The notes under the pieces were generated by a model that worked only from the letters and a program-made list of their open reading frames with translations, searched no databases and was not told the DNA's origin. Below, one piece after another: positions 1 through 64,000 of a DNA stretch of 64,000 nucleotides (positions are counted from its first letter, which is position 1; each line of letters begins with the position of its first letter). The stretch is taken from positions 67,784-131,783 of the forward strand of contig JAQUMN010000005.1 in the NCBI GenBank assembly GCA_028718125.1. The letters run 5' to 3'. The translations under genes and the position numbers were made by a program. Source of the stretch: Kiritimatiellia bacterium (GTDB lineage: Bacteria > Verrucomicrobiota > Kiritimatiellia > JAAZAB01).

Positions 1-965
1 GCGAGCGGACGTGCCTGGTGCCGTATAGACGGCATCTCTAAACGTCTCATAAGCCGACTGCCCGTTTTTCCCTGTGATGTGACAAGAGTCCTTGATATTG
101 GCTGCGTCGTGCCGTCGTGGGTCATTATCCTGATGTTGACGTCTGCAGGCTGATGTCTTCGAACCCTAAAGAAATCCTCAACAATGGCCAAAGGTATCTG
201 CATTTGCGTATGCCTGGTCTCCTTAAGGATATCCATGATAAGATAGTTACCGGCAACTTTGGCAGCTGTCACCTTCTCGCGTGGCCGAATCTTACCAGTA
301 CGCGGAAGTCTGAGTTTTGACAACGGAGTCCAGAGTTTGTTGTCCGAGGATACGTGTGAACTGAATTCTTGTTTGGTGCGTTGAGGAAGCTTCTTAAGCA
401 AACGCCTTGCGTGTGAGGCGGATAATTCCGTTAGGTATTCAGATTGCAACGGGCTCCGAGGTTCAGCAAACATTCGCCATATTGTAACGAGCGATTTCGC
501 TATCGGCGTAATCCTCTGAAGGTTTTCGTGCAGGATTAGGCTCTCAAAATTGTCTGCAAGTCCGCCACGAGTCAAATTGGCTGAGCCAACAACTGCAGAC
601 AAATGCCTTCCATGTTCATAAAGGTAGAGTTTAGGATGAAATATCGAAGATTGCGCTGGTGCCTGAAACCACCACACACGGACCTGCTGGCCATGGGATC
701 TCTGTAACTTCCTGAGTTCACTGACAGCACGGCGATCTGTCCCATTACGATCAATGCCGAAAATGATTTCCACGGCATTTCCATCCGCCAGAAAAATATC
801 TAGGAGTGGCGCAATGGCTTTCACTCCAGCACCTGATGCAAACGCTGTAAGAATGCGTAGCTTATCATTCTTGTTGCCTGAGCTCCTCGCACACCACTTC
901 GTTAAGACCGTGAAGAGCGAATCTGCCGTCACAGCTTGTTTGATCGGAAGTGTATTCATTTTCAT
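1..965 (-). CDS. PLD-family nuclease-like protein (3' end beyond window)
   Basis: Reading the minus strand from the ATG at 965, the frame stays open to the left edge, giving about 320 residues. Residues 110-112 (HPK) form the HxK of a phospholipase D/nuclease half-site, followed by the GSAN signature at about 127-130. One half-site is visible, so it probably acts as a dimer or has a second site outside the window. The start sits 12 bases after the methylase stop and is preceded by AGAGGACC, a good ribosome-binding site, so it is the third large gene of the helicase-methylase operon. PLD proteins of this kind (DISARM DrmC, for example) are common partners of defence helicases. Family is clear; substrate and C-terminus are unknown. 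Confidence 0.75.
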   Translation of the reverse strand, partial: MKMNTLPIKQAVTADSLFTVLTKWCARSSGNKNDKLRILTAFASGAGVKAIAPLLDIFLADGNAVEIIFGIDRNGTDRRAVSELRKLQRSHGQQVRVWWFQAPAQSSIFHPKLYLYEHGRHLSAVVGSANLTRGGLADNFESLILHENLQRITPIAKSLVTIWRMFAEPRSPLQSEYLTELSASHARRLLKKLPQRTKQEFSSHVSSDNKLWTPLSKLRLPRTGKIRPREKVTAAKVAGNYLIMDILKETRHTQMQIPLAIVEDFFRVRRHQPADVNIRIMTHDGTTQPISRTLVTSQGKTGSRLMRRLEMPSIRHQARPL

Positions 966-977
966 TGTCTTGGTCCT

Positions 978-3900
978 CTATTCATCTTCGCCGAAGTCCG
1001 TCCTGACGACTTGAGCATAATACAATTCGATATCATCCCAGACCTCTGAAATTCCCATTAGATTTGCAAAAAGACTGTCACTTTCGTCAGTTTCCGTCCT
1101 ACACTTCGCGAGGTTGTAGTTTCCAACTTTGCGGCCCGCGTTGAGTTTGAATTGAACTGCGTTAAACATTGCTTTCTGGAGTCTCGAACTCATAGAACCC
1201 AAGGTGTTTATATCCTTCTGTGAAATAGTTCGGAGACTCACCGGAAAGTCCGTGATATTCCATGCGGTAACGTGAAAATCATCAGCGACAGCACACCAAA
1301 AGATGAACATGAGTTTACCGTTCGCCAGATGAAAAACTACGTCTCGCGTTGTTTCGTCCTGAAAGTACATTTCACCAAATTGCGTGTGCGCAACTCTTTT
1401 GCCCTTGTCATCGTAACATGGCGGTAGTTCACGACAGAAATTGAGCCAATTATAGGCAGTTTTCTTGAAATGCAACACCGCCTGAGTTCTACGTGGAGAT
1501 ACAACGGCATTTAAGCCCTGCTTCGAATCGCAAAGACAAGTCTCAAATGCTCTCGCAAGTCTTGTTGTGTTTAGCTTCGGAATGCGATATTGCCACAAGT
1601 CAGGGGTGAACGCTGCATAAGACAGGTCTGAGAAAAGAGTCGACCTGGCCTGTTCAAACCAACGATGTAGACGCGATGTGTAATTGCCAACTCTATCCAC
1701 AGTCTTGTAGCCAATGTGGATGGTGTTACGAACACGAACATCATAGTTGAAAAGGGCGGACGGAATTCGGCCATACGAAGAAAACCAATTGGCACCGTAG
1801 TCCTTAAACAACATCTTGCGGCAGGAATCAAAGTCACCGCTGAACCCAAGGCTGAGGGGGACAATCATGCCGCTTCGGCCGCCATCGGTGGTAAGCGACA
1901 GAACTCGTTCCAGCACCCAGGCATAAATGTCGGTGCATTCCTTGGTCTGATAGCCGTGGACTTTGTATTCCTTCTTGATCTTGGCGACGGCAATATAGGG
2001 CGGATTACCCACAATGACATCGAATCCGCCTTGCCGCATGAGACTGTAGAACTCTATGAACCAATGGAATGGTTCATGCGTCTCACGCCATTTGTCAAAG
2101 GCTGTGGCTTTTCGTATGTCTATCCCATATTCGTCGGCCAGATAGCGGTCGAGTTCGGCTTTGAGGTCTTTCAGGCCATCCCGATAGTCCCGTTTCTGAT
2201 CGGCAGTGTTCTTATTATCTTCTTGGAGCTTGCGCCATCTCGTCAGGACGTTCTCAAGCATCTGGCATTTCTGCTCTATGACTTCAAGGGCATCGCTAAA
2301 CTGAAGCTTTCCCTGGCCTGTTATATCCTGCTGGATGAGTTGTTTGGCATGTTCTCGGGATGCAAAACCGACAAGGCTATTGCCCGCACGGATGTTGAAA
2401 TCAATATCCGGCAACGGTTCTATTTGATCAACGGAGTCTACCTGAGCGATGAGCTTCAGAAAGAGGCGGAGTCTGCATATTTCAGTTGCCTCCTTCATGA
2501 GATCAACGCCAAAAAGGTTGTTGATGATGATGGTCTTGAACGTGAAGTAGTCTTCGTTGGGATGGTCGGCTATCTTCTTCAAGGTGTCAGAGAACAGTTT
2601 TGAATACTTTGAATGGTCCTTTTTGCCAGCCCCCTCGTTGAGAAACATCTGCATTCTGTCCAGGCAGGTGGCATAGAGAGGTTGGAGGGTGTTAAGTGCA
2701 GCGAAAAGAAAAGCACCTGACCCGCATGTCGGGTCGAGAACTGTTATGCTTGTGATTGCCTGCCACATCGCGGATAGTAGTTCCGGGTCCTCGCATTCAG
2801 AAATGACGTCTTGGGTAAAAAGGCGAATGTTGAGATTGAGAGTGATAAGGTCATTGGTGCTTGTGACTTTGCCGCTACTCAGAGTCTTGATGATGTCTTC
2901 GCAACGTTGTCTGCGGGCGATGACCTCGCGCCAAGTTTCCGTTGGTAGACCGAATTCAGCGGGAGCCACTTTGTTCCATCCTGACTGCTTGGTATTGTCT
3001 TTGATTCCTAAGGCAATGTCTTTAGGCAGAGTCAGTGTGGATCCGTGGCGTACTTCAGAAAAGATGTACCGGTCGGAAGCCTTGGCGAGAAGACGCCAGA
3101 CAGATTCTTTGCCTTCAAAAGCGGGAGGATACTGATAACGGGCTTTATCAAGCAGACGAGGAATGATGGTATTGCGAGCGATGTAGTCAGTAATATCTTC
3201 CTTGGTGTAGTAGGCTCCCATCTGTTTCTGGTTGGTATACTTCTCGAAGATGTAACCGAGTACGTCGGGGTTAATTTCGTCAGCGTTACGGAGCGGGCGC
3301 TCATCAAGATGCCAGCGATATTCTTTGAAGAAGGCAAATATCTTTTCGAATGCTTTGTCTTCTATGCGAATGGTCTTGCCGTGAGCCCGTTCGATCTCAT
3401 GTTTTTCAAAAATACCTCCGTTGAGATAAGGTATGCGGCCAAGAAGCTGGACGATGGTCTGGCTACGATCAGCCTCTGGTTTGGCAAAGCCTTCGAAGAA
3501 TAGCGGACAGAGAAAATCCTGAAAGTACCGATCTTTCCCCCGTTTCTGGCTTTCGGCTAGTTTGTCTCGCAGGTAGTTGTGGTTTGCATCAAGGAAATCT
3601 TTCTCTTGGATGAAATAGATAAAGATGAGCCGGTTGAGCATGACGGATGTGTACCACCGCGCAAGGTCTTCGGTCGGTATGCCCTCAATGAACTCCATAA
3701 AATCTTCGTGTTCTTTCTTGTATCGGTCGTAGAAACTGCGTGTGACTTGGTCGGCATAAACTCCAGCTTCTTGAAATCGCTTAAGGACGTCCACATGCGT
3801 AAGGTTGTCTTCCTCGTCCAGGGTGAACACCAAATGGCGCAGTTTCTGGAAGAGCGGTTCAGGCGATTCACCAATTGAGTACCTGTATTCACGGAAAAGA

Positions 3901-4226
3901 ATCGGTCTGTTTGGTTCTCTCCGTGTCCATTGCCAGATTTGAGTGTTCTTGTTGTCGGTGAAGATAAGAACATGTTCGTGAACAGATTTCTCAACATTGC
4001 GTTCAATCTGTCGCAGGAGCGTGGTGTGGCCGGTCATCAGTCCCGAATCGAGTGAGCATGTGTAGCAGACAACGCCTCGCTTCTCGGCAACTGCGGTCAG
4101 ATGAAAGTCATGTCCGTTCAAGGAAACGGGCAAAGTGCCGGACGCTGAATCCCATCCGAGATCATCCAGAAAGAGGCTCTGAAAATCGCCCTTTTGCAGA
4201 GATTCCTTAACTCGTTGTTTGTTCAT
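978..4226 (-). CDS. Eco57I-like adenine-specific DNA methyltransferase, large
   Basis: This 1082-residue protein carries the two signatures of a gamma-type N6-adenine methylase: DPTCGSGAFL (motif I, SAM binding) near residue 500 and NPPY (motif IV, catalytic) near 740. The spacing and the long N- and C-terminal extensions match the Eco57I/PglX-like class seen in type IIG, BREX and DISARM systems. The first 170 residues may be a nuclease or helicase-docking domain; the C-terminal 300 probably recognise the target. Its ATG overlaps the stop of the helicase upstream (ATGA), implying translational coupling. Predicted role: host-DNA modification that marks self for the helicase/PLD partners. The class is confident; whether it also cuts DNA is not. 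Confidence 0.88.
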   Translation of the reverse strand: MNKQRVKESLQKGDFQSLFLDDLGWDSASGTLPVSLNGHDFHLTAVAEKRGVVCYTCSLDSGLMTGHTTLLRQIERNVEKSVHEHVLIFTDNKNTQIWQWTRREPNRPILFREYRYSIGESPEPLFQKLRHLVFTLDEEDNLTHVDVLKRFQEAGVYADQVTRSFYDRYKKEHEDFMEFIEGIPTEDLARWYTSVMLNRLIFIYFIQEKDFLDANHNYLRDKLAESQKRGKDRYFQDFLCPLFFEGFAKPEADRSQTIVQLLGRIPYLNGGIFEKHEIERAHGKTIRIEDKAFEKIFAFFKEYRWHLDERPLRNADEINPDVLGYIFEKYTNQKQMGAYYTKEDITDYIARNTIIPRLLDKARYQYPPAFEGKESVWRLLAKASDRYIFSEVRHGSTLTLPKDIALGIKDNTKQSGWNKVAPAEFGLPTETWREVIARRQRCEDIIKTLSSGKVTSTNDLITLNLNIRLFTQDVISECEDPELLSAMWQAITSITVLDPTCGSGAFLFAALNTLQPLYATCLDRMQMFLNEGAGKKDHSKYSKLFSDTLKKIADHPNEDYFTFKTIIINNLFGVDLMKEATEICRLRLFLKLIAQVDSVDQIEPLPDIDFNIRAGNSLVGFASREHAKQLIQQDITGQGKLQFSDALEVIEQKCQMLENVLTRWRKLQEDNKNTADQKRDYRDGLKDLKAELDRYLADEYGIDIRKATAFDKWRETHEPFHWFIEFYSLMRQGGFDVIVGNPPYIAVAKIKKEYKVHGYQTKECTDIYAWVLERVLSLTTDGGRSGMIVPLSLGFSGDFDSCRKMLFKDYGANWFSSYGRIPSALFNYDVRVRNTIHIGYKTVDRVGNYTSRLHRWFEQARSTLFSDLSYAAFTPDLWQYRIPKLNTTRLARAFETCLCDSKQGLNAVVSPRRTQAVLHFKKTAYNWLNFCRELPPCYDDKGKRVAHTQFGEMYFQDETTRDVVFHLANGKLMFIFWCAVADDFHVTAWNITDFPVSLRTISQKDINTLGSMSSRLQKAMFNAVQFKLNAGRKVGNYNLAKCRTETDESDSLFANLMGISEVWDDIELYYAQVVRTDFGEDE

Positions 4227-7200
4227 GCTTTGGCCTCAGTTGCTTGTGTGGACAAACCGAGCGAACAGATGATTCGGGGCTCCTGGCTTTGTCCTTCTTC
4301 GTGAACGATACAGAGCCGGTCCTCTTCATAAATTGTAGTGACTAATTCGGCCAAGGACTCGTTTGTCACGCCACTTTTCAGTTGGCGGTTGAGTGTATCT
4401 ATCGCCGCCTGACGAAGCGGATAGCGGTATATTTGTTCGACAGCCTTGCGTAGCACGGTAGTATCAAATATTTCGCCTTTGATGTCCTCGATGTAGTGCT
4501 TCAGTCGTTCGTACGTGCGGAATCGTGCACCTGTCGGTTTGCCGAGTTGTCCGCCAACAGTTCTCTCCTCTTTCACAATCAGTTTAACCCCCTTCTGAAC
4601 GAGGTCATGATGATTGAGTTGCTTGGGCAAAGCGGGTGTATTGGGCTTGCATTCAGCGGCCTGTAAAATGGCGTACTGCGATTCGGTCACATTGTTGCCC
4701 TGTTGATCGAGCCAGGCAAGAGCGTCGTTGCCCTCTGCTGTCTTCAGGTAGACAAGGACGCCTTTTGGTTTACCTTCTGATGCTTTCCAAGAACGAGTGG
4801 AATAGATAACAGGCGGCAGTTCTGGGATGGTCTTCTCCAGTTCCGGATTGACGTCAATCGCGTTCTTCCATATCTGGTAGGCGTAGGATGAAAGATCAAC
4901 TTCGTTGTCCACCTCTCCGTCGAGAACCCCTGCCTTCTCATGGTAGAGATTGAGAATGGTCTGCTCATCCATCTGATCCTCAAAAAAGGACTCATCGGCG
5001 CCGACGACCTCGGCATTCTCCTGAAGACGCTGGCGGACGCGGGACCGGAGTTTGATGATCTTCTCGACGCCTTCTGCGGGCAGGAAGGAATAGCAGAGAA
5101 TGTTATCGGCTTTCTGGCCGATACGGTCAACACGGCCAGCCCGCTGAATCAAACGGATGATTGCCCAGGGCAGGTCATAGTTGACTACGATGTGGGCATC
5201 CTGAAGGTTCTGGCCTTCGCTCAGGACATCCGTGGCGATTAGTACGCGAAGTTCTTCCGTAGATGTCACGTGGTCACGCTTATCATTGCTGATGGGGCTG
5301 AATTTCCAAGCTAGAAGTGTCGGATCAGAGGAATTGCCGGTTGCACCAGCAACGGCCGTTATATTCATCGCGCGAAGCTGTTCTTCCAGGTAGGTGGCGG
5401 TATCGGCGAACTGGGTGAATATGACAACCTTTTCAGCGGGATGCTTTTTCTGAAGCATCTGCACCAGGGCAATCAGTTTGGAATCCTTTGAAGGGTCCCA
5501 GTCACCAGCGATTTTCAATATCTTGACGAGACTCTTTGCGTCGTCCAGAAGATCTCTCGTGAGATCGGCATCAAAGAGATCCGTACGGAACCATTTGAAT
5601 CGGCGCTGGTAGTGTTTCTGGTAGAAGCCATAGACATCCTTGGCACGGGCTTTGAAGTCCTCGGGGGGTCGTAAGTGATTGTTCTGAACCTTAACGACGT
5701 CTTCTGCTTCATCATCGAAATCGAGTCGAGCATTGGGAGCGTCGACATCGTCATCTGAGAAGCGGGAATCAAGCATCTCAATGTCCTGCGTACCAATAGG
5801 AATCGGCAGACTGTTTTCGATGGCGTGGAGATAGACGTAGTTGCGGAGAATATGGCGTTCCAGCGACAGAAGAAACACGTACCCACTGCTTTCCAGTCTC
5901 TTAAAAAGGCCTGTGCGGCAAAAACCCATGAGGCGTTTGCCGGCGCGCGATAAGTCGGTAATTTGCTTAGCCTCCTGTTGTGAGGGGGGATTGTGTGGCG
6001 TTGGAGCAATATAATTACCAAGACCATAACGGGGAAGATTGAGTTTATTGATAGCCTTGACTATGTCCTCGGAGTAGAGGCGACCATATTGATCGTCAGA
6101 ATCGTTCTCATTGACTGAAAATTTAACGGTCTTGGGCATTCTTGTCGGGAAATACGAACGGGTGCCGTCCTCAAAAGTCAAATACTTTTGTTTCTTAGCT
6201 GGATCCCATTCGGCATAGTTTTCCTGGATGAAACTGCGCGTACGTCGGACCAGATAGAGCCGCATTAACTCGCGCCAGTCGTCGGGATGCTCACTCTTCT
6301 CGAATGCGGCAATGGATCGAGGCGCACACTGCATACGGCTCAACTCCATCTCGCCACGTTCCTGAATGAAACGTTCCGGCCTGATCCCTATGTCTTGGTC
6401 TTCCGGAACGAACAAGCGAAGCTGGTTGCCGAGATCAAGGTAAGTTTTATTGTAGGGAGTGGCGGTCAGAAGAATGACCTTGCTCTCGTTCTCCTTAAGA
6501 TATTCCTGAATGGCCTTGTACCTCTTGCCTTCGCGGTTTCGAAGGTTGTGGCTTTCGTCAATAATTACGAGTCGGTAGCGTTTGATATCCGGGAGTTCTG
6601 TTATCACTTGGGAGAGAGATAACACACGGGCGCGAAGACCGTAGAGGTAGCGATAGTCCTCCCACATGCGAACAAGGTTCTTGGGGCTGATGACAAGGGT
6701 TTCAAGGCCATGGTCATCTTCAAATATTCGAGCCAAAGCCGTGGCCATAAGAGTTTTGCCAAGTCCCACCACGTCTCCGATAAGAACACCGCCGCGTTTG
6801 TTCAGGTGATGTGCGGCAATCTTCACTGCCGCTTTCTGAAATTCAAAGAGCTTGTTGCCGAATTCTTTTGGGATACGAAACTCTGACAGGCCAGCACGGG
6901 CTTCCTGGGCAAGACTGTAGGCTATCTTCAAATAGATGTGGTACGGCGGAATCAGATCCTCACGCGCCCAACTGGTCTCAATGATTTCAACCAGTTCCTT
7001 GGATATATCTATGCACCACTGGTCTTCCCATCGGGCTTGAAACCATTTTGCGAGTTTGGTGCAGGCATCGTGGTCAAGAACGTCAATATTCAATTCGCCC
7101 TGCTTTGAGAGACCGGCAAAAGTCAGATTACTGCTTCCCATGAAGCCGACTGTCGGATTGATGGGATCAGGACGGAACAGGAGATAGAGTTTTGCGTGAA

Positions 7201-7612
7201 GGGGGTGCTGAAGGAACAACTTTACGATGACCTTCTTGGTTTTGATTTGCCTAGCCAAGCGCTGTAGGCCTTTTTCATCTTCATTCGTGGGGGCACCGAT
7301 GCAGAGTTGATTGCGAAAATCCTCAGCAAGACGTTTCTTGAGTCTCAATGCCGTAGCATTGTCCATCCGATTCACGCAACCAACAAGACTCAGGGCGGAA
7401 CGAAGCTCGTCTTCGGGCAAGGCCTGCATGCCGATCAAGAGGCGACAGCAATTGCCATCACCGCCGGACCACTCCTCGATATAGGAATCAAGTTGTTTCC
7501 AGCCGCGGAGATTGAAGTAGCCGACACAGAAGTCCGCGCGATTGCACAGTTGGATCGTCTCTTGCAGGGCTGGCAAAAGAGTCTGCTCTATGTTGTCAAA
7601 TATCCTTGGCAT
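4223..7612 (-). CDS. PLD-SNF2 helicase fusion of a defence system
   Basis: The protein has 1129 residues. Residues 1-175 form a PLD-like nuclease domain, with HAK at 139-141 and GSSNLT at about 159-164. A SNF2-type superfamily 2 helicase follows: GLGKT at 283-287 (Walker A), DESH at 352-355 (Walker B), and a C-terminal RecA lobe with a QRAGRVDRIGQ arginine motif near 845. The last 200 residues are unassigned. Genes of this architecture often sit beside Eco57I-like methylases in restriction islands; DISARM DrmD is the closest named relative, but I see no DrmA or DrmB in the window. It starts 3 bases after the HTH stop and overlaps the methylase start by 4. Probable role: ATP-driven translocation on unmodified foreign DNA. 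Confidence 0.88.
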   Translation of the reverse strand: MPRIFDNIEQTLLPALQETIQLCNRADFCVGYFNLRGWKQLDSYIEEWSGGDGNCCRLLIGMQALPEDELRSALSLVGCVNRMDNATALRLKKRLAEDFRNQLCIGAPTNEDEKGLQRLARQIKTKKVIVKLFLQHPLHAKLYLLFRPDPINPTVGFMGSSNLTFAGLSKQGELNIDVLDHDACTKLAKWFQARWEDQWCIDISKELVEIIETSWAREDLIPPYHIYLKIAYSLAQEARAGLSEFRIPKEFGNKLFEFQKAAVKIAAHHLNKRGGVLIGDVVGLGKTLMATALARIFEDDHGLETLVISPKNLVRMWEDYRYLYGLRARVLSLSQVITELPDIKRYRLVIIDESHNLRNREGKRYKAIQEYLKENESKVILLTATPYNKTYLDLGNQLRLFVPEDQDIGIRPERFIQERGEMELSRMQCAPRSIAAFEKSEHPDDWRELMRLYLVRRTRSFIQENYAEWDPAKKQKYLTFEDGTRSYFPTRMPKTVKFSVNENDSDDQYGRLYSEDIVKAINKLNLPRYGLGNYIAPTPHNPPSQQEAKQITDLSRAGKRLMGFCRTGLFKRLESSGYVFLLSLERHILRNYVYLHAIENSLPIPIGTQDIEMLDSRFSDDDVDAPNARLDFDDEAEDVVKVQNNHLRPPEDFKARAKDVYGFYQKHYQRRFKWFRTDLFDADLTRDLLDDAKSLVKILKIAGDWDPSKDSKLIALVQMLQKKHPAEKVVIFTQFADTATYLEEQLRAMNITAVAGATGNSSDPTLLAWKFSPISNDKRDHVTSTEELRVLIATDVLSEGQNLQDAHIVVNYDLPWAIIRLIQRAGRVDRIGQKADNILCYSFLPAEGVEKIIKLRSRVRQRLQENAEVVGADESFFEDQMDEQTILNLYHEKAGVLDGEVDNEVDLSSYAYQIWKNAIDVNPELEKTIPELPPVIYSTRSWKASEGKPKGVLVYLKTAEGNDALAWLDQQGNNVTESQYAILQAAECKPNTPALPKQLNHHDLVQKGVKLIVKEERTVGGQLGKPTGARFRTYERLKHYIEDIKGEIFDTTVLRKAVEQIYRYPLRQAAIDTLNRQLKSGVTNESLAELVTTIYEEDRLCIVHEEGQSQEPRIICSLGLSTQATEAKA

Positions 7613-7615
7613 GAG

Positions 7616-7813
7616 TTACCCCTGCCTGCGATCTTGTGACGCTGCTTTGCCAGCCTGCACCCATTTGTCAACATGTGAGATCTTAAACTTCCACAACCGA
7701 CCTACCTGATGCGCCGGCATTTTCCGGTTCCGAATCCAGCGGTGAACCGTATCCATGCTGACACCAAGATGTTCTGCAATATCTTCCAACGATACCCAAG
7801 ATTCTGGTTTCAT
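7616..7813 (-). CDS. Small MerR/excisionase-type HTH protein
   Basis: This 65-residue protein is almost entirely a winged HTH_17 (excisionase-like) DNA-binding domain. It has the typical layout of LEDIAEHLGVS, then TVHRWIRNRKMPAHQVGR, then WKF, with a short charged tail. The ATG is preceded by AAGAGG at a good distance. It is the first gene of the minus-strand defence operon, 3 bases ahead of the helicase. Such proteins often precede restriction and DISARM-like operons and probably act as autoregulators. A candidate operator lies about 110 bases upstream. An excisionase role is possible, but there is no recombinase next to it. Confidence 0.8.
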   Translation of the reverse strand: MKPESWVSLEDIAEHLGVSMDTVHRWIRNRKMPAHQVGRLWKFKISHVDKWVQAGKAASQDRRQG

Positions 7814-7922
7814 TGTTCCTCTTTGATTTAACGCCGTTATTGCAAATCGGAACCAAGTATTGCATACTCTTACGGTATAGACAAGATAACATGAACTATC
7901 ATCTGCGATTGACAGCTTGCAT

Positions 7923-7940
7923 TCATGCGACGTTGCATGA
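7923..7940. promoter_or_regulatory. Near-perfect 18-bp palindrome, candidate operator
   Basis: TCATGC and GCATGA flank GACGTT; only one base pair breaks the symmetry. It sits in the 252-base gap between two divergent operons. TTGCAT occurs three times within about 80 bases (in the palindrome, just before it, and near 7860). The HTH protein at 7616-7813 is the obvious candidate to bind here, but that is inference. Confidence 0.45.
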
Positions 7941-8065
7941 GGGGCTGGAATAGCGGTAGGTTACGGACTGGACAAGGAAAGAGGTAAAGATGGTCGAGAA
8001 AATCGGAGGGAAGATCGCGATGCAAAAGAGGCCCCCTGCACTCATAGGCGTCTTAGGAGAATGAG

Positions 8066-8992
8066 ATGAGCAAACAATCTTCAAATAGGAGCCACATGCG
8101 TTTCTTTGGAACGACACGTGAGACAGCGTTGCTGGAGCGATCAAAGGAACTTAAAGAGACTTGCAACATCCTTTCAGGAGCACGAGTCTACCTCTCAGGC
8201 CCAATGGACTTTGTAGCTTCCCGGGCGCGGGAGAAGAAATTCGGATGGCGAAACCGGATCGGTGAGTTTCTCCGCCGTCACGACACGGTCGTATACGACC
8301 CTTGGAGCAAACCAACAGTCATCGGAATGCCATACTATGGCAAGGAGGACGAATTTACTCTGGCCAAGCGTGAAAAATGGACGTTTGGTTCTCGGGAAAA
8401 GGACCATCGCACTCGGGAGGAAGTGGGCGAGGAATTTTGGGCCACAGTTCACATTGATCTACGGATGACCGACATGTGTGACTTCGTAATTGCCTACTGC
8501 CCAACAAACGTCTACAGCGTCGGGACTGTGCATGAGATCGTGATGGCGCGACTACAGCAGAAACCTGTCCTGTTGGTTTCGCCTCGGATCACGTTTCCAG
8601 CTTATGATGAATTACGCGACCACCTTAAGAATACGGGGGATAGCACGGCGATAAACCTGCTCAATCGTATGGAACAGGAGATTCCAATCCGACCCAACTC
8701 AAAAGGTGCTCCCAGTATGTGGTATGCGGCACTGCTTCGTCCAGATTACTTCTTCGACGGATTCGGGTTTGCTGAGTTTGCTCCGACGTTTGGGTGGAAA
8801 GCAAGCACGTTTGAAGATCAAGAGAAAAAGAAAAGACCAAAGCGGCCTCTTCTCAGGTATCTGAAAGATCTCAACAGGGAGATTCCAAAGACATATGACC
8901 ACGCGCAGGACAAGTGGGTGGAGAATCCGGACTGGTTAATTCTTGACAGCAATGTTCGTAGTAAGAAACGCCGTTCGAGGAAGAAGGAATGA
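8066..8992 (+). CDS. Nucleoside 2-deoxyribosyltransferase-like protein
   Basis: The 308-residue protein has the signature of the nucleoside 2-deoxyribosyltransferase fold. VYLSGPMDF (about 41-49) is the phosphate/ribose loop. A DMCDFVIAY strand (about 136-144) is followed by VGTVHEIVMA, where E157 fits the catalytic glutamate, and then by a KPVLLVS strand. Family members cleave or swap N-glycosidic bonds of nucleosides; relatives act on nucleotides or NAD-like substrates. The lysine- and arginine-rich tail may bind nucleic acid. The start is supported by TAGGAGA upstream. It overlaps the next gene by ATGA, so it opens a coupled operon with a TIM-barrel protein and nucleases. Fold is likely; substrate is unknown. 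Confidence 0.75.
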   Translation: MSKQSSNRSHMRFFGTTRETALLERSKELKETCNILSGARVYLSGPMDFVASRAREKKFGWRNRIGEFLRRHDTVVYDPWSKPTVIGMPYYGKEDEFTLAKREKWTFGSREKDHRTREEVGEEFWATVHIDLRMTDMCDFVIAYCPTNVYSVGTVHEIVMARLQQKPVLLVSPRITFPAYDELRDHLKNTGDSTAINLLNRMEQEIPIRPNSKGAPSMWYAALLRPDYFFDGFGFAEFAPTFGWKASTFEDQEKKKRPKRPLLRYLKDLNREIPKTYDHAQDKWVENPDWLILDSNVRSKKRRSRKKE

Positions 8993-10857
8993 TTGCGACA
9001 TTACGCCTTTCTAAACAGGAGCGCATCAAACTTGAAAAGATTAAGGCGGCCTTGAAGATGATTCGCCGCCGGCTTCGTCGCAGCGTTGATACTGCCGGGG
9101 CTAGACAGCTGTTTGATCAATTCAGAGCTACCATTCACCTCTATGAGGACGTAGCTACTCGAACTCATAACTGCACTATCTCCTCAGCTTATCCTGACAT
9201 ACAAGCCTTGCGAAAATTGGCCATTGAAGCGTATATTGGGCTTGGTAGCCAAGCTGAGCCTAAACTGCTGACGCTCAAGGACTACGACCACCAGCGCTTT
9301 GGTCCTTTTCTAGGGGTCAGTGACGAGGGCAGTGCTGCTGGCGAGATTTGCCGAGCGGCCCTTGCGGATCCGAAATGCATATCATTCAAAACCAGGGCTC
9401 CACTGGTGATTGGCTTAGCACTGGACGCAGAGCGATTGGGCGCGACCGGAGAGGTGGCTGTCGGGCCGGCGGAATACCAGAAAATCCGCCTCGATGCCGC
9501 TCAACGTATTCTGACAACGACGAACGTCGGAACGCGAGTGAACGTTCGACACTATTTGAATCGTCGTGTCGTAGCTGTGCCACCCGACACTCCGAGGAAA
9601 GCGGTGGCACAGGCTATCCGAGGGATCAACCAGGCGATTCAACCCTTTCTCGACGCTCCCGGTGAAAGAGTTCGTCCGCTTCCTGTACTGCTGTCGTTTG
9701 TTGGGCATCCGTCGGTTGCATGGTGTGAACGAATCCTGCGGACGATTCTCAGCAGAACGAACACTCTTGGCCGCAACTCTGTGATTCTCCAGGTAGGGCT
9801 CCAACAACGAGTGTCAGGCGGCAGGGACGGAACTTGTGAAGTCAAACGTCTGATCGATCTTGCTTCTGCATGTGGCGTACATGACGTGGCGGTTGAAGCT
9901 GCGCAGCGCCCTGACGCCGAACGTGTTGTTTCTCAGCCTGGCCTCCTGAACTACTTTTCGCCTACCCTTCTTCAGGACATCTTGAAATACGCATCCAAGC
10001 GTAACGTGAGCCTAACTCCATGGAAGACCGTTGACACTGAAACCACAGCGAGAAACATCTGGATGGGGTTGTCAACTGCGAGACATATGGGGCTGGAGCT
10101 TGGCAAGTACGGTCTTGCCCCGCTCACCTACGAGGAGCAGGAAGCCGTGATTCAGCGGATTCAGGGATGGTTCGGAAGCTGGTGTGCGGCGCCCGTTCAC
10201 TACATTGATCTACCTCAGGTTGATGCGACCACCGTCTATTCGGTCAAAAATACTGTGGAGGGAACAAATTGCTGGCTTGATCTGGTCGGCCGCTACGGGG
10301 TTCCGGTAGTGCTTATAGACACTGCTCAGAAGTCCAAGGGCACGAGACTCATGAAGCGCAGCCCGGCAGACGCAAAAGGCATCTTCCGCCTTGATGAAAT
10401 CCAGGAACTCACCCACCGCGCTCAGCGCCTCGGGGTGAGAGTTCTATGGGCCGGCGGACTGAATGCAGCTCAGGCCCACCAATTAGGTGGACTCGGCGTG
10501 TTTGGCCTATATGTGACGAGTGACGCTGCGGAGAGGATGGCTGTCACGCCTGACTACGACGATGATCCAATGCTTCCTGCTTTGAAGGAGCCGACATTCG
10601 ACAAAGTACTTCATGTCAAGATATTGATTGAGGCAGGATTCTTGGGGGCGAAGCTGCGGGAGGTGGGACTACAGAGCGAGGCGGCCAAGATTCGGCGGCT
10701 TTCGTGCAATCTCCTGACCGCGAAGGACGTCCGGGTGTGCAACCAAGCGCGCACTTTCCATGTCTTAAGACGTCTTCTTGTAAAGTCTTGGAGACACTAT
10801 GAAAGGTGTCGAGTCATATCGTCCCATAGAGAAAGGAGATCGTCACCATGCGCCTGA
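8989..10857 (+). CDS. Large protein with MfnB-like TIM-barrel C-terminal half
   Basis: In this 622-residue protein the stretch from about 390 to 520 resembles (5-formylfuran-3-yl)methyl phosphate synthase (MfnB, DUF556). A strand ends in VLIDTAQKSKGT, matching the DTA-x-K-x-G segment with its lysine. A helix and VRVLWAGGLN follow, then LGGLGVFGLYVTSDA, like the last strands of a phosphate-binding TIM barrel. The N-terminal 350 residues include a basic helical start and repeat-like helices that I do not recognise. It is translationally coupled to the glycosyltransferase-like gene upstream and overlaps the nuclease gene downstream by 10 bases. MfnB makes a methanofuran precursor in archaea; here a nucleotide-related or signalling role is more likely. 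The homology is tentative. Confidence 0.5.
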   Translation: MIATLRLSKQERIKLEKIKAALKMIRRRLRRSVDTAGARQLFDQFRATIHLYEDVATRTHNCTISSAYPDIQALRKLAIEAYIGLGSQAEPKLLTLKDYDHQRFGPFLGVSDEGSAAGEICRAALADPKCISFKTRAPLVIGLALDAERLGATGEVAVGPAEYQKIRLDAAQRILTTTNVGTRVNVRHYLNRRVVAVPPDTPRKAVAQAIRGINQAIQPFLDAPGERVRPLPVLLSFVGHPSVAWCERILRTILSRTNTLGRNSVILQVGLQQRVSGGRDGTCEVKRLIDLASACGVHDVAVEAAQRPDAERVVSQPGLLNYFSPTLLQDILKYASKRNVSLTPWKTVDTETTARNIWMGLSTARHMGLELGKYGLAPLTYEEQEAVIQRIQGWFGSWCAAPVHYIDLPQVDATTVYSVKNTVEGTNCWLDLVGRYGVPVVLIDTAQKSKGTRLMKRSPADAKGIFRLDEIQELTHRAQRLGVRVLWAGGLNAAQAHQLGGLGVFGLYVTSDAAERMAVTPDYDDDPMLPALKEPTFDKVLHVKILIEAGFLGAKLREVGLQSEAAKIRRLSCNLLTAKDVRVCNQARTFHVLRRLLVKSWRHYERCRVISSHRERRSSPCA

Positions 10858-12317
10858 CAGCTTCCGATATTTATTCATACTATCGGCCATCACGATGCAC
10901 GTTGCGCCCATATCTGAAACACAAGGGGGTTGCTGAGGCAGAGCCTGGCGCATACGTACAACTGATACTTCGACTCGGAGAAAGACACGAGCAGTCGCAT
11001 CTAGCTTCCCTTGGCACGTTTGCTGATCTGCGTGGAGGTTCTATTGAAGAGCGTCAGGCAACAACATTGGCGGAGATCAAAAAGGGAGCATCGATAATAT
11101 ATCAGGGCGTGTTGAAGGCCACGGAGTCAATCAAGGGTTTATCCTGTGAAGTTGTGGGTATCCCCGATTTCATGATTCCTCAAGCTAACGGAACTTACGC
11201 AATCCGTGATTCGAAGATGTCCAGACGCATCACTGAGGATGACCACCCCGAGATTCTCAGGCAACTGCGCCTTTACGGCTGGCTATACGAACGGAATATC
11301 GGGCGCGCACCGGCTGAATTGCAGGTTCACTCGGGTACTGGCCAACTTATAGACGTTGTCTATGATCACGGTAAATCCGCTTGGCAGTGCCTGCATGAAA
11401 TAGCGGTGAACGTGGAAGCCGATCAGGAACCGTATGAACCTGTCGGGTGGTCGAAATGCGATGATTGCGGGTTCAAGGACCGATGCTGGGGGCTTGCCGA
11501 GAAGACAAAGGATGTCGCTCTTGTTGAGGGCGTTGATCAAGGACTATCAATTGCTTTGCGACGGATGGGCATCAAGACATATCCTGAACTTCTCGATAAG
11601 TTCAATGTTGAATCTCTTTCTATTGTTCAAAAGCCCCACGGCGCGAAGATGCAGCGAGTAGGCAAGAAGGCTGAGTCCATTTTAAGAATGGCCACAGCCC
11701 TGGCCAGACGAGAGGAAATCATTATTGAACCGCCTGCCGTTCCTCGGCATGAGAACTATGTTATGTTTGACTTGGAGGGATTGCCGCCTCAAATGGATGA
11801 GATCGACAAAATATATCTATGGGGTATGCAAGTGTTTGGCCAAAAGCCGGGGGCCTTTCTGCCCGCAACATCTAGCTTCGGTGAGGACGGCGACAGAGAG
11901 GGATGGGAACGATTCCTCACCAACTCGAAAGCCATCTTTGAGGAGTATGGCGACATACCGTTTGTCCACTGGGCATCGTACGAGAAGACGAACTTGGATA
12001 AGTACGTCCAGCGTTATGGGGATGAGGATGGTATCGCCGCACGGGTTCGGACAAACCTGCTCGACCTACTGCCAATCACCAAGCGTTCAGTCGCCCTGCC
12101 GTTGCCCAGTTATGGCCTCAAGGTGATCGAAAAGTACGTCGGGTTCAAACGCACTCAGGAAGAGTACGGGGGCGATTGGTCTATGGCTAAGTACATTGAG
12201 GCAATAGAGACTCATGACGACAAATTGCGTGCACAGTTAATGAACGAGATCCTCACGTACAACAACGAGGACCTTCAGGCGACATGGGCGGTGCTTCAGT
12301 GGCTTCTGAGAAAATGA
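10848..12317 (+). CDS. TM0106-type RecB-like nuclease with RNase H-like domain
   Basis: The 489-residue protein has the two-part layout of the TM0106 family. Residues 1-215 form a PD-(D/E)XK RecB-type nuclease: a C17 near the N-terminus, GIPDF and RDSKM as the D...DxK core near 107-124, and CDDCGFKDRC near 203-212. These four cysteines fit an iron-sulfur cluster as in Cas4 and AddB. Residues 300-489 are an RNase H/DnaQ-like exonuclease starting with VMFDLEG (DxE), with later HWASYEK and a terminal YNNEDLQA. The start within the previous gene is backed by AAGGAG. In this operon it is probably a DNA-processing effector working with the helicase that follows. Confidence 0.82.
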   Translation: MRLTASDIYSYYRPSRCTLRPYLKHKGVAEAEPGAYVQLILRLGERHEQSHLASLGTFADLRGGSIEERQATTLAEIKKGASIIYQGVLKATESIKGLSCEVVGIPDFMIPQANGTYAIRDSKMSRRITEDDHPEILRQLRLYGWLYERNIGRAPAELQVHSGTGQLIDVVYDHGKSAWQCLHEIAVNVEADQEPYEPVGWSKCDDCGFKDRCWGLAEKTKDVALVEGVDQGLSIALRRMGIKTYPELLDKFNVESLSIVQKPHGAKMQRVGKKAESILRMATALARREEIIIEPPAVPRHENYVMFDLEGLPPQMDEIDKIYLWGMQVFGQKPGAFLPATSSFGEDGDREGWERFLTNSKAIFEEYGDIPFVHWASYEKTNLDKYVQRYGDEDGIAARVRTNLLDLLPITKRSVALPLPSYGLKVIEKYVGFKRTQEEYGGDWSMAKYIEAIETHDDKLRAQLMNEILTYNNEDLQATWAVLQWLLRK

Positions 12318-12438
12318 TTGCGATGATTTTTTCCGTTGAATGTTGAGAGTATTGCGTATTTCCGTGGAGAATACGGTCCGTTCAGCTTTTTAGGACGAGA
12401 AATACAAGCACTTGTCGATACGAAGGTGCATTAAATAT

Positions 12439-12447
12439 TGCTATACT
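12439..12447 (+). promoter_or_regulatory. Extended -10 promoter candidate
   Basis: TGCTATACT fits an extended -10 box 44 bases upstream of the helicase ATG; no convincing -35 is needed for this class. It lies in the 173-base gap after the nuclease gene and would allow separate expression of the helicase. Confidence 0.4.
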
Positions 12448-12490
12448 GCTTTTGCGGTTCTGAGGTCAGTGCTGCAAAGGAGTCGCGACT

Positions 12491-15400
12491 ATGCCACTTA
12501 GACAGAAAGATGTTGATCAGATCACGGCCCTTTCCTTGCCGGAAGTGTGGACATTCAACGACAAGGCGTCGCCTGTGCGCCGATGTCACTTGGCATGCGA
12601 CTCCGAAAGTCTGCCCTGCCACGCATCTGTTCTGAAGACTTTTCGCAAAAGAATAGTTCAGTTACAAGTTACGCTACCTTCGGGAGAGATTGTTCTTCTT
12701 GGCAGACAAAGCAAAGAGGATGATTTATTCGGAAAAGCAAATCGAATCCTTTGTGACAACAACCTTTGTATTCGAGACGACACACTGCTTACGTCACAAA
12801 AAGCAGAGTGGCAGAAACATCCGCAACTGATCCAAGCTGATGCGGACAAGATGGCCACTCTCGCCCGCTCTTCATGGACTGATGGCCTGATGTTTGTTGA
12901 GGAAAGGCGAGGTGCTGATGGCCATGCAGGCTTTCGAACTCCTCAAATCGGTGCGTTGCATGCTATCGCTGCTCACTGCTCGGTTTCTACGAAGCCGTCG
13001 GTCATTATTATGCCTACAGGTACAGGAAAGACAGAAGTAATGCTCGCTTGCTTGGTCATGCGTCGTCCTGCGCGACTGCTCGTCCTCGTTCCATCTGATG
13101 CGCTTCGACTCCAAACATTTGAGAAATTCGTTCACCTGGGGATTCTGTCCCACTTGCGCACTCTATCGCCGTCAGTGATTAGACCAGTAGTAGGTCGAAT
13201 CACCAGCACGCTCCGAGAAACAGAAATTGACGCTGTAGACACCTGCAATGTTGTCATCAGTACCGTAGCTGCGCTTCAAGGTATGCCTACACCCTTACTC
13301 CGGCAGTTTTTGAATAAATTCGATACAGTGTTCTTCGATGAAGCACACCATATTCCGGCTCTGTCATGGGACAGGATTTACGTAAACTTGGAAAAACAAC
13401 TTGTATTACAGTTTACGGCGACACCGTTTCGGCTGGATGGATGCCGGTTACCTGGACGTATTATCTACAATTTCCCGTTGCGACTCGCACAGGCGCAAGG
13501 ATACTTTCGGAGAATTCATTTCCGCGATGTATTCGAACCAGACCCATCAGACGGAGATGCAAAGGTCGCTGCTGTCGCCGTTGAGCAACTTCGCGCCGAC
13601 CTCGCGTCCGGATTCAATCATCTGCTGCTAGCTCGTGCAGATACTACAGAGCGGGCCGAGACTATTTTCCGCGACATCTATGCTGCCCGATACTCCGACC
13701 TACGACCTGCCATCATTCACAGTAGAGTTAGAGAGTATCGCCGAGTGTTAGAAGCAATAAAAGCTGGTCAGCACCGGATTGTTGTCTGCGTTGACATGTT
13801 TGGTGAGGGCTTAGACTTGCCATCATTGAAGATAGCGGCCTTACACGATCCGCATAAGAGTCTCGGTGTTACTTTGCAGTTCACAGGTCGTTTCACACGA
13901 GATGCCGCCAAGATAGGTGATGCCACGGTTGTAGCAAACATAGCTGACCCGCGAGTCTCTGACGCCATCGAAGAGTTATATGCCGAAGACTCGGATTGGA
14001 ACGAACTCATACCAGAGCTAAGCTCGAAAGCCGTCCAATCGCAGGTGGATTTCTCAGATTTTCTCGACCGTATGGAGAGAAGCGTCAAGGGCGATGAAGA
14101 ACTATTCGATCTTAATGTCCTCCGGCCGAAGACCAGTACAGTAATTTTCAGCGCAAAGAATTTTAAACCGCAGAAGTTTCGAAAGGCCGTCCGGAAGACG
14201 GGTCATATTGAACGCGTGTGGCAAAGCAAGGATAAGAACCTGTTGATTTTCATAACCAGATCGAAGATTCCCATTGAATGGGCTGCCATTCGTGAAACAT
14301 CCGACGAGATATGGGACCTGTTCGTAGTGGCGTACGAATCGCAGCGCCACCTGCTTTTCATCCATAGTTCTCAAAAAGGACTTTTACATCATGAATTGGC
14401 AAAGGCAGTGGGCGGTGATGATGCATTTCTTCTTAGCGGGGAGCGAATGTTCCGGGCTTTCCATGGAATCAGTCGGCTGATCTTTCATAATGTCGGACTA
14501 TACAACCGTGGGACGAAACTCCGTTTTCGGATGTACACCGGACTTGATGTCGGGGACGCTATCAATCCTGCTGTGCAAGCAGGAGCGACGAAATCGAATC
14601 TGTTCGCAGTAGGATACGATGATGGCCAAAGAGTCTCGGTAGGTGTTTCCAATAAGGGTCGGGTTTGGTCGATGAGTTCCAGTTCGATCCCAGACTGGAC
14701 TCAATGGTGTACGAGAATTGCGGATAAAGTGCTGGATGAAGGTATTCCGACGAACGAGTTTCTGAAGCACACGCTGATCCCAAAGGAGGTATCTCAGCTT
14801 CCTTCTGGCACACTTTTTTCAGTCGCATTCCCAAATGAATGGTACTCTTCGGAAATGCAGAGCGCTCGTCTGTTTGAGAATCAACAAGAACGAAACGTTC
14901 ATGCACTGGGCCTCAACAGTTATCAGATCATCGATTCCAGCACCGCCGAGTTTCAGTTGGGTTGTGAAGGAAGCTCTCCCTCAATGTTCAAGTTGGTATG
15001 GGGTCCTAGGGAGGGTCAGTTTTCAGTTGTCCACGAATCTGGGCCCTCACTGACACTACGCATGTCAAAGATCTCATGGACACTGGAGGAATATCTGCGG
15101 GATCATCCGCCTGTCCTGCTATTTGTTGATGGTTCAGAGGTGCTCGGCTCACGATTGCTCGAAGTAAATCAACCTTTGAGCCACACTTATGATCCGGCGG
15201 CAATCATTACGTTTAATTGGACTGGGACAGATATCAGAGCGGAGTCGAAGTGGAAACGTGGGATTTGTAGGCGGGAATCAATTCAGGCCCATGTGATCGA
15301 TTTCTTGATCGGTCAGAACAACCGATTTGTGTTCGATGACGATGATTCAGGTGAAGTAGCTGATATTGTCGAAATAGTTGAGCGGTCTCAAGAGGTGCTA

Positions 15401-15781
15401 TTCCGGTTTTACCACTGTAAATATTCTAGCGGAAGCCAGCCCGGCGAGCGGGTGAAGGACCTTTACGAAGTATGTGGACAAGCCGTACGCAGTGTCCGCT
15501 GGACTACCGATCCCCATCATTTGATGGATCACCTTCAGTATCGAGAGAAGCCAGTCATGTTGAACGGACGTCCATCACGTTTTGAAAAGGGTGATCTTCA
15601 TACCCTTGTGAGTCTCAAGAGACGTATGCGGCGACTTAGGATCCGCTACGAAATAGCAATCGTGCAGCCAGGTATCTCTAAAGCGCAATGTGATCCAGAG
15701 ACGACAACAATACTGGGGGCTGCGAATGCTTTCGTTCTGGATATCACCGGGGCACCGTTGTCCGTGATCGCAAGCGCCTGA
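12491..15781 (+). CDS. SF2 DEAD/DEAH helicase with nuclease-like C-terminus
   Basis: The 1096-residue protein contains MPTGTGKTE (Walker A, about 174-182), FFDEAHH (Walker B, about 280), FTATPFR (motif III, about 305) and LQFTGRFTRD (motif VI, about 462), so both RecA lobes of an SF2 helicase are present. Residues 500-900 are unassigned. Around 930-985, acidic residues (DDDDSGEVADIV) are followed by LFRFYHCKYS, resembling the D...(E)xK core of a restriction-endonuclease fold. AAAGGAG precedes the ATG. It follows the three coupled genes at 8066-12317 on the same strand after a 173-base gap and probably belongs with them as the DNA-translocating component of a defence system. The helicase is certain; the nuclease domain is tentative. 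Confidence 0.85.
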   Translation: MPLRQKDVDQITALSLPEVWTFNDKASPVRRCHLACDSESLPCHASVLKTFRKRIVQLQVTLPSGEIVLLGRQSKEDDLFGKANRILCDNNLCIRDDTLLTSQKAEWQKHPQLIQADADKMATLARSSWTDGLMFVEERRGADGHAGFRTPQIGALHAIAAHCSVSTKPSVIIMPTGTGKTEVMLACLVMRRPARLLVLVPSDALRLQTFEKFVHLGILSHLRTLSPSVIRPVVGRITSTLRETEIDAVDTCNVVISTVAALQGMPTPLLRQFLNKFDTVFFDEAHHIPALSWDRIYVNLEKQLVLQFTATPFRLDGCRLPGRIIYNFPLRLAQAQGYFRRIHFRDVFEPDPSDGDAKVAAVAVEQLRADLASGFNHLLLARADTTERAETIFRDIYAARYSDLRPAIIHSRVREYRRVLEAIKAGQHRIVVCVDMFGEGLDLPSLKIAALHDPHKSLGVTLQFTGRFTRDAAKIGDATVVANIADPRVSDAIEELYAEDSDWNELIPELSSKAVQSQVDFSDFLDRMERSVKGDEELFDLNVLRPKTSTVIFSAKNFKPQKFRKAVRKTGHIERVWQSKDKNLLIFITRSKIPIEWAAIRETSDEIWDLFVVAYESQRHLLFIHSSQKGLLHHELAKAVGGDDAFLLSGERMFRAFHGISRLIFHNVGLYNRGTKLRFRMYTGLDVGDAINPAVQAGATKSNLFAVGYDDGQRVSVGVSNKGRVWSMSSSSIPDWTQWCTRIADKVLDEGIPTNEFLKHTLIPKEVSQLPSGTLFSVAFPNEWYSSEMQSARLFENQQERNVHALGLNSYQIIDSSTAEFQLGCEGSSPSMFKLVWGPREGQFSVVHESGPSLTLRMSKISWTLEEYLRDHPPVLLFVDGSEVLGSRLLEVNQPLSHTYDPAAIITFNWTGTDIRAESKWKRGICRRESIQAHVIDFLIGQNNRFVFDDDDSGEVADIVEIVERSQEVLFRFYHCKYSSGSQPGERVKDLYEVCGQAVRSVRWTTDPHHLMDHLQYREKPVMLNGRPSRFEKGDLHTLVSLKRRMRRLRIRYEIAIVQPGISKAQCDPETTTILGAANAFVLDITGAPLSVIASA

Positions 15782-15802
15782 TGGTCCACGCAAGCGCTCC
15801 AC

Positions 15803-15831
15803 TCAACAGCAACCTTTTTATACTGTATAAT
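15803..15831 (+). promoter_or_regulatory. Promoter upstream of orc1/cdc6-like gene
   Basis: TATAAT at 15826-15831 is 17 bases from TCAACA at 15803-15808, a plausible sigma-70 promoter. The overlapping TTTTTATAC at 15815-15823 could equally be read as an archaeal TATA box about 35 bases before the ATG. Either would drive the initiator gene. Confidence 0.45.
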
Positions 15832-15851
15832 CTTGTTTTCGTATAAGGTGA

Positions 15852-16958
15852 ATGCGTGAAAAGAGGATGGAGAGCTTACTTGAGTACATCGAGAAATCGC
15901 GTGAGGAGGCTGAACGCGTCGGGTCGAGTGTAAAGGACTTCAGAGTATTTGATTTCTCGTTCATTCCGGATAAGCCGCTGGTCCGGCCGGAAACAAAACG
16001 TATTATTGACTGCCTGGTGCGTTATCAGCAGAGCGGTATTCCCCGCCATCTGGTCATTGTCGGCCCCCGTGGTTGTGGGAAAACCCTGACTTTTCGCTAT
16101 CTTGCAAAGGCGCTGAAAGAGAAATTGGGGCTGCCCTTCCACGGTGTGAATTGCCGTGTTCACAACACGTCATTCAAGGTCCTGGCAAACATTCTGAAAA
16201 TGCACCCAAGGGGTTATGCCTACTCTGAGCTATGCGAGCGATTCGAACAGACGATTCCCGGCCCCGCCGTGATCGTCTTGGACGAGAGCGATATGCTCTG
16301 TGAAAAAGATGTCCGTAAAGATGTTCTTTATTTCCTATCGCGAAGCAAGCGGCAGTATTCCGTCGTCCTGCTGAGTAATAATCCGCGCTATCTCCGGAGC
16401 CTTGACGAATCCACACGTTCGTCCCTGCAACCTGAATATATTCATTTTGACAGCTATTCCGCCCAGGAGATCCTCGACATTCTGAAGGATCGTGCCGAAA
16501 CGGGGCTGAAGACAGTTGATGAGGCCATGCTTGGTGAGATTGCCGCGATGACTGCAAAGAATATCGGCGGGGATGCCAGAGTGGGTATCAAGTCTCTGCT
16601 CTATTGCGCAACGAAAGAGGCGGAGAGTGTACAGGTGTGTTTCAATAAAGCGCGTGAGGATGTCATCGCCGATGTCCTAAGCAATACGAATGAGAAATCG
16701 CTTCTGATCCTGAAGGCCGCTCTGCTGGAGCCTACGCGACTGGTCAAGGCTGTCTATCAGCAGTATGTCGCCCTGTGTCGGCAATACAGGGAAGAACCCT
16801 ATGGCTACACGCAGTACTATGCTGCGATTGGCTTTATGGCATCATTGGGCATTTTGGTTCTGGTCAGCGCAAAGGTGGATAGAACCTTCAGCAATCGAAT
16901 TGAATTACTCGTGACCGCAGATCAAATTGATGCGGCCATTGCGAAACGCTTTCACTGA
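15852..16958 (+). CDS. Orc1/Cdc6-like AAA+ ATPase (replication initiator type)
   Basis: The 368-residue protein matches archaeal Orc1/Cdc6 in length and order. There is an N-terminal helical segment with VFDFSFIPDKPLVRPET (strand before the ATPase, as in Cdc6), GPRGCGKT near 70-77 (Walker A) and VIVLDESD near 138-145 (Walker B). VVLLSNNPRYL is sensor 1 and a SSLQP turn carries the arginine-finger region. The last 85 residues are predicted to form a winged-helix domain. Orc1/Cdc6 proteins are hallmarks of archaeal chromosomes, plasmids and viruses and are rare in bacteria. Here it sits next to a HerA-like ATPase and near a recombinase, which suggests an element's own replication or partition factor. 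A generic AAA+ defence ATPase is the alternative. Confidence 0.75.
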   Translation: MREKRMESLLEYIEKSREEAERVGSSVKDFRVFDFSFIPDKPLVRPETKRIIDCLVRYQQSGIPRHLVIVGPRGCGKTLTFRYLAKALKEKLGLPFHGVNCRVHNTSFKVLANILKMHPRGYAYSELCERFEQTIPGPAVIVLDESDMLCEKDVRKDVLYFLSRSKRQYSVVLLSNNPRYLRSLDESTRSSLQPEYIHFDSYSAQEILDILKDRAETGLKTVDEAMLGEIAAMTAKNIGGDARVGIKSLLYCATKEAESVQVCFNKAREDVIADVLSNTNEKSLLILKAALLEPTRLVKAVYQQYVALCRQYREEPYGYTQYYAAIGFMASLGILVLVSAKVDRTFSNRIELLVTADQIDAAIAKRFH

Positions 16959-17052
16959 CGGGTCGCGCCATTATCTGCCAGACATTATCAAAGAAAGCTT
17001 TCAATCCCTCGTCTGACATGATATTTCTGAAACCAATACAGAGAAGACCATT

Positions 17053-18069
17053 ATGAATTTGCCGGAACGGATAAAACAGCATCAGGCTGAATCTGAATCA
17101 TATGCGATTCTGATCTATCACCTTCGCAAACTAGGCATCTTTCGGAACTTGACTGAGAACGATTACGGGATTGATTTCGAGATTGAGATTGTCAAAGACG
17201 GCCAAGTCACAGGCAAGTTCGTCAAAGCCCAAGTAAAATCATCCGCGAAGATCAATATCCGCGAGAAGGATTCTGTTCCAACTGTTGGCGGCATCAAACA
17301 ATCAACTCTCAACTACTGGACTGAACTCAGCAGGCATGTGAATGTCCTCATATATGCAGTCGACCTGACGACTGAGGCTATTTACATGACAAAGCCAATC
17401 TTCTGGCAGGCCGCGAAGCTTATTGATGGCTCCGACGAATCCAAGACTGTTGAGTTTCTTCCTGTCGACAAACATCACATCGAGATTGCCAGCGCTCTTA
17501 CATATTGCTATGCGTTGGCTCCAACCGTTTCAGACCATATCCATTGGCATACCCAGGCATTGCGACAGATCGATAACTTCCTAAGTCTGTACAGTGGTGT
17601 GTTTCACTATGACGCTGAATGTACCGTTCAAGACCCAGAAGTCTTTGAGTCATTTCTGGATACTACTTCGGCGTTGCACTTGGAATCGATGAAAACGAAT
17701 TACTTTAAGGCGAAAGATGACAACGAGAAATGGCGAAGCGTTCGACACTGGGAATCAAAGACCGAACACAACGAGCTCTACAACTATGTTTGTCAGCATC
17801 CTATGAAGGTGCTTATGCCAGAATTTCTTGGTCGGCTTCGCAAGCTTTACGATTGGGCCGTCGCAGCACGCTACTATCTGTTCTATAGTTATCCGAAATA
17901 TCTTGAACTGATCTATAAGAACCCCATCCCTACTGACATCAGCCATGATGCCCTGACTGGAGTCAATCCTGAAATAGGATTCCCAAAGAGGACGGAAATG
18001 GATTTCCATTGTTTCTTGTCCGATCTCACCGCGAGCTACTTGCGGAAGCAAGCTACAGACAAACATTGA
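17053..18069 (+). CDS. DUF4365-domain protein, PD-(D/E)XK nuclease-like
   Basis: The 338-residue protein starts with a DUF4365 module: ESESYAILIYHL, then NDYGIDFEIEIV, then KFVKAQVKSS. The spacing D...E...QxK is the PD-(D/E)XK core, near residues 40-45 and 60. The C-terminal 200 residues are helical and not recognised. DUF4365 proteins are found in defence islands and on mobile elements, alone or fused to effector domains. It follows the initiator-like gene by 94 bases on the same strand and is likely expressed with it. Nuclease activity is inferred from the motif only. Confidence 0.7.
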   Translation: MNLPERIKQHQAESESYAILIYHLRKLGIFRNLTENDYGIDFEIEIVKDGQVTGKFVKAQVKSSAKINIREKDSVPTVGGIKQSTLNYWTELSRHVNVLIYAVDLTTEAIYMTKPIFWQAAKLIDGSDESKTVEFLPVDKHHIEIASALTYCYALAPTVSDHIHWHTQALRQIDNFLSLYSGVFHYDAECTVQDPEVFESFLDTTSALHLESMKTNYFKAKDDNEKWRSVRHWESKTEHNELYNYVCQHPMKVLMPEFLGRLRKLYDWAVAARYYLFYSYPKYLELIYKNPIPTDISHDALTGVNPEIGFPKRTEMDFHCFLSDLTASYLRKQATDKH

Positions 18070-18327
18070 ACGTCTTGTCTGGCTGCACCAATGCCTGCTG
18101 TGGCATTATTGCGGTAAGAGTCTATTGCACAGAAGCACATGAATCGGAAGAGAGAGCAAACTGAATGCGTGACAGACGCCTGGAACGCATGATGTGGAGC
18201 ACGGCGTTCACGACCTTCTTCTTTCTTTTTCTTTATAAACTTTTTGTTATTAGTTATTAGTGGTAACAGCTCGTTTCGTTGTGAGTGTCCAGTGACTTTG
18301 CCGACGTAAACAGCACACTCTCTCTGC
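18070..18327. other. Gap between convergent genes, no gene seen
   Basis: No convincing reading frame. A pyrimidine-rich tract with TTTATAAAC near 18233-18241 and an AT-rich stretch around 18245-18260 are the only notable parts. No clear terminator hairpin is visible. Confidence 0.5.
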
Positions 18328-19992
18328 TCAGGCCGGCTCCGAATTGGATGTGGCGGCGGTCAGAAGTTGCTTGCCGGATTCGGTGAGCCGAAGCGCCTTG
18401 GTTCTGCCCTTTGGCGTGAGTTTTTCGATCTCTTCGATCATCCCCATCTCAATCAGGGACCGTTTGGCTTTATCCCCCTGCCGGCCTGAAAGTCCCAGCC
18501 GGGTATATCTGGCAACAACCCCGGAATCCGGGACGAGGGCAACGTCCTTCAGGAATGCCATTTCAGACCCGGTCAATGTTGGAAATGGGTTTTTGTCGGC
18601 TTCCACTGGTTGTTCGGCTGGCCGAATAAGTGGCATCATGACCTGCCGGATGATATCGTCCGTGACGGGAACTGCCGGAATCTTGATCTCCGGCACCCTA
18701 ATCATGAACGGTTCCTTGATTCTGCCCTGTAACTTCACAATAGCCTTACCGATTTCCATAGTACCAAGTGCCAACGGCTGTTCTTCCTGCAAGAGCATGG
18801 CGGCGCTGATCGTCGTCACGTCCTGCTTGCCCTTTAGATTCATGGATATGGTTGTGTAGGTGTTGGCCAGCGCCGTCTTGCTGATTTCTGACGGCATCTG
18901 GTCGAGAAAGACGATTCCTTCCGACATTTCTCGAATCTCCCGGAAGATGACCTCGACGATGGATGCCGGCTGGCCGGATCGTTGGGAAAGGCGTGACAGA
19001 AGATGGTGGGCCTCTTCAATGATCAGGATATGCTTGAGCTGATTTCTCTCGTTCTTGACCATCCGATGTGAATATATCTGGAGCATCAGCATTTCGGAGA
19101 AGAACAGCTTGTCCGCGTGACTGAGGGCTTCAAGCTCCAGGACAGTTGGCTGGGATAACAATTCATTCATGGTCACGTTGGTCCCGGAATTGACGATGCT
19201 GTCCATGGCGCCGAAACACAGGGAATGCACAGCCCTGATGGCTGAGGATAACCACAGGCTGACCCTGCCGGTTGCGGGGATGGTTTTCAGCATGGCCAGC
19301 ACATCCCGGAATGTCGGGTAGCGACTGACCTTGCCGTCATAGACACCGTGCTTCTGGTAGAGTTCGTCCAAGACTGAGGTCAGTAAATATTCAACTCCGG
19401 CCCCGCAAAAATACGCTGCGTTTATAACCGCGACCAGTGCCTTCAGATGCTGCTTGGGATCAATACCTTTTGGCGGAATCAGTGGATTTATCCGGAGTGG
19501 GGCAATATCACGACCGATTGTATACACGCGCAATCCCTGAAATTCCGGAAGGTTTTTGAGCCGACGCCAGGACTGTTTCCAGTCAAGACAGAGCCAGGGA
19601 ATCTCCGCTTTGGTCAGATTCATGGCCAGGAGGTAGCCTGCGTTCGATTTTCCGCTTCCAGTACGGCCAACAAACGAGGTGTGTTGAGCAAGTTCCAGAA
19701 GTCGTAAACCGAAAGGACACAAATCTTTTTCGTTGTAGTGAACCCAGCCCATGAAAATATCGCCTTGGGCTTCCTGTTGAGCCGGCGGGTGGAAAATGGG
19801 CGTGGTGTTCTGGACATCCCTGTTGAGATGGGCGTTTACGAGGAGATTTAGCTGTTCCTCAAGTTCTTCTCTGCCTTCCTCGTCCTGGAAGAGGTATGCC
19901 ATCCAAAATTCGTCCGCCTGCCGGCCGAGAATAGGACGGAGCGCCCTACACCTATCCTGAAATAGTTGTGTCGCCTTGTCCTTTATTGTCAT
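18328..19992 (-). CDS. HerA-like DUF87 ATPase with winged-helix tail
   Basis: The 554-residue protein has a HerA/FtsK-type ATPase core: VGRTGSGKSNAG near 107-118 (Walker A), a CLDWKQSW strand typical of HerA/TraD-like enzymes, and ILIIEEAHHLL near 325 (Walker B with glutamate pair). EIREMSEGIVFLDQMPSEI fits the sensor region. The last 75 residues look like a winged helix (LIEMGMIEEI, LTPKGRTKALRLTE). HerA proteins are hexameric DNA translocases paired with nucleases or small partners. It overlaps the end of the gene at 19952-20530 by 41 bases, so that gene is its probable partner. A second ATPase with the same layout lies at 46269-47969. Confidence 0.82.
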   Translation of the reverse strand: MTIKDKATQLFQDRCRALRPILGRQADEFWMAYLFQDEEGREELEEQLNLLVNAHLNRDVQNTTPIFHPPAQQEAQGDIFMGWVHYNEKDLCPFGLRLLELAQHTSFVGRTGSGKSNAGYLLAMNLTKAEIPWLCLDWKQSWRRLKNLPEFQGLRVYTIGRDIAPLRINPLIPPKGIDPKQHLKALVAVINAAYFCGAGVEYLLTSVLDELYQKHGVYDGKVSRYPTFRDVLAMLKTIPATGRVSLWLSSAIRAVHSLCFGAMDSIVNSGTNVTMNELLSQPTVLELEALSHADKLFFSEMLMLQIYSHRMVKNERNQLKHILIIEEAHHLLSRLSQRSGQPASIVEVIFREIREMSEGIVFLDQMPSEISKTALANTYTTISMNLKGKQDVTTISAAMLLQEEQPLALGTMEIGKAIVKLQGRIKEPFMIRVPEIKIPAVPVTDDIIRQVMMPLIRPAEQPVEADKNPFPTLTGSEMAFLKDVALVPDSGVVARYTRLGLSGRQGDKAKRSLIEMGMIEEIEKLTPKGRTKALRLTESGKQLLTAATSNSEPA

Positions 19993-20530
19993 CAGGAGAT
20001 GGCATGGCGTTCATAAGCCCCTGCCGGAATTGGGTGCCTGCGTAAGTCTTGTCGGCCAGGATGAGTTCACGTCTTAATTCAAGTGAATCTCTCCAGAGCG
20101 TGACATCTTCCTCACGAAGTTGCCGCTCCAGATCCAGCCTGGTCTTTTCCGAGTTCTGTTTCCGTTTGTCGGCGTCCGGTGTCCGGAGCAATGATACCCC
20201 ATAAATTTCACCGGAAACATCGCTAAGACGTCCCAGGATCGAAGATCGGTTTCTGTTCCGGATGGCAACCCGTTCCTCAAGCAATTGTCGGAGTACGTCT
20301 TTGGAGAAGTAATTGAATTTGAGTTGCTGGCCGGTCAGCGTGGCCAGCATGTTGTCTGAACCTTGACTTACACCCAATGCCTTTTCGACCTCCGGCTGTG
20401 AATAAGATGCTTCAGCACGGTAGTTCCGTCCCGGCATGCACGGTGAATACAGCACGGCATAGCTCGCGCTGAACGGGCGATATTCGGTTACCCGCCAATC
20501 CTGGTCTGTCGTGAATGAATAATTTACCAT
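19952..20530 (-). CDS. Unknown partner protein of the HerA-like ATPase
   Basis: No family recognised. The chosen ATG at 20530 gives 192 residues and is preceded by AGGAATG; a GTG at 20611 would add 27 residues, but these resemble an untranslated leader. The N-terminal half is predicted to be beta-rich with a TGQQLKFNYFSKD segment. Residues 90-175 are strongly charged and helical, with coiled-coil potential, and end in an acidic tail. The 41-base overlap with the downstream ATPase implies coupling and complex formation, perhaps as a loader or regulatory subunit. A perfect inverted repeat covers its ribosome-binding region and a TATA-like box lies just upstream, so this two-gene operon seems tightly regulated. 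Confidence 0.6.
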   Translation of the reverse strand: MVNYSFTTDQDWRVTEYRPFSASYAVLYSPCMPGRNYRAEASYSQPEVEKALGVSQGSDNMLATLTGQQLKFNYFSKDVLRQLLEERVAIRNRNRSSILGRLSDVSGEIYGVSLLRTPDADKRKQNSEKTRLDLERQLREEDVTLWRDSLELRRELILADKTYAGTQFRQGLMNAMPSPDDNKGQGDTTISG

Positions 20531-20534
20531 GTTG

Positions 20535-20559
20535 TCATTCCTGAGTGATACAGGAATGA
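20535..20559. promoter_or_regulatory. Perfect 9-bp inverted repeat at the start of the HerA operon
   Basis: TCATTCCTG and CAGGAATGA are separated by 7 bases and lie 5 bases upstream of the ATG at 20530. The second arm, read on the minus strand, contains the AGGAATG ribosome-binding site. It could be an operator over the transcription start or an RNA hairpin masking the RBS. Confidence 0.55.
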
Positions 20560-20566
20560 AGTAACA

Positions 20567-20585
20567 GGGATATATAAATGTTTCG
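20567..20585 (-). promoter_or_regulatory. TATA/BRE-like promoter of the HerA operon
   Basis: On the minus strand CGAAACATTTATATATCCC reads as a purine-rich BRE (CGAAAC) followed by a TATA box about 45 bases before the ATG, with the inverted repeat at 20535-20559 over the expected start site. No good bacterial -35/-10 pair is seen. Archaeal-type reading is inference. Confidence 0.4.
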
Positions 20586-20623
20586 ATAAATGCGAAGATG
20601 GGTTTGCGCACTCACGCATGGGC

Positions 20624-21460
20624 CTAGAAAAACATTCCAAGTTCAAGATAGACCGGAATAATTGTCACATCGATATTCCTATCATTGACCTTGATCTTGT
20701 CAGCCAGGTATTTTTTATAATCGCCAACCGGATACCAGACCCCTATGCTGAAATTAAATCCTATTCCTGATTCACTATGGCGCTCGTAGCCATACGCAAG
20801 CGATAATGAAGGACCTATCGAATCAGTGTAATACTGGCCGAAATTAATACTATGCTGGTTTCTCTGGGTTCGAGGGGTGAAATATAGATGTTCTTGGCCA
20901 CCGAATTGAGCGGATAAGCCAGATTTGTCTTGTTTATTCCCATAACCTGTATTGTATTGGACCATCCATAAATAACCGCCCACACCGGCTTCCAGTCCGA
21001 TTAAATCGGCGGGCCGAAGGCCCACTTTTGCCCCAAACAAACCATATTCACCAAGACCTATGCCTATCATCCATGGTTTGACGACGTTTTCGCCTGAGTC
21101 GCCGTTGTCGCTTCCGCCTTTGGAATAATCGAAGGCGTTTCTTGATTCTTCCACCGCTCCCCATGATTTTGGTCGGGCACCTGCTTCCTGTTGTTCCGTT
21201 GTGGAATCGGGCGATTTCAGAGACAACGGCGGAGGATTGGTTTCCCCGAATGTTACAGACTCAACTTTATCCGCGGTATAAACGACCTCTGAACTATCCT
21301 TTAATAATATGCGATAACTTTGTCCGGGTATTTCTTTTAATATCTTGCCGCGAATTACAGAGCCATCCTTGAGAATCAGTTCGTCTCCGAGCGCGACCGG
21401 TCCGCTTAATATGACCACAGCCGATAGTCCAATAACAACATATCTAAGAATTTGTTTCAT
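20624..21460 (-). CDS. Exported protein, probable outer-membrane beta-barrel
   Basis: The 278-residue protein starts at the ATG at 21460, which has GGAGGG ahead of it. The signal peptide (KQILRYVVIGLSAVVILSG, cleavage near ALG) is followed by a small beta domain with ELILKDGSVIRGKI, typical of DUF-type periplasmic modules. A low-complexity linker comes next, then about 150 residues of alternating aromatic strands ending in LELGMFF. The terminal phenylalanine fits outer-membrane barrels inserted by the Bam machinery. Its glycine-rich strands (IGIGLGEYGLFGAKVGL) support this. It groups with two lipoprotein genes downstream in coordinate terms, all on the minus strand. Specific function is unknown; its presence argues for a diderm bacterial host. 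Confidence 0.65.
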   Translation of the reverse strand: MKQILRYVVIGLSAVVILSGPVALGDELILKDGSVIRGKILKEIPGQSYRILLKDSSEVVYTADKVESVTFGETNPPPLSLKSPDSTTEQQEAGARPKSWGAVEESRNAFDYSKGGSDNGDSGENVVKPWMIGIGLGEYGLFGAKVGLRPADLIGLEAGVGGYLWMVQYNTGYGNKQDKSGLSAQFGGQEHLYFTPRTQRNQHSINFGQYYTDSIGPSLSLAYGYERHSESGIGFNFSIGVWYPVGDYKKYLADKIKVNDRNIDVTIIPVYLELGMFF

Positions 21461-21504
21461 CAGTTTTCCCTCCATAGTTAATCATTTATAATCCATCAGG
21501 CGCT

Positions 21505-21975
21505 CTACCGGGCAATATTCCCCGAGAGCGGGTAATGCGCGTCATTCCATCCCGTGACTTTCTGAACATGGATCGAGCCGGACTCGTAGGTCGAAAACCG
21601 TATCGCGACCGAGTAGTTCTGTCCTACACCGCAATCGTCGCTGAAAGACAATGTTGTCCCGCTGAACTGGGGCGAATTACCTGTCAAAGAAACATCATCG
21701 TTCCGGATGAACAGATAGCATTGGTAGGGCGGATGCAGGTATAAGGACACATTCCATCTTGCACCATTTGCCGCAGATACCGTTCCGGAATAATTTCCGG
21801 CATATGGTTCCAGTAAATCCCATGCCGATGCATTATCCGATGGTTGCGTATCCGGTACTACCGGAGCATTGGACGCGATGATTTCTTGATCCTCGTCGCC
21901 ACCTGTGCCTTCACACCCGGCAAGGCTGAATGAAATTGCCAGGCACAATAAAACGAGCAGTGAATGAAAGGTCAT
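21505..21975 (-). CDS. Small lipoprotein
   Basis: The 156-residue protein starts at the ATG at 21975, where GGAGTGAAG precedes it; a GTG three codons upstream is less likely. The hydrophobic signal ends in a lipobox, SLAGC, followed by an acidic linker, so the mature protein should be lipidated and anchored in a membrane. The rest is predicted to be a single beta-rich domain of about 110 residues. It has WNVSLYLHPPYQCYLF and a second pair of cysteines that may form a disulfide. No family recognised. It lies between two other envelope genes on the same strand. Confidence 0.65.
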   Translation of the reverse strand: MTFHSLLVLLCLAISFSLAGCEGTGGDEDQEIIASNAPVVPDTQPSDNASAWDLLEPYAGNYSGTVSAANGARWNVSLYLHPPYQCYLFIRNDDVSLTGNSPQFSGTTLSFSDDCGVGQNYSVAIRFSTYESGSIHVQKVTGWNDAHYPLSGNIAR

Positions 21976-22011
21976 AATCTTCACTCCGCCCCCTTCTTGC
22001 TGTGGAAGCCG

Positions 22012-22545
22012 CTAAATGGAACCATCGTTTGCGCCAATCAGTATCATCTTATTGCGATAGTCCATCGGCACTTGCTCAAGCAGCATAACTGTCAGTTCGT
22101 TTCCAGAGCGTAATTGAGAGCTTGAAGCTGTTGAGAGGGACGCCTTGACATCATCCGGGCTTAACGACCACATGGCGCCCGTAGCAGGATCGAGGATCAG
22201 CCAGCCTATTAGACCGCCAAACACCAGATTCCCCGCAATGTACCAGCCATTGACGCTGCCCGATATTTTTACTTCCCGTTTTTCATATCCGGGTTTTTCG
22301 ATCACTATCCGATATTTCGCGGAGGAAAAGAATCCTGAGCCGCGACTAAGCGATAACGAACATGGCGTGGTGCCTCCGCCTATAGCCATATTCTTTGAAT
22401 CATAGACCGTCACTTTTGCGCCGGTTGGATTCGAATTCACCGGCACTTTCTGGGTTGTGCCGAGAATAATTGACGCACAGCCGGCTAACATAAATCCCAC
22501 AAGCCCGACCAGGCCAAATATCAAGTAACGCTTCAGAAATTTCAT
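22012..22545 (-). CDS. Lipoprotein with PEGA-like domain
   Basis: The 177-residue protein has a lipoprotein signal (FGLVGLVGFMLAGC, cysteine at 23). A PEGA-like beta sandwich follows: VPVNSNPTGAKVTVYD, then TPCSLSLSRG, then YRIVIEKPGYEKREVKI. Around residues 98-118 a glycine-rich hydrophobic stretch (GNLVFGGLIGWLILDPATGA) resembles the transmembrane hairpin of Slp/YiaD-type glycine zippers. The last 50 residues are soluble. GAAAGGGAAACAGC precedes the start. Envelope stabilisation or surface anchoring is plausible. It is the first gene of the three-gene envelope set. Confidence 0.7.
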   Translation of the reverse strand: MKFLKRYLIFGLVGLVGFMLAGCASIILGTTQKVPVNSNPTGAKVTVYDSKNMAIGGGTTPCSLSLSRGSGFFSSAKYRIVIEKPGYEKREVKISGSVNGWYIAGNLVFGGLIGWLILDPATGAMWSLSPDDVKASLSTASSSQLRSGNELTVMLLEQVPMDYRNKMILIGANDGSI

Positions 22546-22654
22546 GCTGTTTCCCTTTCATGATTGATTGCGCTTCCCCGTCTCGATCATTAGTCGTTCT
22601 TGATTATTTCATGCCCCTCCTTTCTTCGTTCCAATACGAGTCATCCAGAAATAC

Positions 22655-23302
22655 TCACGCAAACAACCGTCCCAGCGCTTTCTCCATGTCTTGGTCGAAC
22701 ACGTGTGTGTAGGCCTCGGTCGTTTTCGTGGACTCATGGCCAAGCTGTCTCTGCACGAGACGCAGGTTGAACTTGCTGGCCTTGAGCAGGAAGCTGGCAT
22801 AGGTGTGCCGCAGGGAATGGATGCCTACGCCTCTGGCCTGACTAATTCCGGCTTTGGCCAGGATGCGCTTATATGATTTCTGCAACGCACGCTTGGACAT
22901 GCGCCGGCCGTTGACACAGAAGACCGGCGCGTCCGGCTCTACGCTCTCGTGCTGGCTGCGCTTCCAGTTGATAAATTCCTGCACAGTGGCACAAAACGCG
23001 GCGCGGATATGCACGAGCCGCTTTTTCCCGCCCTTGCCCTTCCGCACCAGCACCGCACTATGCCCGTTGTTCATCTGAAAATCTCCGCAACACAAATCCG
23101 CAATCTCCTGAACCCGCAGACCGGTTTCGGTCGCCACGCACACCAGAAACCAATCTTTAACCGGCGTCTTTCTGCCCGTGCTTAACGCCTTATCCTTCTC
23201 CTTGCCGGCAATCCTGGTCAGACGATGGAGTTCGGCCTCGTTCAGGAATTTGCTTGTGTCCAGCAGCCACAGGGCTTGGCCCTGTTTTTTTATTAACGCC
23301 AT
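22655..23302 (-). CDS. Short tyrosine recombinase/integrase
   Basis: The 215-residue protein is a tyrosine recombinase catalytic domain. It has an Arg I box (ETGLRVQEIADL), a lysine in the beta hairpin (VRKGKGGKKR), the H-x-x-R box (IHSLRHTYAS), a QLGHES histidine box, and the nucleophile in TTEAYTHVF. About 35 N-terminal residues replace the usual 100-residue SAM-like core-binding domain, so this is a minimal form. It lacks the extra segment of integron IntI. Two 26-bp near-palindromes lie 39 and 267 bases upstream and are good candidates for its binding sites. It could mobilise the neighbouring HerA/Orc1 region or the cassette-like cargo on the other side. Confidence 0.85.
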   Translation of the reverse strand: MALIKKQGQALWLLDTSKFLNEAELHRLTRIAGKEKDKALSTGRKTPVKDWFLVCVATETGLRVQEIADLCCGDFQMNNGHSAVLVRKGKGGKKRLVHIRAAFCATVQEFINWKRSQHESVEPDAPVFCVNGRRMSKRALQKSYKRILAKAGISQARGVGIHSLRHTYASFLLKASKFNLRLVQRQLGHESTKTTEAYTHVFDQDMEKALGRLFA

Positions 23303-23340
23303 TTTGATTCATCGTCGGTGTTCTCCTTGAATAGGGAAAT

Positions 23341-23366
23341 GTTCGTCTTTCTGCCGAAAGGTGAAC
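23341..23366 (-). repeat. 26-bp near-palindrome, copy A (candidate recombinase site)
   Basis: Two 11-base arms face each other around a 4-base centre. Read on the minus strand it matches copy B at 23569-23594 at 22 of 26 positions, sharing the core TTCGGCAGAAAGA and the outer GTTCA/GAAC ends. Confidence 0.55.
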
Positions 23367-23437
23367 TTTTGAGGAGCGTGAATGGATGAATAGGGAATGG
23401 CGTTTAGCGTCGGAACGAGAAGGATAAGCAGGCAAAG

Positions 23438-23452
23438 TATTTAAACTTTACG
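23438..23452 (-). promoter_or_regulatory. TATA/BRE-like sequence upstream of the recombinase
   Basis: On the minus strand CGTAAAGTTTAAATA has the form of a BRE plus TATA box. It lies about 140 bases before the recombinase ATG, so transcription would include copy A of the palindrome in the leader. Could be chance in an AT-rich spot. Confidence 0.3.
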
Positions 23453-23491
23453 CAGGCAGAAAATCGGCAGGAAATATGACCGGATTTGGGC

Positions 23492-23517
23492 AAAAAAATA
23501 AGCCGGAAAACCGGCTT
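23492..23517 (-). terminator. Intrinsic terminator on the minus strand
   Basis: AAGCCGG and CCGGCTT pair perfectly around a 4-base loop; on the minus strand the stem is followed by A and seven T. No gene precedes it on that strand for over 300 bases, so it may end a small RNA or shield the recombinase from read-through. Confidence 0.65.
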
Positions 23518-23568
23518 TAAGAGACGAGCAGCAAGCAACTTACAAAGAAATTAATGAAGAGAGGGAAA

Positions 23569-23594
23569 GTTCATACTTCGGCAGAAAGATGAAC
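23569..23594 (+). repeat. 26-bp near-palindrome, copy B (candidate recombinase site)
   Basis: Left arm GTTCATACTTC and right arm (reverse complement) GTTCATCTTTC match at 9 of 11 bases around GGCA. It is inverted relative to copy A 203 bases away. The arm-spacer-arm plan is that of tyrosine-recombinase core sites. Confidence 0.55.
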
Positions 23595-23641
23595 TTTTTT
23601 TAAACTAGTTATAATTTATGATAAAATGGCATTGAAGGCAA

Positions 23642-23677
23642 GGATCATTTTTAAAACAATCATTTTAAAACAGATCC
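23642..23677. repeat. AT-rich tandem repeat bounded by GGATC/GATCC
   Basis: ATCATTTTTAAAACA is followed directly by ATCATTTTAAAACA, differing by one T, and the pair is bracketed by GGATC and GATCC. Function unknown; could bind a protein or be bent DNA upstream of the promoter at 23710. Confidence 0.45.
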
Positions 23678-23709
23678 CCCACCACCACCAATTTTTTCCA
23701 CCATTTCTG

Positions 23710-23737
23710 TTGACATCTTTTTGCTCTTTCGTATTAT
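23710..23737 (+). promoter_or_regulatory. Strong sigma-70 promoter facing the cargo genes
   Basis: TTGACA at 23710-23715 and TATTAT at 23732-23737 are 16 bases apart, close to consensus. It points at the gene at 23880 with a leader of about 135 bases that contains a small CGCC/GGCG hairpin. Confidence 0.65.
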
Positions 23738-23879
23738 GCAATAGGTGTTTAAAGGACGCCTCGACGGTTGCCGAAAGGACTGAGTCCACCTTTAAGAAGT
23801 TAATGATAGAGAACCTTCTTTCTGCCCGTGAGAGCAACCGCCGGGTGAATTCGCCGAAAGGCGAGGAAAGGGGGGTCTC

Positions 23880-25130
23880 ATGACCCGTCAACTGCCGTCC
23901 AACCCCAACCTTAAGCAACTGCGCCATCAGGCCAAAGATCTTCTCAAGGCGCACCAGCATGGTGAAGCATCCTGCTGCGTCATCTTCAGAAATCTGCACC
24001 GATTCAAGGGAAAGACGGACGCAGAGATTACACGCTTCGATGTCTCGCTTGTCGATGCCCAATTCGCTATTGCTTTGGAATACGGGTTCAAAGGGTGGCG
24101 AGACATGAAGGAATACGTGACGAAGGCGTTCGGCGAAAGCGCCCCAGGGCAACTTAGCATGCCGGCACCAGGCAACGACTCCGGTAACACGTATGCGCGC
24201 GGGATGTCTGCTGCTCTTTCTTATCTCGGCACAGAGATGAGCTACGACCGGGTTATGGGACTCTCCGGTGTGGCCTTCATTCTGCAAGTGGATACCAGTG
24301 GGCCATTCATCGATGAGGAACTCGATAGCGGTTGGTGGCCCAACGATGCCTGGGGCTTTGACTTGGGCCTTCCCGTGGTTTCCAAGGCCGCGGGATGGGA
24401 ACTCCGCAAGTTGCGATGCAATGTCGAAGCGTTCAAGGCAGATTCGGCCACGGAATACCGCCGCGCATTCGCTCCCGCCATCGAACAGTCTCTTGCAGCG
24501 GGCAAACCCGTACTGGCAGAACACGATCATTGCTTCATCGTCACCACCGTTGATAATGAGGAACCGCCGCTTCTCGGATATGGAACACGCGGCAAATCCA
24601 CGCAATTCGAGGATGTCCTTCGGATTCCATGCTATCCTTGGGGCCTAATCGTCTTCGGCGGAACATTCAAGCCCGGCAGCCCCGAGGAAATCGATTTGGC
24701 ATCCCTGCGCCACATCACGGCATTGTTCAACGAGCAAGCGCAGGGAGCCAACGCGCCCATTACGCAGTTCTCGGGCCGGCAAGCGTGGACCGAATGGCTC
24801 CGGTTACTGCGCAACGGAGAAGCCTGCGATAACAACATGCTGATCCACCTGCGATACAACCGCCGCAGTGCGGTCGCCTACTTACATGAAATGCTCATGC
24901 GACACAACAGCGAAACGGCAACACACCTTTCCGCCGCCGCCGAGTTCTACCAGCGCATCGTTGACGAGGTGATGAGACAGGGCTTGCCCTACAACCGCGT
25001 GAAAAACGGAGAAGACGAACAAACCGTACGTTCGGAATTCACCGCGATGGTCGACCGCGTGTCGAAACTGGAGGCGCAGGCGATCGCCAAGCTGGAAGCG
25101 GCTGCTGGCAGCATGTCGGTCCAAAGATAA
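23880..25130 (+). CDS. Ankyrin-leader / BtrH-like N-terminal domain protein
   Basis: The 416-residue protein opens with the short helical module common in cassette-borne proteins: NPNLKQLRHQAKDLLKAH, then LVDAQFAIALEYGFKGWRDM, about 75 residues. A region resembling the BtrH N-terminal (cysteine-peptidase-like, C39-fold) domain follows, with GMSAALSYLGTEMSYDRVMG, a W-rich middle and AEHDHCFIVTTVDN (histidine and cysteine near 217-218). The last 150 residues are helical. BtrH-like domains act as acyltransferases or peptidases in antibiotic biosynthesis, but similar proteins occur widely as orphan cassette genes. A near-consensus promoter precedes it. The start is the ATG after AAGGGGGGTCTC. Function is unproven. 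Confidence 0.65.
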   Translation: MTRQLPSNPNLKQLRHQAKDLLKAHQHGEASCCVIFRNLHRFKGKTDAEITRFDVSLVDAQFAIALEYGFKGWRDMKEYVTKAFGESAPGQLSMPAPGNDSGNTYARGMSAALSYLGTEMSYDRVMGLSGVAFILQVDTSGPFIDEELDSGWWPNDAWGFDLGLPVVSKAAGWELRKLRCNVEAFKADSATEYRRAFAPAIEQSLAAGKPVLAEHDHCFIVTTVDNEEPPLLGYGTRGKSTQFEDVLRIPCYPWGLIVFGGTFKPGSPEEIDLASLRHITALFNEQAQGANAPITQFSGRQAWTEWLRLLRNGEACDNNMLIHLRYNRRSAVAYLHEMLMRHNSETATHLSAAAEFYQRIVDEVMRQGLPYNRVKNGEDEQTVRSEFTAMVDRVSKLEAQAIAKLEAAAGSMSVQR

Positions 25131-25222
25131 CGCCCGGACTGCTCAGCACACCCTCAGAATGAAGGTTGGTGTTCTCACCTCACCGGCAGAAAGCCAGGGA
25201 TGACAAGGCCGCCGCTGTGGCC

Positions 25223-25876
25223 TTACCGAAGCCGCGTTCGGTCCGGTTGTTGAGCAAATTGCAGGTCCATGTGATACTCAAACCCAGGGTCTATAATGTG
25301 CTCGTCCCAGCTTCGAACCTTTCCTCGTTTGAATCCGCATTTCTCCCAGAAAGCAATATCGGGCAACCAGCCGAAGTCGCTCTTCTCGAAAGCCCAGCCT
25401 TCAATCCTTTGCCACTCGTTGACTCTCGCCCACGCAACGAGGTATCGGATCATTTGGGATCCGAGTCCCTTGCGGCGCAGTGCCTGCTTCACACTGAGGC
25501 AATGAGTGCGCAAAACTCTTCGTTTCATGTGGTCCTTGGGAATTGGCGAAAAGGTTTCGACTTCGGCCATGTCATCTTCGTCAATGTAGTGCAAGCAACC
25601 AGGAAGGTTTATGCCGCATTCGGTCGGTACGAAGGGGAGAAAGCCTACAACGCTCTGCTCCTGCCAAGCCAAGATGGCACAGGCACGATAGGCATCGGTA
25701 AGTTTCCTGTAGTATGTCACGTACATGGGATTCGGCCACTGCTCAGACTTGGCATGAACACGGCATCCTACAGCGACTTCCACACCGTTCGGTTCTCGAT
25801 CCGCCATCAAATAGCCGGTGCCCATCGGCCGGATGACGATGGGAATGTCTTCGACTGTGATGACTTTGGGTTTCAT
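25223..25876 (-). CDS. GNAT-family N-acetyltransferase
   Basis: The 217-residue protein has the GNAT acetyl-CoA loop RRKGLGSQMI near 135-144 after a beta strand (VLRTHCLSV). WARVNEWQRIEGWAF then provides beta-5, and FWEKCGFKRGKV the last hairpin. Its long N-terminal region and wide substrate strand resemble the two other large GNATs downstream (26771 and 27536), suggesting common descent. The ATG is preceded by AGGATGAG and starts 14 bases after the R-prime-like core of the attC-like site at 25890-25960, as expected for the first gene of an integron cassette. Substrate unknown; aminoglycoside-type or toxin detoxification are possibilities. Confidence 0.8.
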   Translation of the reverse strand: MKPKVITVEDIPIVIRPMGTGYLMADREPNGVEVAVGCRVHAKSEQWPNPMYVTYYRKLTDAYRACAILAWQEQSVVGFLPFVPTECGINLPGCLHYIDEDDMAEVETFSPIPKDHMKRRVLRTHCLSVKQALRRKGLGSQMIRYLVAWARVNEWQRIEGWAFEKSDFGWLPDIAFWEKCGFKRGKVRSWDEHIIDPGFEYHMDLQFAQQPDRTRLR

Positions 25877-25889
25877 CTCATCCTGCTTT

Positions 25890-25960
25890 GCCCAATGTTC
25901 GTGTTCTCCCTATTCGCAGCCCGCCGCGGGCTGCGAATAGGGAGCGACGCGTGGTTGGGT
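25890..25960 (-). repeat. attC-like site with 39-base palindrome
   Basis: The outer boxes are GCCCAAT (25890) and GTTGGGT (25954-25960). Read on the minus strand they give ACCCAAC (R-double-prime consensus) and ATTGGGC (R-prime with one mismatch). Inside, 25906-25944 is a perfect palindrome with 19-bp arms. It begins 5 bases after the methyltransferase stop, the usual place for an integron recombination site. Confidence 0.5.
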
Positions 25961-25964
25961 AATC

Positions 25965-26696
25965 CTATTTCTTGGCTACGACGATCAATCTCCTGCTTGA
26001 GTTTCTGTCGTAGGCAGTCGAATCCCAATCACCAAAACACGCGATCTCCTGAAATCCTGCTTCACGCAAGATTTCGTTCCAGCTCTCCTGCAACCGGATC
26101 CTGATGCGCACGGAAGAATGCTTGAAGTCAGATGTGCCTTCTGTATGGACGAAGTCAAAGATGTTCACCGTCTGAATGTCTCCGGCATATTTCATTGTGA
26201 AGAATCGGGTGAAATCCCGATTGTTCAGAATGGGAGCGAAAGCCGGAGGATTCCGCATGGAAGCATCCGTCTGCCCCTGATCAAACACAAGGATGCCTCC
26301 GGTGCGAAGCACCGCTTTCATACTGCGCAGAGCCCGAAGGGTCTCTGCGTCCTCAAGTGGTTCATTGATCGAGTTGCTGAGACAGATTACGGCATCAAAT
26401 CGTGCGTCGTAGTTCTCCGGCAGCTCGCAGTAGTCCACCTTCCGAACGGCAATATCGGTTTCCGCGATGTTCCGACGGGCTGCGGCAAGCATGGAGTCGG
26501 ACAGGTCAGATCCGACGACATCCAGCCCCATTGAACGGAACATGAGCAAGTCTCGACCTGTGCCGCAGGCACAGTCGAGAACTGTCTGCACGCCGTGTTT
26601 GCCGAACAGCGACCGAAAGAACTCCTGCCGGGCAGGATTCTCCTGCTTCATCCAGTCATAGCGTTCAGCAAAACCTTCGTATGGATCTTGTGTCAT
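25965..26696 (-). CDS. Class I SAM-dependent methyltransferase
   Basis: The 243-residue protein starts at the ATG at 26696; an ATG 9 codons upstream would lie inside the neighbouring attC-like hairpin and is less likely. LDCACGTGRDLLMF (motif I), GSDLSDSMLAAAR (acidic loop), FDAVICLSNSINEP (motif IV) and LRTGGILVFDQG (post-II strand) define a Rossmann small-molecule methyltransferase of the Methyltransf_25/11 type. It is flanked by attC-like sites on both sides, with its start 9 bases after the GTTGGGC core on the minus strand, so it looks like a complete integron cassette. Substrate unknown. Confidence 0.82.
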   Translation of the reverse strand: MTQDPYEGFAERYDWMKQENPARQEFFRSLFGKHGVQTVLDCACGTGRDLLMFRSMGLDVVGSDLSDSMLAAARRNIAETDIAVRKVDYCELPENYDARFDAVICLSNSINEPLEDAETLRALRSMKAVLRTGGILVFDQGQTDASMRNPPAFAPILNNRDFTRFFTMKYAGDIQTVNIFDFVHTEGTSDFKHSSVRIRIRLQESWNEILREAGFQEIACFGDWDSTAYDRNSSRRLIVVAKK

Positions 26697-26704
26697 TCTC
26701 TCTT

Positions 26705-26765
26705 GCCCAACGACCGGTGTCATGGTGGCGCGCTTGCGAGCCTACCATGCATACCGTGGTTGTGC
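26705..26765 (-). repeat. attC-like imperfect hairpin
   Basis: On the minus strand it runs from GCACAAC to a perfect GTTGGGC core, matching the GTTRRRY consensus. The arms CATGGTGGC and GCCTACCATG pair with a bulged base. It starts 6 bases after the GNAT stop and ends 9 bases before the methyltransferase ATG. Confidence 0.5.
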
Positions 26766-26770
26766 GACCT

Positions 26771-27496
26771 TCATAGTTCACAGACCATCGTATAGTCAGC
26801 AAAGATCATCGGCCAATCCGGATCTTCAGGATTTACATCTTTCGGAAATTGCTTCGGGAAACCGTCGGATTTATACCACTCTAAGGACAAACGTGCACCT
26901 TCTCTATCAGACATAGCCTTCAAGCCAAGGGCGGGGAAGTCTTTGGCGACAAATCCGGCTTTCTCCCAGATTGGTTTTGGCGGTTTTGGGGCAATAAGCC
27001 ACTGGTATTGCGCCCTACCGGAAAACATATTCCCGCCTCCCACAATCTTTTTCCAGCCGCGAGATTTTGCCCAATCCTTCAGGCAGTTTAGCAGCGTAAT
27101 CGACAAATGATTTCCCCGGTATTCCTTTCTGACCATCAAACATCGGACATGCAAAGCGGGGTCATCACATGGCGGTGGGCTCCTGATTTCCTCAAGGTGG
27201 ATCATAGCTTCGTTGATCTGCTCATCTTGACACAGATCAAAATGGGGACACCATGTTGGGTAGAAGTTGACAAAGCCAGCGATTACATCTTGGTCAATGG
27301 CTAAAATGGCTGTTGTCCCATACTTTTTGATCATCTCTTCATTTAGAATCCTGAAATTGTCAGTTGGCAAGAGAGTGCCACCAATAACCATCTTGCAATT
27401 CACTGGGCAACGTCCGTTTCCGCCAGGGAGAATGTCCTGCTTAGTCATCTCCCGCAGAAGGATCTTGCGACCATCTTTTAGTTTCACATCTTTCAT
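26771..27496 (-). CDS. GNAT-family N-acetyltransferase, large type
   Basis: The 241-residue protein carries the GNAT core in its second half: CLMVRKEYRGNHLSITLL (beta-4 and acetyl-CoA loop, with the loop form RGNHLS rather than the usual RGxGxG), LKDWAKSRGWKKIVGG, and PIWEKAGFVAKDF. The N-terminal 90 residues include a CPVNCKMV pair of cysteines and PTWCPHFDLCQ, which could bind metal. The same overall plan is seen in the GNAT at 27536. The degenerate loop may lower acetyl-CoA affinity. It is followed directly by an attC-like hairpin, which places it as a cassette gene. Substrate unknown. Confidence 0.75.
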   Translation of the reverse strand: MKDVKLKDGRKILLREMTKQDILPGGNGRCPVNCKMVIGGTLLPTDNFRILNEEMIKKYGTTAILAIDQDVIAGFVNFYPTWCPHFDLCQDEQINEAMIHLEEIRSPPPCDDPALHVRCLMVRKEYRGNHLSITLLNCLKDWAKSRGWKKIVGGGNMFSGRAQYQWLIAPKPPKPIWEKAGFVAKDFPALGLKAMSDREGARLSLEWYKSDGFPKQFPKDVNPEDPDWPMIFADYTMVCEL

Positions 27497-27535
27497 CAGT
27501 AGCGTTTCACAAAGATGTGGCCAGAGTATATTTTT

Positions 27536-28303
27536 CTATGGTTCCAAACGAAGATCATACTGATATGCATACAGTTCTTGGTCTATAGAACCGTCCATAA
27601 TGCCTTTAATGATTCTTGTTTTAAGTGCTTGTTCTTCAGCACTGTTTCTTGGGTTGTCGTTCATAAGGTTATTAAGGACTGCATCGGAAAACTTGCCGTC
27701 TCCTCGTTTGGCAAAAACGCTAAAACCCCGGCTTTCCCAAAACGGACGTGGCGGGATGCAGTGATCGAGCCAGTCCACAGGGAAAAGGCCTCCTGCCGTG
27801 TCATAAACTTCGATTATTTCCCATCCGCTCTCTTTTGCCCAGTCACACATAACCTGGACAAGCGCTTTGCCCAGTCCTTTTCGTCTAAACTCATGACCGC
27901 TAATGGAACACATCGCAAGATTAACTACAATCAGTGTTTTGTCATCCTTTGCGGCTTCGCCATAATATTCCCATCCCGTAGATTTACATTGCCGCGCAAT
28001 TGCCTTCGGCAGGAAAACAATATGACCAAGAACGGTGTCTTTATGCCACACGATAGCAGCGCAATTGCCATATTTATTTCGCGTTTGTTTCATGAAATCA
28101 GGCAACTCGTCGCCGGGAACGGGAAGCCTGCTGCAATGGTCATGATGCGCCCATACTACGCCATGTCGTGGTTTAAATGGGTCTGCGCTGACGCACATGT
28201 TGAATGTCCAGGAATCATCCATGAGTTTCACTACGACCTGCTTGCCGTTAGCATCTATGTATCGTGGATCTATCATTTTTCCATTCCAACTGTTGCGGAT
28301 CAT
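27536..28303 (-). CDS. GNAT-family N-acetyltransferase, large type
   Basis: The 255-residue protein has a canonical GNAT motif, MCSISGHEFRRKGLGKALVQ (acetyl-CoA loop RRKGLG), then CDWAKESGWEIIEVYD and PFWESRGFSVF. The N-terminal half contains a MCVSADPF strand and an HHDHC segment like the paired residues in its neighbour at 26771, so the two are probably diverged duplicates. The gene lies 39 bases upstream of that neighbour and 6 bases after the next GNAT, suggesting one transcript of three acetyltransferases. Substrate unknown. Confidence 0.8.
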   Translation of the reverse strand: MIRNSWNGKMIDPRYIDANGKQVVVKLMDDSWTFNMCVSADPFKPRHGVVWAHHDHCSRLPVPGDELPDFMKQTRNKYGNCAAIVWHKDTVLGHIVFLPKAIARQCKSTGWEYYGEAAKDDKTLIVVNLAMCSISGHEFRRKGLGKALVQVMCDWAKESGWEIIEVYDTAGGLFPVDWLDHCIPPRPFWESRGFSVFAKRGDGKFSDAVLNNLMNDNPRNSAEEQALKTRIIKGIMDGSIDQELYAYQYDLRLEP

Positions 28304-28309
28304 GCGCGG

Positions 28310-28777
28310 CTATGAACCGTCGCGTGCATCCAGCTTGTTGAGTTTCATTTCATAATGCACGGCGTACGTGCCCCAGACTTCTCTATCGGATAGAGTCGCC
28401 TCGGCACCACGCCTTCGGAGAAGGCACTCTGCGAGCGCAAGGGCTCTTACATTCTTCTTAAAGATATTGAAAACGAGTCGAAAACCGGAACAGAACGCTT
28501 CCTCCAACAAGGCTATGGCGATAGCCGCATTGCGATTCGCCGGCCTAACGTAAAGTTCATGAATCTCGCACTCGTCACCTCTGATCTCGAGGACAATAAA
28601 ACCGGCGTATGATTCGTTCTCTACATCGACAAACGTTTGCATTCCTTGGACGTCCAGAAAAGTGATTGTCTGACCGCAGGGATATGATGGTTCAACAAGT
28701 TGCAGTTCCCTCTCATACGCGGTGAGGAGCGCAAGAAACGCTTGGTCTTTCCATGGACTGTTCAGTTTATAAATCAT
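28310..28777 (-). CDS. Small GNAT-family acetyltransferase
   Basis: The 155-residue protein is of the usual single-domain GNAT length. GFIVLEIRGDECEIHELYVRP is the beta-4 strand with the common ELYV form, followed by NRNAAIAIALLEEAF in place of the classic RGxGxG loop, so the pyrophosphate-binding turn is altered. A basic helix-rich C-terminal part and YAVHYEMKL complete the fold. It precedes the GNAT at 27536 by 6 bases. The altered loop makes activity uncertain. Fold assignment rests mainly on the ELYV region and length. Confidence 0.65.
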   Translation of the reverse strand: MIYKLNSPWKDQAFLALLTAYERELQLVEPSYPCGQTITFLDVQGMQTFVDVENESYAGFIVLEIRGDECEIHELYVRPANRNAAIAIALLEEAFCSGFRLVFNIFKKNVRALALAECLLRRRGAEATLSDREVWGTYAVHYEMKLNKLDARDGS

Positions 28778-28798
28778 CCGGCAACGTCCGAAGTCAGG

Positions 28799-30484
28799 CT
28801 ACTTAATTTTTGTCGCCTTGGGATTCTGTCCGTTCTGATGGAGAATTAAATCGATCACTCGGCCCTGGTTATCCTTGACGAAGGTGATTTGCGCATTGAC
28901 AACTTTGTAGAAAAACTCGGTCTCGGATTCGGGAAAGATTTCCAGAAAGCTTTGGCCGGTGAGGCGGGCCAGCAGCCGGCCGCCATCACGACGAATCGCG
29001 AAGACCGCGCCCGGTGCGAGTTGGTACTCGCCCACATAGGTGTTGTACAATTTTGGGTCTAACTTGACGGCCTGGCGTTCTTTGGGAGGCTTATCGGAGA
29101 TTTTCTTTGCGGTCTGGTCAAGGCCGTTTTGGTGCAACACCAAACTTTGCGCTTTGCCACTAGTGTCCTTATTGAATGTGATCCGGGCGTTGACTACTTT
29201 GTAGAAAAAGTCAGTCTCGGATTCAGGGAAGATTTCGTAGTACTCCTGGCCCGTGAGCTGGGCCATCAACTTTCCACCGTCCCGCCGCAGATTGAAGAAG
29301 ACGCTTGGCGCCAGTTCGTATTGCCCGACGTACCGATCAAGGATCTCCGGTTTCAGATTAATCGCAACGCGTTCCTTCGCCGGCTCGAAGTGCGCCAGCG
29401 GTTGCTGGGGTTCAAGGAGGTGAAAGCCAATATCGTCAATGCAGTTGGCCGAGTTGGCCAGCACCACCACGCCCTGCCTCTTCTTCTTATCGAACCCGAT
29501 AAAGGAATGGTATCCTCCCGTTCCGCCGTTATGCCAAATCGCCTCCGTTCCGAATTTGTTCAGGATATGCCAGCCCAGGCTTATCTGCATATCGGGAGAA
29601 CCGGCCGCATGTCGTGGCACCTGTGTCAGCTGCATAGCCGGCCACAGGTCTGACTTGGTCAATCCGAGATTGGCCGTGACGAATTTCAGCATGTCGTTGG
29701 CGGTGGAGCGTAATGCGCCTGCCCCGGCGAGCGTTGGGATGTCCCAATTCGCCACCGGCTCGCATTTCTCGTTGTGGCCGGTTGCCAGCCGTACCCTGAG
29801 TCCAGGCGTAAGCACGATCAGAGTGTTGGTCATACCGAGAGGCCGGCAAATGCGCTGGACCACCAAGGCCTCGTAATTGGTGCCCGCCTTCCGAGCGAGG
29901 ATATGTCCCAGCAATCCGGCTCCCAGGTTTGAATACTCGTAGGTCGCGCCGATGTCGCGGGATAACGTATAGCCGGAAAGGAATGCATACATCTGCTCGA
30001 CCGTGTAGTCGGCATAGGGATTGTTTACATTGCCCGGCGTAAAGTTGTCCGGCATCCGCGGAAGGCCGGAGGTGTGTGTGGCCAAATCAAGCAAGGTTAT
30101 CTGCCGGCCATTTCGGGTGGGGACTTTCACTGCGGGCGGAAGATATTTTGAAATCGGGTCGTCCAGTTTCATCTCGCCCCGCTCGACTGCGTCCGCCATG
30201 AGGAGCGCGGTGAATACTTTAGTGGCGGAACCGATTTCAAAAACCGTGTCCCCGTCAACCGTTCTGTCGCTGCCACGGCTCAGCTTCCCGTAACGGATGA
30301 TCCTCGGCCCTTTCTCGTCCACAAGCCCGACGACAATCCCCACGCCTTGTTTGGCGGTATCAATGCGCTCGCGTAGAATGGCCGCGATTTCCGAGTCAGA
30401 GGGCGGGTTTTCAGCGGCGGACAGAAAGGGGGCCGCCCACAAAAAAAGAATGACAATAATAGAGTTACGTATCGGCCAGTTCAT
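28799..30484 (-). CDS. Exported serine hydrolase (beta-lactamase family) with two DUF3471 repeats
   Basis: The 561-residue protein begins with a signal peptide ending near FLSAAE. The beta-lactamase/AmpC-type hydrolase domain has SATK near 85-88 (nucleophile and lysine), YSN near 183, and HNG near 313. Two tandem DUF3471 repeats follow (YVGQYELAPSVFF and YVGEYQLAPGAVF, each about 85 residues and closely similar). This layout is typical of periplasmic or secreted esterases/D-aminopeptidases rather than true resistance lactamases. The near-identity of the two repeats points to a recent internal duplication. It stands alone on the minus strand beside the GNAT cluster. Confidence 0.85.
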   Translation of the reverse strand: MNWPIRNSIIVILFLWAAPFLSAAENPPSDSEIAAILRERIDTAKQGVGIVVGLVDEKGPRIIRYGKLSRGSDRTVDGDTVFEIGSATKVFTALLMADAVERGEMKLDDPISKYLPPAVKVPTRNGRQITLLDLATHTSGLPRMPDNFTPGNVNNPYADYTVEQMYAFLSGYTLSRDIGATYEYSNLGAGLLGHILARKAGTNYEALVVQRICRPLGMTNTLIVLTPGLRVRLATGHNEKCEPVANWDIPTLAGAGALRSTANDMLKFVTANLGLTKSDLWPAMQLTQVPRHAAGSPDMQISLGWHILNKFGTEAIWHNGGTGGYHSFIGFDKKKRQGVVVLANSANCIDDIGFHLLEPQQPLAHFEPAKERVAINLKPEILDRYVGQYELAPSVFFNLRRDGGKLMAQLTGQEYYEIFPESETDFFYKVVNARITFNKDTSGKAQSLVLHQNGLDQTAKKISDKPPKERQAVKLDPKLYNTYVGEYQLAPGAVFAIRRDGGRLLARLTGQSFLEIFPESETEFFYKVVNAQITFVKDNQGRVIDLILHQNGQNPKATKIK

Positions 30485-30660
30485 GAGATTAGTTCTTCTG
30501 ATGTTTTAATTGGTTTTCTTTCGTTTTGTGTCAAACGACAGCCTTGTGTCTCCGAGAACCCGCCGCAGGCACAAGTAGCGCTGCTCGCAGTCATTATTTT
30601 GCTAGTAGCCGTCAGACAATGGTACTCAAACTTCAACAATCATGCCCCAAGCAGCACATG

Positions 30661-32250
30661 TCATTGGCCCGTCCGGAATATGTAAATGACCGGGTCCAAT
30701 GGCACACCGGCGGCACTCTGAAAATTCTGGTGCGACGAACTGTTCAACCCAACCCGATATTGATGAGTGGGCTCCAGACGAACGGGCAACACGCATGTGC
30801 GCTGATCATTGGTCCAGTACAGCCTTTCGCCCTCCGGCATAGATGGATAGTCAGGTCCACTTCCGGTCCATGAATAGCCGCCACCCATTGGCACGGTGAA
30901 AGTAACGCGCAGTTCCGTCGTTTTTGGATCAACTGCGTCCGCGCCGTTGGCCGGTTGTAATTCAAGAATAGTTGGCTTCTGAATCTTGGCCGTCATGTTG
31001 CTGTCCGCCCCCCGTGTAGTGAAGTAGATCGCCGAAGGCAGAGCGGGTACGCCCGCGGCACTGCGGAAATTGCGATAGCTTTCAGAATTGATGCCGACAC
31101 GGTAGTAATGGCCTGGCTCCAGTTTCACTGGCAACACCGCCGTGCGGGGGTCATGCCAGTGCGGGGCTTGGCCCTCAGCTTTCGGCGGATAATCGGGCCC
31201 CCCGCCGGTCCATGAAAAGCCATGCGACATGTCGCAGTCGAAGGTGACGGTAATTTCGGGCGTGGCGGGATCGACGTCCGCGGCGCCCGCTGCCGGTGCT
31301 GTCGCGATAATTCGCGGCGTTACTTCAGCCACAGCGTTCGTGGCCGGCGCCGCCGTGACGCGCGCAGACTTCGCCGACGTGAGTTTGAGAAACACACATT
31401 GATGGGTTTCGAATCCGTCAACGCCATCAAAGCTTTGATGGTAAATCTCCTCACATCCTTCCTTTAGATGCTTCTGCTTAAATCTTTCATGCATTTGCGG
31501 CGTTATCCCATAATACCAATACCACCACCAAGGCCCCTTAGGATGATTTTTTATGACAAACCTGAACTCATTTATTTTATTATTACGCCTGCCTTCAACC
31601 TTGACTGGATAATATCCGGATTTATTCGCGAAATCAACGAACCTGGGGGCTTCTTTTCCGTTCATCCATTTTGAAAACGACGGATTGGCAGAGCTCAGGT
31701 GATCAACTATTCGGCGTAGATGTGCAATCCGATGCTGTTGATAGAGTATAGAGAATGCAGAAATAACCAGGCAGATGAACAATAGACTAATGATTATAGG
31801 ACAGATGCGTAGTTTTACAAACTGGATGCACTTTTCGAAGTTAGCAATCAGTGCCGCGACCAGTCCGGGCAACAGTCCACATGAAAGAATAAGGACGCTT
31901 GGGAATAGCACTGCGCGTAAGAAAAGACTCGGTTCCGACAAACCCTGCGCTTTAATGAAACCAAAAAAAGATAGGTGCCCTTCCATTCTTATTGCGAATC
32001 GGGTCAAAAAAATGTGCTGATTCACATAAAAATAAACAGGCACCAAAAGTGCTGGTAAGCACATAATCCAGCCTGCTTTGATAGGATGTTCCGGGACAAA
32101 CCGAACACCTATGAAGATAAAAGCAAGAACGAGGGGAATAACGGGCCAAATTATATCAATATCAGTTCCAGCCCATTTGAACGTTCCAAAAGTGAGCACG
32201 GTCAAAGCAGCCCCGTAAGCCAATAACAGAATAGTTGTTTTTTTCTTCAT
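30661..32250 (-). CDS. Membrane protein with two C-terminal Ig-like (Big_5) repeats
   Basis: The 529-residue protein has about five hydrophobic segments in residues 1-175. A soluble region follows with KGPWWWYWYYGITPQ near 245. Two Big_5-type Ig-like repeats of about 100 residues come last: TPEITVTFDCDMSHGFSWTG and TELRVTFTVPMGGGYSWTGS, each followed by an FRSAAGVP/FQSAAGVP motif. Big_5 repeats usually sit on extracytoplasmic parts, so the tail is expected outside the inner membrane. The repeats are clearly duplicates of each other. Transport function cannot be claimed; a surface or envelope sensor role is possible. It is separated from the hydrolase gene by 176 bases containing a weak hairpin. 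Confidence 0.7.
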   Translation of the reverse strand: MKKKTTILLLAYGAALTVLTFGTFKWAGTDIDIIWPVIPLVLAFIFIGVRFVPEHPIKAGWIMCLPALLVPVYFYVNQHIFLTRFAIRMEGHLSFFGFIKAQGLSEPSLFLRAVLFPSVLILSCGLLPGLVAALIANFEKCIQFVKLRICPIIISLLFICLVISAFSILYQQHRIAHLRRIVDHLSSANPSFSKWMNGKEAPRFVDFANKSGYYPVKVEGRRNNKINEFRFVIKNHPKGPWWWYWYYGITPQMHERFKQKHLKEGCEEIYHQSFDGVDGFETHQCVFLKLTSAKSARVTAAPATNAVAEVTPRIIATAPAAGAADVDPATPEITVTFDCDMSHGFSWTGGGPDYPPKAEGQAPHWHDPRTAVLPVKLEPGHYYRVGINSESYRNFRSAAGVPALPSAIYFTTRGADSNMTAKIQKPTILELQPANGADAVDPKTTELRVTFTVPMGGGYSWTGSGPDYPSMPEGERLYWTNDQRTCVLPVRLEPTHQYRVGLNSSSHQNFQSAAGVPLDPVIYIFRTGQ

Positions 32251-32329
32251 ATTTCTTTCGCACGTTGCCGTTCAGGATGCGGCACTAAGCAACGCTATCC
32301 GACAACAGAGTATTGGGCGGTCACTCTGT

Positions 32330-32626
32330 TCAGAGTCTGCCGCAGACAAAGGCCGGTTCTTGGGATACGTTCACAAAGTACGTCCCTTTGATCTTCAACT
32401 TCCGCATGACAGCCACAAGACTCCGGTAATAATGCTTGAGCTGTGCCATCTGATCACCAAGCTGAATCACAGCTCCGTAGGTTCCCGCCGGCAGCGCCAT
32501 CTCGCTGCCCTCAGTCTGCGGGAGTGTGGCTTTCAGGCCCAACGTTGAGACCTCGTCAGAAAGACAGGTGATGACTCCGTCATCGAGGGATGCAATTTCG
32601 ACAGTAAATGTTACGATGCCTTCCAT
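32330..32626 (-). CDS. Small protein of unknown function
   Basis: The 98-residue protein is preceded by GGAAGGGAG and starts at the ATG at 32626; an ATG 27 bases upstream is less well placed. The N-terminal half alternates beta strands (IVTFTVEIASL), then LPAGTYGAVIQLGDQM. A basic helix LKHYYRSLVAVMRKLKIKG follows, and the protein ends in FVCGRL. No family recognised. It lies at the left end of a set of small minus-strand genes that precede the plasmid-like module. Confidence 0.55.
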   Translation of the reverse strand: MEGIVTFTVEIASLDDGVITCLSDEVSTLGLKATLPQTEGSEMALPAGTYGAVIQLGDQMAQLKHYYRSLVAVMRKLKIKGTYFVNVSQEPAFVCGRL

Positions 32627-32653
32627 GGTTAATCTCCCTTCCTTACTGTCCAT

Positions 32654-32892
32654 TGATTAACAAGTAACTTTACCCTGATATTATGTTAGCATGGTTTTTA
32701 AATGAATATTTCCCTATACCCATCTCTGCGGCTCTGGGACAATACAGTATTAAGATTTAAGCCTATCCCCGCGCGTCTGTAGAAGTCAAGATTGAAAACC
32801 AGCGGCAAAAATTATCACTCAAATGCTTTAAGGCTACCCTGGTCGGTTCCAAAAACCTCCCGCAGGGGAATGATAGGCAATTTTATCCGCCA
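32654..32892. other. Gap without gene
   Basis: About 240 bases with no supported frame, terminator or repeat; a short AT-rich patch lies at 32690-32720. Confidence 0.5.
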
Positions 32893-33228
32893 TCAGGCCG
32901 CAATGTTGCGGATTTCAGCCAGAAGACGCCGAGTATCAAGGTTGAAATCCAATTCCCTTTCTTTTGCCATGGTTTGAAGCATCCAAGCATGACCGGAAAG
33001 TAAGGACTGCTCAATGGTCAGTTCTTCTTTGGCCTGGAGATAACCAAAAAACGATATTTCATCGCCGGGCCTGAGTTCTGACTGTTTCAGGTCAAGAAAA
33101 GCTGTTTGTGCTTTGACCTTTTCATACTGGGATCGAAGTACAGCTATCATTTCCCGAAAATTATCGTCTTTGCCATTCTGGAGATCTGTAAGTGCTTTTT
33201 CACCTAGTTCGTGTTTTTGATTAACCAT
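32893..33228 (-). CDS. Small helical protein of unknown function
   Basis: The 111-residue protein is predicted almost wholly helical and is rich in charged residues. Its periodicity in MIAVLRSQYEKVKAQTAFLDL suggests a coiled coil, and a turn at RPGDEIS separates two long helices. No clear ribosome-binding site is seen before the ATG. No family recognised. It lies between the unknown gene at 32330 and a zinc-ribbon gene at 33253, all on the minus strand. Confidence 0.5.
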   Translation of the reverse strand: MVNQKHELGEKALTDLQNGKDDNFREMIAVLRSQYEKVKAQTAFLDLKQSELRPGDEISFFGYLQAKEELTIEQSLLSGHAWMLQTMAKERELDFNLDTRRLLAEIRNIAA

Positions 33229-33252
33229 TACATTTAATGGGCCTGGTAAATC

Positions 33253-33396
33253 TCATTTCATCTTGACGAGATACCGTTTGCCGCAATCCTTACAAAGCCG
33301 GTCTTTAGATTTGCCATTGGCTCTGTATTCGAATCCCTTTGATATGCTCTGCGTGGAACCGCAATGCGGACACTTCGTCGGTCTTCCTTTTCCCAT
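33253..33396 (-). CDS. 47-residue zinc-ribbon protein
   Basis: This short gene encodes a single zinc ribbon: CPHC near residues 9-12 and CKDC near 35-38, with basic residues throughout (MGKGRPTK, KRYLVKMK). The fold resembles the N-terminal finger of IS1-type InsA and small transcription-factor ribbons. GAGGTGA precedes the ATG at the right distance. A BRE/TATA-like sequence lies about 38 bases upstream. A nucleic-acid-binding role is likely; the partner is unknown. Confidence 0.7.
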   Translation of the reverse strand: MGKGRPTKCPHCGSTQSISKGFEYRANGKSKDRLCKDCGKRYLVKMK

Positions 33397-33427
33397 GTGC
33401 ATCACCTCGGTCAGACAAGAGCATCTG

Positions 33428-33444
33428 CGTTTATAAACGTTTCG
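33428..33444 (-). promoter_or_regulatory. BRE/TATA-like promoter for the zinc-ribbon gene
   Basis: On the minus strand CGAAACGTTTATAAACG repeats the CGAAAC-TTTATA arrangement seen before the HerA operon (20567-20585). It is about 38 bases from the ATG, leaving a short leader that includes the ribosome-binding site. Confidence 0.45.
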
Positions 33445-33455
33445 ATGCCGGTGGG

Positions 33456-33680
33456 TCAGTCATCCTCGTCAAGGAAATCCAAGTCATCGTCGGACGTACA
33501 GCGGGAACCGCTCGGCTCATAGCTCACGGTCTTATACGTGGCCTCAGCGGTGTCTACAAGTTCGTCGAACCGGTCGTATATGTTACCGACCATGTTCTTG
33601 ATGTCGCTTACATCGCCCTCGATGACACGGACGCGTTCTTCCAACGGGCAGTGATGGTCCTGATATTTTTCGGGTGTCAT
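33456..33680 (-). CDS. Small acidic-tailed protein of unknown function
   Basis: The start is placed at the ATG at 33680, giving 74 residues; an upstream ATG six codons earlier lies too close to the promoter-like sequence. The protein has a long helix (CPLEERVRVIEGDVSDIKNMVGN... region, 15-45) with coiled-coil spacing and ends in an acidic run (DDDLDFLDEDD). The TATA-like box at 33705-33712 is about 28 bases before this ATG, which would make the transcript nearly leaderless. No family recognised. Confidence 0.5.
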   Translation of the reverse strand: MTPEKYQDHHCPLEERVRVIEGDVSDIKNMVGNIYDRFDELVDTAEATYKTVSYEPSGSRCTSDDDLDFLDEDD

Positions 33681-33704
33681 TCTGGAAGGACAACGCACTG
33701 AAGG

Positions 33705-33712
33705 TATTTAAG
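33705..33712 (-). promoter_or_regulatory. TATA-like box 28 bases before the small gene at 33456
   Basis: On the minus strand CTTAAATACC sits at the archaeal promoter distance from the ATG at 33680. The same CTTAAATAC also occurs at 39551-39560. Confidence 0.35.
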
Positions 33713-33874
33713 CATTATGGAACATTTGTTTCACTGGATGGGGGTCAAAAACATTTTTATCATACCATACACATCATAATCCGCGTGCTGAGGATTGACT
33801 CTCAATAAACGAAGATAGCTTGTCGCTGAATAATGTGGTATGACTGATTTCAAACGCTTTGGAAAAATACGTTT

Positions 33875-35401
33875 ATGCAGAACCCCTATTGCGATGCGCT
33901 TAAGATCGCGGTTCCTTCGGTGGAGAAGGCTGCCCAGAGCCGAGATGCCTGTATTTACAGCCTGCTTATCGCGGTGCTGCTGGAGCATGGAGGTCCGGTT
34001 ACTCTCGAACAAGCGGCCAAGCGCATAGCTGCGGCCGGTGTCGGCGACGCCAACAATGTGCTGGATTCCCTTAAACGGTGCAGACCGGCACGGCCACCCA
34101 TTTATCGAGATGGAGAATTTTACGAACTCGATCCCCACGATGACGAAGCGGACCTTTGGGCTTTCCGTCTTGGACTACGACCGCCGAAGGTACCGGCAGC
34201 ACGCATTGTCGCGGAGAAGGCGAAGCCGGAGAAACTGCCAAGTCCGGAAACGCCCCTGACGACAGACGAACTAACCGAAGCATGGCGGCGTTATATACCC
34301 ACCGGCTTCTCGTCGCAACGCTTGACAATATCCGTGCTCGACGCCCATGGCAGACCGATGAAACCGGAGGATATCGTAGCCTATGTTCAAGCACGGATGG
34401 AATATCGTTCGCTTTACGTGGATACTGACCGGAATTGGGGGAACAACGCTCCCGTTCGTGTTCGAGAAGACGGCTTATGGGAACTGCGATCCGACCACGA
34501 AGCCGTGCGATCGGCCCGTCACGCTGTGCGAAAACTCATCAAAAATGAACGACGCAATAACCAGCAGACCTGCGCAGTTACCGAGGCCGAAGTTCAGATA
34601 TGGGAGAAAAAGAAAGAGGCGCACGCGGCAGAACTGGAGCGTTTGCAGCGGGTGTTGATTCACGCCTTTCCCATTGACCATCCGAAAGCGTTTGTTCTCA
34701 TTGATTTGAACAAGCGACAAATCAAAACATTTCTCGAAGCGCAAATCACTCAAGTCGGAGAACGCTTAAAATCTTACGAGGTCATAGTTGGGGTGGAGGT
34801 TCGCCACATCCTGCGAATACTTCATTTTGACCAAGGCGACCGACGTCTTCACGAGCTTGGCGCGACCCAGAAGACTCGACAACTCAACCGACGCGGGCGC
34901 ACTCTGAAAATTACGACGGAGATGTTAATCCGTGGTTCTTGTGGAATCGCGCGTCCCTTCGGAGATAAACGAACACTGCTTGCCTACCTATGTAGTGGAC
35001 AAGAAACAAAATTTCGCAAGCGATTGGAGGCAGACGCGAAATCACTTTTTGCACTATATCAATACGGGCGCCTGCATCACTGCGTTCGTCTATATTGGGG
35101 ATTCATCGACGAAAAATTATCGGCACCATGGGCTCACTATGACGAAAGTTGCTTGTATGATCTGATGCGGAGCGCGAATGAACAGAACGTGCCTTTGGAA
35201 ATCGTCGCGGGTAGTGCGCCGGGGTGGGAGGATCCATGGTCACGGGCGCGAGCGGCTTATGCACGCAAGAGTCCGAACAGTTGGCATTATCAGCTTTTCG
35301 ACGCAGATGGTTATCGGATAGACGAAGCAGAAGTTCAAGCGGCATGTCTCATGAAATCCGGGACAAACTTAGCCGCACGGATCGGACGATGCAATAGTTA
35401 A
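33875..35401 (+). CDS. Large protein of unknown function with N-terminal winged-helix-like region
   Basis: The 508-residue protein begins with a helix-turn-helix-like segment (SLLIAVLLEHGGPVTLEQAAKR) and a second one near 150-165. A charged coiled coil (EAEVQIWEKKKEAHAAELERL) lies around 235-260, and VLIDLNKRQIKTFLEAQI opens a mixed domain. The remainder contains LRILHFDQGDRRLHELG and an aromatic-rich end. No family recognised. No strong ribosome-binding site is seen; the TTTATGCAG context allows a leaderless start. It stands alone between the small minus-strand genes and the convergent nuclease-repeat gene. DNA binding is plausible, nothing more. Confidence 0.6.
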   Translation: MQNPYCDALKIAVPSVEKAAQSRDACIYSLLIAVLLEHGGPVTLEQAAKRIAAAGVGDANNVLDSLKRCRPARPPIYRDGEFYELDPHDDEADLWAFRLGLRPPKVPAARIVAEKAKPEKLPSPETPLTTDELTEAWRRYIPTGFSSQRLTISVLDAHGRPMKPEDIVAYVQARMEYRSLYVDTDRNWGNNAPVRVREDGLWELRSDHEAVRSARHAVRKLIKNERRNNQQTCAVTEAEVQIWEKKKEAHAAELERLQRVLIHAFPIDHPKAFVLIDLNKRQIKTFLEAQITQVGERLKSYEVIVGVEVRHILRILHFDQGDRRLHELGATQKTRQLNRRGRTLKITTEMLIRGSCGIARPFGDKRTLLAYLCSGQETKFRKRLEADAKSLFALYQYGRLHHCVRLYWGFIDEKLSAPWAHYDESCLYDLMRSANEQNVPLEIVAGSAPGWEDPWSRARAAYARKSPNSWHYQLFDADGYRIDEAEVQAACLMKSGTNLAARIGRCNS

Positions 35402-35635
35402 CCGCGCTGCGACGAACGACGATAAACAAGGCCCGGTGCAAATCTCTTAAACCTCTCCACCTATAGACATGTTCACGACTCACAATACCTATAAGCCTGG
35501 GTAACCTTGGCCGCCTTGGAATCATCTGACGTGGACGCGTTTTCCGGATGGCGTAGAACCGGGAGCACCATACCGGATCAGTGCTTGGGAATCCGACTCC
35601 ATTATTAATTACACTGTACTTTATTACCTCCTATG

Positions 35636-38600
35636 TCATTGAACATCACCAGATGTCCCAGACGCACAATCGCGTAGCCAACGTATGGCTTCCAGAACGG
35701 GTACATTCTCCTGGCCTGATGGAATGATCGGATCGTCATCCTTCTGAATCGCGATACAGTCTGGATCGTGCCGTCCAATTTCCCAGGCCTCCCGCACGTA
35801 CAGTTCGCGCTTGCCAATACAAGAGTCCAACACGGCTTGTGGTTGGGACTGCCCATCTTGAAGTATGGCATAGCCGAGGAAGTATTGCCCAAACTTATGA
35901 AAGCATTTAAGAAACTTCGTAAGATTGTAATCTGAATTAGGTTCCATTGTGTTAATTCGTGAGATCATAAATGCCTGTTTCGTCTCTGATGCCGCAAATG
36001 CCACGGTAGGATTGACTCCAATAACAATACGGTATGAATGTGGCGCTGTTTTCTGCATATGGCGGACTATAGAGATTCTCAGGAACTCTTTACGATCTCC
36101 CTGGCCGAATTCCTTCCGCCAATTGCTGAAGATCTGCCCCGCGGCTTTGGGATCTCTAAAAAGAAGTGCGAGAATAGGTGGCGCGGAGAACCTTTCGTCC
36201 CATAAAAACACCGTTCCTGACCACTTCGCCCGATTCCAGAGTGCTTCACGAATAAGCGACACAGTCTTGACTTCCGTGTGCTTAAGTCGCTCAGTATCCA
36301 GGAGTTTAACCGGCGATTTGTTTGTGGCAGTAGTTACCTCAGGAGAGGAATTCTTCCGCGTCCTCTCCCCGTTTGTCTTGCGGTCGGTGCTATCCCATTC
36401 TTCCCATCGTCGTAATGGATACTCTTTCGCGTTTGGCAAACTCCATGCTGTGATGCTCGTTTTTGGGTCCCGGCCCAAAACGTTTCCTAACGTCACAAAA
36501 CTCCCTGTGAAGTTAAGAGCCCGTTCATCAGCATGCTCATCTCGGAAAAGTTTTGTCGCCACTGCCTCTGGGTCCCCAAGGAGAAACACCCTGACTAAAA
36601 TCAACGAAAGACACTCCAGCAACTTGCCCTTGACCTCTCCCTGTGCTGCCGATGACATGCTATGCGAGTCGAAATCGCCGCACTTCAACAACAAGTGTGG
36701 TGTTCCGTCTGGCTCTGCCAATTCAAAGGAAAAGGGTGGCAGGACGAAGTCCGACTTGCGGATAGTAACCCTCAATATGGGCTCTCGGGCTACCAAGCGT
36801 TCGGTCAGACCAGTAGCAAGCAGACTCTCAAGGGCCGCCAGCATTGATTCCGCCAGAAGAATACAGACTGGTCCATTCTCGCTCTCGATCACGATTTGGC
36901 ATCCGAGGAGTCGCGACTCAAGAGTGACCGTGCGACATTCGTATAGTGAAGGCTTGTCGGGAATGTCTTCTGCGGCCGGTTGGCCTCGCCATTTTACGAA
37001 GAATTCATGTCTATCTTGTGGGGTGTCGCCTTTAGGCAGGTCGTCCTCGTAACCGAGTGCAAACCGAAGCGCTACTGCCGAATTGTTTAATCCCAGTCCG
37101 TCGAGAACATCGGGAAGACACGATAACTGTTTCAGTTGCCAGACATCAGCTTTCAGAAACAAGATACCCAGAATGGCACTGAACTCCAATTCGCCCTGCA
37201 TTAGGAAATCCACGGTATATCCCTGATCAACGAGCACGCGCTTGACGCACCTATCGATTTCGTGCCACGCTAACGCATGTGGCACACGGCCCAGCTGCAA
37301 TTCCAACCACTTCATACGACTGCAGCATTCCGCCTGCATCTCGGTCACATCGGCGTAGGTCCAGAATTCATTGGTGGCAATTGATGCGGCAGTCACAAGT
37401 GATCCGCGCGCAGCCCATAGGAGCCCGACGCGTTCATAAGCAGCTCCACACAAGTATAATGTTTTGACCAAATCATGGCGGCTCTCATGCTTATACAGCG
37501 GGACAAGCGCACGACCAAATGTCCGAATAGCGTCGTATGGCTTATCCCGCCGCAATTGGGCAACGCCTCGTTTGTAGAGTAACCGCGCGGCAGAGACGTC
37601 TCCATCTCGTGCGGCAGAGACACTGAGTAATGTCTCAAAAAGTTCCTCATATGCTGGTCGGTCGCCCACGACTTGACCCACCTCGGTCAATACATCAACC
37701 AGCGGTTCGAATGGGAACCCCACCAAACCACTGCATTGGCGAACCACATCTCGAAGGTCGTGGAGTGTATTATCGATCTCTTGAGGAGAGGCCGGCACAA
37801 GCGCAACTTGAAGGGACATTTGAAGGCGAAGTGCTCGAGCCTGTAAGGCTGCACTTGGCCGGGCAGGCTCACCCATTATGCGTTCCAACTCAGCGACGAC
37901 AATATGTGTCCGATCATCTAGTGAGACGTCCGATGCTTCCGCATCATCCTTCCTGACCAAAGCATGCAAAATGGTCCAAAGATTCATCAGCAGTTCGAGG
38001 TCATAAACATTTTCGCTCCCTATAGCATATTTCTCAACTTGGCTGTAAAGGTCCAAAAACGATTTAAAATCTTCGTACCACCAATAGGCAGTCCACGCCT
38101 GCTGATATACGGCTACCAGGCACTGGTGAGAATTACCGTGTTCCTCGGCAGCCCTTCGAGCGCGAAGAAACTTTCCCTCTGTCTCTTGGCGCGGACGGTC
38201 AAGACCCCGCGATACTTCGGCAGCTTCGATACAATCGGCTACAAACTGCATGCCGAACCGCCCATGCTCACTCGAATCTTTAATTCGCGCTTCAATCTCC
38301 TCCAAGTCCTGCTCTCGCTGGAGATCAAGCGGCCCTTTCCGCACAATCTTTCTCAAAGCCGTGGAGAGCTTAAGCTCATCTATAGCGACGTTCTCCATCC
38401 CACCGAGGAAGACTCGGTCGAGTATCCATGACCGATCCAAGATACGAACATCTAGTTTGTGGGTTGTCCGCAATTCATCTTCAATTTCAGCACGAACTCT
38501 GTCGGCGATATACTGGCTACTAATGAAGAATGCTCTGCGATAGCCACGCTGAGTTGCTGCAATCTTGGCTATGTCTGCTCTTACCTTGCCTCGCCAGTCT

Positions 38601-39022
38601 TTCTTGGCACTAAATGCGAACGCCCACCGCTCCTCTGCAGCTTCTCTGCCAATGCCGGTGTACCAAGCGTAAGATAGTCTATCTGAGACCGGAAAAGTCT
38701 CCGTGTCAACCTTGCTGTCTCCCCCGCCGGTGGGACCAGTATGTGGTATTAGGTTTGGGCAGATATTGCGTTCCGCGAGACGGCGTGCGAAATTTTCAAA
38801 ATCGGTTTCTTGACTCCGACTCGTGAGAGTTTCTATATGATACTCAAGGATAGCACGGTCTAACAACGGCCTTTCTTCCACAACGGAGTCGCTAAACCGT
38901 TCGGGGCGTCGTGCCCGAAGGAATTCCCGTGGAGAAAAATTTTGGTCTTTCGCTTGTTGGTATTGCTTCGTCAACTGGATCTTCCTATTCGAGTTTCTAT
39001 CACTTATTGTGCGCTTGTGCAT
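35636..39022 (-). CDS. Giant protein: Mrr-like nuclease domain plus TPR-like repeats
   Basis: The 1128-residue protein has an N-terminal restriction-endonuclease-like module (about 60-215). TGPTGGGDSKVDTETF (near 95-110) supplies the D and E, FAFSAKKDW (near 135-143) the lysine strand, then RAFFISSQYIADRVRAEIE and LDRSWILDRVF. From about 230 to 640 come repeated helix pairs of TPR type, such as LYKRGVAQLRRDKPYDAIRTF. The C-terminal 450 residues are a separate, unassigned domain. Such nuclease-repeat proteins are typical single-gene or two-gene antiphage effectors, where the repeats sense and the nuclease cuts. It is alone on the minus strand within an otherwise plus-strand element. The nuclease call is good; the target is unknown. 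Confidence 0.72.
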   Translation of the reverse strand: MHKRTISDRNSNRKIQLTKQYQQAKDQNFSPREFLRARRPERFSDSVVEERPLLDRAILEYHIETLTSRSQETDFENFARRLAERNICPNLIPHTGPTGGGDSKVDTETFPVSDRLSYAWYTGIGREAAEERWAFAFSAKKDWRGKVRADIAKIAATQRGYRRAFFISSQYIADRVRAEIEDELRTTHKLDVRILDRSWILDRVFLGGMENVAIDELKLSTALRKIVRKGPLDLQREQDLEEIEARIKDSSEHGRFGMQFVADCIEAAEVSRGLDRPRQETEGKFLRARRAAEEHGNSHQCLVAVYQQAWTAYWWYEDFKSFLDLYSQVEKYAIGSENVYDLELLMNLWTILHALVRKDDAEASDVSLDDRTHIVVAELERIMGEPARPSAALQARALRLQMSLQVALVPASPQEIDNTLHDLRDVVRQCSGLVGFPFEPLVDVLTEVGQVVGDRPAYEELFETLLSVSAARDGDVSAARLLYKRGVAQLRRDKPYDAIRTFGRALVPLYKHESRHDLVKTLYLCGAAYERVGLLWAARGSLVTAASIATNEFWTYADVTEMQAECCSRMKWLELQLGRVPHALAWHEIDRCVKRVLVDQGYTVDFLMQGELEFSAILGILFLKADVWQLKQLSCLPDVLDGLGLNNSAVALRFALGYEDDLPKGDTPQDRHEFFVKWRGQPAAEDIPDKPSLYECRTVTLESRLLGCQIVIESENGPVCILLAESMLAALESLLATGLTERLVAREPILRVTIRKSDFVLPPFSFELAEPDGTPHLLLKCGDFDSHSMSSAAQGEVKGKLLECLSLILVRVFLLGDPEAVATKLFRDEHADERALNFTGSFVTLGNVLGRDPKTSITAWSLPNAKEYPLRRWEEWDSTDRKTNGERTRKNSSPEVTTATNKSPVKLLDTERLKHTEVKTVSLIREALWNRAKWSGTVFLWDERFSAPPILALLFRDPKAAGQIFSNWRKEFGQGDRKEFLRISIVRHMQKTAPHSYRIVIGVNPTVAFAASETKQAFMISRINTMEPNSDYNLTKFLKCFHKFGQYFLGYAILQDGQSQPQAVLDSCIGKRELYVREAWEIGRHDPDCIAIQKDDDPIIPSGQENVPVLEAIRWLRDCASGTSGDVQ

Positions 39023-39210
39023 CTCCTGCTAAAGTTCATGCTGATGGTATGTGTCAACCCCTCTGCGGATTGACAAATATCCTTCAGTGTGTCGCATGCG
39101 ACCAGCATGGGCGTGATGCAAACAGAGTGCAATTCCCCTGCGGGAACGCCACGGATGAAAGAACGCCATCTCAAGGATAACACCAGAGGAATATAGCCTG
39201 TCAAGGGCGA

Positions 39211-39444
39211 TTAAGCTATTTGTAAATACTCAAACGCCTTCTGCAACGCCAGGATTGCCTTTGGAATCTCTCTTAGTGTCATAGCGGACGTGCTCCGCCA
39301 GTGTCCGGTCTTGTCGCGGTAGCGCACTTCCAGAACGACCTTGGGTAGTTCGATCTCCTTGCCGTCCTTCATTACGAGATTCCTGAATATTGAAACTCGG
39401 CAAGGGCCTACCATAATAATTTCTTCGGGTGGGTTGTTCCGCAT
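39211..39444 (-). CDS. Small PC4/Pur-alpha-like protein
   Basis: The 77-residue protein is read from the ATG at 39444 (AAGGAAC before it). An upstream open extension to 39720 lacks a better start and overlaps promoter-like sequences. ELPKVVLEVRYRDKTGHW is followed by STSAMTLREIPKAILALQKA and YLQ. This strand-turn-strand-helix order is that of small PC4- or Pur-alpha-like single-strand-binding proteins found in plasmids and uncultured prokaryotes. It faces away from SSB, which it may complement in replication. Family assignment is by recollection of pattern and moderate. Confidence 0.55.
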   Translation of the reverse strand: MRNNPPEEIIMVGPCRVSIFRNLVMKDGKEIELPKVVLEVRYRDKTGHWRSTSAMTLREIPKAILALQKAFEYLQIA

Positions 39445-39871
39445 GTTCCTTATCTGGTACTTGTACCCATAGGAAATAGATACATACCTACAGGTAAGCG
39501 ACTGGACCGCCTTCCGGAAGTAAGTCGCACACCCCCATAAGGCATCCTGAGTATTTAAGCGTTGTCCTTCCGGAGTGAAGACGCTCAATCGCCAAACCGG
39601 AAGATTTATAAGCCTGGTTTCCCTTCCACTCCTGACAAACGACTCATGAGCAGGAGTTTCCTGTTCGCCTAAATCGCACCGCGTATGCGGAACGTAGCGC
39701 TGACGTGGATGTTGCCGCATCCGGAGCGTCTTTGCTTCTCAAGCACGGCAAATTCATTCGGAGCGCAAGCTCCCATTCACTCAACACGGAAAGGAGGTGT
39801 TTCCACCGTTATTCCGGCCAACCGGAACACCTTGCTCATGAGTCAAAACACAAACCGAAAGGAGCCGTTCA
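39445..39871. other. Divergent control region between the small PC4-like gene and ssb
   Basis: No separate gene is supported. On the minus strand CTTAAATAC (39551-39560) and CTTATAAAT (39606-39614) are TATA-like. On the plus strand AAAGGAG at 39857-39863 is the ssb ribosome-binding site, and AAAGGAGGTG at 39790-39799 is a second strong ribosome-binding-like sequence with no good start after it. Confidence 0.45.
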
Positions 39872-40228
39872 ATGAACAAGTTCATAGGTGTCGGCACTCT
39901 GCCGAGAAACGGGATTCTAAACGGATCGGACAAGAAAGTTCTCCGGTTCACACTGGCCACATTAATCGGCCGCAACAAGAAAACGAAGAAAGACATCTGG
40001 TCGTATGTGCCCTGCGTGGTCTTCAAGCCATCGGAGGGGACCATCAACCTTCTGACCGTGGACACCAAGGGTGTGATGATCGGGCTGGAAGGCCGGGTTA
40101 ACACATCTAAGTATGAGGCCAAGGACCACACGACGAAGTACTCAACTGAGGTCGTGGTTGACGAGCGAAGCATTAGGCTCCTCCAAGTCACTGTCAGCGG
40201 CGAACCGGCCAAAGACAAGGTGGCGTGA
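39872..40228 (+). CDS. ssb: Single-stranded DNA-binding protein, SSB family
   Basis: The 118-residue protein is a short OB-fold SSB. MNKFIGVGTLPRNGIL opens strand 1, LRFTLATLIGR follows, then DIWSYVPCVVF (aromatic ssDNA-binding strand), VMIGLEGRVNTSKYE, and a final strand STEVVVDER. The usual acidic C-terminal tip for partner binding is absent (it ends GEPAKDKVA), as in many plasmid SSBs. AAAGGAG precedes the ATG. RadC follows after 3 bases, so the two form a plasmid-maintenance pair. Role: protect single strands during element replication or transfer. Confidence 0.85.
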   Translation: MNKFIGVGTLPRNGILNGSDKKVLRFTLATLIGRNKKTKKDIWSYVPCVVFKPSEGTINLLTVDTKGVMIGLEGRVNTSKYEAKDHTTKYSTEVVVDERSIRLLQVTVSGEPAKDKVA

Positions 40229-40231
40229 TGT

Positions 40232-40693
40232 ATGAACTACGTCACGGCGCTGATTCAACTTCCGCTCATCAGGGAGACCCGGAAAGAACGAATCCGGACT
40301 CCCGAAGATGTGGCACGAGTGTGCTCTGACATTCGAGATCTGGCCCAGGAGACGTTCCACGTCCTGATGCTGAATGCCAAGAATAACCTGATCAATCGGA
40401 TCATGGCGACAGTTGGAATTGTGGATGCGTCCTTGGTTCATCCCAGGGAAATCTTCAGGCAGGCGGTGGCGGAAAACGCGGCGGCGGTTGTGCTCGTGCA
40501 CAATCATCCTTCCGGCGATCCGACACCCAGCGCTGAAGATATCAGGATAACGCGGCAAATAGTCGAGGCCGGCAGAATTCTCGGCATTCAGGTGACGGAT
40601 CACGTCATCATTGGCCGGGAGTCGGAATCGTCACGCGGATTCCTGAGCATGAGAGAACAGGGCCTGTGCGACTTCACAGGGAATAAATCATAG
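40232..40693 (+). CDS. radC: RadC-like JAB-domain protein
   Basis: The 153-residue protein is the RadC/MPN domain alone: RTPEDVARVC at the start, ETFHVLMLNAKNNLI, then VVLVHNHPSGDPTPSAED, the JAMM motif of RadC with H-x-H-P and S-x-x-D, and a terminal VTDHVIIGRES strand. The N-terminal helix-hairpin-helix of chromosomal RadC is missing, as in many plasmid and ICE copies. It starts 3 bases after ssb. RadC function is unsettled; it is a frequent marker of conjugative elements. A second, distinct JAMM protein lies at 49431. Confidence 0.88.
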   Translation: MNYVTALIQLPLIRETRKERIRTPEDVARVCSDIRDLAQETFHVLMLNAKNNLINRIMATVGIVDASLVHPREIFRQAVAENAAAVVLVHNHPSGDPTPSAEDIRITRQIVEAGRILGIQVTDHVIIGRESESSRGFLSMREQGLCDFTGNKS

Positions 40694-40708
40694 AAGGAGG
40701 TGATTGTC

Positions 40709-40909
40709 ATGTATTCCCCGAAAATATCTGAAGACCTTGTTCACGTCTTATATTTCGTGGCCAAGGATCGACGAATGCCTATGACCAGGCTCGTGGACAA
40801 CATTATCCGCGGTGCCCTCGCCTCGAATAGCCCGCCTCAAGGGAAGCTGGTTTCAACTCAATCTGAAACCGGCCTTCCCCAATCAGAACCGTGCAATGCG
40901 GTTGCCTGA
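40709..40909 (+). CDS. Ribbon-helix-helix DNA-binding protein
   Basis: The 66-residue protein starts at the ATG at 40709 after GAAGGAGGTG; a GTG nine bases upstream overlaps that site. MYSPKISEDLVHVLYFVAKDRRMPMTRLVDN... has the strand-helix-helix of RHH/CopG proteins, with an unstructured tail. It follows radC by 15 bases and is followed by hairpins, so it probably closes the ssb-radC operon and may regulate it or plasmid copy number. An antitoxin role lacks a toxin neighbour. Confidence 0.65.
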   Translation: MYSPKISEDLVHVLYFVAKDRRMPMTRLVDNIIRGALASNSPPQGKLVSTQSETGLPQSEPCNAVA

Positions 40910-41055
40910 ATCCCGCCGCCTTTCCCATCTCCGGAACCGAAAGCCGTGAAAAGCTGTTTTAGGGCGCATTGTGTTCTGAAACGGTCAAGAACCGGCTGTT
41001 GATGCATCGACCTGAGACGCGGAAATAAGGCCTGAAACAAGCCAGAAACAAACGA

Positions 41056-41077
41056 TTCCGGTCTATTCCGACCGGAA
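41056..41077. terminator. Hairpin with A-run (possible terminator)
   Basis: TTCCGGTC and GACCGGAA pair around 6 bases. Plus-strand read-through meets A rather than T, so it is a better terminator on the minus strand or simply a structural hairpin. Confidence 0.4.
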
Positions 41078-41088
41078 AAAAGGTCGAA

Positions 41089-41128
41089 GGGGCGGTTTGC
41101 TCGGTAAAACAGCGACCGCCCTTTTTTT
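41089..41128 (+). terminator. Intrinsic terminator after the ssb-radC-RHH operon
   Basis: GGGGCGGT pairs with ACCGCCC and is followed by seven T. It lies only 18 bases before the ATG at 41147, directly upstream of that gene's AAAGGAG site, so it may also act as an attenuator for the next operon. Confidence 0.75.
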
Positions 41129-41146
41129 CAGGAAAGGAGTTGGATC

Positions 41147-41806
41147 ATGAACAGTCAAGCAATGGCTTTGGATTTGTGCCCATCGGAGTCCGTGCTGGAC
41201 GGATGGATGCACTCGTTTGGGGTGTATTACCCACGGTGGAACGCCATAAGGCATCAAAACTCACCATGGAGCAAGGCAGTGATTATGGCCAAGCGAAAAC
41301 ACGAGTCGGTTATCGAACGATTTGGAATGATCATTGCCAGCCACCTATACCCCCTCTTGAAACCAAGAGAGGACTATATCATTACCCCGGTTCCTGGCGA
41401 ACAGGAACGGGAACGCTGCCTGTTCCAAGGGCTGGAACGGTGCGTTACGGAGATACTGGCCGACTGTATCCACATCGGACTGAGGGGCAATGATAGCGTT
41501 ACGGTTGAAAACCTGTTGGTTCAGGTCAAGCCAAAGGCCAAACGGCAGCACCAGTGCCTCAACATAGCGGAGCGCATGGTTAACGTGCGGAACATCTATG
41601 CCGTTATGAACAGGGGACGGGTTTACGGCAAAAATATCATCTTGGTGGATGATGTCATTACGTCTGGCGCGACCATGGCCGAATGCGCCCGTATTCTTCG
41701 AGAATCAGGCGCTTCGGCTGTCATGGGCGTGGCCCTTGCCAGAACGGTCCGTTTGAACCAGCCGGAAGTCAGCCATGCCGACGCCATGGGGGACAGCGGC
41801 TTATGA
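41147..41806 (+). CDS. ComF-like phosphoribosyltransferase
   Basis: The 219-residue protein has the type I PRTase signature KNIILVDDVITSGATMAECA near 160-180, preceded by a hood-like N-terminal region with SVIERFGMIIASHL and VPGEQERERCLFQGLERC. The layout resembles ComF, the competence-associated PRTase, without the N-terminal zinc ribbon. AAAGGAG and ATG follow directly after the terminator at 41089-41128. Its stop overlaps the next start (ATGA), so three small genes (41147, 41803, 42099) form a coupled set. ComF-like proteins on mobile elements have no settled role; DNA uptake or nucleotide salvage are options. Confidence 0.75.
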   Translation: MNSQAMALDLCPSESVLDGWMHSFGVYYPRWNAIRHQNSPWSKAVIMAKRKHESVIERFGMIIASHLYPLLKPREDYIITPVPGEQERERCLFQGLERCVTEILADCIHIGLRGNDSVTVENLLVQVKPKAKRQHQCLNIAERMVNVRNIYAVMNRGRVYGKNIILVDDVITSGATMAECARILRESGASAVMGVALARTVRLNQPEVSHADAMGDSGL

Positions 41807-42099
41807 AAATATTAGTTGAGTTCAAGCGTGAGACCTATGGCCACGATCATCGCGCCATCAATAAACACAGCGAAAGGTGGTTCCGCGACAACTGCGGCCG
41901 CCTTTTTGTGCTGTCCCGAACCTTAGACGGATGTCCTCCGTTTTTCGAGGCATACGGACCATTCGCTGAATCCCACGAAGGGGTTCTGCCCAGACTCCGG
42001 GTGGCCGGAAAGGAATACTGGGGCAAAGGTTGGACATGGAAACAGGCAATCAAGGCGTTCTGCGCTGAAATCGGCGCAAACAGCGGGAGGAAACGATAA
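41803..42099 (+). CDS. Small protein of unknown function
   Basis: The 98-residue protein starts at the ATG overlapping the phosphoribosyltransferase stop. It has an aromatic-rich middle (CPPFFEAYGPF) and ends with KGWTWKQAIKAFCAEIGAN, a helix with two tryptophans, then a basic tail. No family recognised. It is translationally coupled on both sides: its stop overlaps the start of the zinc-ribbon gene at 42099. A co-factor of the phosphoribosyltransferase is the simplest guess. Confidence 0.6.
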   Translation: MKILVEFKRETYGHDHRAINKHSERWFRDNCGRLFVLSRTLDGCPPFFEAYGPFAESHEGVLPRLRVAGKEYWGKGWTWKQAIKAFCAEIGANSGRKR

Positions 42100-42296
42100 T
42101 GGCTTATCTATGCGAAAGCTGCCGGGAAGTGTATGAAAGTGAAGAATCCATGGCGGTGTTTAAGGACATGCCGGTTTTGGATTGGAAAGAGGATGCCGAA
42201 GGCATGCGATTGTCTGGCGAGTGCCCGTTGTGCGGCGGGATGGTTTTGCCAACGGAGGACAAGTTGCCGGAAACTACCACCGCGATGGCCAGCTAA
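42099..42296 (+). CDS. Small zinc-ribbon protein
   Basis: The 65-residue protein begins MAYLCESCREVYES and later has GECPLCGGMVLP, giving two CxxC pairs about 37 residues apart, a one-zinc ribbon. Between them lies an acidic segment. It overlaps the gene before it by one base (TAATG). The ribbon probably binds nucleic acid or a protein partner. It is the last gene of the phosphoribosyltransferase set. Confidence 0.65.
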   Translation: MAYLCESCREVYESEESMAVFKDMPVLDWKEDAEGMRLSGECPLCGGMVLPTEDKLPETTTAMAS

Positions 42297-42407
42297 AGGG
42301 ATAAGAAGAGCACGGGGCAGATTGCCTGTCAACGGACAGGCCTGCCCCAGTGCGGACAGTGAGCTGAAAGCGGGCAAAAGAGAGAATATTCCCGAAAATG
42401 GAGAAAT

Positions 42408-42824
42408 ATGAACACTGATGAAATATTTGGCGAAGTGATTTCCCGATACACTCGGGCGCAAGCCATTGAGGATGGAATATTGGTTGACGTCACGGAAATG
42501 GCGCGAGAGGCAGGGATTAAACACCCGACAGCCATAACAGTCGGCGTATTTGATGATTATGTGCATGTCCCAAAGGCACTGGAAGGAATACAGGACGAAC
42601 AGGGACGGCTCTGGGACATTCTCTGGATGTTCGCCTGGCATGTCAAGATTGGCGAGATCAACGGCAACGAGGGGATATTTGAGGTGTCGTTTCTGACATA
42701 TGAGGCCAAGGTGGCAAACGACATAGCAAAAAGCCGGAACGAAATAATCACGTTAAAGGCAGTATGTGGACCGAACGATGATGGATCGCCCTGCATCACG
42801 ATCATGAAGCCGGATGAGGATTGA
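42408..42824 (+). CDS. DUF6573-family protein
   Basis: The 138-residue protein matches the DUF6573 pattern: DEIFGEVISRYTRAQAIEDG, then LVDVTEMAREAGI, VGVFDDYVHVP, and QGRLWDILWMFAWHVK, ending in LKAVCGPNDDGSPCITIM. The family is common on plasmids and ICEs; its biochemical role is unknown. It is preceded by 110 gene-free bases and followed by an intrinsic terminator, so it may be a single-gene transcript or the end of the preceding operon. Confidence 0.8.
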   Translation: MNTDEIFGEVISRYTRAQAIEDGILVDVTEMAREAGIKHPTAITVGVFDDYVHVPKALEGIQDEQGRLWDILWMFAWHVKIGEINGNEGIFEVSFLTYEAKVANDIAKSRNEIITLKAVCGPNDDGSPCITIMKPDED

Positions 42825-42868
42825 AATTCCACCGTTTTTTTCCGGCTGTTGAGTTCTTCTTTTTTTCT

Positions 42869-42899
42869 GCCCGAGTCATTCTTGACTCGGGCTTTCTTT
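42869..42899 (+). terminator. Intrinsic terminator after the DUF6573 gene
   Basis: GCCCGAGTC and GACTCGGGC form a perfect 9-bp stem with a 6-base loop, followed by TTTCTTT. A clear bacterial-type terminator. Confidence 0.85.
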
Positions 42900-42928
42900 C
42901 CCGCTTAGCGGCAGCTCTCGCAAGCCAT

Positions 42929-42942
42929 CGAAAGGTTTATTA
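42929..42942 (+). promoter_or_regulatory. BRE/TATA-like promoter of the NERD gene
   Basis: CGAAAGG followed by TTTATTA is centred about 27 bases before the ATG at 42966, the spacing of an archaeal leaderless promoter. No ribosome-binding site precedes the ATG. Confidence 0.45.
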
Positions 42943-42965
42943 CCCTCGGATCGCTTGTGGTCTTT

Positions 42966-43421
42966 ATGGATAGAAATACGATAAGTCGGTTTCATGTCAG
43001 CCGGAATTCTTGGGGGGCGCAAGCGGAGCGGATGGTGTGCAGTGAACTGAATAAGTTGCCCATGGACCGGTTCATCGTGGCACATGACATCAAGTTCAAG
43101 TATGGGAATATAGATCACTTGGTGATTCGCGTGGTTGATGGCCGAATATTCATCATCGAAACCAAGTCTTACCGGGGAAAGATCAGCACCGATGGGCGGC
43201 ATGTTTTTGTAAACGGTAGCCTGCCGAAAAAGAATCCGATTTGTCAGGTTCAAATGGCAATCCGCTATATTCGTGATTGGATGCGTAAGATGGGCTACGG
43301 CCAGATGAGATGGATACAAGGCCTAATTGTTGCACCCTTTTGCACGAAGGTCTACGGATCAGCAACATTGAATTGTATTCGCGTCGGGACCATTCAAGAT
43401 GTGCTATCAACACTCAAATAG
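42966..43421 (+). CDS. NERD-domain nuclease-like protein
   Basis: The 151-residue protein starts at the ATG at 42966; an ATG three codons upstream is less likely given the TATA-like spacing. WGAQAERMVCSELNKL, GNIDHLVIRV and IFIIETKSYRGKI form the NERD core: the D, E and K (D near 41, ExK near 57-59) of a PD-(D/E)XK fold. CQVQMAIRYIRDWMRKMG and GLIVAPF complete it. NERD proteins occur with DNA-processing enzymes and on plasmids. It lies between a terminator and a minus-strand pair of unknown genes. Confidence 0.75.
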   Translation: MDRNTISRFHVSRNSWGAQAERMVCSELNKLPMDRFIVAHDIKFKYGNIDHLVIRVVDGRIFIIETKSYRGKISTDGRHVFVNGSLPKKNPICQVQMAIRYIRDWMRKMGYGQMRWIQGLIVAPFCTKVYGSATLNCIRVGTIQDVLSTLK

Positions 43422-43498
43422 CGAACGTAATCCGGCACCATGCAATCTTTCTGTCTATTCGAATGTTGCATGTTTCCGTGCCTGACAAAACGATTGCA

Positions 43499-43936
43499 TC
43501 ATCCACGCATTTTTCTGAAACATTTAACCGCGCGATAACCAGGTTTTGTCCTGAAACGTTTGCTCGGACCACCACGAATTGGCGCACGTTTGTAACTGGC
43601 GGCTATACTCGACAACTCGTTGAGTTGCTGAGCATTTAATTTTACCCCCACTTGAGAAGAAAGCGCTGCAATAATACTACGCTTTGACACTCTTTTTCGT
43701 CGGGCAGCGCCTGATTGCTTGTGTGATTTGCCGATCCATCGAATGAGATTAGACTCTGATTGTTTTCTAATCATTTGTGAAGAGTATTTTGTTAGATAAT
43801 GGACAACATGTTTTTGACCAGGAATTGGGCGAGACAACTCTGTGAAAGCATCAAATGCAAGCTTCGCTTGAGCAGGTGTGATCCCAGCTGCTTTTGCCAG
43901 ATCACGGACTAAAATATGTTTATACTCACAAAGCAT
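43499..43936 (-). CDS. Basic protein of unknown function with N-terminal HTH
   Basis: The 145-residue protein begins with a helical DNA-binding-like segment (HILVRDLAKAAGITPAQAKLAF), similar to the start of HU/IHF or of HTH domains, then becomes strongly basic (KQSGAARRKRVSKRS) and ends in KPGYRAVKCFRKMRG. A second AALSSQVGVKLNAQQLNEL helix pair lies near 90-110. A nucleoid-type or regulatory role is possible. It follows the gene at 43967 on the minus strand by 30 bases. Confidence 0.5.
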   Translation of the reverse strand: MLCEYKHILVRDLAKAAGITPAQAKLAFDAFTELSRPIPGQKHVVHYLTKYSSQMIRKQSESNLIRWIGKSHKQSGAARRKRVSKRSIIAALSSQVGVKLNAQQLNELSSIAASYKRAPIRGGPSKRFRTKPGYRAVKCFRKMRG

Positions 43937-43966
43937 ATTGGGCTCCAGAATGTTGGGTCTTATCCA

Positions 43967-44668
43967 TTAGTAAGCTGCTTTTAAGTCGCTCAGTGCCATT
44001 TGAGCAAATCCCTCAATTGCTTGCTCTGCGGTTTGTTGCGTCAGTCCCCGACTAACGAGAAAAGTGACAACCTCGGGTTGCGATCTTCGTCTCATGATTT
44101 GAGAAATAATTTCCCACGGAGAATACTTTTGAGAACCGATCCAAGCTGGTTTCGGGCCGGGCAATTTCGGTAACGGCCCTTCAGGAATTATCTTAACCTC
44201 AGATTTTGAAGGTTGAATGCCGCATAAACCGAGATTTACCTTCAGGCTGAGACGATCTTCTGTTCCAGAACCATACAGTTCAAGCCACTTTTCAAATATT
44301 TCCTTCAGTTCCTTAGATGCTTCCCGCTTTGATTGGCAGCGAAATGCCTTTCCAACAATGTTAAGTCCACGCCCCCAAGACCGCATGATCGCTATGTAGG
44401 GATATACGGGCGGTTGCTTGCCATCCATCGAATAGATATGTGTTAGTTGATGAATGCGATTAGCGAAAGATTTTACAGGGACAAGATTGCACGCACCCGT
44501 AACGAGATGCCGTTCCACAACGGCGCCTATCATGCCTAAGAGAAACCGCCCGCTTGTGCTGAGCGCCTTAATAGTCACACCCCCAGCCGCAAGCTCTTGA
44601 CAGCCTGGGACAAGGCTTGTTGTTAGCCGAATCTCCTGCTTATGGAGGTCTATCTCAAGGCGATTCAT
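43967..44668 (-). CDS. Protein of unknown function
   Basis: The 233-residue protein opens with two beta strands (LEIDLHKQEIRLTT). A hydrophobic helix GRFLLGMIGAVVERHLVTG follows, and then a charged helical region around REASKELKEIFEKW. A proline-rich stretch (EGPLPKLPGPKP) links to a C-terminal helix bundle with two repeats resembling SPWEIISQIMRRRSQPEVV. No family recognised. The first gene of a two-gene minus-strand unit inside a plus-strand module. Confidence 0.5.
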   Translation of the reverse strand: MNRLEIDLHKQEIRLTTSLVPGCQELAAGGVTIKALSTSGRFLLGMIGAVVERHLVTGACNLVPVKSFANRIHQLTHIYSMDGKQPPVYPYIAIMRSWGRGLNIVGKAFRCQSKREASKELKEIFEKWLELYGSGTEDRLSLKVNLGLCGIQPSKSEVKIIPEGPLPKLPGPKPAWIGSQKYSPWEIISQIMRRRSQPEVVTFLVSRGLTQQTAEQAIEGFAQMALSDLKAAY

Positions 44669-44785
44669 CTACGGTGCCATCGGATTGTGAACAGTTCTTA
44701 CCAGGTCATTCCTTCGCTTTACGGCTCAATATATCAGAGACTTATCTCAGAGCAAAAGAAATAAACCATTCAGACAGGTAAGTCC

Positions 44786-45178
44786 GTGAAACTGGATTAT
44801 AGAACAGAAGAAACGGGTCACCAGCAAGGGGTTGATCATCAGGGTCAATCCTGGGTCGGCTTCGACTTTTCTGCTCTTAACGACCATGAAAACTTCAACG
44901 ATCCCGCCTTTCGACGTTTCATCGAGGCGCTGGATTTTATGGCTCGCGGGATTGCCTTGGAAATGTTTGTCACCGTGTTGGCGAGGCATGACCACGCACA
45001 GATGAAGGCATTCGAAATGCACATGCGGAAGATGAGCGACCACCAGATAGGTGATGAGCTTCACGTGGATCACAAGACTGCTAAACGGTGGTACGAGGAT
45101 TTGATGGCAACTGTCCGAGAGATTTCCCCAATGGGGCGCGGCAAGAACCCGTCCCGTGTTGAAAATCGAACGCATTGA
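44786..45178 (+). CDS. Small HTH-tailed protein
   Basis: The 130-residue protein starts at a GTG with AGGTAAG before it; confidence in the start is moderate. The middle (FDFSALNDHENFNDPAFRRF, then EALDFMARGIALEMF) is helical. The end, MSDHQIGDELHVDHKTAKRW, is a helix-turn-helix like those that recognise DNA in sigma-70 region 4 or small regulators. No family recognised. It begins the plus-strand run leading to the RING-like, ATPase and ubiquitin-like genes and might regulate it. Confidence 0.55.
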   Translation: MKLDYRTEETGHQQGVDHQGQSWVGFDFSALNDHENFNDPAFRRFIEALDFMARGIALEMFVTVLARHDHAQMKAFEMHMRKMSDHQIGDELHVDHKTAKRWYEDLMATVREISPMGRGKNPSRVENRTH

Positions 45179-45223
45179 TGCCCCACGGAAGGATATAGGT
45201 AGGAAGACAATGAAGGAGAAGTT

Positions 45224-45619
45224 ATGGATGACATCATTCACAGACTCTACGAAGCGTACATAACCTGGGCCGGAACCATACCGGACTTGAAGCTAATCAC
45301 TATCATCCGGTTGACCCTCCTGTTCGCCGTGCCGACGGCTATCTATTACTGGGCATTCATCTCCGGCCGCCGCGAAGGATTCGGCCGTTTTTTAGCATCG
45401 GTACTGGCAGATGGACTGATTCTTGCCATTGTCATTCGAGTGCCGCACGATGTGACAGCCAGGGCTTGGATTCTCACCGTATGTGTTCTGTTGCTCGCCT
45501 ATCTGCCGGGAGTGCATCCCTTTTTCGTTTACCGCGAAGCTGGACGTCAAAAACGGCTTCGGACAGGCCTCTATGTGTTAATGGGCATTCTGCTATTGGC
45601 CGGACTGTTATGGAGTTAG
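45224..45619 (+). CDS. Small four-helix membrane protein
   Basis: The 131-residue protein has hydrophobic segments near 25-45 (ITIIRLTLLFAVPTAIYYW), 55-70 (FLASVLADGLILAIVI), 80-98 (AWILTVCVLLLAYLPG) and 113-130 (GLYVLMGILLLAGLLW), with positively charged loops. GAAGGAG precedes the ATG. It is followed after 9 bases by the RING-like gene, so the two are co-expressed. Similar small membrane proteins flank transfer and secretion ATPases. No specific family recognised. Confidence 0.7.
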   Translation: MDDIIHRLYEAYITWAGTIPDLKLITIIRLTLLFAVPTAIYYWAFISGRREGFGRFLASVLADGLILAIVIRVPHDVTARAWILTVCVLLLAYLPGVHPFFVYREAGRQKRLRTGLYVLMGILLLAGLLWS

Positions 45620-45628
45620 GAGATCACT

Positions 45629-46258
45629 ATGTTTTCCAGAATTAAAACTTGGATACGACGAGTGTGGCGGCGATTTGAGGGGCCGCCTAATGTGCCCATC
45701 GTTGTCCAGCCGCACGTGACGGGTACAGAAGGGCCATATGGGAGAGACCGCCGGGCAGAAAACCGCGACGTTGAAGATGCTGATTTTCGTCGAATGGATC
45801 CGGCTGAGGCGGCACGGGAAATTTTTGCACCCACCCACAATGAGGAAGAAAGCCATGGGTTCGTTGAAGTTGGCCCAGATGGCAACGTCCCGCATCGGGG
45901 GGAGAGGTGGGACCGTGAGCACAATTCCATGCGGAGGAGAATCCGGAGCTTCATGCTTGTCACCTGTTCCAAGAGCGTTGTGAGTTCCGCCGAAGAAATC
46001 AATGGTATTTGCAATGAATGTCACGGGCATGAATCGGCTGTCGTCAGATGTTCGATATGTGGAGTGATCCTCTGCCAGCTTCACGCCTATGTCCTGGAGC
46101 ATCCTGCCGGACCGGCCATTTATTGCAAGGCACATCTCAAAGAGGCCATGGACAACTGGGATACCTGGGAAGCCTACGACATGCAACGGGGAGTGAAGCC
46201 CAATCGCAGCGTATATCCCGGCAAACCTCATGCCTTGGCAAGATACGTACAAAAATAA
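45629..46258 (+). CDS. RING/B-box-like zinc protein, candidate E3-like factor
   Basis: The 209-residue protein has a basic start (RIKTWIRRVWRRF) that could contact a membrane or nucleic acid. A disordered acidic linker follows, then a cysteine/histidine module at 128-169: C128-C131, C141-C144, C149-H152, C166-H169. Eight ligands with spacing 2-9-2-4-2-13-2 fit a two-zinc cross-brace treble clef of the RING/B-box/ZZ group. It lies 2.2 kb upstream of a Ubl-E2-JAMM-E1 operon on the same strand and just before the ATPase gene. Binuclear treble clefts have been described in prokaryotic ubiquitin-like loci, so an E3-type adaptor is a reasonable hypothesis; a plain structural zinc finger is the alternative. 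Confidence 0.6.
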   Translation: MFSRIKTWIRRVWRRFEGPPNVPIVVQPHVTGTEGPYGRDRRAENRDVEDADFRRMDPAEAAREIFAPTHNEEESHGFVEVGPDGNVPHRGERWDREHNSMRRRIRSFMLVTCSKSVVSSAEEINGICNECHGHESAVVRCSICGVILCQLHAYVLEHPAGPAIYCKAHLKEAMDNWDTWEAYDMQRGVKPNRSVYPGKPHALARYVQK

Positions 46259-46268
46259 GGTGGGTGAA

Positions 46269-47969
46269 ATGAACAACGGCAACATAGACAGAAAAACCCG
46301 GTATGAACGGGCCATAATGGAACTGACGATGGCGATTAAGTCGGGGAAAATCACCGATCCCCTGATCCAGGAATACTGGCAGCGTGGATTGTTGCCAGGC
46401 GAGCAGGGAGCAAAAGCGCAGGCGATGCTGGAAAATATACTGATGGCACCCTCAATCCTCGCCGATCTGAAGTCGTCAGCCGAGCCGCCGGAACCCGACA
46501 TAGACCCCAAGCTGTTGGTGTTCATCGGCCGACGACGGGCCTTGCGCCGGATGACTGGGATTTTGAAGAAGTTGCTGACCATGCACCTGCTTATTCAAGG
46601 CCCCACGGGCTCTGGGAAGACCAACCTGATCTGGTTCATTATCCAGCAATTGATCGAGTTCGGCCTGAAAGTAGTTTTTCACGACCATAAAAATGAGGGA
46701 CGCAAGTTATTGCGGCGATATTCCAATGTTGTCGTTCTGCGGGTATCCGACTTCCGGGAAAACTTTCTCAAACCGGTGGGAGACCCGAAACAGTATTTTT
46801 CGACATTCTGGAGCGAGTTCGCGCGCGCCTACAGGATTCGCCGCGAGACAGCCGTGAAACTCGTCGGCATTTCAATGCGGGTTCTTGCCGGCTTAAAGCC
46901 TGGCGATCCCCATCCCAGTCTTTATGACTTCCCCCACATGTTGCACGAGTTGGCGAAACGTTATAACGACCCGACACTGACAACCGCCGCTGTGGCTCTT
47001 GAATCGCTGAATGCGACGCTTGGAGAAGCGGCCACAGTCCGGGACGGTCCCTGCGCCGACGATCTATTTAACATTGTTGTGGTGCAATGCCACGGACTGC
47101 CCGCTGAGTTTCTCCAATTTTTTATGGCTATTCGTTTATTCCGCAAGCATGTGAAGGCCATTGCCCAGGGCCACACCGGCGAATTGACGTCTGTGATCGT
47201 CAGTGACGAAGGAGGTGTCGAGTTCGCCAAAGAGTATGCGGCGGAGGCCGGTTCCGGATACATTCCGCCACAGAAACGGTTAATCACTCAATTCCGGAGC
47301 ACGGGAACCGGATTAATCATCGCCACTCAGAGCGTTAACGCCATTGACCCCGCCGTTATCGCAAACGTCGGATCATTCGTTTGCTTAAGGGCTCAGTTAG
47401 ATGCTGATGTACGCATCAGTACACGTTTATTAGGCAAGTCCGAGGAACAGAGCGACGATGTCCGAAACATCCCGCGATGGTCCGGCCTGCTTAAAACGCC
47501 GAGCCATTCAGGCGCCGTCCTTGTCGATATACCGGAGGTCAACATGGGCGACTACATGAGTGACCAGGAACTAGACCGCTTAAACCACAACGCGCTTGAG
47601 CGGTTGAATTCTCATACGATTTTTGCGCCGATCCATCAGGATGCCGGAGCGCCAATATCCTATAGGGATATCCTCGGCGAGACGATGCCCCCCGCTCCAT
47701 CAGTATCATCGTCGGATGCATTATTTGACTTCAGGGCCGAGCATACGAGCTTCATTCGAGAAATCATTACGCATCCTGATGCCAGTGTCGTCGAACATTA
47801 CGTGAACCTTGGGTGGAGTGCCGGACGGGGTAATCGTGTGAAATCCGATCTCATTGACAATGGCATCCTTAAGTCACAGCGCCAGACTTCGCGCAATGGC
47901 CGACCAATCGAGCAACTCGTGCTGACGGAAAAAGGGAGGGAACTTTTCGATGAAACGTCAAAAGCATAG
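46269..47969 (+). CDS. HerA/TraD-like ATPase with winged-helix tail
   Basis: The 566-residue protein starts at the ATG at 46269, after AAGGTGGG; the frame is open further upstream but overlaps the previous gene. QGPTGSGKTNLIW near 109-121 is Walker A and SVIVSDEGG near 308-316 Walker B. TGTGLIIATQSVNAID is the sensor strand of HerA/FtsK and coupling proteins. The C-terminal 75 residues form a winged helix (LIDNGILKSQ, LVLTEKGRELF), the same plan as the ATPase at 18328. Probably a hexameric DNA motor for conjugation, partition or end processing. It overlaps the next gene by 20 bases. Confidence 0.8.
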   Translation: MNNGNIDRKTRYERAIMELTMAIKSGKITDPLIQEYWQRGLLPGEQGAKAQAMLENILMAPSILADLKSSAEPPEPDIDPKLLVFIGRRRALRRMTGILKKLLTMHLLIQGPTGSGKTNLIWFIIQQLIEFGLKVVFHDHKNEGRKLLRRYSNVVVLRVSDFRENFLKPVGDPKQYFSTFWSEFARAYRIRRETAVKLVGISMRVLAGLKPGDPHPSLYDFPHMLHELAKRYNDPTLTTAAVALESLNATLGEAATVRDGPCADDLFNIVVVQCHGLPAEFLQFFMAIRLFRKHVKAIAQGHTGELTSVIVSDEGGVEFAKEYAAEAGSGYIPPQKRLITQFRSTGTGLIIATQSVNAIDPAVIANVGSFVCLRAQLDADVRISTRLLGKSEEQSDDVRNIPRWSGLLKTPSHSGAVLVDIPEVNMGDYMSDQELDRLNHNALERLNSHTIFAPIHQDAGAPISYRDILGETMPPAPSVSSSDALFDFRAEHTSFIREIITHPDASVVEHYVNLGWSAGRGNRVKSDLIDNGILKSQRQTSRNGRPIEQLVLTEKGRELFDETSKA

Positions 47970-48405
47970 TCACGGTCACGAATTGACTGACCATCGCCAA
48001 GTCAAGGCCGATGGACAGGCAATGCTCATCGCGGCCGGGTTTCACCTGGTGCGGTGCGAATACCGGAACGCAGATTTGGTCGGGATTCGCAGGATCGGCA
48101 ACCGAATCCACGTTCTAACTGTGGAATTCGAGCGGACGGTACGGAATGTAATCCGGAATATCCACAGGAATCTGGCGAATGGCAGCGATTTTAATTTGGA
48201 AGTGTGCATGACGCCGTCAATCCAAGCTGCAATGCAACGATTAATTCAACGAAAATTAAGTTCCGATGAACAAAAAAAGGTCCGTGTGATACAGAAAGAC
48301 GAGTTGAACGTCGGGCTTTTACGCTCGTTGAACGGAGAAACAGGCGTTGATTCAGGGTTAGTTCAGGTTTATTCGCCAAGTTTATTCCGAGGAAAATCGA
48401 GTTAA
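47950..48405 (+). CDS. Unknown protein coupled to the HerA-like ATPase
   Basis: The 151-residue protein begins with a histidine-rich basic segment (KRQKHSHGHELTDHRQVK). Its core, RNADLVGIRRIGNRIHVLTV followed by EFERT and a helix VRNVIRNIHRNL, resembles the alternation of a PD-(D/E)XK nuclease (D...ExE) without a clear lysine. The rest is helical and ends in SPSLFRGKSS. HerA enzymes often partner with a small nuclease such as NurA, and the 20-base overlap with the ATPase implies a complex. No family recognised; the nuclease idea is weak. Confidence 0.5.
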   Translation: MKRQKHSHGHELTDHRQVKADGQAMLIAAGFHLVRCEYRNADLVGIRRIGNRIHVLTVEFERTVRNVIRNIHRNLANGSDFNLEVCMTPSIQAAMQRLIQRKLSSDEQKKVRVIQKDELNVGLLRSLNGETGVDSGLVQVYSPSLFRGKSS

Positions 48406-48435
48406 TTCGAGATGATTCGCGAAGTATCGAACCCG

Positions 48436-48446
48436 AAATATAAAAT
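48436..48446 (+). promoter_or_regulatory. TATA-like box before the ubiquitin-like operon
   Basis: AAATATAAAAT preceded by CCCG sits about 53 bases before the GTG start of the Ubl gene, which would put a start site near 48466 if TATA-driven. Marks a probable new transcript beginning after the ATPase operon. Confidence 0.4.
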
Positions 48447-48448
48447 GG

Positions 48449-48476
48449 CGTGACAGCAGCAGTAAAAACAGTCACG
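48449..48476. promoter_or_regulatory. Inverted repeat upstream of the Ubl gene
   Basis: CGTGAC and GTCACG are separated by 16 bases and lie just before AAAGGAGGTGA, the Ubl ribosome-binding site. Could be an operator or leader hairpin; 6-bp arms are short, so chance is possible. Confidence 0.35.
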
Positions 48477-48493
48477 GAAAGGAGGTGAAGTAA

Positions 48494-48748
48494 GTGAACT
48501 CTAAAAACATAACAATAGTGAAGCCCGGTGCAGGCAACAACGCTCAAAGCGAAGCCTACGACATCGCGATCCAACCCGGACATACGGGGAAACAAGTGAT
48601 GGAGCAACTGAAAATTGGGAGTGAATACACCCTGTCTAAGGGCGACGGCAAGACGGTTGATCTGTCGGCGGATATTTTCCCGCTCGTGGAGAACGGAGAA
48701 AAGTTATTCGCTACGACACCGGCGACGGTTGGACAGTTGGCGGCATAA
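48494..48748 (+). CDS. Ubiquitin-like beta-grasp protein
   Basis: The 84-residue protein starts at a GTG with AAAGGAGGTGA eight bases before it. EAYDIAIQPGHTGKQVMEQL is the first hairpin and helix of a ubiquitin fold, followed by YTLSKGDGKTVDLS, then FPLVENGEKLFATTP, the last strand, ending in TVGQLAA. This order (strand-strand-helix-strand-strand) matches prokaryotic ubiquitin-like proteins linked to E1/E2/JAMM genes. The C-terminus lacks the usual GG; a single glycine lies four residues from the end, so the JAMM protein may trim the last four. It is followed after 2 bases by the E2-like gene. The call rests strongly on gene order. Confidence 0.75.
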   Translation: MNSKNITIVKPGAGNNAQSEAYDIAIQPGHTGKQVMEQLKIGSEYTLSKGDGKTVDLSADIFPLVENGEKLFATTPATVGQLAA

Positions 48749-48750
48749 CA

Positions 48751-49407
48751 ATGATACAGGGGATGACGGCTGTGAGTAATGATTTTGACATTCTTGAATA
48801 TATAAAGAAGAACCCTGATTGGTGGAAACAGTCCCGGCCAACATACTCGTTTGCGCTGGAGTCATTGAATCAGGATTCGGAAGACGACCGTATCCAGGGA
48901 TTGTCAAACGTCATGCTCCGCCGTCATCACCCTGTTATCAATATCCAACCGCCGATTACCATTAGGCAAGTTCGTCATATAACTATACCGAATGGAGAAT
49001 GGCCAGGTCATCCGAGAGAGAGGAATCCACATGCTGCGCCGCCCATCGTCGTGAATTCTGTAAGGTCTTATGCCCGGAAGTCCCATACTTCACGATACTG
49101 GCAGGATGCTGGGTGGAAGCGGAGATATGAAGATGGTTATCAATGGCTTAGCGGTCACTATAAGGCCAAAGGTAATTTATATAGGGGATCGATAAAACTG
49201 GCGGACAGTGTCGTTCAACCTATTGAGTATTACATTTATGATCCGCCACGCGTCATCCTTAGCGGACCTCATGGGGCGTGTTATCAGTGGCGGATATCGT
49301 TGGAACCAAACAAATATTTAATTCATTTTAGTAAAATGCCCGCAGACATTGACAGCGGCATTATTCAGATTGAACAAAATTTATCGGAAGCGTTGGAGAT
49401 GGAGTAA
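48751..49407 (+). CDS. E2-like ubiquitin-conjugating protein
   Basis: The 218-residue protein has its only cysteine at 177, in PPRVILSGPHGAC. This echoes the PPKV...H-P-N...C segment of E2 enzymes, with strands GNLYRGSIKLADSVVQPIEY before and YLIHFSKMPADIDSG, then a long helix, after. The N-terminal 100 residues are an extra region with proline-rich linker. It is placed 2 bases after the Ubl and 23 before the JAMM gene. The start could instead be the GTG seven codons later. Role inferred: accept the Ubl from the E1 on C177 and pass it on. The fold match is by motif, so the call is moderate to good. Confidence 0.68.
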   Translation: MIQGMTAVSNDFDILEYIKKNPDWWKQSRPTYSFALESLNQDSEDDRIQGLSNVMLRRHHPVINIQPPITIRQVRHITIPNGEWPGHPRERNPHAAPPIVVNSVRSYARKSHTSRYWQDAGWKRRYEDGYQWLSGHYKAKGNLYRGSIKLADSVVQPIEYYIYDPPRVILSGPHGACYQWRISLEPNKYLIHFSKMPADIDSGIIQIEQNLSEALEME

Positions 49408-49430
49408 GTCCATCGAAAGGAGGAACAACC

Positions 49431-50120
49431 ATGGAAAACATAAAGATAAATAAAGACATGGGTACCATCCATGATTTCTTGGCAGGAACGGCCAACAGTT
49501 TGGAGGCCAGACTATTGGATGCTTGCCGGCAGGATAACGAACCTGCGGCGCAGGCGACTCTTGCCGAGTTGCTCAAGATTTCGCGTGTCAAGTACGCATC
49601 GGAAAGAGTCATGCAGGATATGTCAAAAGAAAACACGATCCCGACATATCTGATAAGTCCACTGACAATCCAGGAAGCTTATAGCGTTTTGACGAAAACC
49701 GCGGACGAAGCCCTGTTGTTCATGACAGGGCTGGTCATTGAAAACAGGAAATATGCCGTTACACGGTTATTAGAGTTCGAACTGAAAAGGCAGTCCGTGA
49801 TAGCGGCAGAGGGTGAACAGCAGGCGGTGACCCGCCTTCTGATTTGGTTGCACAATCACGATCATAAACTCCTAATGACCTGGCATAGTCACCCGGGTTC
49901 TGGCGCAAATTCGACCACGCCATCGGCAATCGACATGGATTTCCATCGGCGGCTTGAAGCCGGGAATTATCCAGTCATCGGAGGCATCGTGAATCGGCAG
50001 GGATATGTGCGCTTCTTCTCGTACAAGCGGCCGTTCAAGGTTTCGATCTACGGAAAAGGAATGGAGGTGGCAGATGAACAACATAATGTCTTCAAGCTTG
50101 ATACAAGCCATGCGGTTTAG
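49431..50120 (+). CDS. JAMM/MPN+ metallopeptidase (Ubl deconjugase type)
   Basis: The 229-residue protein carries the JAMM motif WHSHPGSGANSTTPSAIDMD: H152, H154, S165 and D168, with E93 (in EALLFMTG) as the probable catalytic glutamate. An N-terminal helical extension of about 70 residues precedes the MPN fold. Enzymes of this group cleave isopeptide bonds or trim Ubl precursors. AAAGGAGG precedes the ATG, and the last 47 bases overlap the E1-like gene. In the operon it should mature the Ubl (whose end is TVGQLAA) and reverse conjugates. All metal ligands are present, so it is likely active. Confidence 0.88.
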   Translation: MENIKINKDMGTIHDFLAGTANSLEARLLDACRQDNEPAAQATLAELLKISRVKYASERVMQDMSKENTIPTYLISPLTIQEAYSVLTKTADEALLFMTGLVIENRKYAVTRLLEFELKRQSVIAAEGEQQAVTRLLIWLHNHDHKLLMTWHSHPGSGANSTTPSAIDMDFHRRLEAGNYPVIGGIVNRQGYVRFFSYKRPFKVSIYGKGMEVADEQHNVFKLDTSHAV

Positions 50121-50883
50121 GTCCAAAGGCTTTCACCCGGAGAAATTGGAGGAAGGCCACCCGAGCGCAACGGCCAGTCAGGAGAAACTGCCGGGATTCA
50201 ACCAGCAGAACCTCCGGGATGCCAGGATTCAGATGATTGGATGCGGCGGCATTGGGGGATCTATTTTGGATCACCTCGTGCGGAAGGGATGCGGACGCGT
50301 TGACGTTTACGATGGCGATAGCGTCGAAATCGGCAATCTTGGACGTCAAAAGTTCTTCCCGTCCGATGTCGGACAGAACAAGGCGATCTGCGGCGCCCGA
50401 AACGCCATCCGCCATGCTTCCTGGCCGACCGAGATCGTGGCACATCCCATGTGGTTCGAGGATGCGACAAGACGCGGTTTGGTTGGGGGCGCAAGCGCCG
50501 CCATCGTCGGGCCTGACAGGGATAGCACAAGGGTCTTTTGCAGCAAATATTTCTATAAAATGTGTCCGGTAATTTCTGTTGGAATCGGCACACGGGCCGA
50601 ACACGGATACGTATTTGTGCAAAAGCCCGGAGCGACATGCTTCGCTTGTATCTTCCCTGGTGCCATAACAGACCAGCGCACGCCATGCCCCGGCACGCCG
50701 GCGATGATTGATATTCTGCTGGTTATCGCCGGCCTCGTGCTTACGGCATTGGATTCTCTCCTGATGCCGGGACGCGCGATTAACTGGAATTACTGGGACA
50801 TCTATCCATCGGGAGCCATTCCAACTCAGCCATTGATGATTGAACGACGAAAGGATTGTCCGATCTGCGGGAAGTTTAACTGA
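50074..50883 (+). CDS. E1-like ThiF-family activating enzyme
   Basis: The 269-residue protein starts at the ATG at 50074, with GGAGGTGG before it, inside the JAMM gene. IQMIGCGGIGGSILDH is the Rossmann ATP loop. GRVDVYDGDSVEIGNLGRQ and FPSDVGQNKA supply the acidic and arginine/lysine residues typical of E1/ThiF. CFACIFPG and a terminal CPICG give two CxxC pairs for structural zinc. TPCPGTPAMIDILLVIAG contains a cysteine where E1-like enzymes place the thioester nucleophile. Expected reaction: adenylate the Ubl C-terminus, then thioester. Last gene of the four-gene Ubl operon. Confidence 0.88.
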   Translation: MNNIMSSSLIQAMRFRSKGFHPEKLEEGHPSATASQEKLPGFNQQNLRDARIQMIGCGGIGGSILDHLVRKGCGRVDVYDGDSVEIGNLGRQKFFPSDVGQNKAICGARNAIRHASWPTEIVAHPMWFEDATRRGLVGGASAAIVGPDRDSTRVFCSKYFYKMCPVISVGIGTRAEHGYVFVQKPGATCFACIFPGAITDQRTPCPGTPAMIDILLVIAGLVLTALDSLLMPGRAINWNYWDIYPSGAIPTQPLMIERRKDCPICGKFN

Positions 50884-50907
50884 CATATAAATAAGGAGGT
50901 CACCGTC

Positions 50908-51258
50908 ATGATTATTCTTTACATGTTTTTATCGGCAGTGTGCGCATTGGGGTTCGTCTACCTGTTTGAAATAGGATGGATAAATCGTCCGCCCCACATT
51001 GCCTACCAGTGGCCGAAGGGACGGGCGATGCGATTCATGTGGGCCGCAATCGGCATCATAATGGCAATCAGTCAGATCCCATTGGGAATTCTGGCGGTTC
51101 TTGCCTGTTTGCCCGTGTGTTTAGCCCATATATCGTTAGTGGACCGAAATCCAACAATGCGGATCAACGTAAGCGACGTGGTCGGGCAAATCTCTCAGAC
51201 GGCGAGGTCATCATTCCGCCGCTTCAGGGATCGGACCCGAATCGGACCTCATTACTGA
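50908..51258 (+). CDS. Small membrane protein
   Basis: The 116-residue protein has a first hydrophobic segment (IILYMFLSAVCALGFVYLF) and a second long one near 46-75 (WAAIGIIMAISQIPLGILAV, then LACLPVCLA), followed by a basic cytoplasmic tail. AAGGAGG precedes the ATG and the gene follows the E1 by 24 bases, so it is probably in the same transcript. No family recognised. It could anchor the conjugation machinery or be part of a transfer channel. Confidence 0.65.
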   Translation: MIILYMFLSAVCALGFVYLFEIGWINRPPHIAYQWPKGRAMRFMWAAIGIIMAISQIPLGILAVLACLPVCLAHISLVDRNPTMRINVSDVVGQISQTARSSFRRFRDRTRIGPHY

Positions 51259-51271
51259 AACGAGGTGAAAT

Positions 51272-51652
51272 ATGAACGTGTGTTTATCAATCAACGCCCT
51301 TTTGGCCGGAATAATCGGTGTTATCACCGCAATAGTCAGTTGGCGGGTGTTGCGCCACGCATTAAAAATCACCAATCCGGTCTTGGGTATATGTATTGGT
51401 GCGCTGACCGGCTTAGGGCTGGCGAATCTGGGAGGGATTATGACGGGACTCTTAATCCCCTACGAGACGCTCGGGATTGTGATTGTTTTGATGTTTCTTA
51501 TAGCCTCGTTGCTAAACCGGAAGAAGGACAAGAAAAAGAAACCGTCATCGCCTGAACCCATGAATAATCGATGGGAGTCAGAAGATCCCTGGACAAGAGA
51601 AATTCGACTGAAAGTAAGCATGGTGCGCAAGTTAAAGGCCGGGAAGCGGTAA
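51272..51652 (+). CDS. Small membrane protein with charged tail
   Basis: The 126-residue protein has three hydrophobic segments: near 8-25 (LLAGIIGVITAIVSW), 38-58 (LGICIGALTGLGLANLGGI) and 62-82 (LLIPYETLGIVIVLMFLIAS). A strongly basic run RKKDKKKK and a soluble tail of about 35 residues follow. The tail probably faces the cytoplasm. It follows the previous membrane protein by 13 bases. No family recognised; the pair resembles small subunits of transfer systems. Confidence 0.65.
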   Translation: MNVCLSINALLAGIIGVITAIVSWRVLRHALKITNPVLGICIGALTGLGLANLGGIMTGLLIPYETLGIVIVLMFLIASLLNRKKDKKKKPSSPEPMNNRWESEDPWTREIRLKVSMVRKLKAGKR

Positions 51653-51680
51653 TGGATATGGACGTTGTTTTCAAACAGGA

Positions 51681-52127
51681 ATGGATTCCGCAATGGAAAT
51701 GGACCTCGAGCATATGTCAAGGGATGCCAGGATGTGGCGGATCGGCCACATCCTGTCGAAGGGTATTTCCCTTATGCTCGCCAAGGAAATGGAGGAACGG
51801 GAAGCGCTGGCACGCAATGCACTTGCCACGCAATTCGGCGAAAATAACCGCGAAAGACAAACGACCAGCTTGTGTGATGACAGCAAGGCAATCCTGGACT
51901 ATCTCAGGCGGGTGGGTCCAGCGTCACCGACTAATATCTGGCGCTACACGGGAATATCAAGGACGACCGTGTTCCGGCGCTTAAAGGGAATGCATTCCGC
52001 AGGCCTCCTTAGGAAAAGCGGGAGCACATCTGCGGTTCGATATGCAATTGACGAAGCCACTGGCAAGAAACCGCATCCATCCGTGGATAAAGAATCAACG
52101 GTATTGATTTCGGTTGTAACGCAATGA
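51681..52127 (+). CDS. Winged-helix transcription regulator-like protein
   Basis: The 148-residue protein has a helical N-terminal 65 residues and a winged helix at about 68-120: KAILDYLRRVGPASPTNIWR, YTGISRTTVFRRL, GLLRKSGSTSAVRYAID. The recognition helix TTVFRRLKGMH is typical of MarR/ArsR-like folds that act on DNA. The ATG at 51681 is weakly supported; one at 51693 is possible. Its stop overlaps the Dam gene start (ATGA). It may regulate the element's operons. Confidence 0.65.
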   Translation: MDSAMEMDLEHMSRDARMWRIGHILSKGISLMLAKEMEEREALARNALATQFGENNRERQTTSLCDDSKAILDYLRRVGPASPTNIWRYTGISRTTVFRRLKGMHSAGLLRKSGSTSAVRYAIDEATGKKPHPSVDKESTVLISVVTQ

Positions 52128-52684
52128 AAATTTCAAGCACAGGCGGGGGATTTTTGCATGATACCTGGGAGTCTCGCCAGAAAGACGAGTGGCTGACTCC
52201 ACCGGGGATCATTCATGCTCTGGGAGATTTTGACCTTGATCCCTGTGCGCCTGTTCACCGACCATGGAGTACAGCAACACATCATTACACCGTTCTTGAT
52301 GATGGGCTGATAAAGCCTTGGTTCGGTCGAGTGTGGATGAACCCGCCTTACGGGCGAGAGACTGGAATATGGCTCAATAAGTTGGCCACTCATGGCGACG
52401 GAATTGCCCTCGTTTTCGCAAGGACGGAAACCAAAATGTTCTTTAAATTCATCTGGAGTGAGGCTAACGCAATACTGTTCATGCGCGGCCGACTGGCGTT
52501 TTATCACGCCAGTGGACTGCAAGGCGGTCATGCCGGTGCGCCGTCATGTCTGATCGCTTATGGGGACCGAAACGTCAGGGCTTTAAAAGGGAGCGGGATC
52601 GTAGGCGCATTGATTATCGGCCGGCGCAAATCCCGTTCACGTTGGACACTGGATCGAGTGGCACGAGATGTGTGGGCTGATTAA
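52124..52684 (+). CDS. Phage-type DNA N6-adenine methyltransferase (Dam)
   Basis: The 186-residue protein fits the small Dam family of phages and plasmids: DEWLTPPGIIHALGDFDLDP at the start (SAM-binding, DPC), VWMNPPYGRETGIW with the catalytic NPPY near 74, and ALVFARTETKMFF and ILFMRGRLAFYH as later strands. These proteins are orphan methylases, usually GATC or non-specific, that hide element DNA from host restriction. It closes the plus-strand run started by the Ubl operon and overlaps the winged-helix gene by 4 bases. Confidence 0.85.
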   Translation: MKISSTGGGFLHDTWESRQKDEWLTPPGIIHALGDFDLDPCAPVHRPWSTATHHYTVLDDGLIKPWFGRVWMNPPYGRETGIWLNKLATHGDGIALVFARTETKMFFKFIWSEANAILFMRGRLAFYHASGLQGGHAGAPSCLIAYGDRNVRALKGSGIVGALIIGRRKSRSRWTLDRVARDVWAD

Positions 52685-52737
52685 CACAATAAGATAGGCA
52701 ACGGAAGGGGATCGCCATGACGATGAATGGTACGAGT

Positions 52738-53157
52738 TCAAGATGTCTGCGTAAGTTCAGCCTGCAGAAGCGCAAACGCGCGAAGCTGAGCAGGCTTGCT
52801 CGTGAGTTCAAGCAGTGTACGGAGTTTGCGTTCGGTTATGATGCGGATCTGCGCGGGTCTCTGCAGGCTTGTGACAAACGAAATAATCGGTTCGGGCAGG
52901 TCGAGCAGATTCATAATTTGAGTCACGCGGGCGCGGGAAAGCCCCGTATTTCGGGCGATTGAGGCCATAGTAAGCGTTATATCGGCTGTCAGCATCTGCC
53001 GCCATTCAAGGGCCGTATGGATAGGATGGCGAACGGGCGATTGACATACCATCTTCTTCCCGCCGCACTCTTTCATGTTGTCTTGAGAGCGTTCGGGATA
53101 CGGGATCGGATGAACGATGAAAGGACGCGCGCCCCATCTGGCAAAGGGGATGCCCAT
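52738..53157 (-). CDS. Recombinase-associated HTH protein (ParB/KorB-like HTH)
   Basis: The 139-residue protein has a HTH core, LTMASIARNTGLSRARVTQI, followed by MNLLDLPEPIISFV and a C-terminal helix region with RIITERKLRTLLELTSKP. Proteins of this pattern often follow serine-recombinase genes in uncultured bacteria, but no recombinase is present here, so it may be the leftover of a decayed or excised element. N-terminal residues 1-45 are proline- and cysteine-rich. It is convergent with the Dam gene, at the right-hand edge of the plasmid-like module. Confidence 0.6.
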   Translation of the reverse strand: MGIPFARWGARPFIVHPIPYPERSQDNMKECGGKKMVCQSPVRHPIHTALEWRQMLTADITLTMASIARNTGLSRARVTQIMNLLDLPEPIISFVTSLQRPAQIRIITERKLRTLLELTSKPAQLRAFALLQAELTQTS

Positions 53158-53205
53158 GACGATGGCGGGTAGTTCATAGTTCGTACCGGGTTGCTGTCTG
53201 CGGAG

Positions 53206-53357
53206 CCCAGTAGTAGAACGGAGTTCACTACTGGGCGGTGCAGTGAAGCGAAGCTTCTACTGCACTGACTCCCTTGTTTCTCTCTTTCCCCGCTTCGCTA
53301 GAATCAAAGGTTCCGTTTTCTGTCTTGAAACCCCACAGTGAGCTATGCTCTACTGTG
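53206..53357. repeat. Three similar hairpins before the GIY-YIG gene
   Basis: Hairpin 1 (53206-53235) pairs CCCAGTAGT with ACTACTGGG plus inner GAAC/GTTC. Hairpin 2 (53238-53265) pairs GTGCAGTGAAGC with GCTTCTACTGCAC apart from one bulged T. Hairpin 3 (53334-53357) pairs CACAGTGAGC with GCTCTACTGTG, again with a bulged T. All share a CAGT...ACTG stem, a bulge and a 3-base loop, like a REP-type family. Confidence 0.7.
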
Positions 53358-53360
53358 CGG

Positions 53361-53642
53361 GTGCCCTCCAAACTTCAGTATTGCGTCTACGTCCTTTTCT
53401 CCCTGCACGACGGCGACTTGTACGTGGGCTTCACCACTGACTTGCAGCGCCGTCTGACTGAACATTTCCACGGTGAGTCCAAGGCCACCGCTCCCCGTCG
53501 CCCCTTCCGTCTCATTTTCTGTGAATATTTCTTTTCTGAAACCGATGCGCGACGGCGGGAGAAATACCTGAAGACAACCGCTGGCCGAAAAGGCCTGAAA
53601 CTTATCTTGCGGGAAACCCTGACCTCACGGGTTTGGGACTGA
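53361..53642 (+). CDS. GIY-YIG nuclease family protein
   Basis: The 93-residue protein is taken from a GTG at 53361, giving the normal length for this family; longer readings would include the hairpins. CVYVLFSLHDGDLYVGFTTD holds the YVL...YVG motif, RRLTEHFHGES the conserved arginine, and SETDARRREKYLKTTAGRKG the catalytic glutamate region. Small GIY-YIG genes are often repeated in genomes and associated with palindromic repeats; here it follows three hairpins directly. Possible role: a mobile or domesticated endonuclease acting on those hairpins. Confidence 0.8.
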   Translation: MPSKLQYCVYVLFSLHDGDLYVGFTTDLQRRLTEHFHGESKATAPRRPFRLIFCEYFFSETDARRREKYLKTTAGRKGLKLILRETLTSRVWD

Positions 53643-53929
53643 GATAGTATGTGCGTGTATATACATTGAATCTGACGGAAGGTTATAGTTGGCACTCAGA
53701 AAACTGGCTTTTGCCGTTCCGAACACGAACCCGCATCTACTGCCTTATTTTCCTTTTTTTTCATTAGACGGACACTAAGGGAAAAAGAAGAGGCAATATC
53801 TTGTAGAAATGGGGTAAGAGGCAATAATCTCAACCGTTAGGATATTAAATAAAAATTGTCAGGTATCTTTTTATTCATATTTTGGGTCTTTAATGGTAAA
53901 AAGACTTTAAGTAACAAAGGGAATTTGGA
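53643..53929. other. AT-rich gap without gene
   Basis: About 290 bases with no supported frame. The AT content rises sharply from about 53740 and stays high through the sigma-factor gene, suggesting a separate origin. Confidence 0.5.
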
Positions 53930-55273
53930 ATGGAAGAACTGAAATCATTAATAAAAAGAACACGTTCTGGAGACTTGGAAGCCTTTACCCAGATAGTACA
54001 ACGGTTTCAAGATATGGCTTATGGGTACGCCTATTCTAAACTAGGCGACTTTCATCTTGCTCAGGATGTAACCCAAGAGGCGTTTATGGAGGTATATTGG
54101 CAATTGCCAAAGTTGCGTGTTCCTGAAGCATTCATATCCTGGTTTCGGAAGATAATTTTTAAACATTGTGATCGTATTTCTAGGGCAAATCATATCCATC
54201 CCATATCTTTAGATGCTGAAACTCAAGAGGATGAAATGACAATGGTTGAAAATACAAGTGAATCTGTGCAAACCATAAGAGACCGAAATATTCAGGAAAA
54301 GGTAATGGAAGCGATCCGGTCATTGACGGAATCTCAACGGATGGTAACTACGCTTTTCTATATAAATGGATATTCATTAAACGAAGTTGCAGAATTTTTG
54401 GAGGTGCCTATGACAACAGTAAAAAAAAGGCTGTATGATTCAAGGAAACAACTAAAGGAAAGGATGATGGATATGGTTGCAACAACATTAAAGAATAATG
54501 TATTGCCGAAAGACTTTGCTCAACGGTTATTGATGTTTCCATTCCCAAAGCATAAACCAGAGATAAATATTGTTGATTGTCCTGATGATTCCTTTGAGGT
54601 TCGTTGCGTGGATGCTCAAAGTTATTTCGTGCCGTTTGTAGAAAACGGCAGGTGCGACTGGACTTTCTACGATAATCCTGACGGTTGCCTTACGGGCGTG
54701 TATGAATGTAAGGTCATTGATACTGCAAAGTGGAAAAATGGAAAACTCGTGAGGGTATGGACTCGGTTCAATGACTTCAAAGAAAATGGAAAACAGGATT
54801 GGAATGAAGCATATTATACAGTTGAAAATGATATGTTTCGGCGTGTAGAGGTTAAAAAGGACAAAGAAGGGAAGGCACTGCTTTCCGATTACTTTTGGTC
54901 AGGTGATGGCTCTTTAGCTAAACCTGCTTCAGTGAAATTAAAAATCGGAGCATCAAAGAAAGGCTGTGAATTGAATGAAGTTGTCGGCGTGTCCAAAGTT
55001 ACAATACAAGGGCGTGCCTACAAGTGTTTGAAGGTGGTGTGGACAGGACATCAGTCTAGGAGTTCATCAAGGATTCCAACAGTATATGCCGAATGGTATG
55101 TTGCAAAGAATGGTAGAACTATCCTGTTTCGGCGATACAATGGGAAAGAGTATACAAAGCCTGAGAAAACAGGGAGTTTTGAATCGTTGTCAGGTAACTC
55201 GGAAGTAATATATAAGGGCGTTTCATTCCGTCATTGGTATGATTGTATTCCCGACATTATATTTGAAGAATAA
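53930..55273 (+). CDS. ECF sigma factor with large C-terminal extension
   Basis: The 447-residue protein opens with sigma region 2 (AFTQIVQRFQDMAYGYAYSK, then DVTQEAFMEVYWQL, near 18-58). Region 4 follows at about 115-170 (LTESQRMVTTLFYINGYSLN, EVAEFLEVPMTTVKKRL). After residue 180 comes an unassigned beta-rich domain of about 260 residues with RCDWTFYDNPDGCLTG and a WYVAKNGRTILFRRYNG end, perhaps sensing a signal. ECF factors normally have about 190 residues. The gene is clearly more AT-rich than its neighbours, a sign of transfer. No anti-sigma gene is adjacent, so the extension may do that job. It is a clear bacterial marker in the window. Confidence 0.82.
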   Translation: MEELKSLIKRTRSGDLEAFTQIVQRFQDMAYGYAYSKLGDFHLAQDVTQEAFMEVYWQLPKLRVPEAFISWFRKIIFKHCDRISRANHIHPISLDAETQEDEMTMVENTSESVQTIRDRNIQEKVMEAIRSLTESQRMVTTLFYINGYSLNEVAEFLEVPMTTVKKRLYDSRKQLKERMMDMVATTLKNNVLPKDFAQRLLMFPFPKHKPEINIVDCPDDSFEVRCVDAQSYFVPFVENGRCDWTFYDNPDGCLTGVYECKVIDTAKWKNGKLVRVWTRFNDFKENGKQDWNEAYYTVENDMFRRVEVKKDKEGKALLSDYFWSGDGSLAKPASVKLKIGASKKGCELNEVVGVSKVTIQGRAYKCLKVVWTGHQSRSSSRIPTVYAEWYVAKNGRTILFRRYNGKEYTKPEKTGSFESLSGNSEVIYKGVSFRHWYDCIPDIIFEE

Positions 55274-55522
55274 AAATAAATTATTGTTAAGAATACCTGG
55301 GGTATTGCGGAATGTTTTGTTAGGGAGTGAAATTACCCATTAAATAGGCTTCAAACCCTAAAATAGCCTTCTACTGCCATATTTACAAATCATTCTAATT
55401 CAATAAATTCTGTTAAGTTATAGCCGTGGTCAGTCCGCGGAGCCACTCAGTACTCGGGGCAGCACAAACTCCTTGTTCAGAAATCCAGCATTTTGTTGGC
55501 ATGTTCGAGTCCCATTATAGAA
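55274..55522. other. Gap between the sigma factor and the truncated aldolase
   Basis: No gene. AATACC/GGTATT at 55292-55306 is a small hairpin. GCGGAGCC near 55437 resembles the sequence just before the first hairpin at 53201, perhaps a remnant of the same element and of the event that cut the aldolase. Confidence 0.4.
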
Positions 55523-56173
55523 TCAGATACCCTCCAGCGTCACCCGTTGTAAATAAAGCTGATGGAAAACCGTTCGCAGGACCTTTTCCGTTACCTCGCA
55601 ACACCGCTCCAAGGTATGCTCGCCGTTCATGAGCACTTCCGGCTCGACAACGGGGACCAGTCCGGCTTCCTGGCACAATGCGGCATAGCGAGCCAACGCC
55701 TGCGCGTTGGCCTCGATGCAACCCCGGCTGGGAAGACCATTGCCCACGGCAATCACCGCGCGCCACTTGGCAAAACGGGCGCCCATTTGAGAGTATTCAG
55801 CCAGGCGGTCGCGCAATCCGTCCAGACCTTCGGTTATTTTCTCTCCTGGATGACCTGCCATGTCCTTGGCACCGGTATCAACTTTGATGCCGGGAATGAT
55901 TCCTGCATCGGCGATGGCTTTAACAAAGGAAGCGCCATCTTTCTTATGCTGGCGGATTGTCTCGTCGTAGAGGATCGCGCCGCTAATGCACTCGCCGAGA
56001 CCGGGCGTGGTCACAATCAGTTCCCGATAGGCGCGCCTGGCCTCCTCGGTCTGAGGAATTCCTACCCTGGCAAATCGTTTGTTGCAGGTTGGATTACTTT
56101 CATCCACCGCCAGCAGACCCTTGTCGCCCGCGACCAGTGCCCTCGCGGGGTCTATAAGCTCTTGCGTATTCAT
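55523..56173 (-). pseudogene. Class I fructose-bisphosphate aldolase, truncated
   Basis: The 216 residues match the start of class I (FBA, muscle-type) aldolase: GLLAVDESNPTCNKRFA, ISGAILYDETIRQ, GIIPGIKVDTGAKDMAGHPG, GARFAKWRAVI, EPEVLMNGEHTLERC. The reading stops after LQRVTLEGI, exactly where the family continues with LLKPNMV, which carries the Schiff-base lysine. About 125 C-terminal residues are missing, and the following DNA does not encode them in any frame I can see. It cannot form the catalytic intermediate. Its ATG overlaps the phosphoketolase stop (ATGA), so it was once the last gene of that operon. Deletion or insertion near 55523 is the likely cause. Confidence 0.8.
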
Positions 56174-58554
56174 TTTGGGTTACTCCATTTCCAGTTACGG
56201 ATTTCTGGCAGGTCTTGGCCATGCGTGTCGATATACAGCTTGTGCTCGACGAGCTTGTCCTGAACCATCCGCTTCAGCGCGGCGCCGCCTACGCCCAATT
56301 TCGGCAGTCGATTTATCACATCTTGCACCAGGTGGAATCTGTCAAGATCGTTTAACACGGTCATGTCGAAGTATGTTGTGATGGTGCCTTCTTCCTTATA
56401 GCCGCGAACATGCATGTTTTCGTGGTTGGTACGGCGGTACGTCAACTTGTGCACCAGCCAAGGATAGCCGTGGAACGCAAAGACGATGGGCTTGTCTTTA
56501 GTAAATAACGCATCGAATTCTTGATCGCTCAGTCCGTGCGGATGTTCCGTATTCGGTTCCAGTTTCATCAGATCGACAACATTGATCACGCGGATTTTTA
56601 GATCGGGCAGATGCTTACGAAGGATAGAAACAGCGGCCAGAGTCTCTAGTGTTGGCACGTCGCCGCAGCAGGCCATCACCACGTCCGGCTCGGTCCCTTG
56701 GTCGTTGCTGGCCCAGTGCCATATGCCAATTCCTTGGGTGCAATGTTCTATCGCGGCATCCATGGCCAGCCATTGAGGCGCCTGATATTTGCCCGCGATC
56801 ACGACGTTAACGTAATGCCGACTCCTCAAACAATGATCCCAAACCGATAGCAGGCAGTTGGCGTCGGGTGGGAGGTACACGCGCACAACAGAGGCTTTCT
56901 TGTTTACCACGTGATCGATAAAGCCGGGGTCTTGATGGGTAAAACCATTATGAGCTTGCTGCCAAACATGCGAAGCGAGAAGGTAATTAAGCGAAGCGAT
57001 TTTACGCCGCCATGGCAATTCTGCGCTAATTTTCAGCCACTTGGCATGCTGGTTGAACATCGAGTCGATGATGTGAATGAATGCCTCGTAGCAGTTAAAC
57101 AGCCCGTGCCTTCCGGTGAGCAGATATCCTTCCAACCAACCCTCGCACTGATGTTCGCTCAGCATCTCCATGACCCGGCCGTCCGATGCAAGAAACTCAT
57201 CGTTCGCTTTCGTCCGGGCTTCCCACTGCCGGTTGGTAACCTCAAAAATGGAATTTAACCGGTTGGAAAGCGTCTCATCGGGACCGAAGATCCGGAAATT
57301 TCGTTGCGCCTTATTGAGGTTAACCACGTCGCGCAGGAACTCTCCGAGTACATGCGTATCGGCGGCCTGAACGGAGCCTGATGACGGCACATTCACTGCG
57401 TATTTTCGAAAGTCAGGCATAAGCAGGTCGTGCAGTAATAACCCGCCATTGGCGTGGGGATTGGCACCCATTCTTCGCTCACCCTTGGGCGCCAGTTCGG
57501 CCAACTCTGGCATGAGTCGGCCATTCTGATCGAACAGGTCTTCGGCCTTGTAGCTTTTCATCCAGCTTTCGAGCTGCTTGAGATGATCGGGATGTGCGGA
57601 ATCCACCAGGAGTGGAATCTGGTGGGCTCGAAAGGTGCCCTCGATTTGCAGTCCATCGACTATTTTCGGTCCCGTCCAGCCTTTGGGTGACTTGAGGACG
57701 ATCATCGGCCAGCGCGGCCGAGTGGTGTCGTTCTTGTTCCGTGCATTGTCCTGGATCTGTCGAATGCTCTCGATGACCTTTTCCAGAGTGCCGGCCATAA
57801 GTTGATGCATTATTTCCGGCTCATCACCCTCCACAAAGTAAGGCGTCCAGCCATAGCCACGAAGTAACTGGTCTAATTCCTCGTGCTCGATGCGGGCCAA
57901 CACGGTTGGGTTGGCGATTTTATAACCGTTGAGATGCAGGATCGGCAGTACGGCTCCATCGGTGATCGGGTTTAGAAATTTGTTGGAGTGCCAGGCCGTG
58001 GCTAACGGACCTGTTTCCGCTTCACCGTCGCCGATGACACAGGCGACGACCAGTTCCGGGTTGTCAAAAACGGCCCCAAAGGCATGGCTGAGCGAATACC
58101 CCAACTCTCCACCCTCGTGAATCGACCCGGGACACTCCGGCGAGACATGGCTGGGAATCCCGCCAGGAAACGAGAATTGAGTGAATAGCTTTTTCAGACC
58201 GGCTTCATCCTGACTGATATTCGGATAGATTTCACTATAGGTGCCTTCGAGATACGTATTGCCCACCAGCGCCGGGCCGCCGTGACCGGGACCTGCAATG
58301 TAGAACATATCCAGATCATACTTCTTGATGACACGGTTCAAATGAACATAGATGAAGTTCTGGCCCGGTGTGGTGCCCCAATGCCCGAGCAGCAGCGACT
58401 TCACCTGTGACAGCTTCAGCGGCTCGCGAAGCAAAGGATTGGCGTGGAGATAGAGCTGGCCGACCGAGAGGTAGTTCGCGGCGCGCCAGTAGGCATCCAT
58501 CTTGCGGAGCAGCTCCGGCGTGAGTGTTTTTGATGTTGTTGTTATGTTTCGCAC
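56170..58554 (-). CDS. xfp: Phosphoketolase
   Basis: The protein of about 794 residues starts at the GTG at 58554, just after the ATPase stop; a longer frame to 58746 runs through the ATPase gene. [42 protein letters not shown] and [20 protein letters not shown] (thiamine-diphosphate motif) are hallmark segments. It splits xylulose-5-phosphate or fructose-6-phosphate to acetyl phosphate plus glyceraldehyde-3-phosphate or erythrose-4-phosphate, in the cytoplasm. A full-length family member with all visible motifs, so it should be active. It lies between the copper ATPase and the broken aldolase, a sugar-phosphate pair that has lost one member. Confidence 0.92.
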
Positions 58555-58559
58555 CTCAA

Positions 58560-60830
58560 TTATAGTCTTACTTTCCGTAGCCGTAAGGCGTTGCTGATGA
58601 CCGAGACGGAACTCAGGCTCATCGCAGCACCGGCAATGATTGGGCTGAGCAGCAGACCGAAGAACGGGTAAAGCACCCCTGCTGCCACCGGAATACCCAA
58701 CGCGTTGTAGAGAAAAGCGAAGAACAAGTTCTGCCGGATGTTCCACATGGTGGCGCGACTGAGGCGGATGGCCTTGGCAATATCGCGGAGATCACCTCTT
58801 ACGAGGATGATGCCCGCGCTTTGCATGGCCACGTCGGTGCCGGTGCCCATGGCGATGCCTACTTCAGCTTCGCTAAGGGCAGGCGCGTCGTTGATGCCGT
58901 CTCCGGCCATCGCCACATGGTTGCCCTCCGCGCGCAGCTTCTTGACATGGGCGACTTTCCCGGCAGGTTCGATCTCCGCTTCCACGGCGTCAAGGCCGAG
59001 TTGCCTGGCCACCACGGCCGCGATCCGGCGATTGTCGCCCGTGAGCATAACGAGCTTTAACCCGAGCACGTGCAAATCGCGGATTGCATCGGCGGTGGTT
59101 GATTTTATCGGGTCGGCAACGGCGAGAATTCCTGCCGGTTTTCCGTCGATGGCGACAAACATCGCAGACTTGCCCTCTTCTTGAAGTTTTACAGCCGAGG
59201 CTTCCAACGGCTCCAAGCCGGTGATCTTTGCGTTCCGCAGGAAATCCGGTTTGCCGATCATCACGTGACGACCGGCGACGTCGCCCAGCACCCCTCCCAC
59301 CGTCACCGAGCGGAAGTCTTTCACAGCATCGAACACGACACCTTGTTCCTTCGCGCCCTGCACAATCGCGGCGGCAAGCGGGTGTTCGCTGTTCTGCTCC
59401 AGTGAAGCGGCCGGACGCAGGAGCTCCTTCGCGTCGAAACCGTCGGCGGGCAGGACATCCATGAGTTTGGGTTTTCCCTCCGTGAGCGTACCCGTCTTGT
59501 CCACAACGAGCGTGGTGACTTTCTCCAACCGTTCGAGCGCCTCAGCTTTTTTAACGAGCACGCCTGCCTGCGCGCCGCGTCCGACGCCGACCATGATGGA
59601 CATAGGTGTAGCCAGGCCGAGGGCGCACGGGCAGGCGATGATGAGGACCGCGACGGCGTTGACGATGGCATGCGCGAGCTTTGGCTCCGGTCCAAGCCAC
59701 ATCCAGAGGACGAAGGTAAGCACCGAAACCGCCAGCACAACCGGCACGAAGACGCCCGCGACCTTGTCGGCGAGGCCCTGAATGGGCGCGCGGCTGCGCT
59801 GGGCTTCGGCAACCATGTTCACAATCTGCCCGAGCAACGTGCCGGTGCCAACCCGCTCGGTGCGCATGACGAAACTGCCGGAACCATTGACAGTGCCCCC
59901 CGTCACTTTGTCGCCGACGGATTTTTCCACCGGGAGCGGTTCGCCGGTGATCATGGATTCCTCCACGCTGGAGTGGCCTTCGACCACCGCGCCATCCACA
60001 GGCACCTTGTCACCTGGAACCACGCGCAACCAATCGCCGACTTTCACCTGATCGAGCGGGACTTCATGATCGCCCCCCGGTGCGACTTGCCGCGCCGTGG
60101 GCGGCGCGAGGTTTAGCAACGCTTTGATGGCGTTGCCCGTGCGGCTGCGGGCACGGAGTTCGAGCACCTGACCGAGGAGCACCAGCACTGTGACCATCGC
60201 GGCGGCCTCAAAGTAGATGGCGACCTTGCCCTCGTGTTGCATCGTGGGCGGGAACAGTCCGGGCAGGAGCATCGCTACGGCGCTAAAGACAAAGGCCGCG
60301 CCCACGCCGATGGCGATCAGCGTGAACATGTTCAAGTGACGCGTTACAACGGAGCACAAGCCGCGCTTGAAGAACGGCCACCCCGCCCACCAGACCACGG
60401 GCGTGGTGAGCGCAAATTGCATCCAGCGTGAGGCATGGCTATTTGCCCAAGACTGGATGGCCGGGATCAAGTGCGCCATCGCGAGGACAAAAACCGGAAC
60501 CGCCAGCGCGGCGCCGATCCAAAAACGCCTTGTCATGTCGCGCAGTTCGGCGTTCTCCTCGTCATCCGTAACAGCTGTAACCGTCTTCGGTTCCAACGCC
60601 ATACCGCATTTGGGGCAATCGCCGGTATGGTCTTGCTGCACTTCCGGGTGCATCGGGCATGTATAAATGGCTTTGCCCTGCGGCTTCTTGTCGTGCTTTG
60701 CAATGGCAGGCGTTGACAGAAACTCCTGCCGGCAGTGATCGCTGCAAAAGTAGAACGCCTGTCCCTTGCGCTCGGCACGTAACTCGGACGCTTCGTTCAC
60801 CGTCATGCCGCAGATGGGATCGAGGGCCAT
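58560..60830 (-). CDS. copB: Copper-type P1B ATPase with YHS and metal-binding N-terminus
   Basis: The 756-residue protein starts with a YHS-like domain ([18 protein letters not shown]). A heavy-metal-binding module follows ([19 protein letters not shown]). The P-type ATPase then has eight expected membrane segments, TGEP (actuator), ACPCALGLA (CPC ion-binding), DKTGTLTEG (phosphorylation aspartate), SEHPLAAA (P1B marker), MLTGDN and [11 protein letters not shown]. Family members export Cu or Ag from the cytoplasm. It is followed by the phosphoketolase start within about 6 bases and preceded by two decayed ferredoxin genes. The gene symbol is tentative; copA-type is also used for this layout. 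Confidence 0.9.
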
Positions 60831-60842
60831 ATCAATTCCGTT

Positions 60843-61031
60843 TCATTTGACTGGTTCAGCGGTGTCGTAACAACATCGGTCTTCTTTTATGGCTACAGGC
60901 GCCCTCGGCCTCTTTGGGAATGATAGCAACAGAGACTACTGCCTTATCCTCTTCCATCTTAAACAACCGAGAACAGATTTCACACACAGACCGCAACCGA
61001 TATACGTGTCTTGATTCACTTTCGCCTTCAT
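60843..61031 (-). pseudogene. Ferredoxin gene, frameshifted (copy nearer the ATPase)
   Basis: From the ATG at 61031 (AAGGAGATGGT before it), the frame reads MKAKVNQDTYIGCGLCVK and then shifts. In the next frame it continues ICSRLFKMEEDKAVV and IIPKEAEGAC, the usual sequence of a small 4Fe-4S ferredoxin. A single missing base explains the break. The C-terminus is also scrambled: PVAIKED in a third frame is the remnant of the last CP-x-x-AI box. It lies 12 bases upstream of the ATPase start and was probably part of that operon. Confidence 0.7.
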
Positions 61032-61149
61032 ACCATCTCCTTTATTAACGATATAACTTCGATTGGACACTTATCCTCCGCTTCGCGGCACGTGTTTTTC
61101 CGACTTCCAGTCCACTGTCTGAATCTGTCCTTGACTATTTGCGCCTCAT
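61028..61149 (-). pseudogene. Second ferredoxin remnant, tandem to the first
   Basis: The ATG at 61149 follows AAGGAGGTA. After a one-base shift the frame reads AQIVKDRF and then jumps to NTCREAEDKCPIEVISL, the C-terminal box of a ferredoxin; the central cysteine cluster is deleted. Its stop overlaps the next remnant's start (ATGA), as expected for two once-coupled ferredoxin genes. Confidence 0.6.
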
Positions 61150-61489
61150 TACCTCCTTCTTAATGCATGACGCGCGCTTTGATTTTATAGATGCACAGCG
61201 CTATATTTATATTTGAATTTGACGCTATCTTAGAATTAGGCGGCGCGAACCGCCATAAGAAGATCTCTTAGAAGCACAGTCGAAAAACCTGAGGGGGAGA
61301 TCGGGAGCCCGTGGATCGCACTCGGAAAATAAGAAACCTGAAATCAAGGGTTCCCCGATGGGGCCTTGACCCGGATGGATATCCGGCCGACTTCGCGGCC
61401 TGTGGCTGGACCATATCATCAGGATAAAAAGGGGTAACACCTTCTTTTATCAGGCCGGCCGACCCGTTCCAGGGGCAGTCCAGCAGTTT
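61150..61489. other. 340-base gap, no gene seen
   Basis: Between the ferredoxin remnants and the kinase end. Short inverted repeats such as CCGGAT...ATCCGG near 61372 occur, but there is no clear terminator and no convincing frame. Confidence 0.5.
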
Positions 61490-64000
61490 TCAGCCACTAT
61501 TCCCTGGTTCGGGATCCTGCTGCCCGGCGGGCAAGGGGACCTTGATGGACGCCGTGGTTCCCCGGCCCTTTTCAGAATGGATATCGAAACTGCCGCCCAA
61601 CCCCTCGACGCGTTCCCGGATATTGAACAGGCCGAATCCTCCCTTGATACCGCTCTCATGGGAACGGCGTCGTTCAGGATCAAACCCGGCGCCGTTGTCT
61701 TTGACGCAGATATGGATGAAGGAATCTTCCCTCCGGACCGTTATATCAATCCGGCATGGGCCGGCATATTTCAGAGCATTTACGATCAATTCGCGGGTTG
61801 ATTGAAACAGGAGCCCGCGCAGGACGTTTTGCATCGGCCCGGGAGTGCCGACGCCGTTTAGCCGTATATCCATGCCATGCTGTTTACGGAATTTATCGAC
61901 CAGATCGTCCAGCGCAGGCATCAGCCCCAATTCGTAAAGCATAGGCGGCGTAAGATCCGCCATCAGAAGGCGGCATTGCGTAATGGCTTCATCCAGGAGT
62001 TTCCGAATGGGCGTGAGGCAGGCTTGCTCGTCGAGAAGCGCCTTACTTCCGACCGCCCGGGTGACGGAATCCAGCTTAATTGCGGAGAGCGAAAGACTTT
62101 GAACCACGGTGTCATGAATCTGCCGGGAAATCCGACGCCGCTCCTGCTCCTCGGTGGTGGCCAGCTTGTTGGCCAGCGACCGCAGGCGTTTCTGGTAATC
62201 AGTTTTTTCCTTTTCGGCCTTTTTGATCCCGGTAATATCACGGGCGGCGGCAAAAACACCGACGACGTGCCCGGTTTTATCCCGATACACCGTGGCATTA
62301 TAAAGCACGGGCGTGATATCGCCGCTCCGATGCCGGATTTCCAGGGGATAGTCGCGCACGAAACCTTCGCGGAAGGCCCGTTGATATCCAAAGCGCGCCT
62401 TCTCCGGTTCGGTGAAATAATCCAGGAAATCGGTGCCGATCAGTTCCTTGCGGGAGCAGCCCGTGGCGGCTTCCGTGGCAGCATTGACGTCGGTTATTTT
62501 CCCGTCGGGGCCGATGTTTACCAGCGGATCAAGACTGGCTTCGATCAGGCTGCGCGTATGCACGCTGGCCAGACGCAGGGCGTCCGCGGCCTTTTTGCGC
62601 TCGGTGACGTCGATGCCGATGCACAGGATTTCCTCGACTTCTCCGGCTTTATTACGCAGCGCCTTGTTGGTCCACTGAATCCAGACGCGGCGACTGTCAC
62701 GGCAGATGTTCTCGTTCTCATTGATAGCATACGCTTCAGGATTCTGGCCGATGGCCCGGATCAGGGCCGCCATGTCGTTGCCGGACGAATCCGTTCTCGG
62801 GACAATGGTGCCTATGACATTGCGGCCGCGGATCTCGTTCTCCGAATAGCCGAAAAATTTCTGCGAATATTCATTGAAAAAAGTAACCTGCCCGTCCACG
62901 GTCCGCCGCATGATGATGCTGTTAGCATTTTCAACCAGTTCGCGGTATTTCTGCGCGCTGATTTGCAGGGCTTGCTGCGTCTGCGTCAGATCGGAAATAT
63001 CGTGCAGCGTCATCACGATTGCGACCGGCCGGCCATCCGGGTCCCGGCTGAACGCGGCGGACGGAAGGATCGGGACGATGTGCCCGTCGTTTGCGTGAAT
63101 CTCAAATTGCTTCAAGTCGGGCTGGTTTCCGGCAAGCAGGGCCTGCAGTGTGGCGATCGCGGCCGGGCGGCCGTCCGTGGACAGCCAGCCCGGCAGGAAA
63201 TCGGCGACTAGGCGGCCGTTGACATCGGCGCATTTGACCCCGATGAGCTGTTCCATGGCCGGATTGATAAAGGTGATGATGCCGTTCATATCCAACAGGA
63301 GCACGCTTTCATCCATGGCCGTTATTATCTCTCGGGCAGTTTTGGCCGCCGTGGCCTCGGACAAAGCCTTCACCTCCCGTTCCCGCGCCTCGCGGAGTTC
63401 GGTAATGTCCTGGGTGGTCCCGAATCCGCCGAGCAGGACGCCGTCCTTGTCGATCTCCAGTTCAGCTCGTTCGCGCACCCATTTTACGGCGCCCTCTGCG
63501 AGAATACGGTGTTCGATGTCGTATGGCTCGCCAAGGAGGGCGGCTTGCCACGACCGGTCCACAAAAGCCCGGTCTTCCGGATGAACGGCTGCCAAAAACA
63601 TCTCGTAGGTCATGGGCCTGTCCCTGGGAATTCCAAAAATGCGATGGCTCTCATCGGACCAAAGCAATGTGTTGCGTCGCAGGTCCAATCGCCAGCTTCC
63701 AATATGCGCAATGGCCTGGGCTCGATTTAAGTCTGCCTGGCTCTCGCGCAACGTTGCCTCCATTTTCTTGCGCTCAGTAATGTCCATGCTGATGCCAATG
63801 AAGCGCTCGGCCCGCCGCTGTGCGCCCGTTCCCGCAAAATAAACTTGCCCTTTGGCCATGACCCAGTGGATTGTTCCGTTCGGCCAGACCACGCGGTATT
63901 CCGTATCATAGGTTCCCGGTGAGGCCGGATCTATCGCCTGCTGCACAGCTTGGTCAATGCGCCGGCGGTCGGCAGGATGCATAATCTCAATGACTTTTGA
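61490..64000 (-). CDS. Multi-PAS sensor histidine kinase (5' end beyond window)
   Basis: At least 836 residues are visible; the frame stays open to the right edge, so the N-terminus is missing. About five PAS domains follow one another (PAS_3-type near 1-75 and 85-205, then PAS/PAC near 220-340, 345-475 and 480-600). The kinase core has RRISRQIHDTVVQSL near 623 (HisKA_3, NarX/DesK-like phospho-acceptor histidine) and HATPase boxes ELIVNALKYAG near 732 and VKDNGAGFDPE. No transmembrane segment is seen in this part. It probably senses redox state or small ligands and pairs with a LuxR-type regulator outside the window. Confidence 0.88.
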   Translation of the reverse strand, partial: SKVIEIMHPADRRRIDQAVQQAIDPASPGTYDTEYRVVWPNGTIHWVMAKGQVYFAGTGAQRRAERFIGISMDITERKKMEATLRESQADLNRAQAIAHIGSWRLDLRRNTLLWSDESHRIFGIPRDRPMTYEMFLAAVHPEDRAFVDRSWQAALLGEPYDIEHRILAEGAVKWVRERAELEIDKDGVLLGGFGTTQDITELREAREREVKALSEATAAKTAREIITAMDESVLLLDMNGIITFINPAMEQLIGVKCADVNGRLVADFLPGWLSTDGRPAAIATLQALLAGNQPDLKQFEIHANDGHIVPILPSAAFSRDPDGRPVAIVMTLHDISDLTQTQQALQISAQKYRELVENANSIIMRRTVDGQVTFFNEYSQKFFGYSENEIRGRNVIGTIVPRTDSSGNDMAALIRAIGQNPEAYAINENENICRDSRRVWIQWTNKALRNKAGEVEEILCIGIDVTERKKAADALRLASVHTRSLIEASLDPLVNIGPDGKITDVNAATEAATGCSRKELIGTDFLDYFTEPEKARFGYQRAFREGFVRDYPLEIRHRSGDITPVLYNATVYRDKTGHVVGVFAAARDITGIKKAEKEKTDYQKRLRSLANKLATTEEQERRRISRQIHDTVVQSLSLSAIKLDSVTRAVGSKALLDEQACLTPIRKLLDEAITQCRLLMADLTPPMLYELGLMPALDDLVDKFRKQHGMDIRLNGVGTPGPMQNVLRGLLFQSTRELIVNALKYAGPCRIDITVRREDSFIHICVKDNGAGFDPERRRSHESGIKGGFGLFNIRERVEGLGGSFDIHSEKGRGTTASIKVPLPAGQQDPEPGNSG

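Follow-up and report, generated by a model that had tools for sequence, protein, structure and literature searches.

Cassettes built around a ubiquitin-like protein (Ubl) have been recorded on mobile elements of bacteria since 2006, and their use to these elements is, to our knowledge, largely untested. Judged by parts list, three described systems appear nearest to the cassette presented here. The first is operon type 6d of Iyer 2006, which consists of separate Ubl, E2-like, JAB and E1 genes and is associated with ParB and an alpha-helical protein (PMC1779556). We infer that the PRTRC cassette (NCBIfam TIGR03736-03738), known from annotations of plasmids and of an ICE (PMC3826726, PMC7466150), is of the same kind. 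The second is the Ubl tri-ligase of the FtsH-ternary conflict systems, which PMC7159879 (Kaur 2020, citing Burroughs 2011) describes as a Ubl-E2 fusion with separate E1 and JAB and a RING-type E3. The third is Bil. According to PMC11354881, BilA is made of two tandem Ubl domains, BilB carries a CEHH motif (C, E at +6, H at +8 and H at +13, the last being His151), and BilD combines inactive and active adenylation domains with a Cys domain.

We analysed a window of 64,000 nucleotides, meaning the whole stretch of DNA, from a Kiritimatiellia bacterium of the phylum Verrucomicrobiota. All four open reading frames of the cassette were confirmed, closely spaced and on the same (+) strand. The Ubl gene (48494..48748) starts at a GTG preceded by a strong Shine-Dalgarno sequence and encodes 84 aa, with a conserved C-terminal TPxxVG ending at residue 80 and then a removable-looking QLAA tail. 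A gap of 2 bp separates its stop codon from the start of the gene for the E2-like protein (48751..49407, 218 aa), in which the N-terminal 100 aa are variable and a C-terminal domain of about 110 aa is conserved. The third gene (49431..50120) encodes a JAMM/JAB peptidase of 229 aa with an N-terminal extension, and the fourth (50074..50883) an E1-like adenylyltransferase of the ThiF/MoeB type with 269 aa. The longest frame of the latter opens at 50005. However, the gene most likely begins at the ATG at 50074, overlapping the JAMM gene, since this ATG has a good ribosome-binding site (GGAGGTGGCAG upstream) and is also used in a second copy of the cassette. Matches above the Pfam cut-off were obtained for the third gene (Prok-JAB, 3.8e-7) and the fourth (ThiF, 8.8e-24). 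For the Ubl and the E2-like protein, neither Pfam nor PADLOC gave a family, and NCBIfam offered no meaningful match. An Rfam search was empty. The initial annotation had described four closely spaced or overlapping genes for a Ubl, an E2-like protein, a JAMM protease and a ThiF/E1 enzyme, and this set was upheld as a coherent cassette. We give a probability of about 0.62 to the reading that the cassette is a reversible Ubl conjugation cascade and part of an integrated mobile element's backbone.

A second copy of the cassette (L005, G000:C5:23.1-25.5 kb) was found in the same genome, on the same contig about 93 kb upstream. Positions 45266-51976 of the window are 77% identical to it, and the single genes reach 83% (Ubl), 59% (E2-like), 75% (JAMM), 83% (E1) and 82% (HerA-like ATPase, see below). 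Between the copies, dN/dS is 0.11-0.18 for the four cassette genes, which are, by this measure, under purifying selection. The SSB and RadC genes further upstream are 96-98% identical (dS 0.05-0.17) whereas the cassette genes have diverged (dS 0.8-1.6), and the element is therefore a mosaic. The cargo between the two shared blocks differs as well: at 43499-45178 the window holds an HTH gene and small ORFs, and the second copy has a 1236-aa NTPase-HEAT (STAND/NACHT-like) protein there (L005:4077-7787), so that this place is a cargo slot. Two tracts, at 39701-40000 over SSB and at 51701-51976 over a winged-HTH gene, are 96-100% identical between the copies with flanks at about 77-85%, which reads as recent recombination or gene conversion. 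Directly left of the second copy lies a truncated integrase end (C5:11657-11803).

Beyond this genome, four divergent cassettes were found, three in MAGs of the class Lentisphaeria and one in an IMG/VR contig. A phylum-wide JAMM search gave a Victivallaceae MAG (G533), which belongs to another class than the window, a search of that class gave G630 and G651, and an IMG/VR search with a five-row E1 alignment as query gave locus L041, along with a PRTRC control, L042. Viral scans run with single or two-row queries gave no match, and later ones matched L041 again. All six cassettes (window, L005, L033, L039, L040 and L041) contain Ubl, E2-like, JAMM and E1 in this order, and phmmer comparisons made pairwise homology among their proteins clear. 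E1 and JAB are separate genes in every one of them. Separate genes also encode the Ubl and its E2-like partner in the window, L005, L040 and L041, and in L033 and L039 a single polypeptide comprises both; this fusion in two of six cassettes is direct evidence that the two are partners. Because each cassette gene has a 59-83% identical copy under constraint, and more distant homologues keep the gene order, the cassette does not consist of chance ORFs. It is rare: E2-like searches matched one of 346 genomes in its own class, namely the genome itself, and two of 358 in a phylum sample, both previously known. The sole match of a scan of genome contigs was L034, which is the same contig as L033. 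Using tblastn, nothing related was found in plasmids with JAMM, HerA or the Ubl-E2 fusion as query (HerA retrieved one ATP-binding protein with 22% identity) or in phages with JAMM, and E1 retrieved generic ThiF/MoeB matches only. The L040 JAMM gene (1413-2064) and the L033 HerA gene (7253-8991) each read as two frames, which we read as draft-assembly errors or decay.

The Ubl residues V79-G80 are invariant across the six cassettes: in a five-sequence alignment TPxxVG ends at the invariant Gly80, and VG is also present in L041. After this Gly follow QLAA, RLAA, F, IPGNKF or the fused E2-like domain, and a common Gly with unrelated tails is the pattern that would be expected of a JAMM-processed precursor. 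An AlphaFold2 model of the L033 fusion showed a beta-grasp domain that a linker of low confidence joins to the E2-like domain. Foldseek matched this model to Caldiarchaeum ubiquitin (E 1.7e-4), K11 di-ubiquitin (7.8e-4) and 8tyx, a bacterial Ubl-DUB complex (1e-3). A Foldseek search of viral structures gave no significant match. The ubiquitin fold proposed for the 84-residue protein is predicted from its L033 homologue, with PDB E values of 2e-4 to 1e-3.

We then come to the neighbourhood, in which the genes described between 39872 and 52684 are on the + strand. Upstream of the Ubl gene lies a HerA-like DNA-translocase ATPase (46272..47969; start uncertain, 46230 or about 46272) that matches DUF87 (2.8e-7) and PADLOC mad8 (8.4e-17) and has homologues in L033 and L039, the latter at 1e-12 (phmmer, database size set to 1e8). 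Between the two is a 151-aa protein (47950..48405) of no Pfam family, with a copy in L005 (dN/dS 0.20). The idea that it corresponds to the C-terminal portion of HerA from L039 was rejected, as phmmer gave no support. The HerA gene is preceded by a protein (45629..46258) with a CxxC..CxxC..C..[HC]..CxxH pattern and the invariant residues C128/C131/C141/C144/C149/C166/H169, a candidate cross-brace (RING/B-box-like) zinc module. Its B-box matches are weak, its best PDB profile match is TRIM28 (E 0.004), and NSE1, p44 and BIRC RING profiles matched above 0.1; it could be an E3 or an adaptor. Before it comes a multi-helix membrane protein (45224..45619) with positional equivalents in L033 and L039 and a weak phmmer link to L033, and before that an HTH protein (44786..45178) related to those directly upstream of Ubl in L033 and L040 (phmmer 2e-4 to 6e-4). 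As in the window, the genes upstream in L033 and L039 encode a membrane protein, a zinc protein and a HerA-like ATPase. Downstream of the cassette, 50908..52684 encodes two small membrane proteins, the winged HTH (51681) and a Dam methylase (52124; 3.4e-12), followed at 52738-53157 by an HTH_ParB domain protein, the sole ParB-type match seen.

The SSB, RadC, HerA-like and Dam neighbours listed in the initial annotation were all confirmed by Pfam (SSB 4e-11 and RadC 4e-42, at 39872..40693), but SSB and RadC, part of the element backbone, lie about 8 kb upstream. Of the HerA/RadC linkage expected to recur, the HerA part was present in both of the distant loci of sufficient length, and RadC linkage was not observed among those distant loci that were read. 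The label plasmid-like found no support: the cassette lies in a contig of 134.8 kb, one of 92 in the assembly, and among the element genes examined no replicase or relaxase was identified. Nor was an integrase identified in the element proper. A tyrosine integrase (PF00589) is encoded on the minus strand at 22655-23302. A 112-bp sequence at 53096-53207, possibly an edge of the element, recurs at C5:29667 and C5:34716 with 79-81% identity. Elsewhere in the window, another HerA-like ATPase (DUF87, sub-cutoff) occupies an unrelated position at 18328-19992, and a type IIG restriction-methyltransferase adjoins an HKD+SNF2 helicase at 978-7612, forming a defence island at the left end.

That the cassette serves the mobile element is plausible rather than proven, because L041 departs from the pattern: in its 70 kb contig no HerA or zinc gene was detectable. 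Close to this cassette lie primase-like genes, a DUF262-like gene and a type I R-M-like cluster, and a Mu-like prophage is found at a greater distance (identities partly read from sequence). This 'viral' contig (IMGVR_UViG_3300015370_001134; L041, L043-L045), in which what resembles a Mu-like prophage adjoins the Ubl cassette and the type I R-M-like cluster, looks to be partly host or island DNA. The main and serious rival to service of the element is one of purpose and not of chemistry, namely that the same conjugation would, as it does in Bil and CBASS, protect the host or the element from phages or rival elements. The second copy does swap its cargo for the NTPase-HEAT protein, beside L041 are the R-M-like cluster and the DUF262-like gene, with defence-model matches, the HerA-like ATPase resembles mad8, and the window also holds the type IIG R-M gene and the SNF2 defence helicase. 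However, in its own genome the cassette belongs to the conserved backbone, with SSB/RadC on one side and the downstream genes on the other, and it is the variable slot that holds the defence-like gene; neighbours of the defence type also differ between loci. We regard defence as a possible purpose, although a tentative one.

The E2 role bears on the chemistry itself. The C-terminal domain of the E2-like protein contains the motif PP-x5-8-H174-x2-C177, plus H192. H174-x2-C177 is invariant in all six cassettes at about 25% identity, in agreement with the conservation of C177 that had been anticipated, and the six also have in common W...GW, PP, a C-terminal helix and a His located 12 or 15 residues after the Cys. 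The order of strand, PP, H and C parallels that of E2s, as in the L039 text DPPQKLLHEHPHGPC. The core of the window protein was modelled with pLDDT 84 and pTM 0.78, and its best PDB match in Foldseek was CdnG-E2 of CBASS (E 0.18, not significant), with FANCL (UBC/RWD) chains and another CdnG-E2 entry near the top of the same list. A search for bacterial E2s with PF14461 gave one match, too few for an hhalign profile. Since the best PDB match is not significant, the E2 label is based on the order of the motifs, the outline of the fold and the context; a UBC-like fold is probable from the model, and the domain looks like a divergent conjugating enzyme outside every Pfam family, which may have a prior description in the literature. 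Alternatively, C177 would be structural or substrate-binding, and E1 would pass the Ubl directly to targets in a SAMP/Urm1-like manner. The non-significant fold match, the very small domain and the lack of relation to any Pfam E2 family speak for this. The invariant H-x2-C at such low identity, the E2-like motif order, two CBASS E2 entries and FANCL among the top matches, and the fusion to Ubl in two loci speak against it, and we hold it to be unlikely.

The two remaining proteins have well-preserved active sites. The five intact JAMM homologues all share the ligands E93, H152, H154, S165 and D168, bearing out the full set of metal ligands first noted, and the profile match to Rpn11 is 0.005. 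E1 (numbered without the start Met) contains GxGGxG, D79/D81/N87/R90/Q91/K102, the candidate thioester Cys C204, which is invariant across the six cassettes, and the Zn cysteines C188/C191/C261/C264; its profile matches are MoeB and Uba1, at about 1e-17. Sulfur transfer is a frequent role of MoeB-type E1s, and a MoeB/ThiF-type E1 could make a Ubl thiocarboxylate for metabolite or nucleic-acid modification, as in ThiS/MoaD/PdtH-like pathways. However, we consider this very improbable, as no rhodanese, cysteine desulfurase or biosynthetic gene was seen, the E2-like protein is always present and a JAMM is present too. A decayed or non-functional relic, for which the split L033 HerA and L040 JAMM frames might speak, is scarcely credible, given that such frames occur in draft MAGs and that the window and L005 genes are intact with dN/dS of 0.11-0.18.

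For the favoured reversible cascade, gene content, conservation, recurrence and the predicted Ubl fold are the basis from which we infer the chemical steps, the E2 role and the target. JAMM would trim the Ubl precursor, or cut the natural Ubl-E2 fusion, after Gly80. The MoeB-type E1 would adenylate Gly80 and form a thioester on C204, from which the Ubl would move to the minimal E2-like protein, at C177; H192, H174 or both would act as catalytic partner. The Ubl would then be joined to a lysine on a protein of the element or the host, perhaps under the guidance of the cross-brace zinc protein, and JAMM would later remove it. The target suggested by the recurrence of the HerA-like ATPase and the membrane protein is the element's DNA-handling or transfer apparatus, and by linkage the HerA-like ATPase is the best candidate; this makes the hypothesis about the target concrete. 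A bolder version, which we think doubtful, is that of a new minimal (~110-aa) E2 family, made in some elements as a JAMM-cut Ubl-E2 pro-fusion, that with RING/B-box-like zinc and membrane proteins controls a HerA-like translocase; if true, DNA transfer of mobile elements would be under a ubiquitin-like switch. The cassette is very small and very rare, its E2-like protein is outside every Pfam family, and separate genes and fusion both occur naturally, so that processing, thioester relay and partner identity are directly testable.

Finally, we compared the cassette with the known systems. In type II CBASS, JAMM reverses conjugation. The cassette differs from Cap2/Cap3 and CdnG-E2 in that no CD-NTase was recognised in the element, E1 and E2 are separate and a dedicated Ubl is present; the best fold match of its E2-like protein is, without significance, CdnG-E2. 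Like Bil, it unites Ubl, E2, JAMM and E1 in one operon, its Ubl model (L033) matches 8tyx, and its E2 Cys with a His 12-15 residues downstream resembles BilB with its His151. However, its Ubl is single (84 aa) and not tandem, its E2-like protein has no CEHH and conserves Cys, His at +12/+15 and His at -3, its E1 is one 269-aa ThiF/MoeB-type domain without IAD/AAD pseudodimer and Cys domain, and the BilC profile matches its JAMM weakly (E 0.24). The close Bil-type kinship of the initial annotation was therefore not borne out, and membership was rejected on all three of tandem Ubl, CEHH and BilD architecture. With Iyer 6d/PRTRC, the cassette shares separate genes for E1, JAB, an E2-like protein and a Ubl whose C-terminal Gly is conserved, a location on mobile elements and a conserved His downstream of the E2 Cys. 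In contrast, its E2 is minimal by comparison and has an invariant extra His 3 residues before the Cys, where theirs lacks an upstream His, and its JAMM has no invariant Arg or Trp in the N-terminal 85 residues, where the JAB N-terminal domain has both strictly conserved. No PRTRC HMM passed its cut-off on the cassette, the only match being ThiF (40.7 vs 144.75 bits). In the control L042, a 101.6 kb IMG/VR contig with a PRTRC-like cassette (PRTRC_C, PRTRC_B, ThiF) at 4819-8783, ThiF was above cut-off and PRTRC_B and PRTRC_C below (E 4.5e-21 and 3.3e-11); the PRTRC_B model TIGR03737 matched 0 of 20 relatives and no control genome, and is uninformative on absence. PRTRC membership was rejected on the HMM scores and the JAB N-terminal Arg/Trp. 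As in the Ubl tri-ligase, E1 and JAB are separate, two of the six cassettes have a Ubl-E2 fusion and the zinc protein may be RING-like, but the cassette E2 matches no Pfam E2 family, and a HerA-like ATPase stands where FtsH, vWA-MoxR, EAD1 and caspase were not recognised among the element genes scanned. Altogether, as the Bil and PRTRC tests failed and the tri-ligase comparison is mixed, we file the cassette as a variant of the bacterial Ubl conjugation cassettes on mobile elements.
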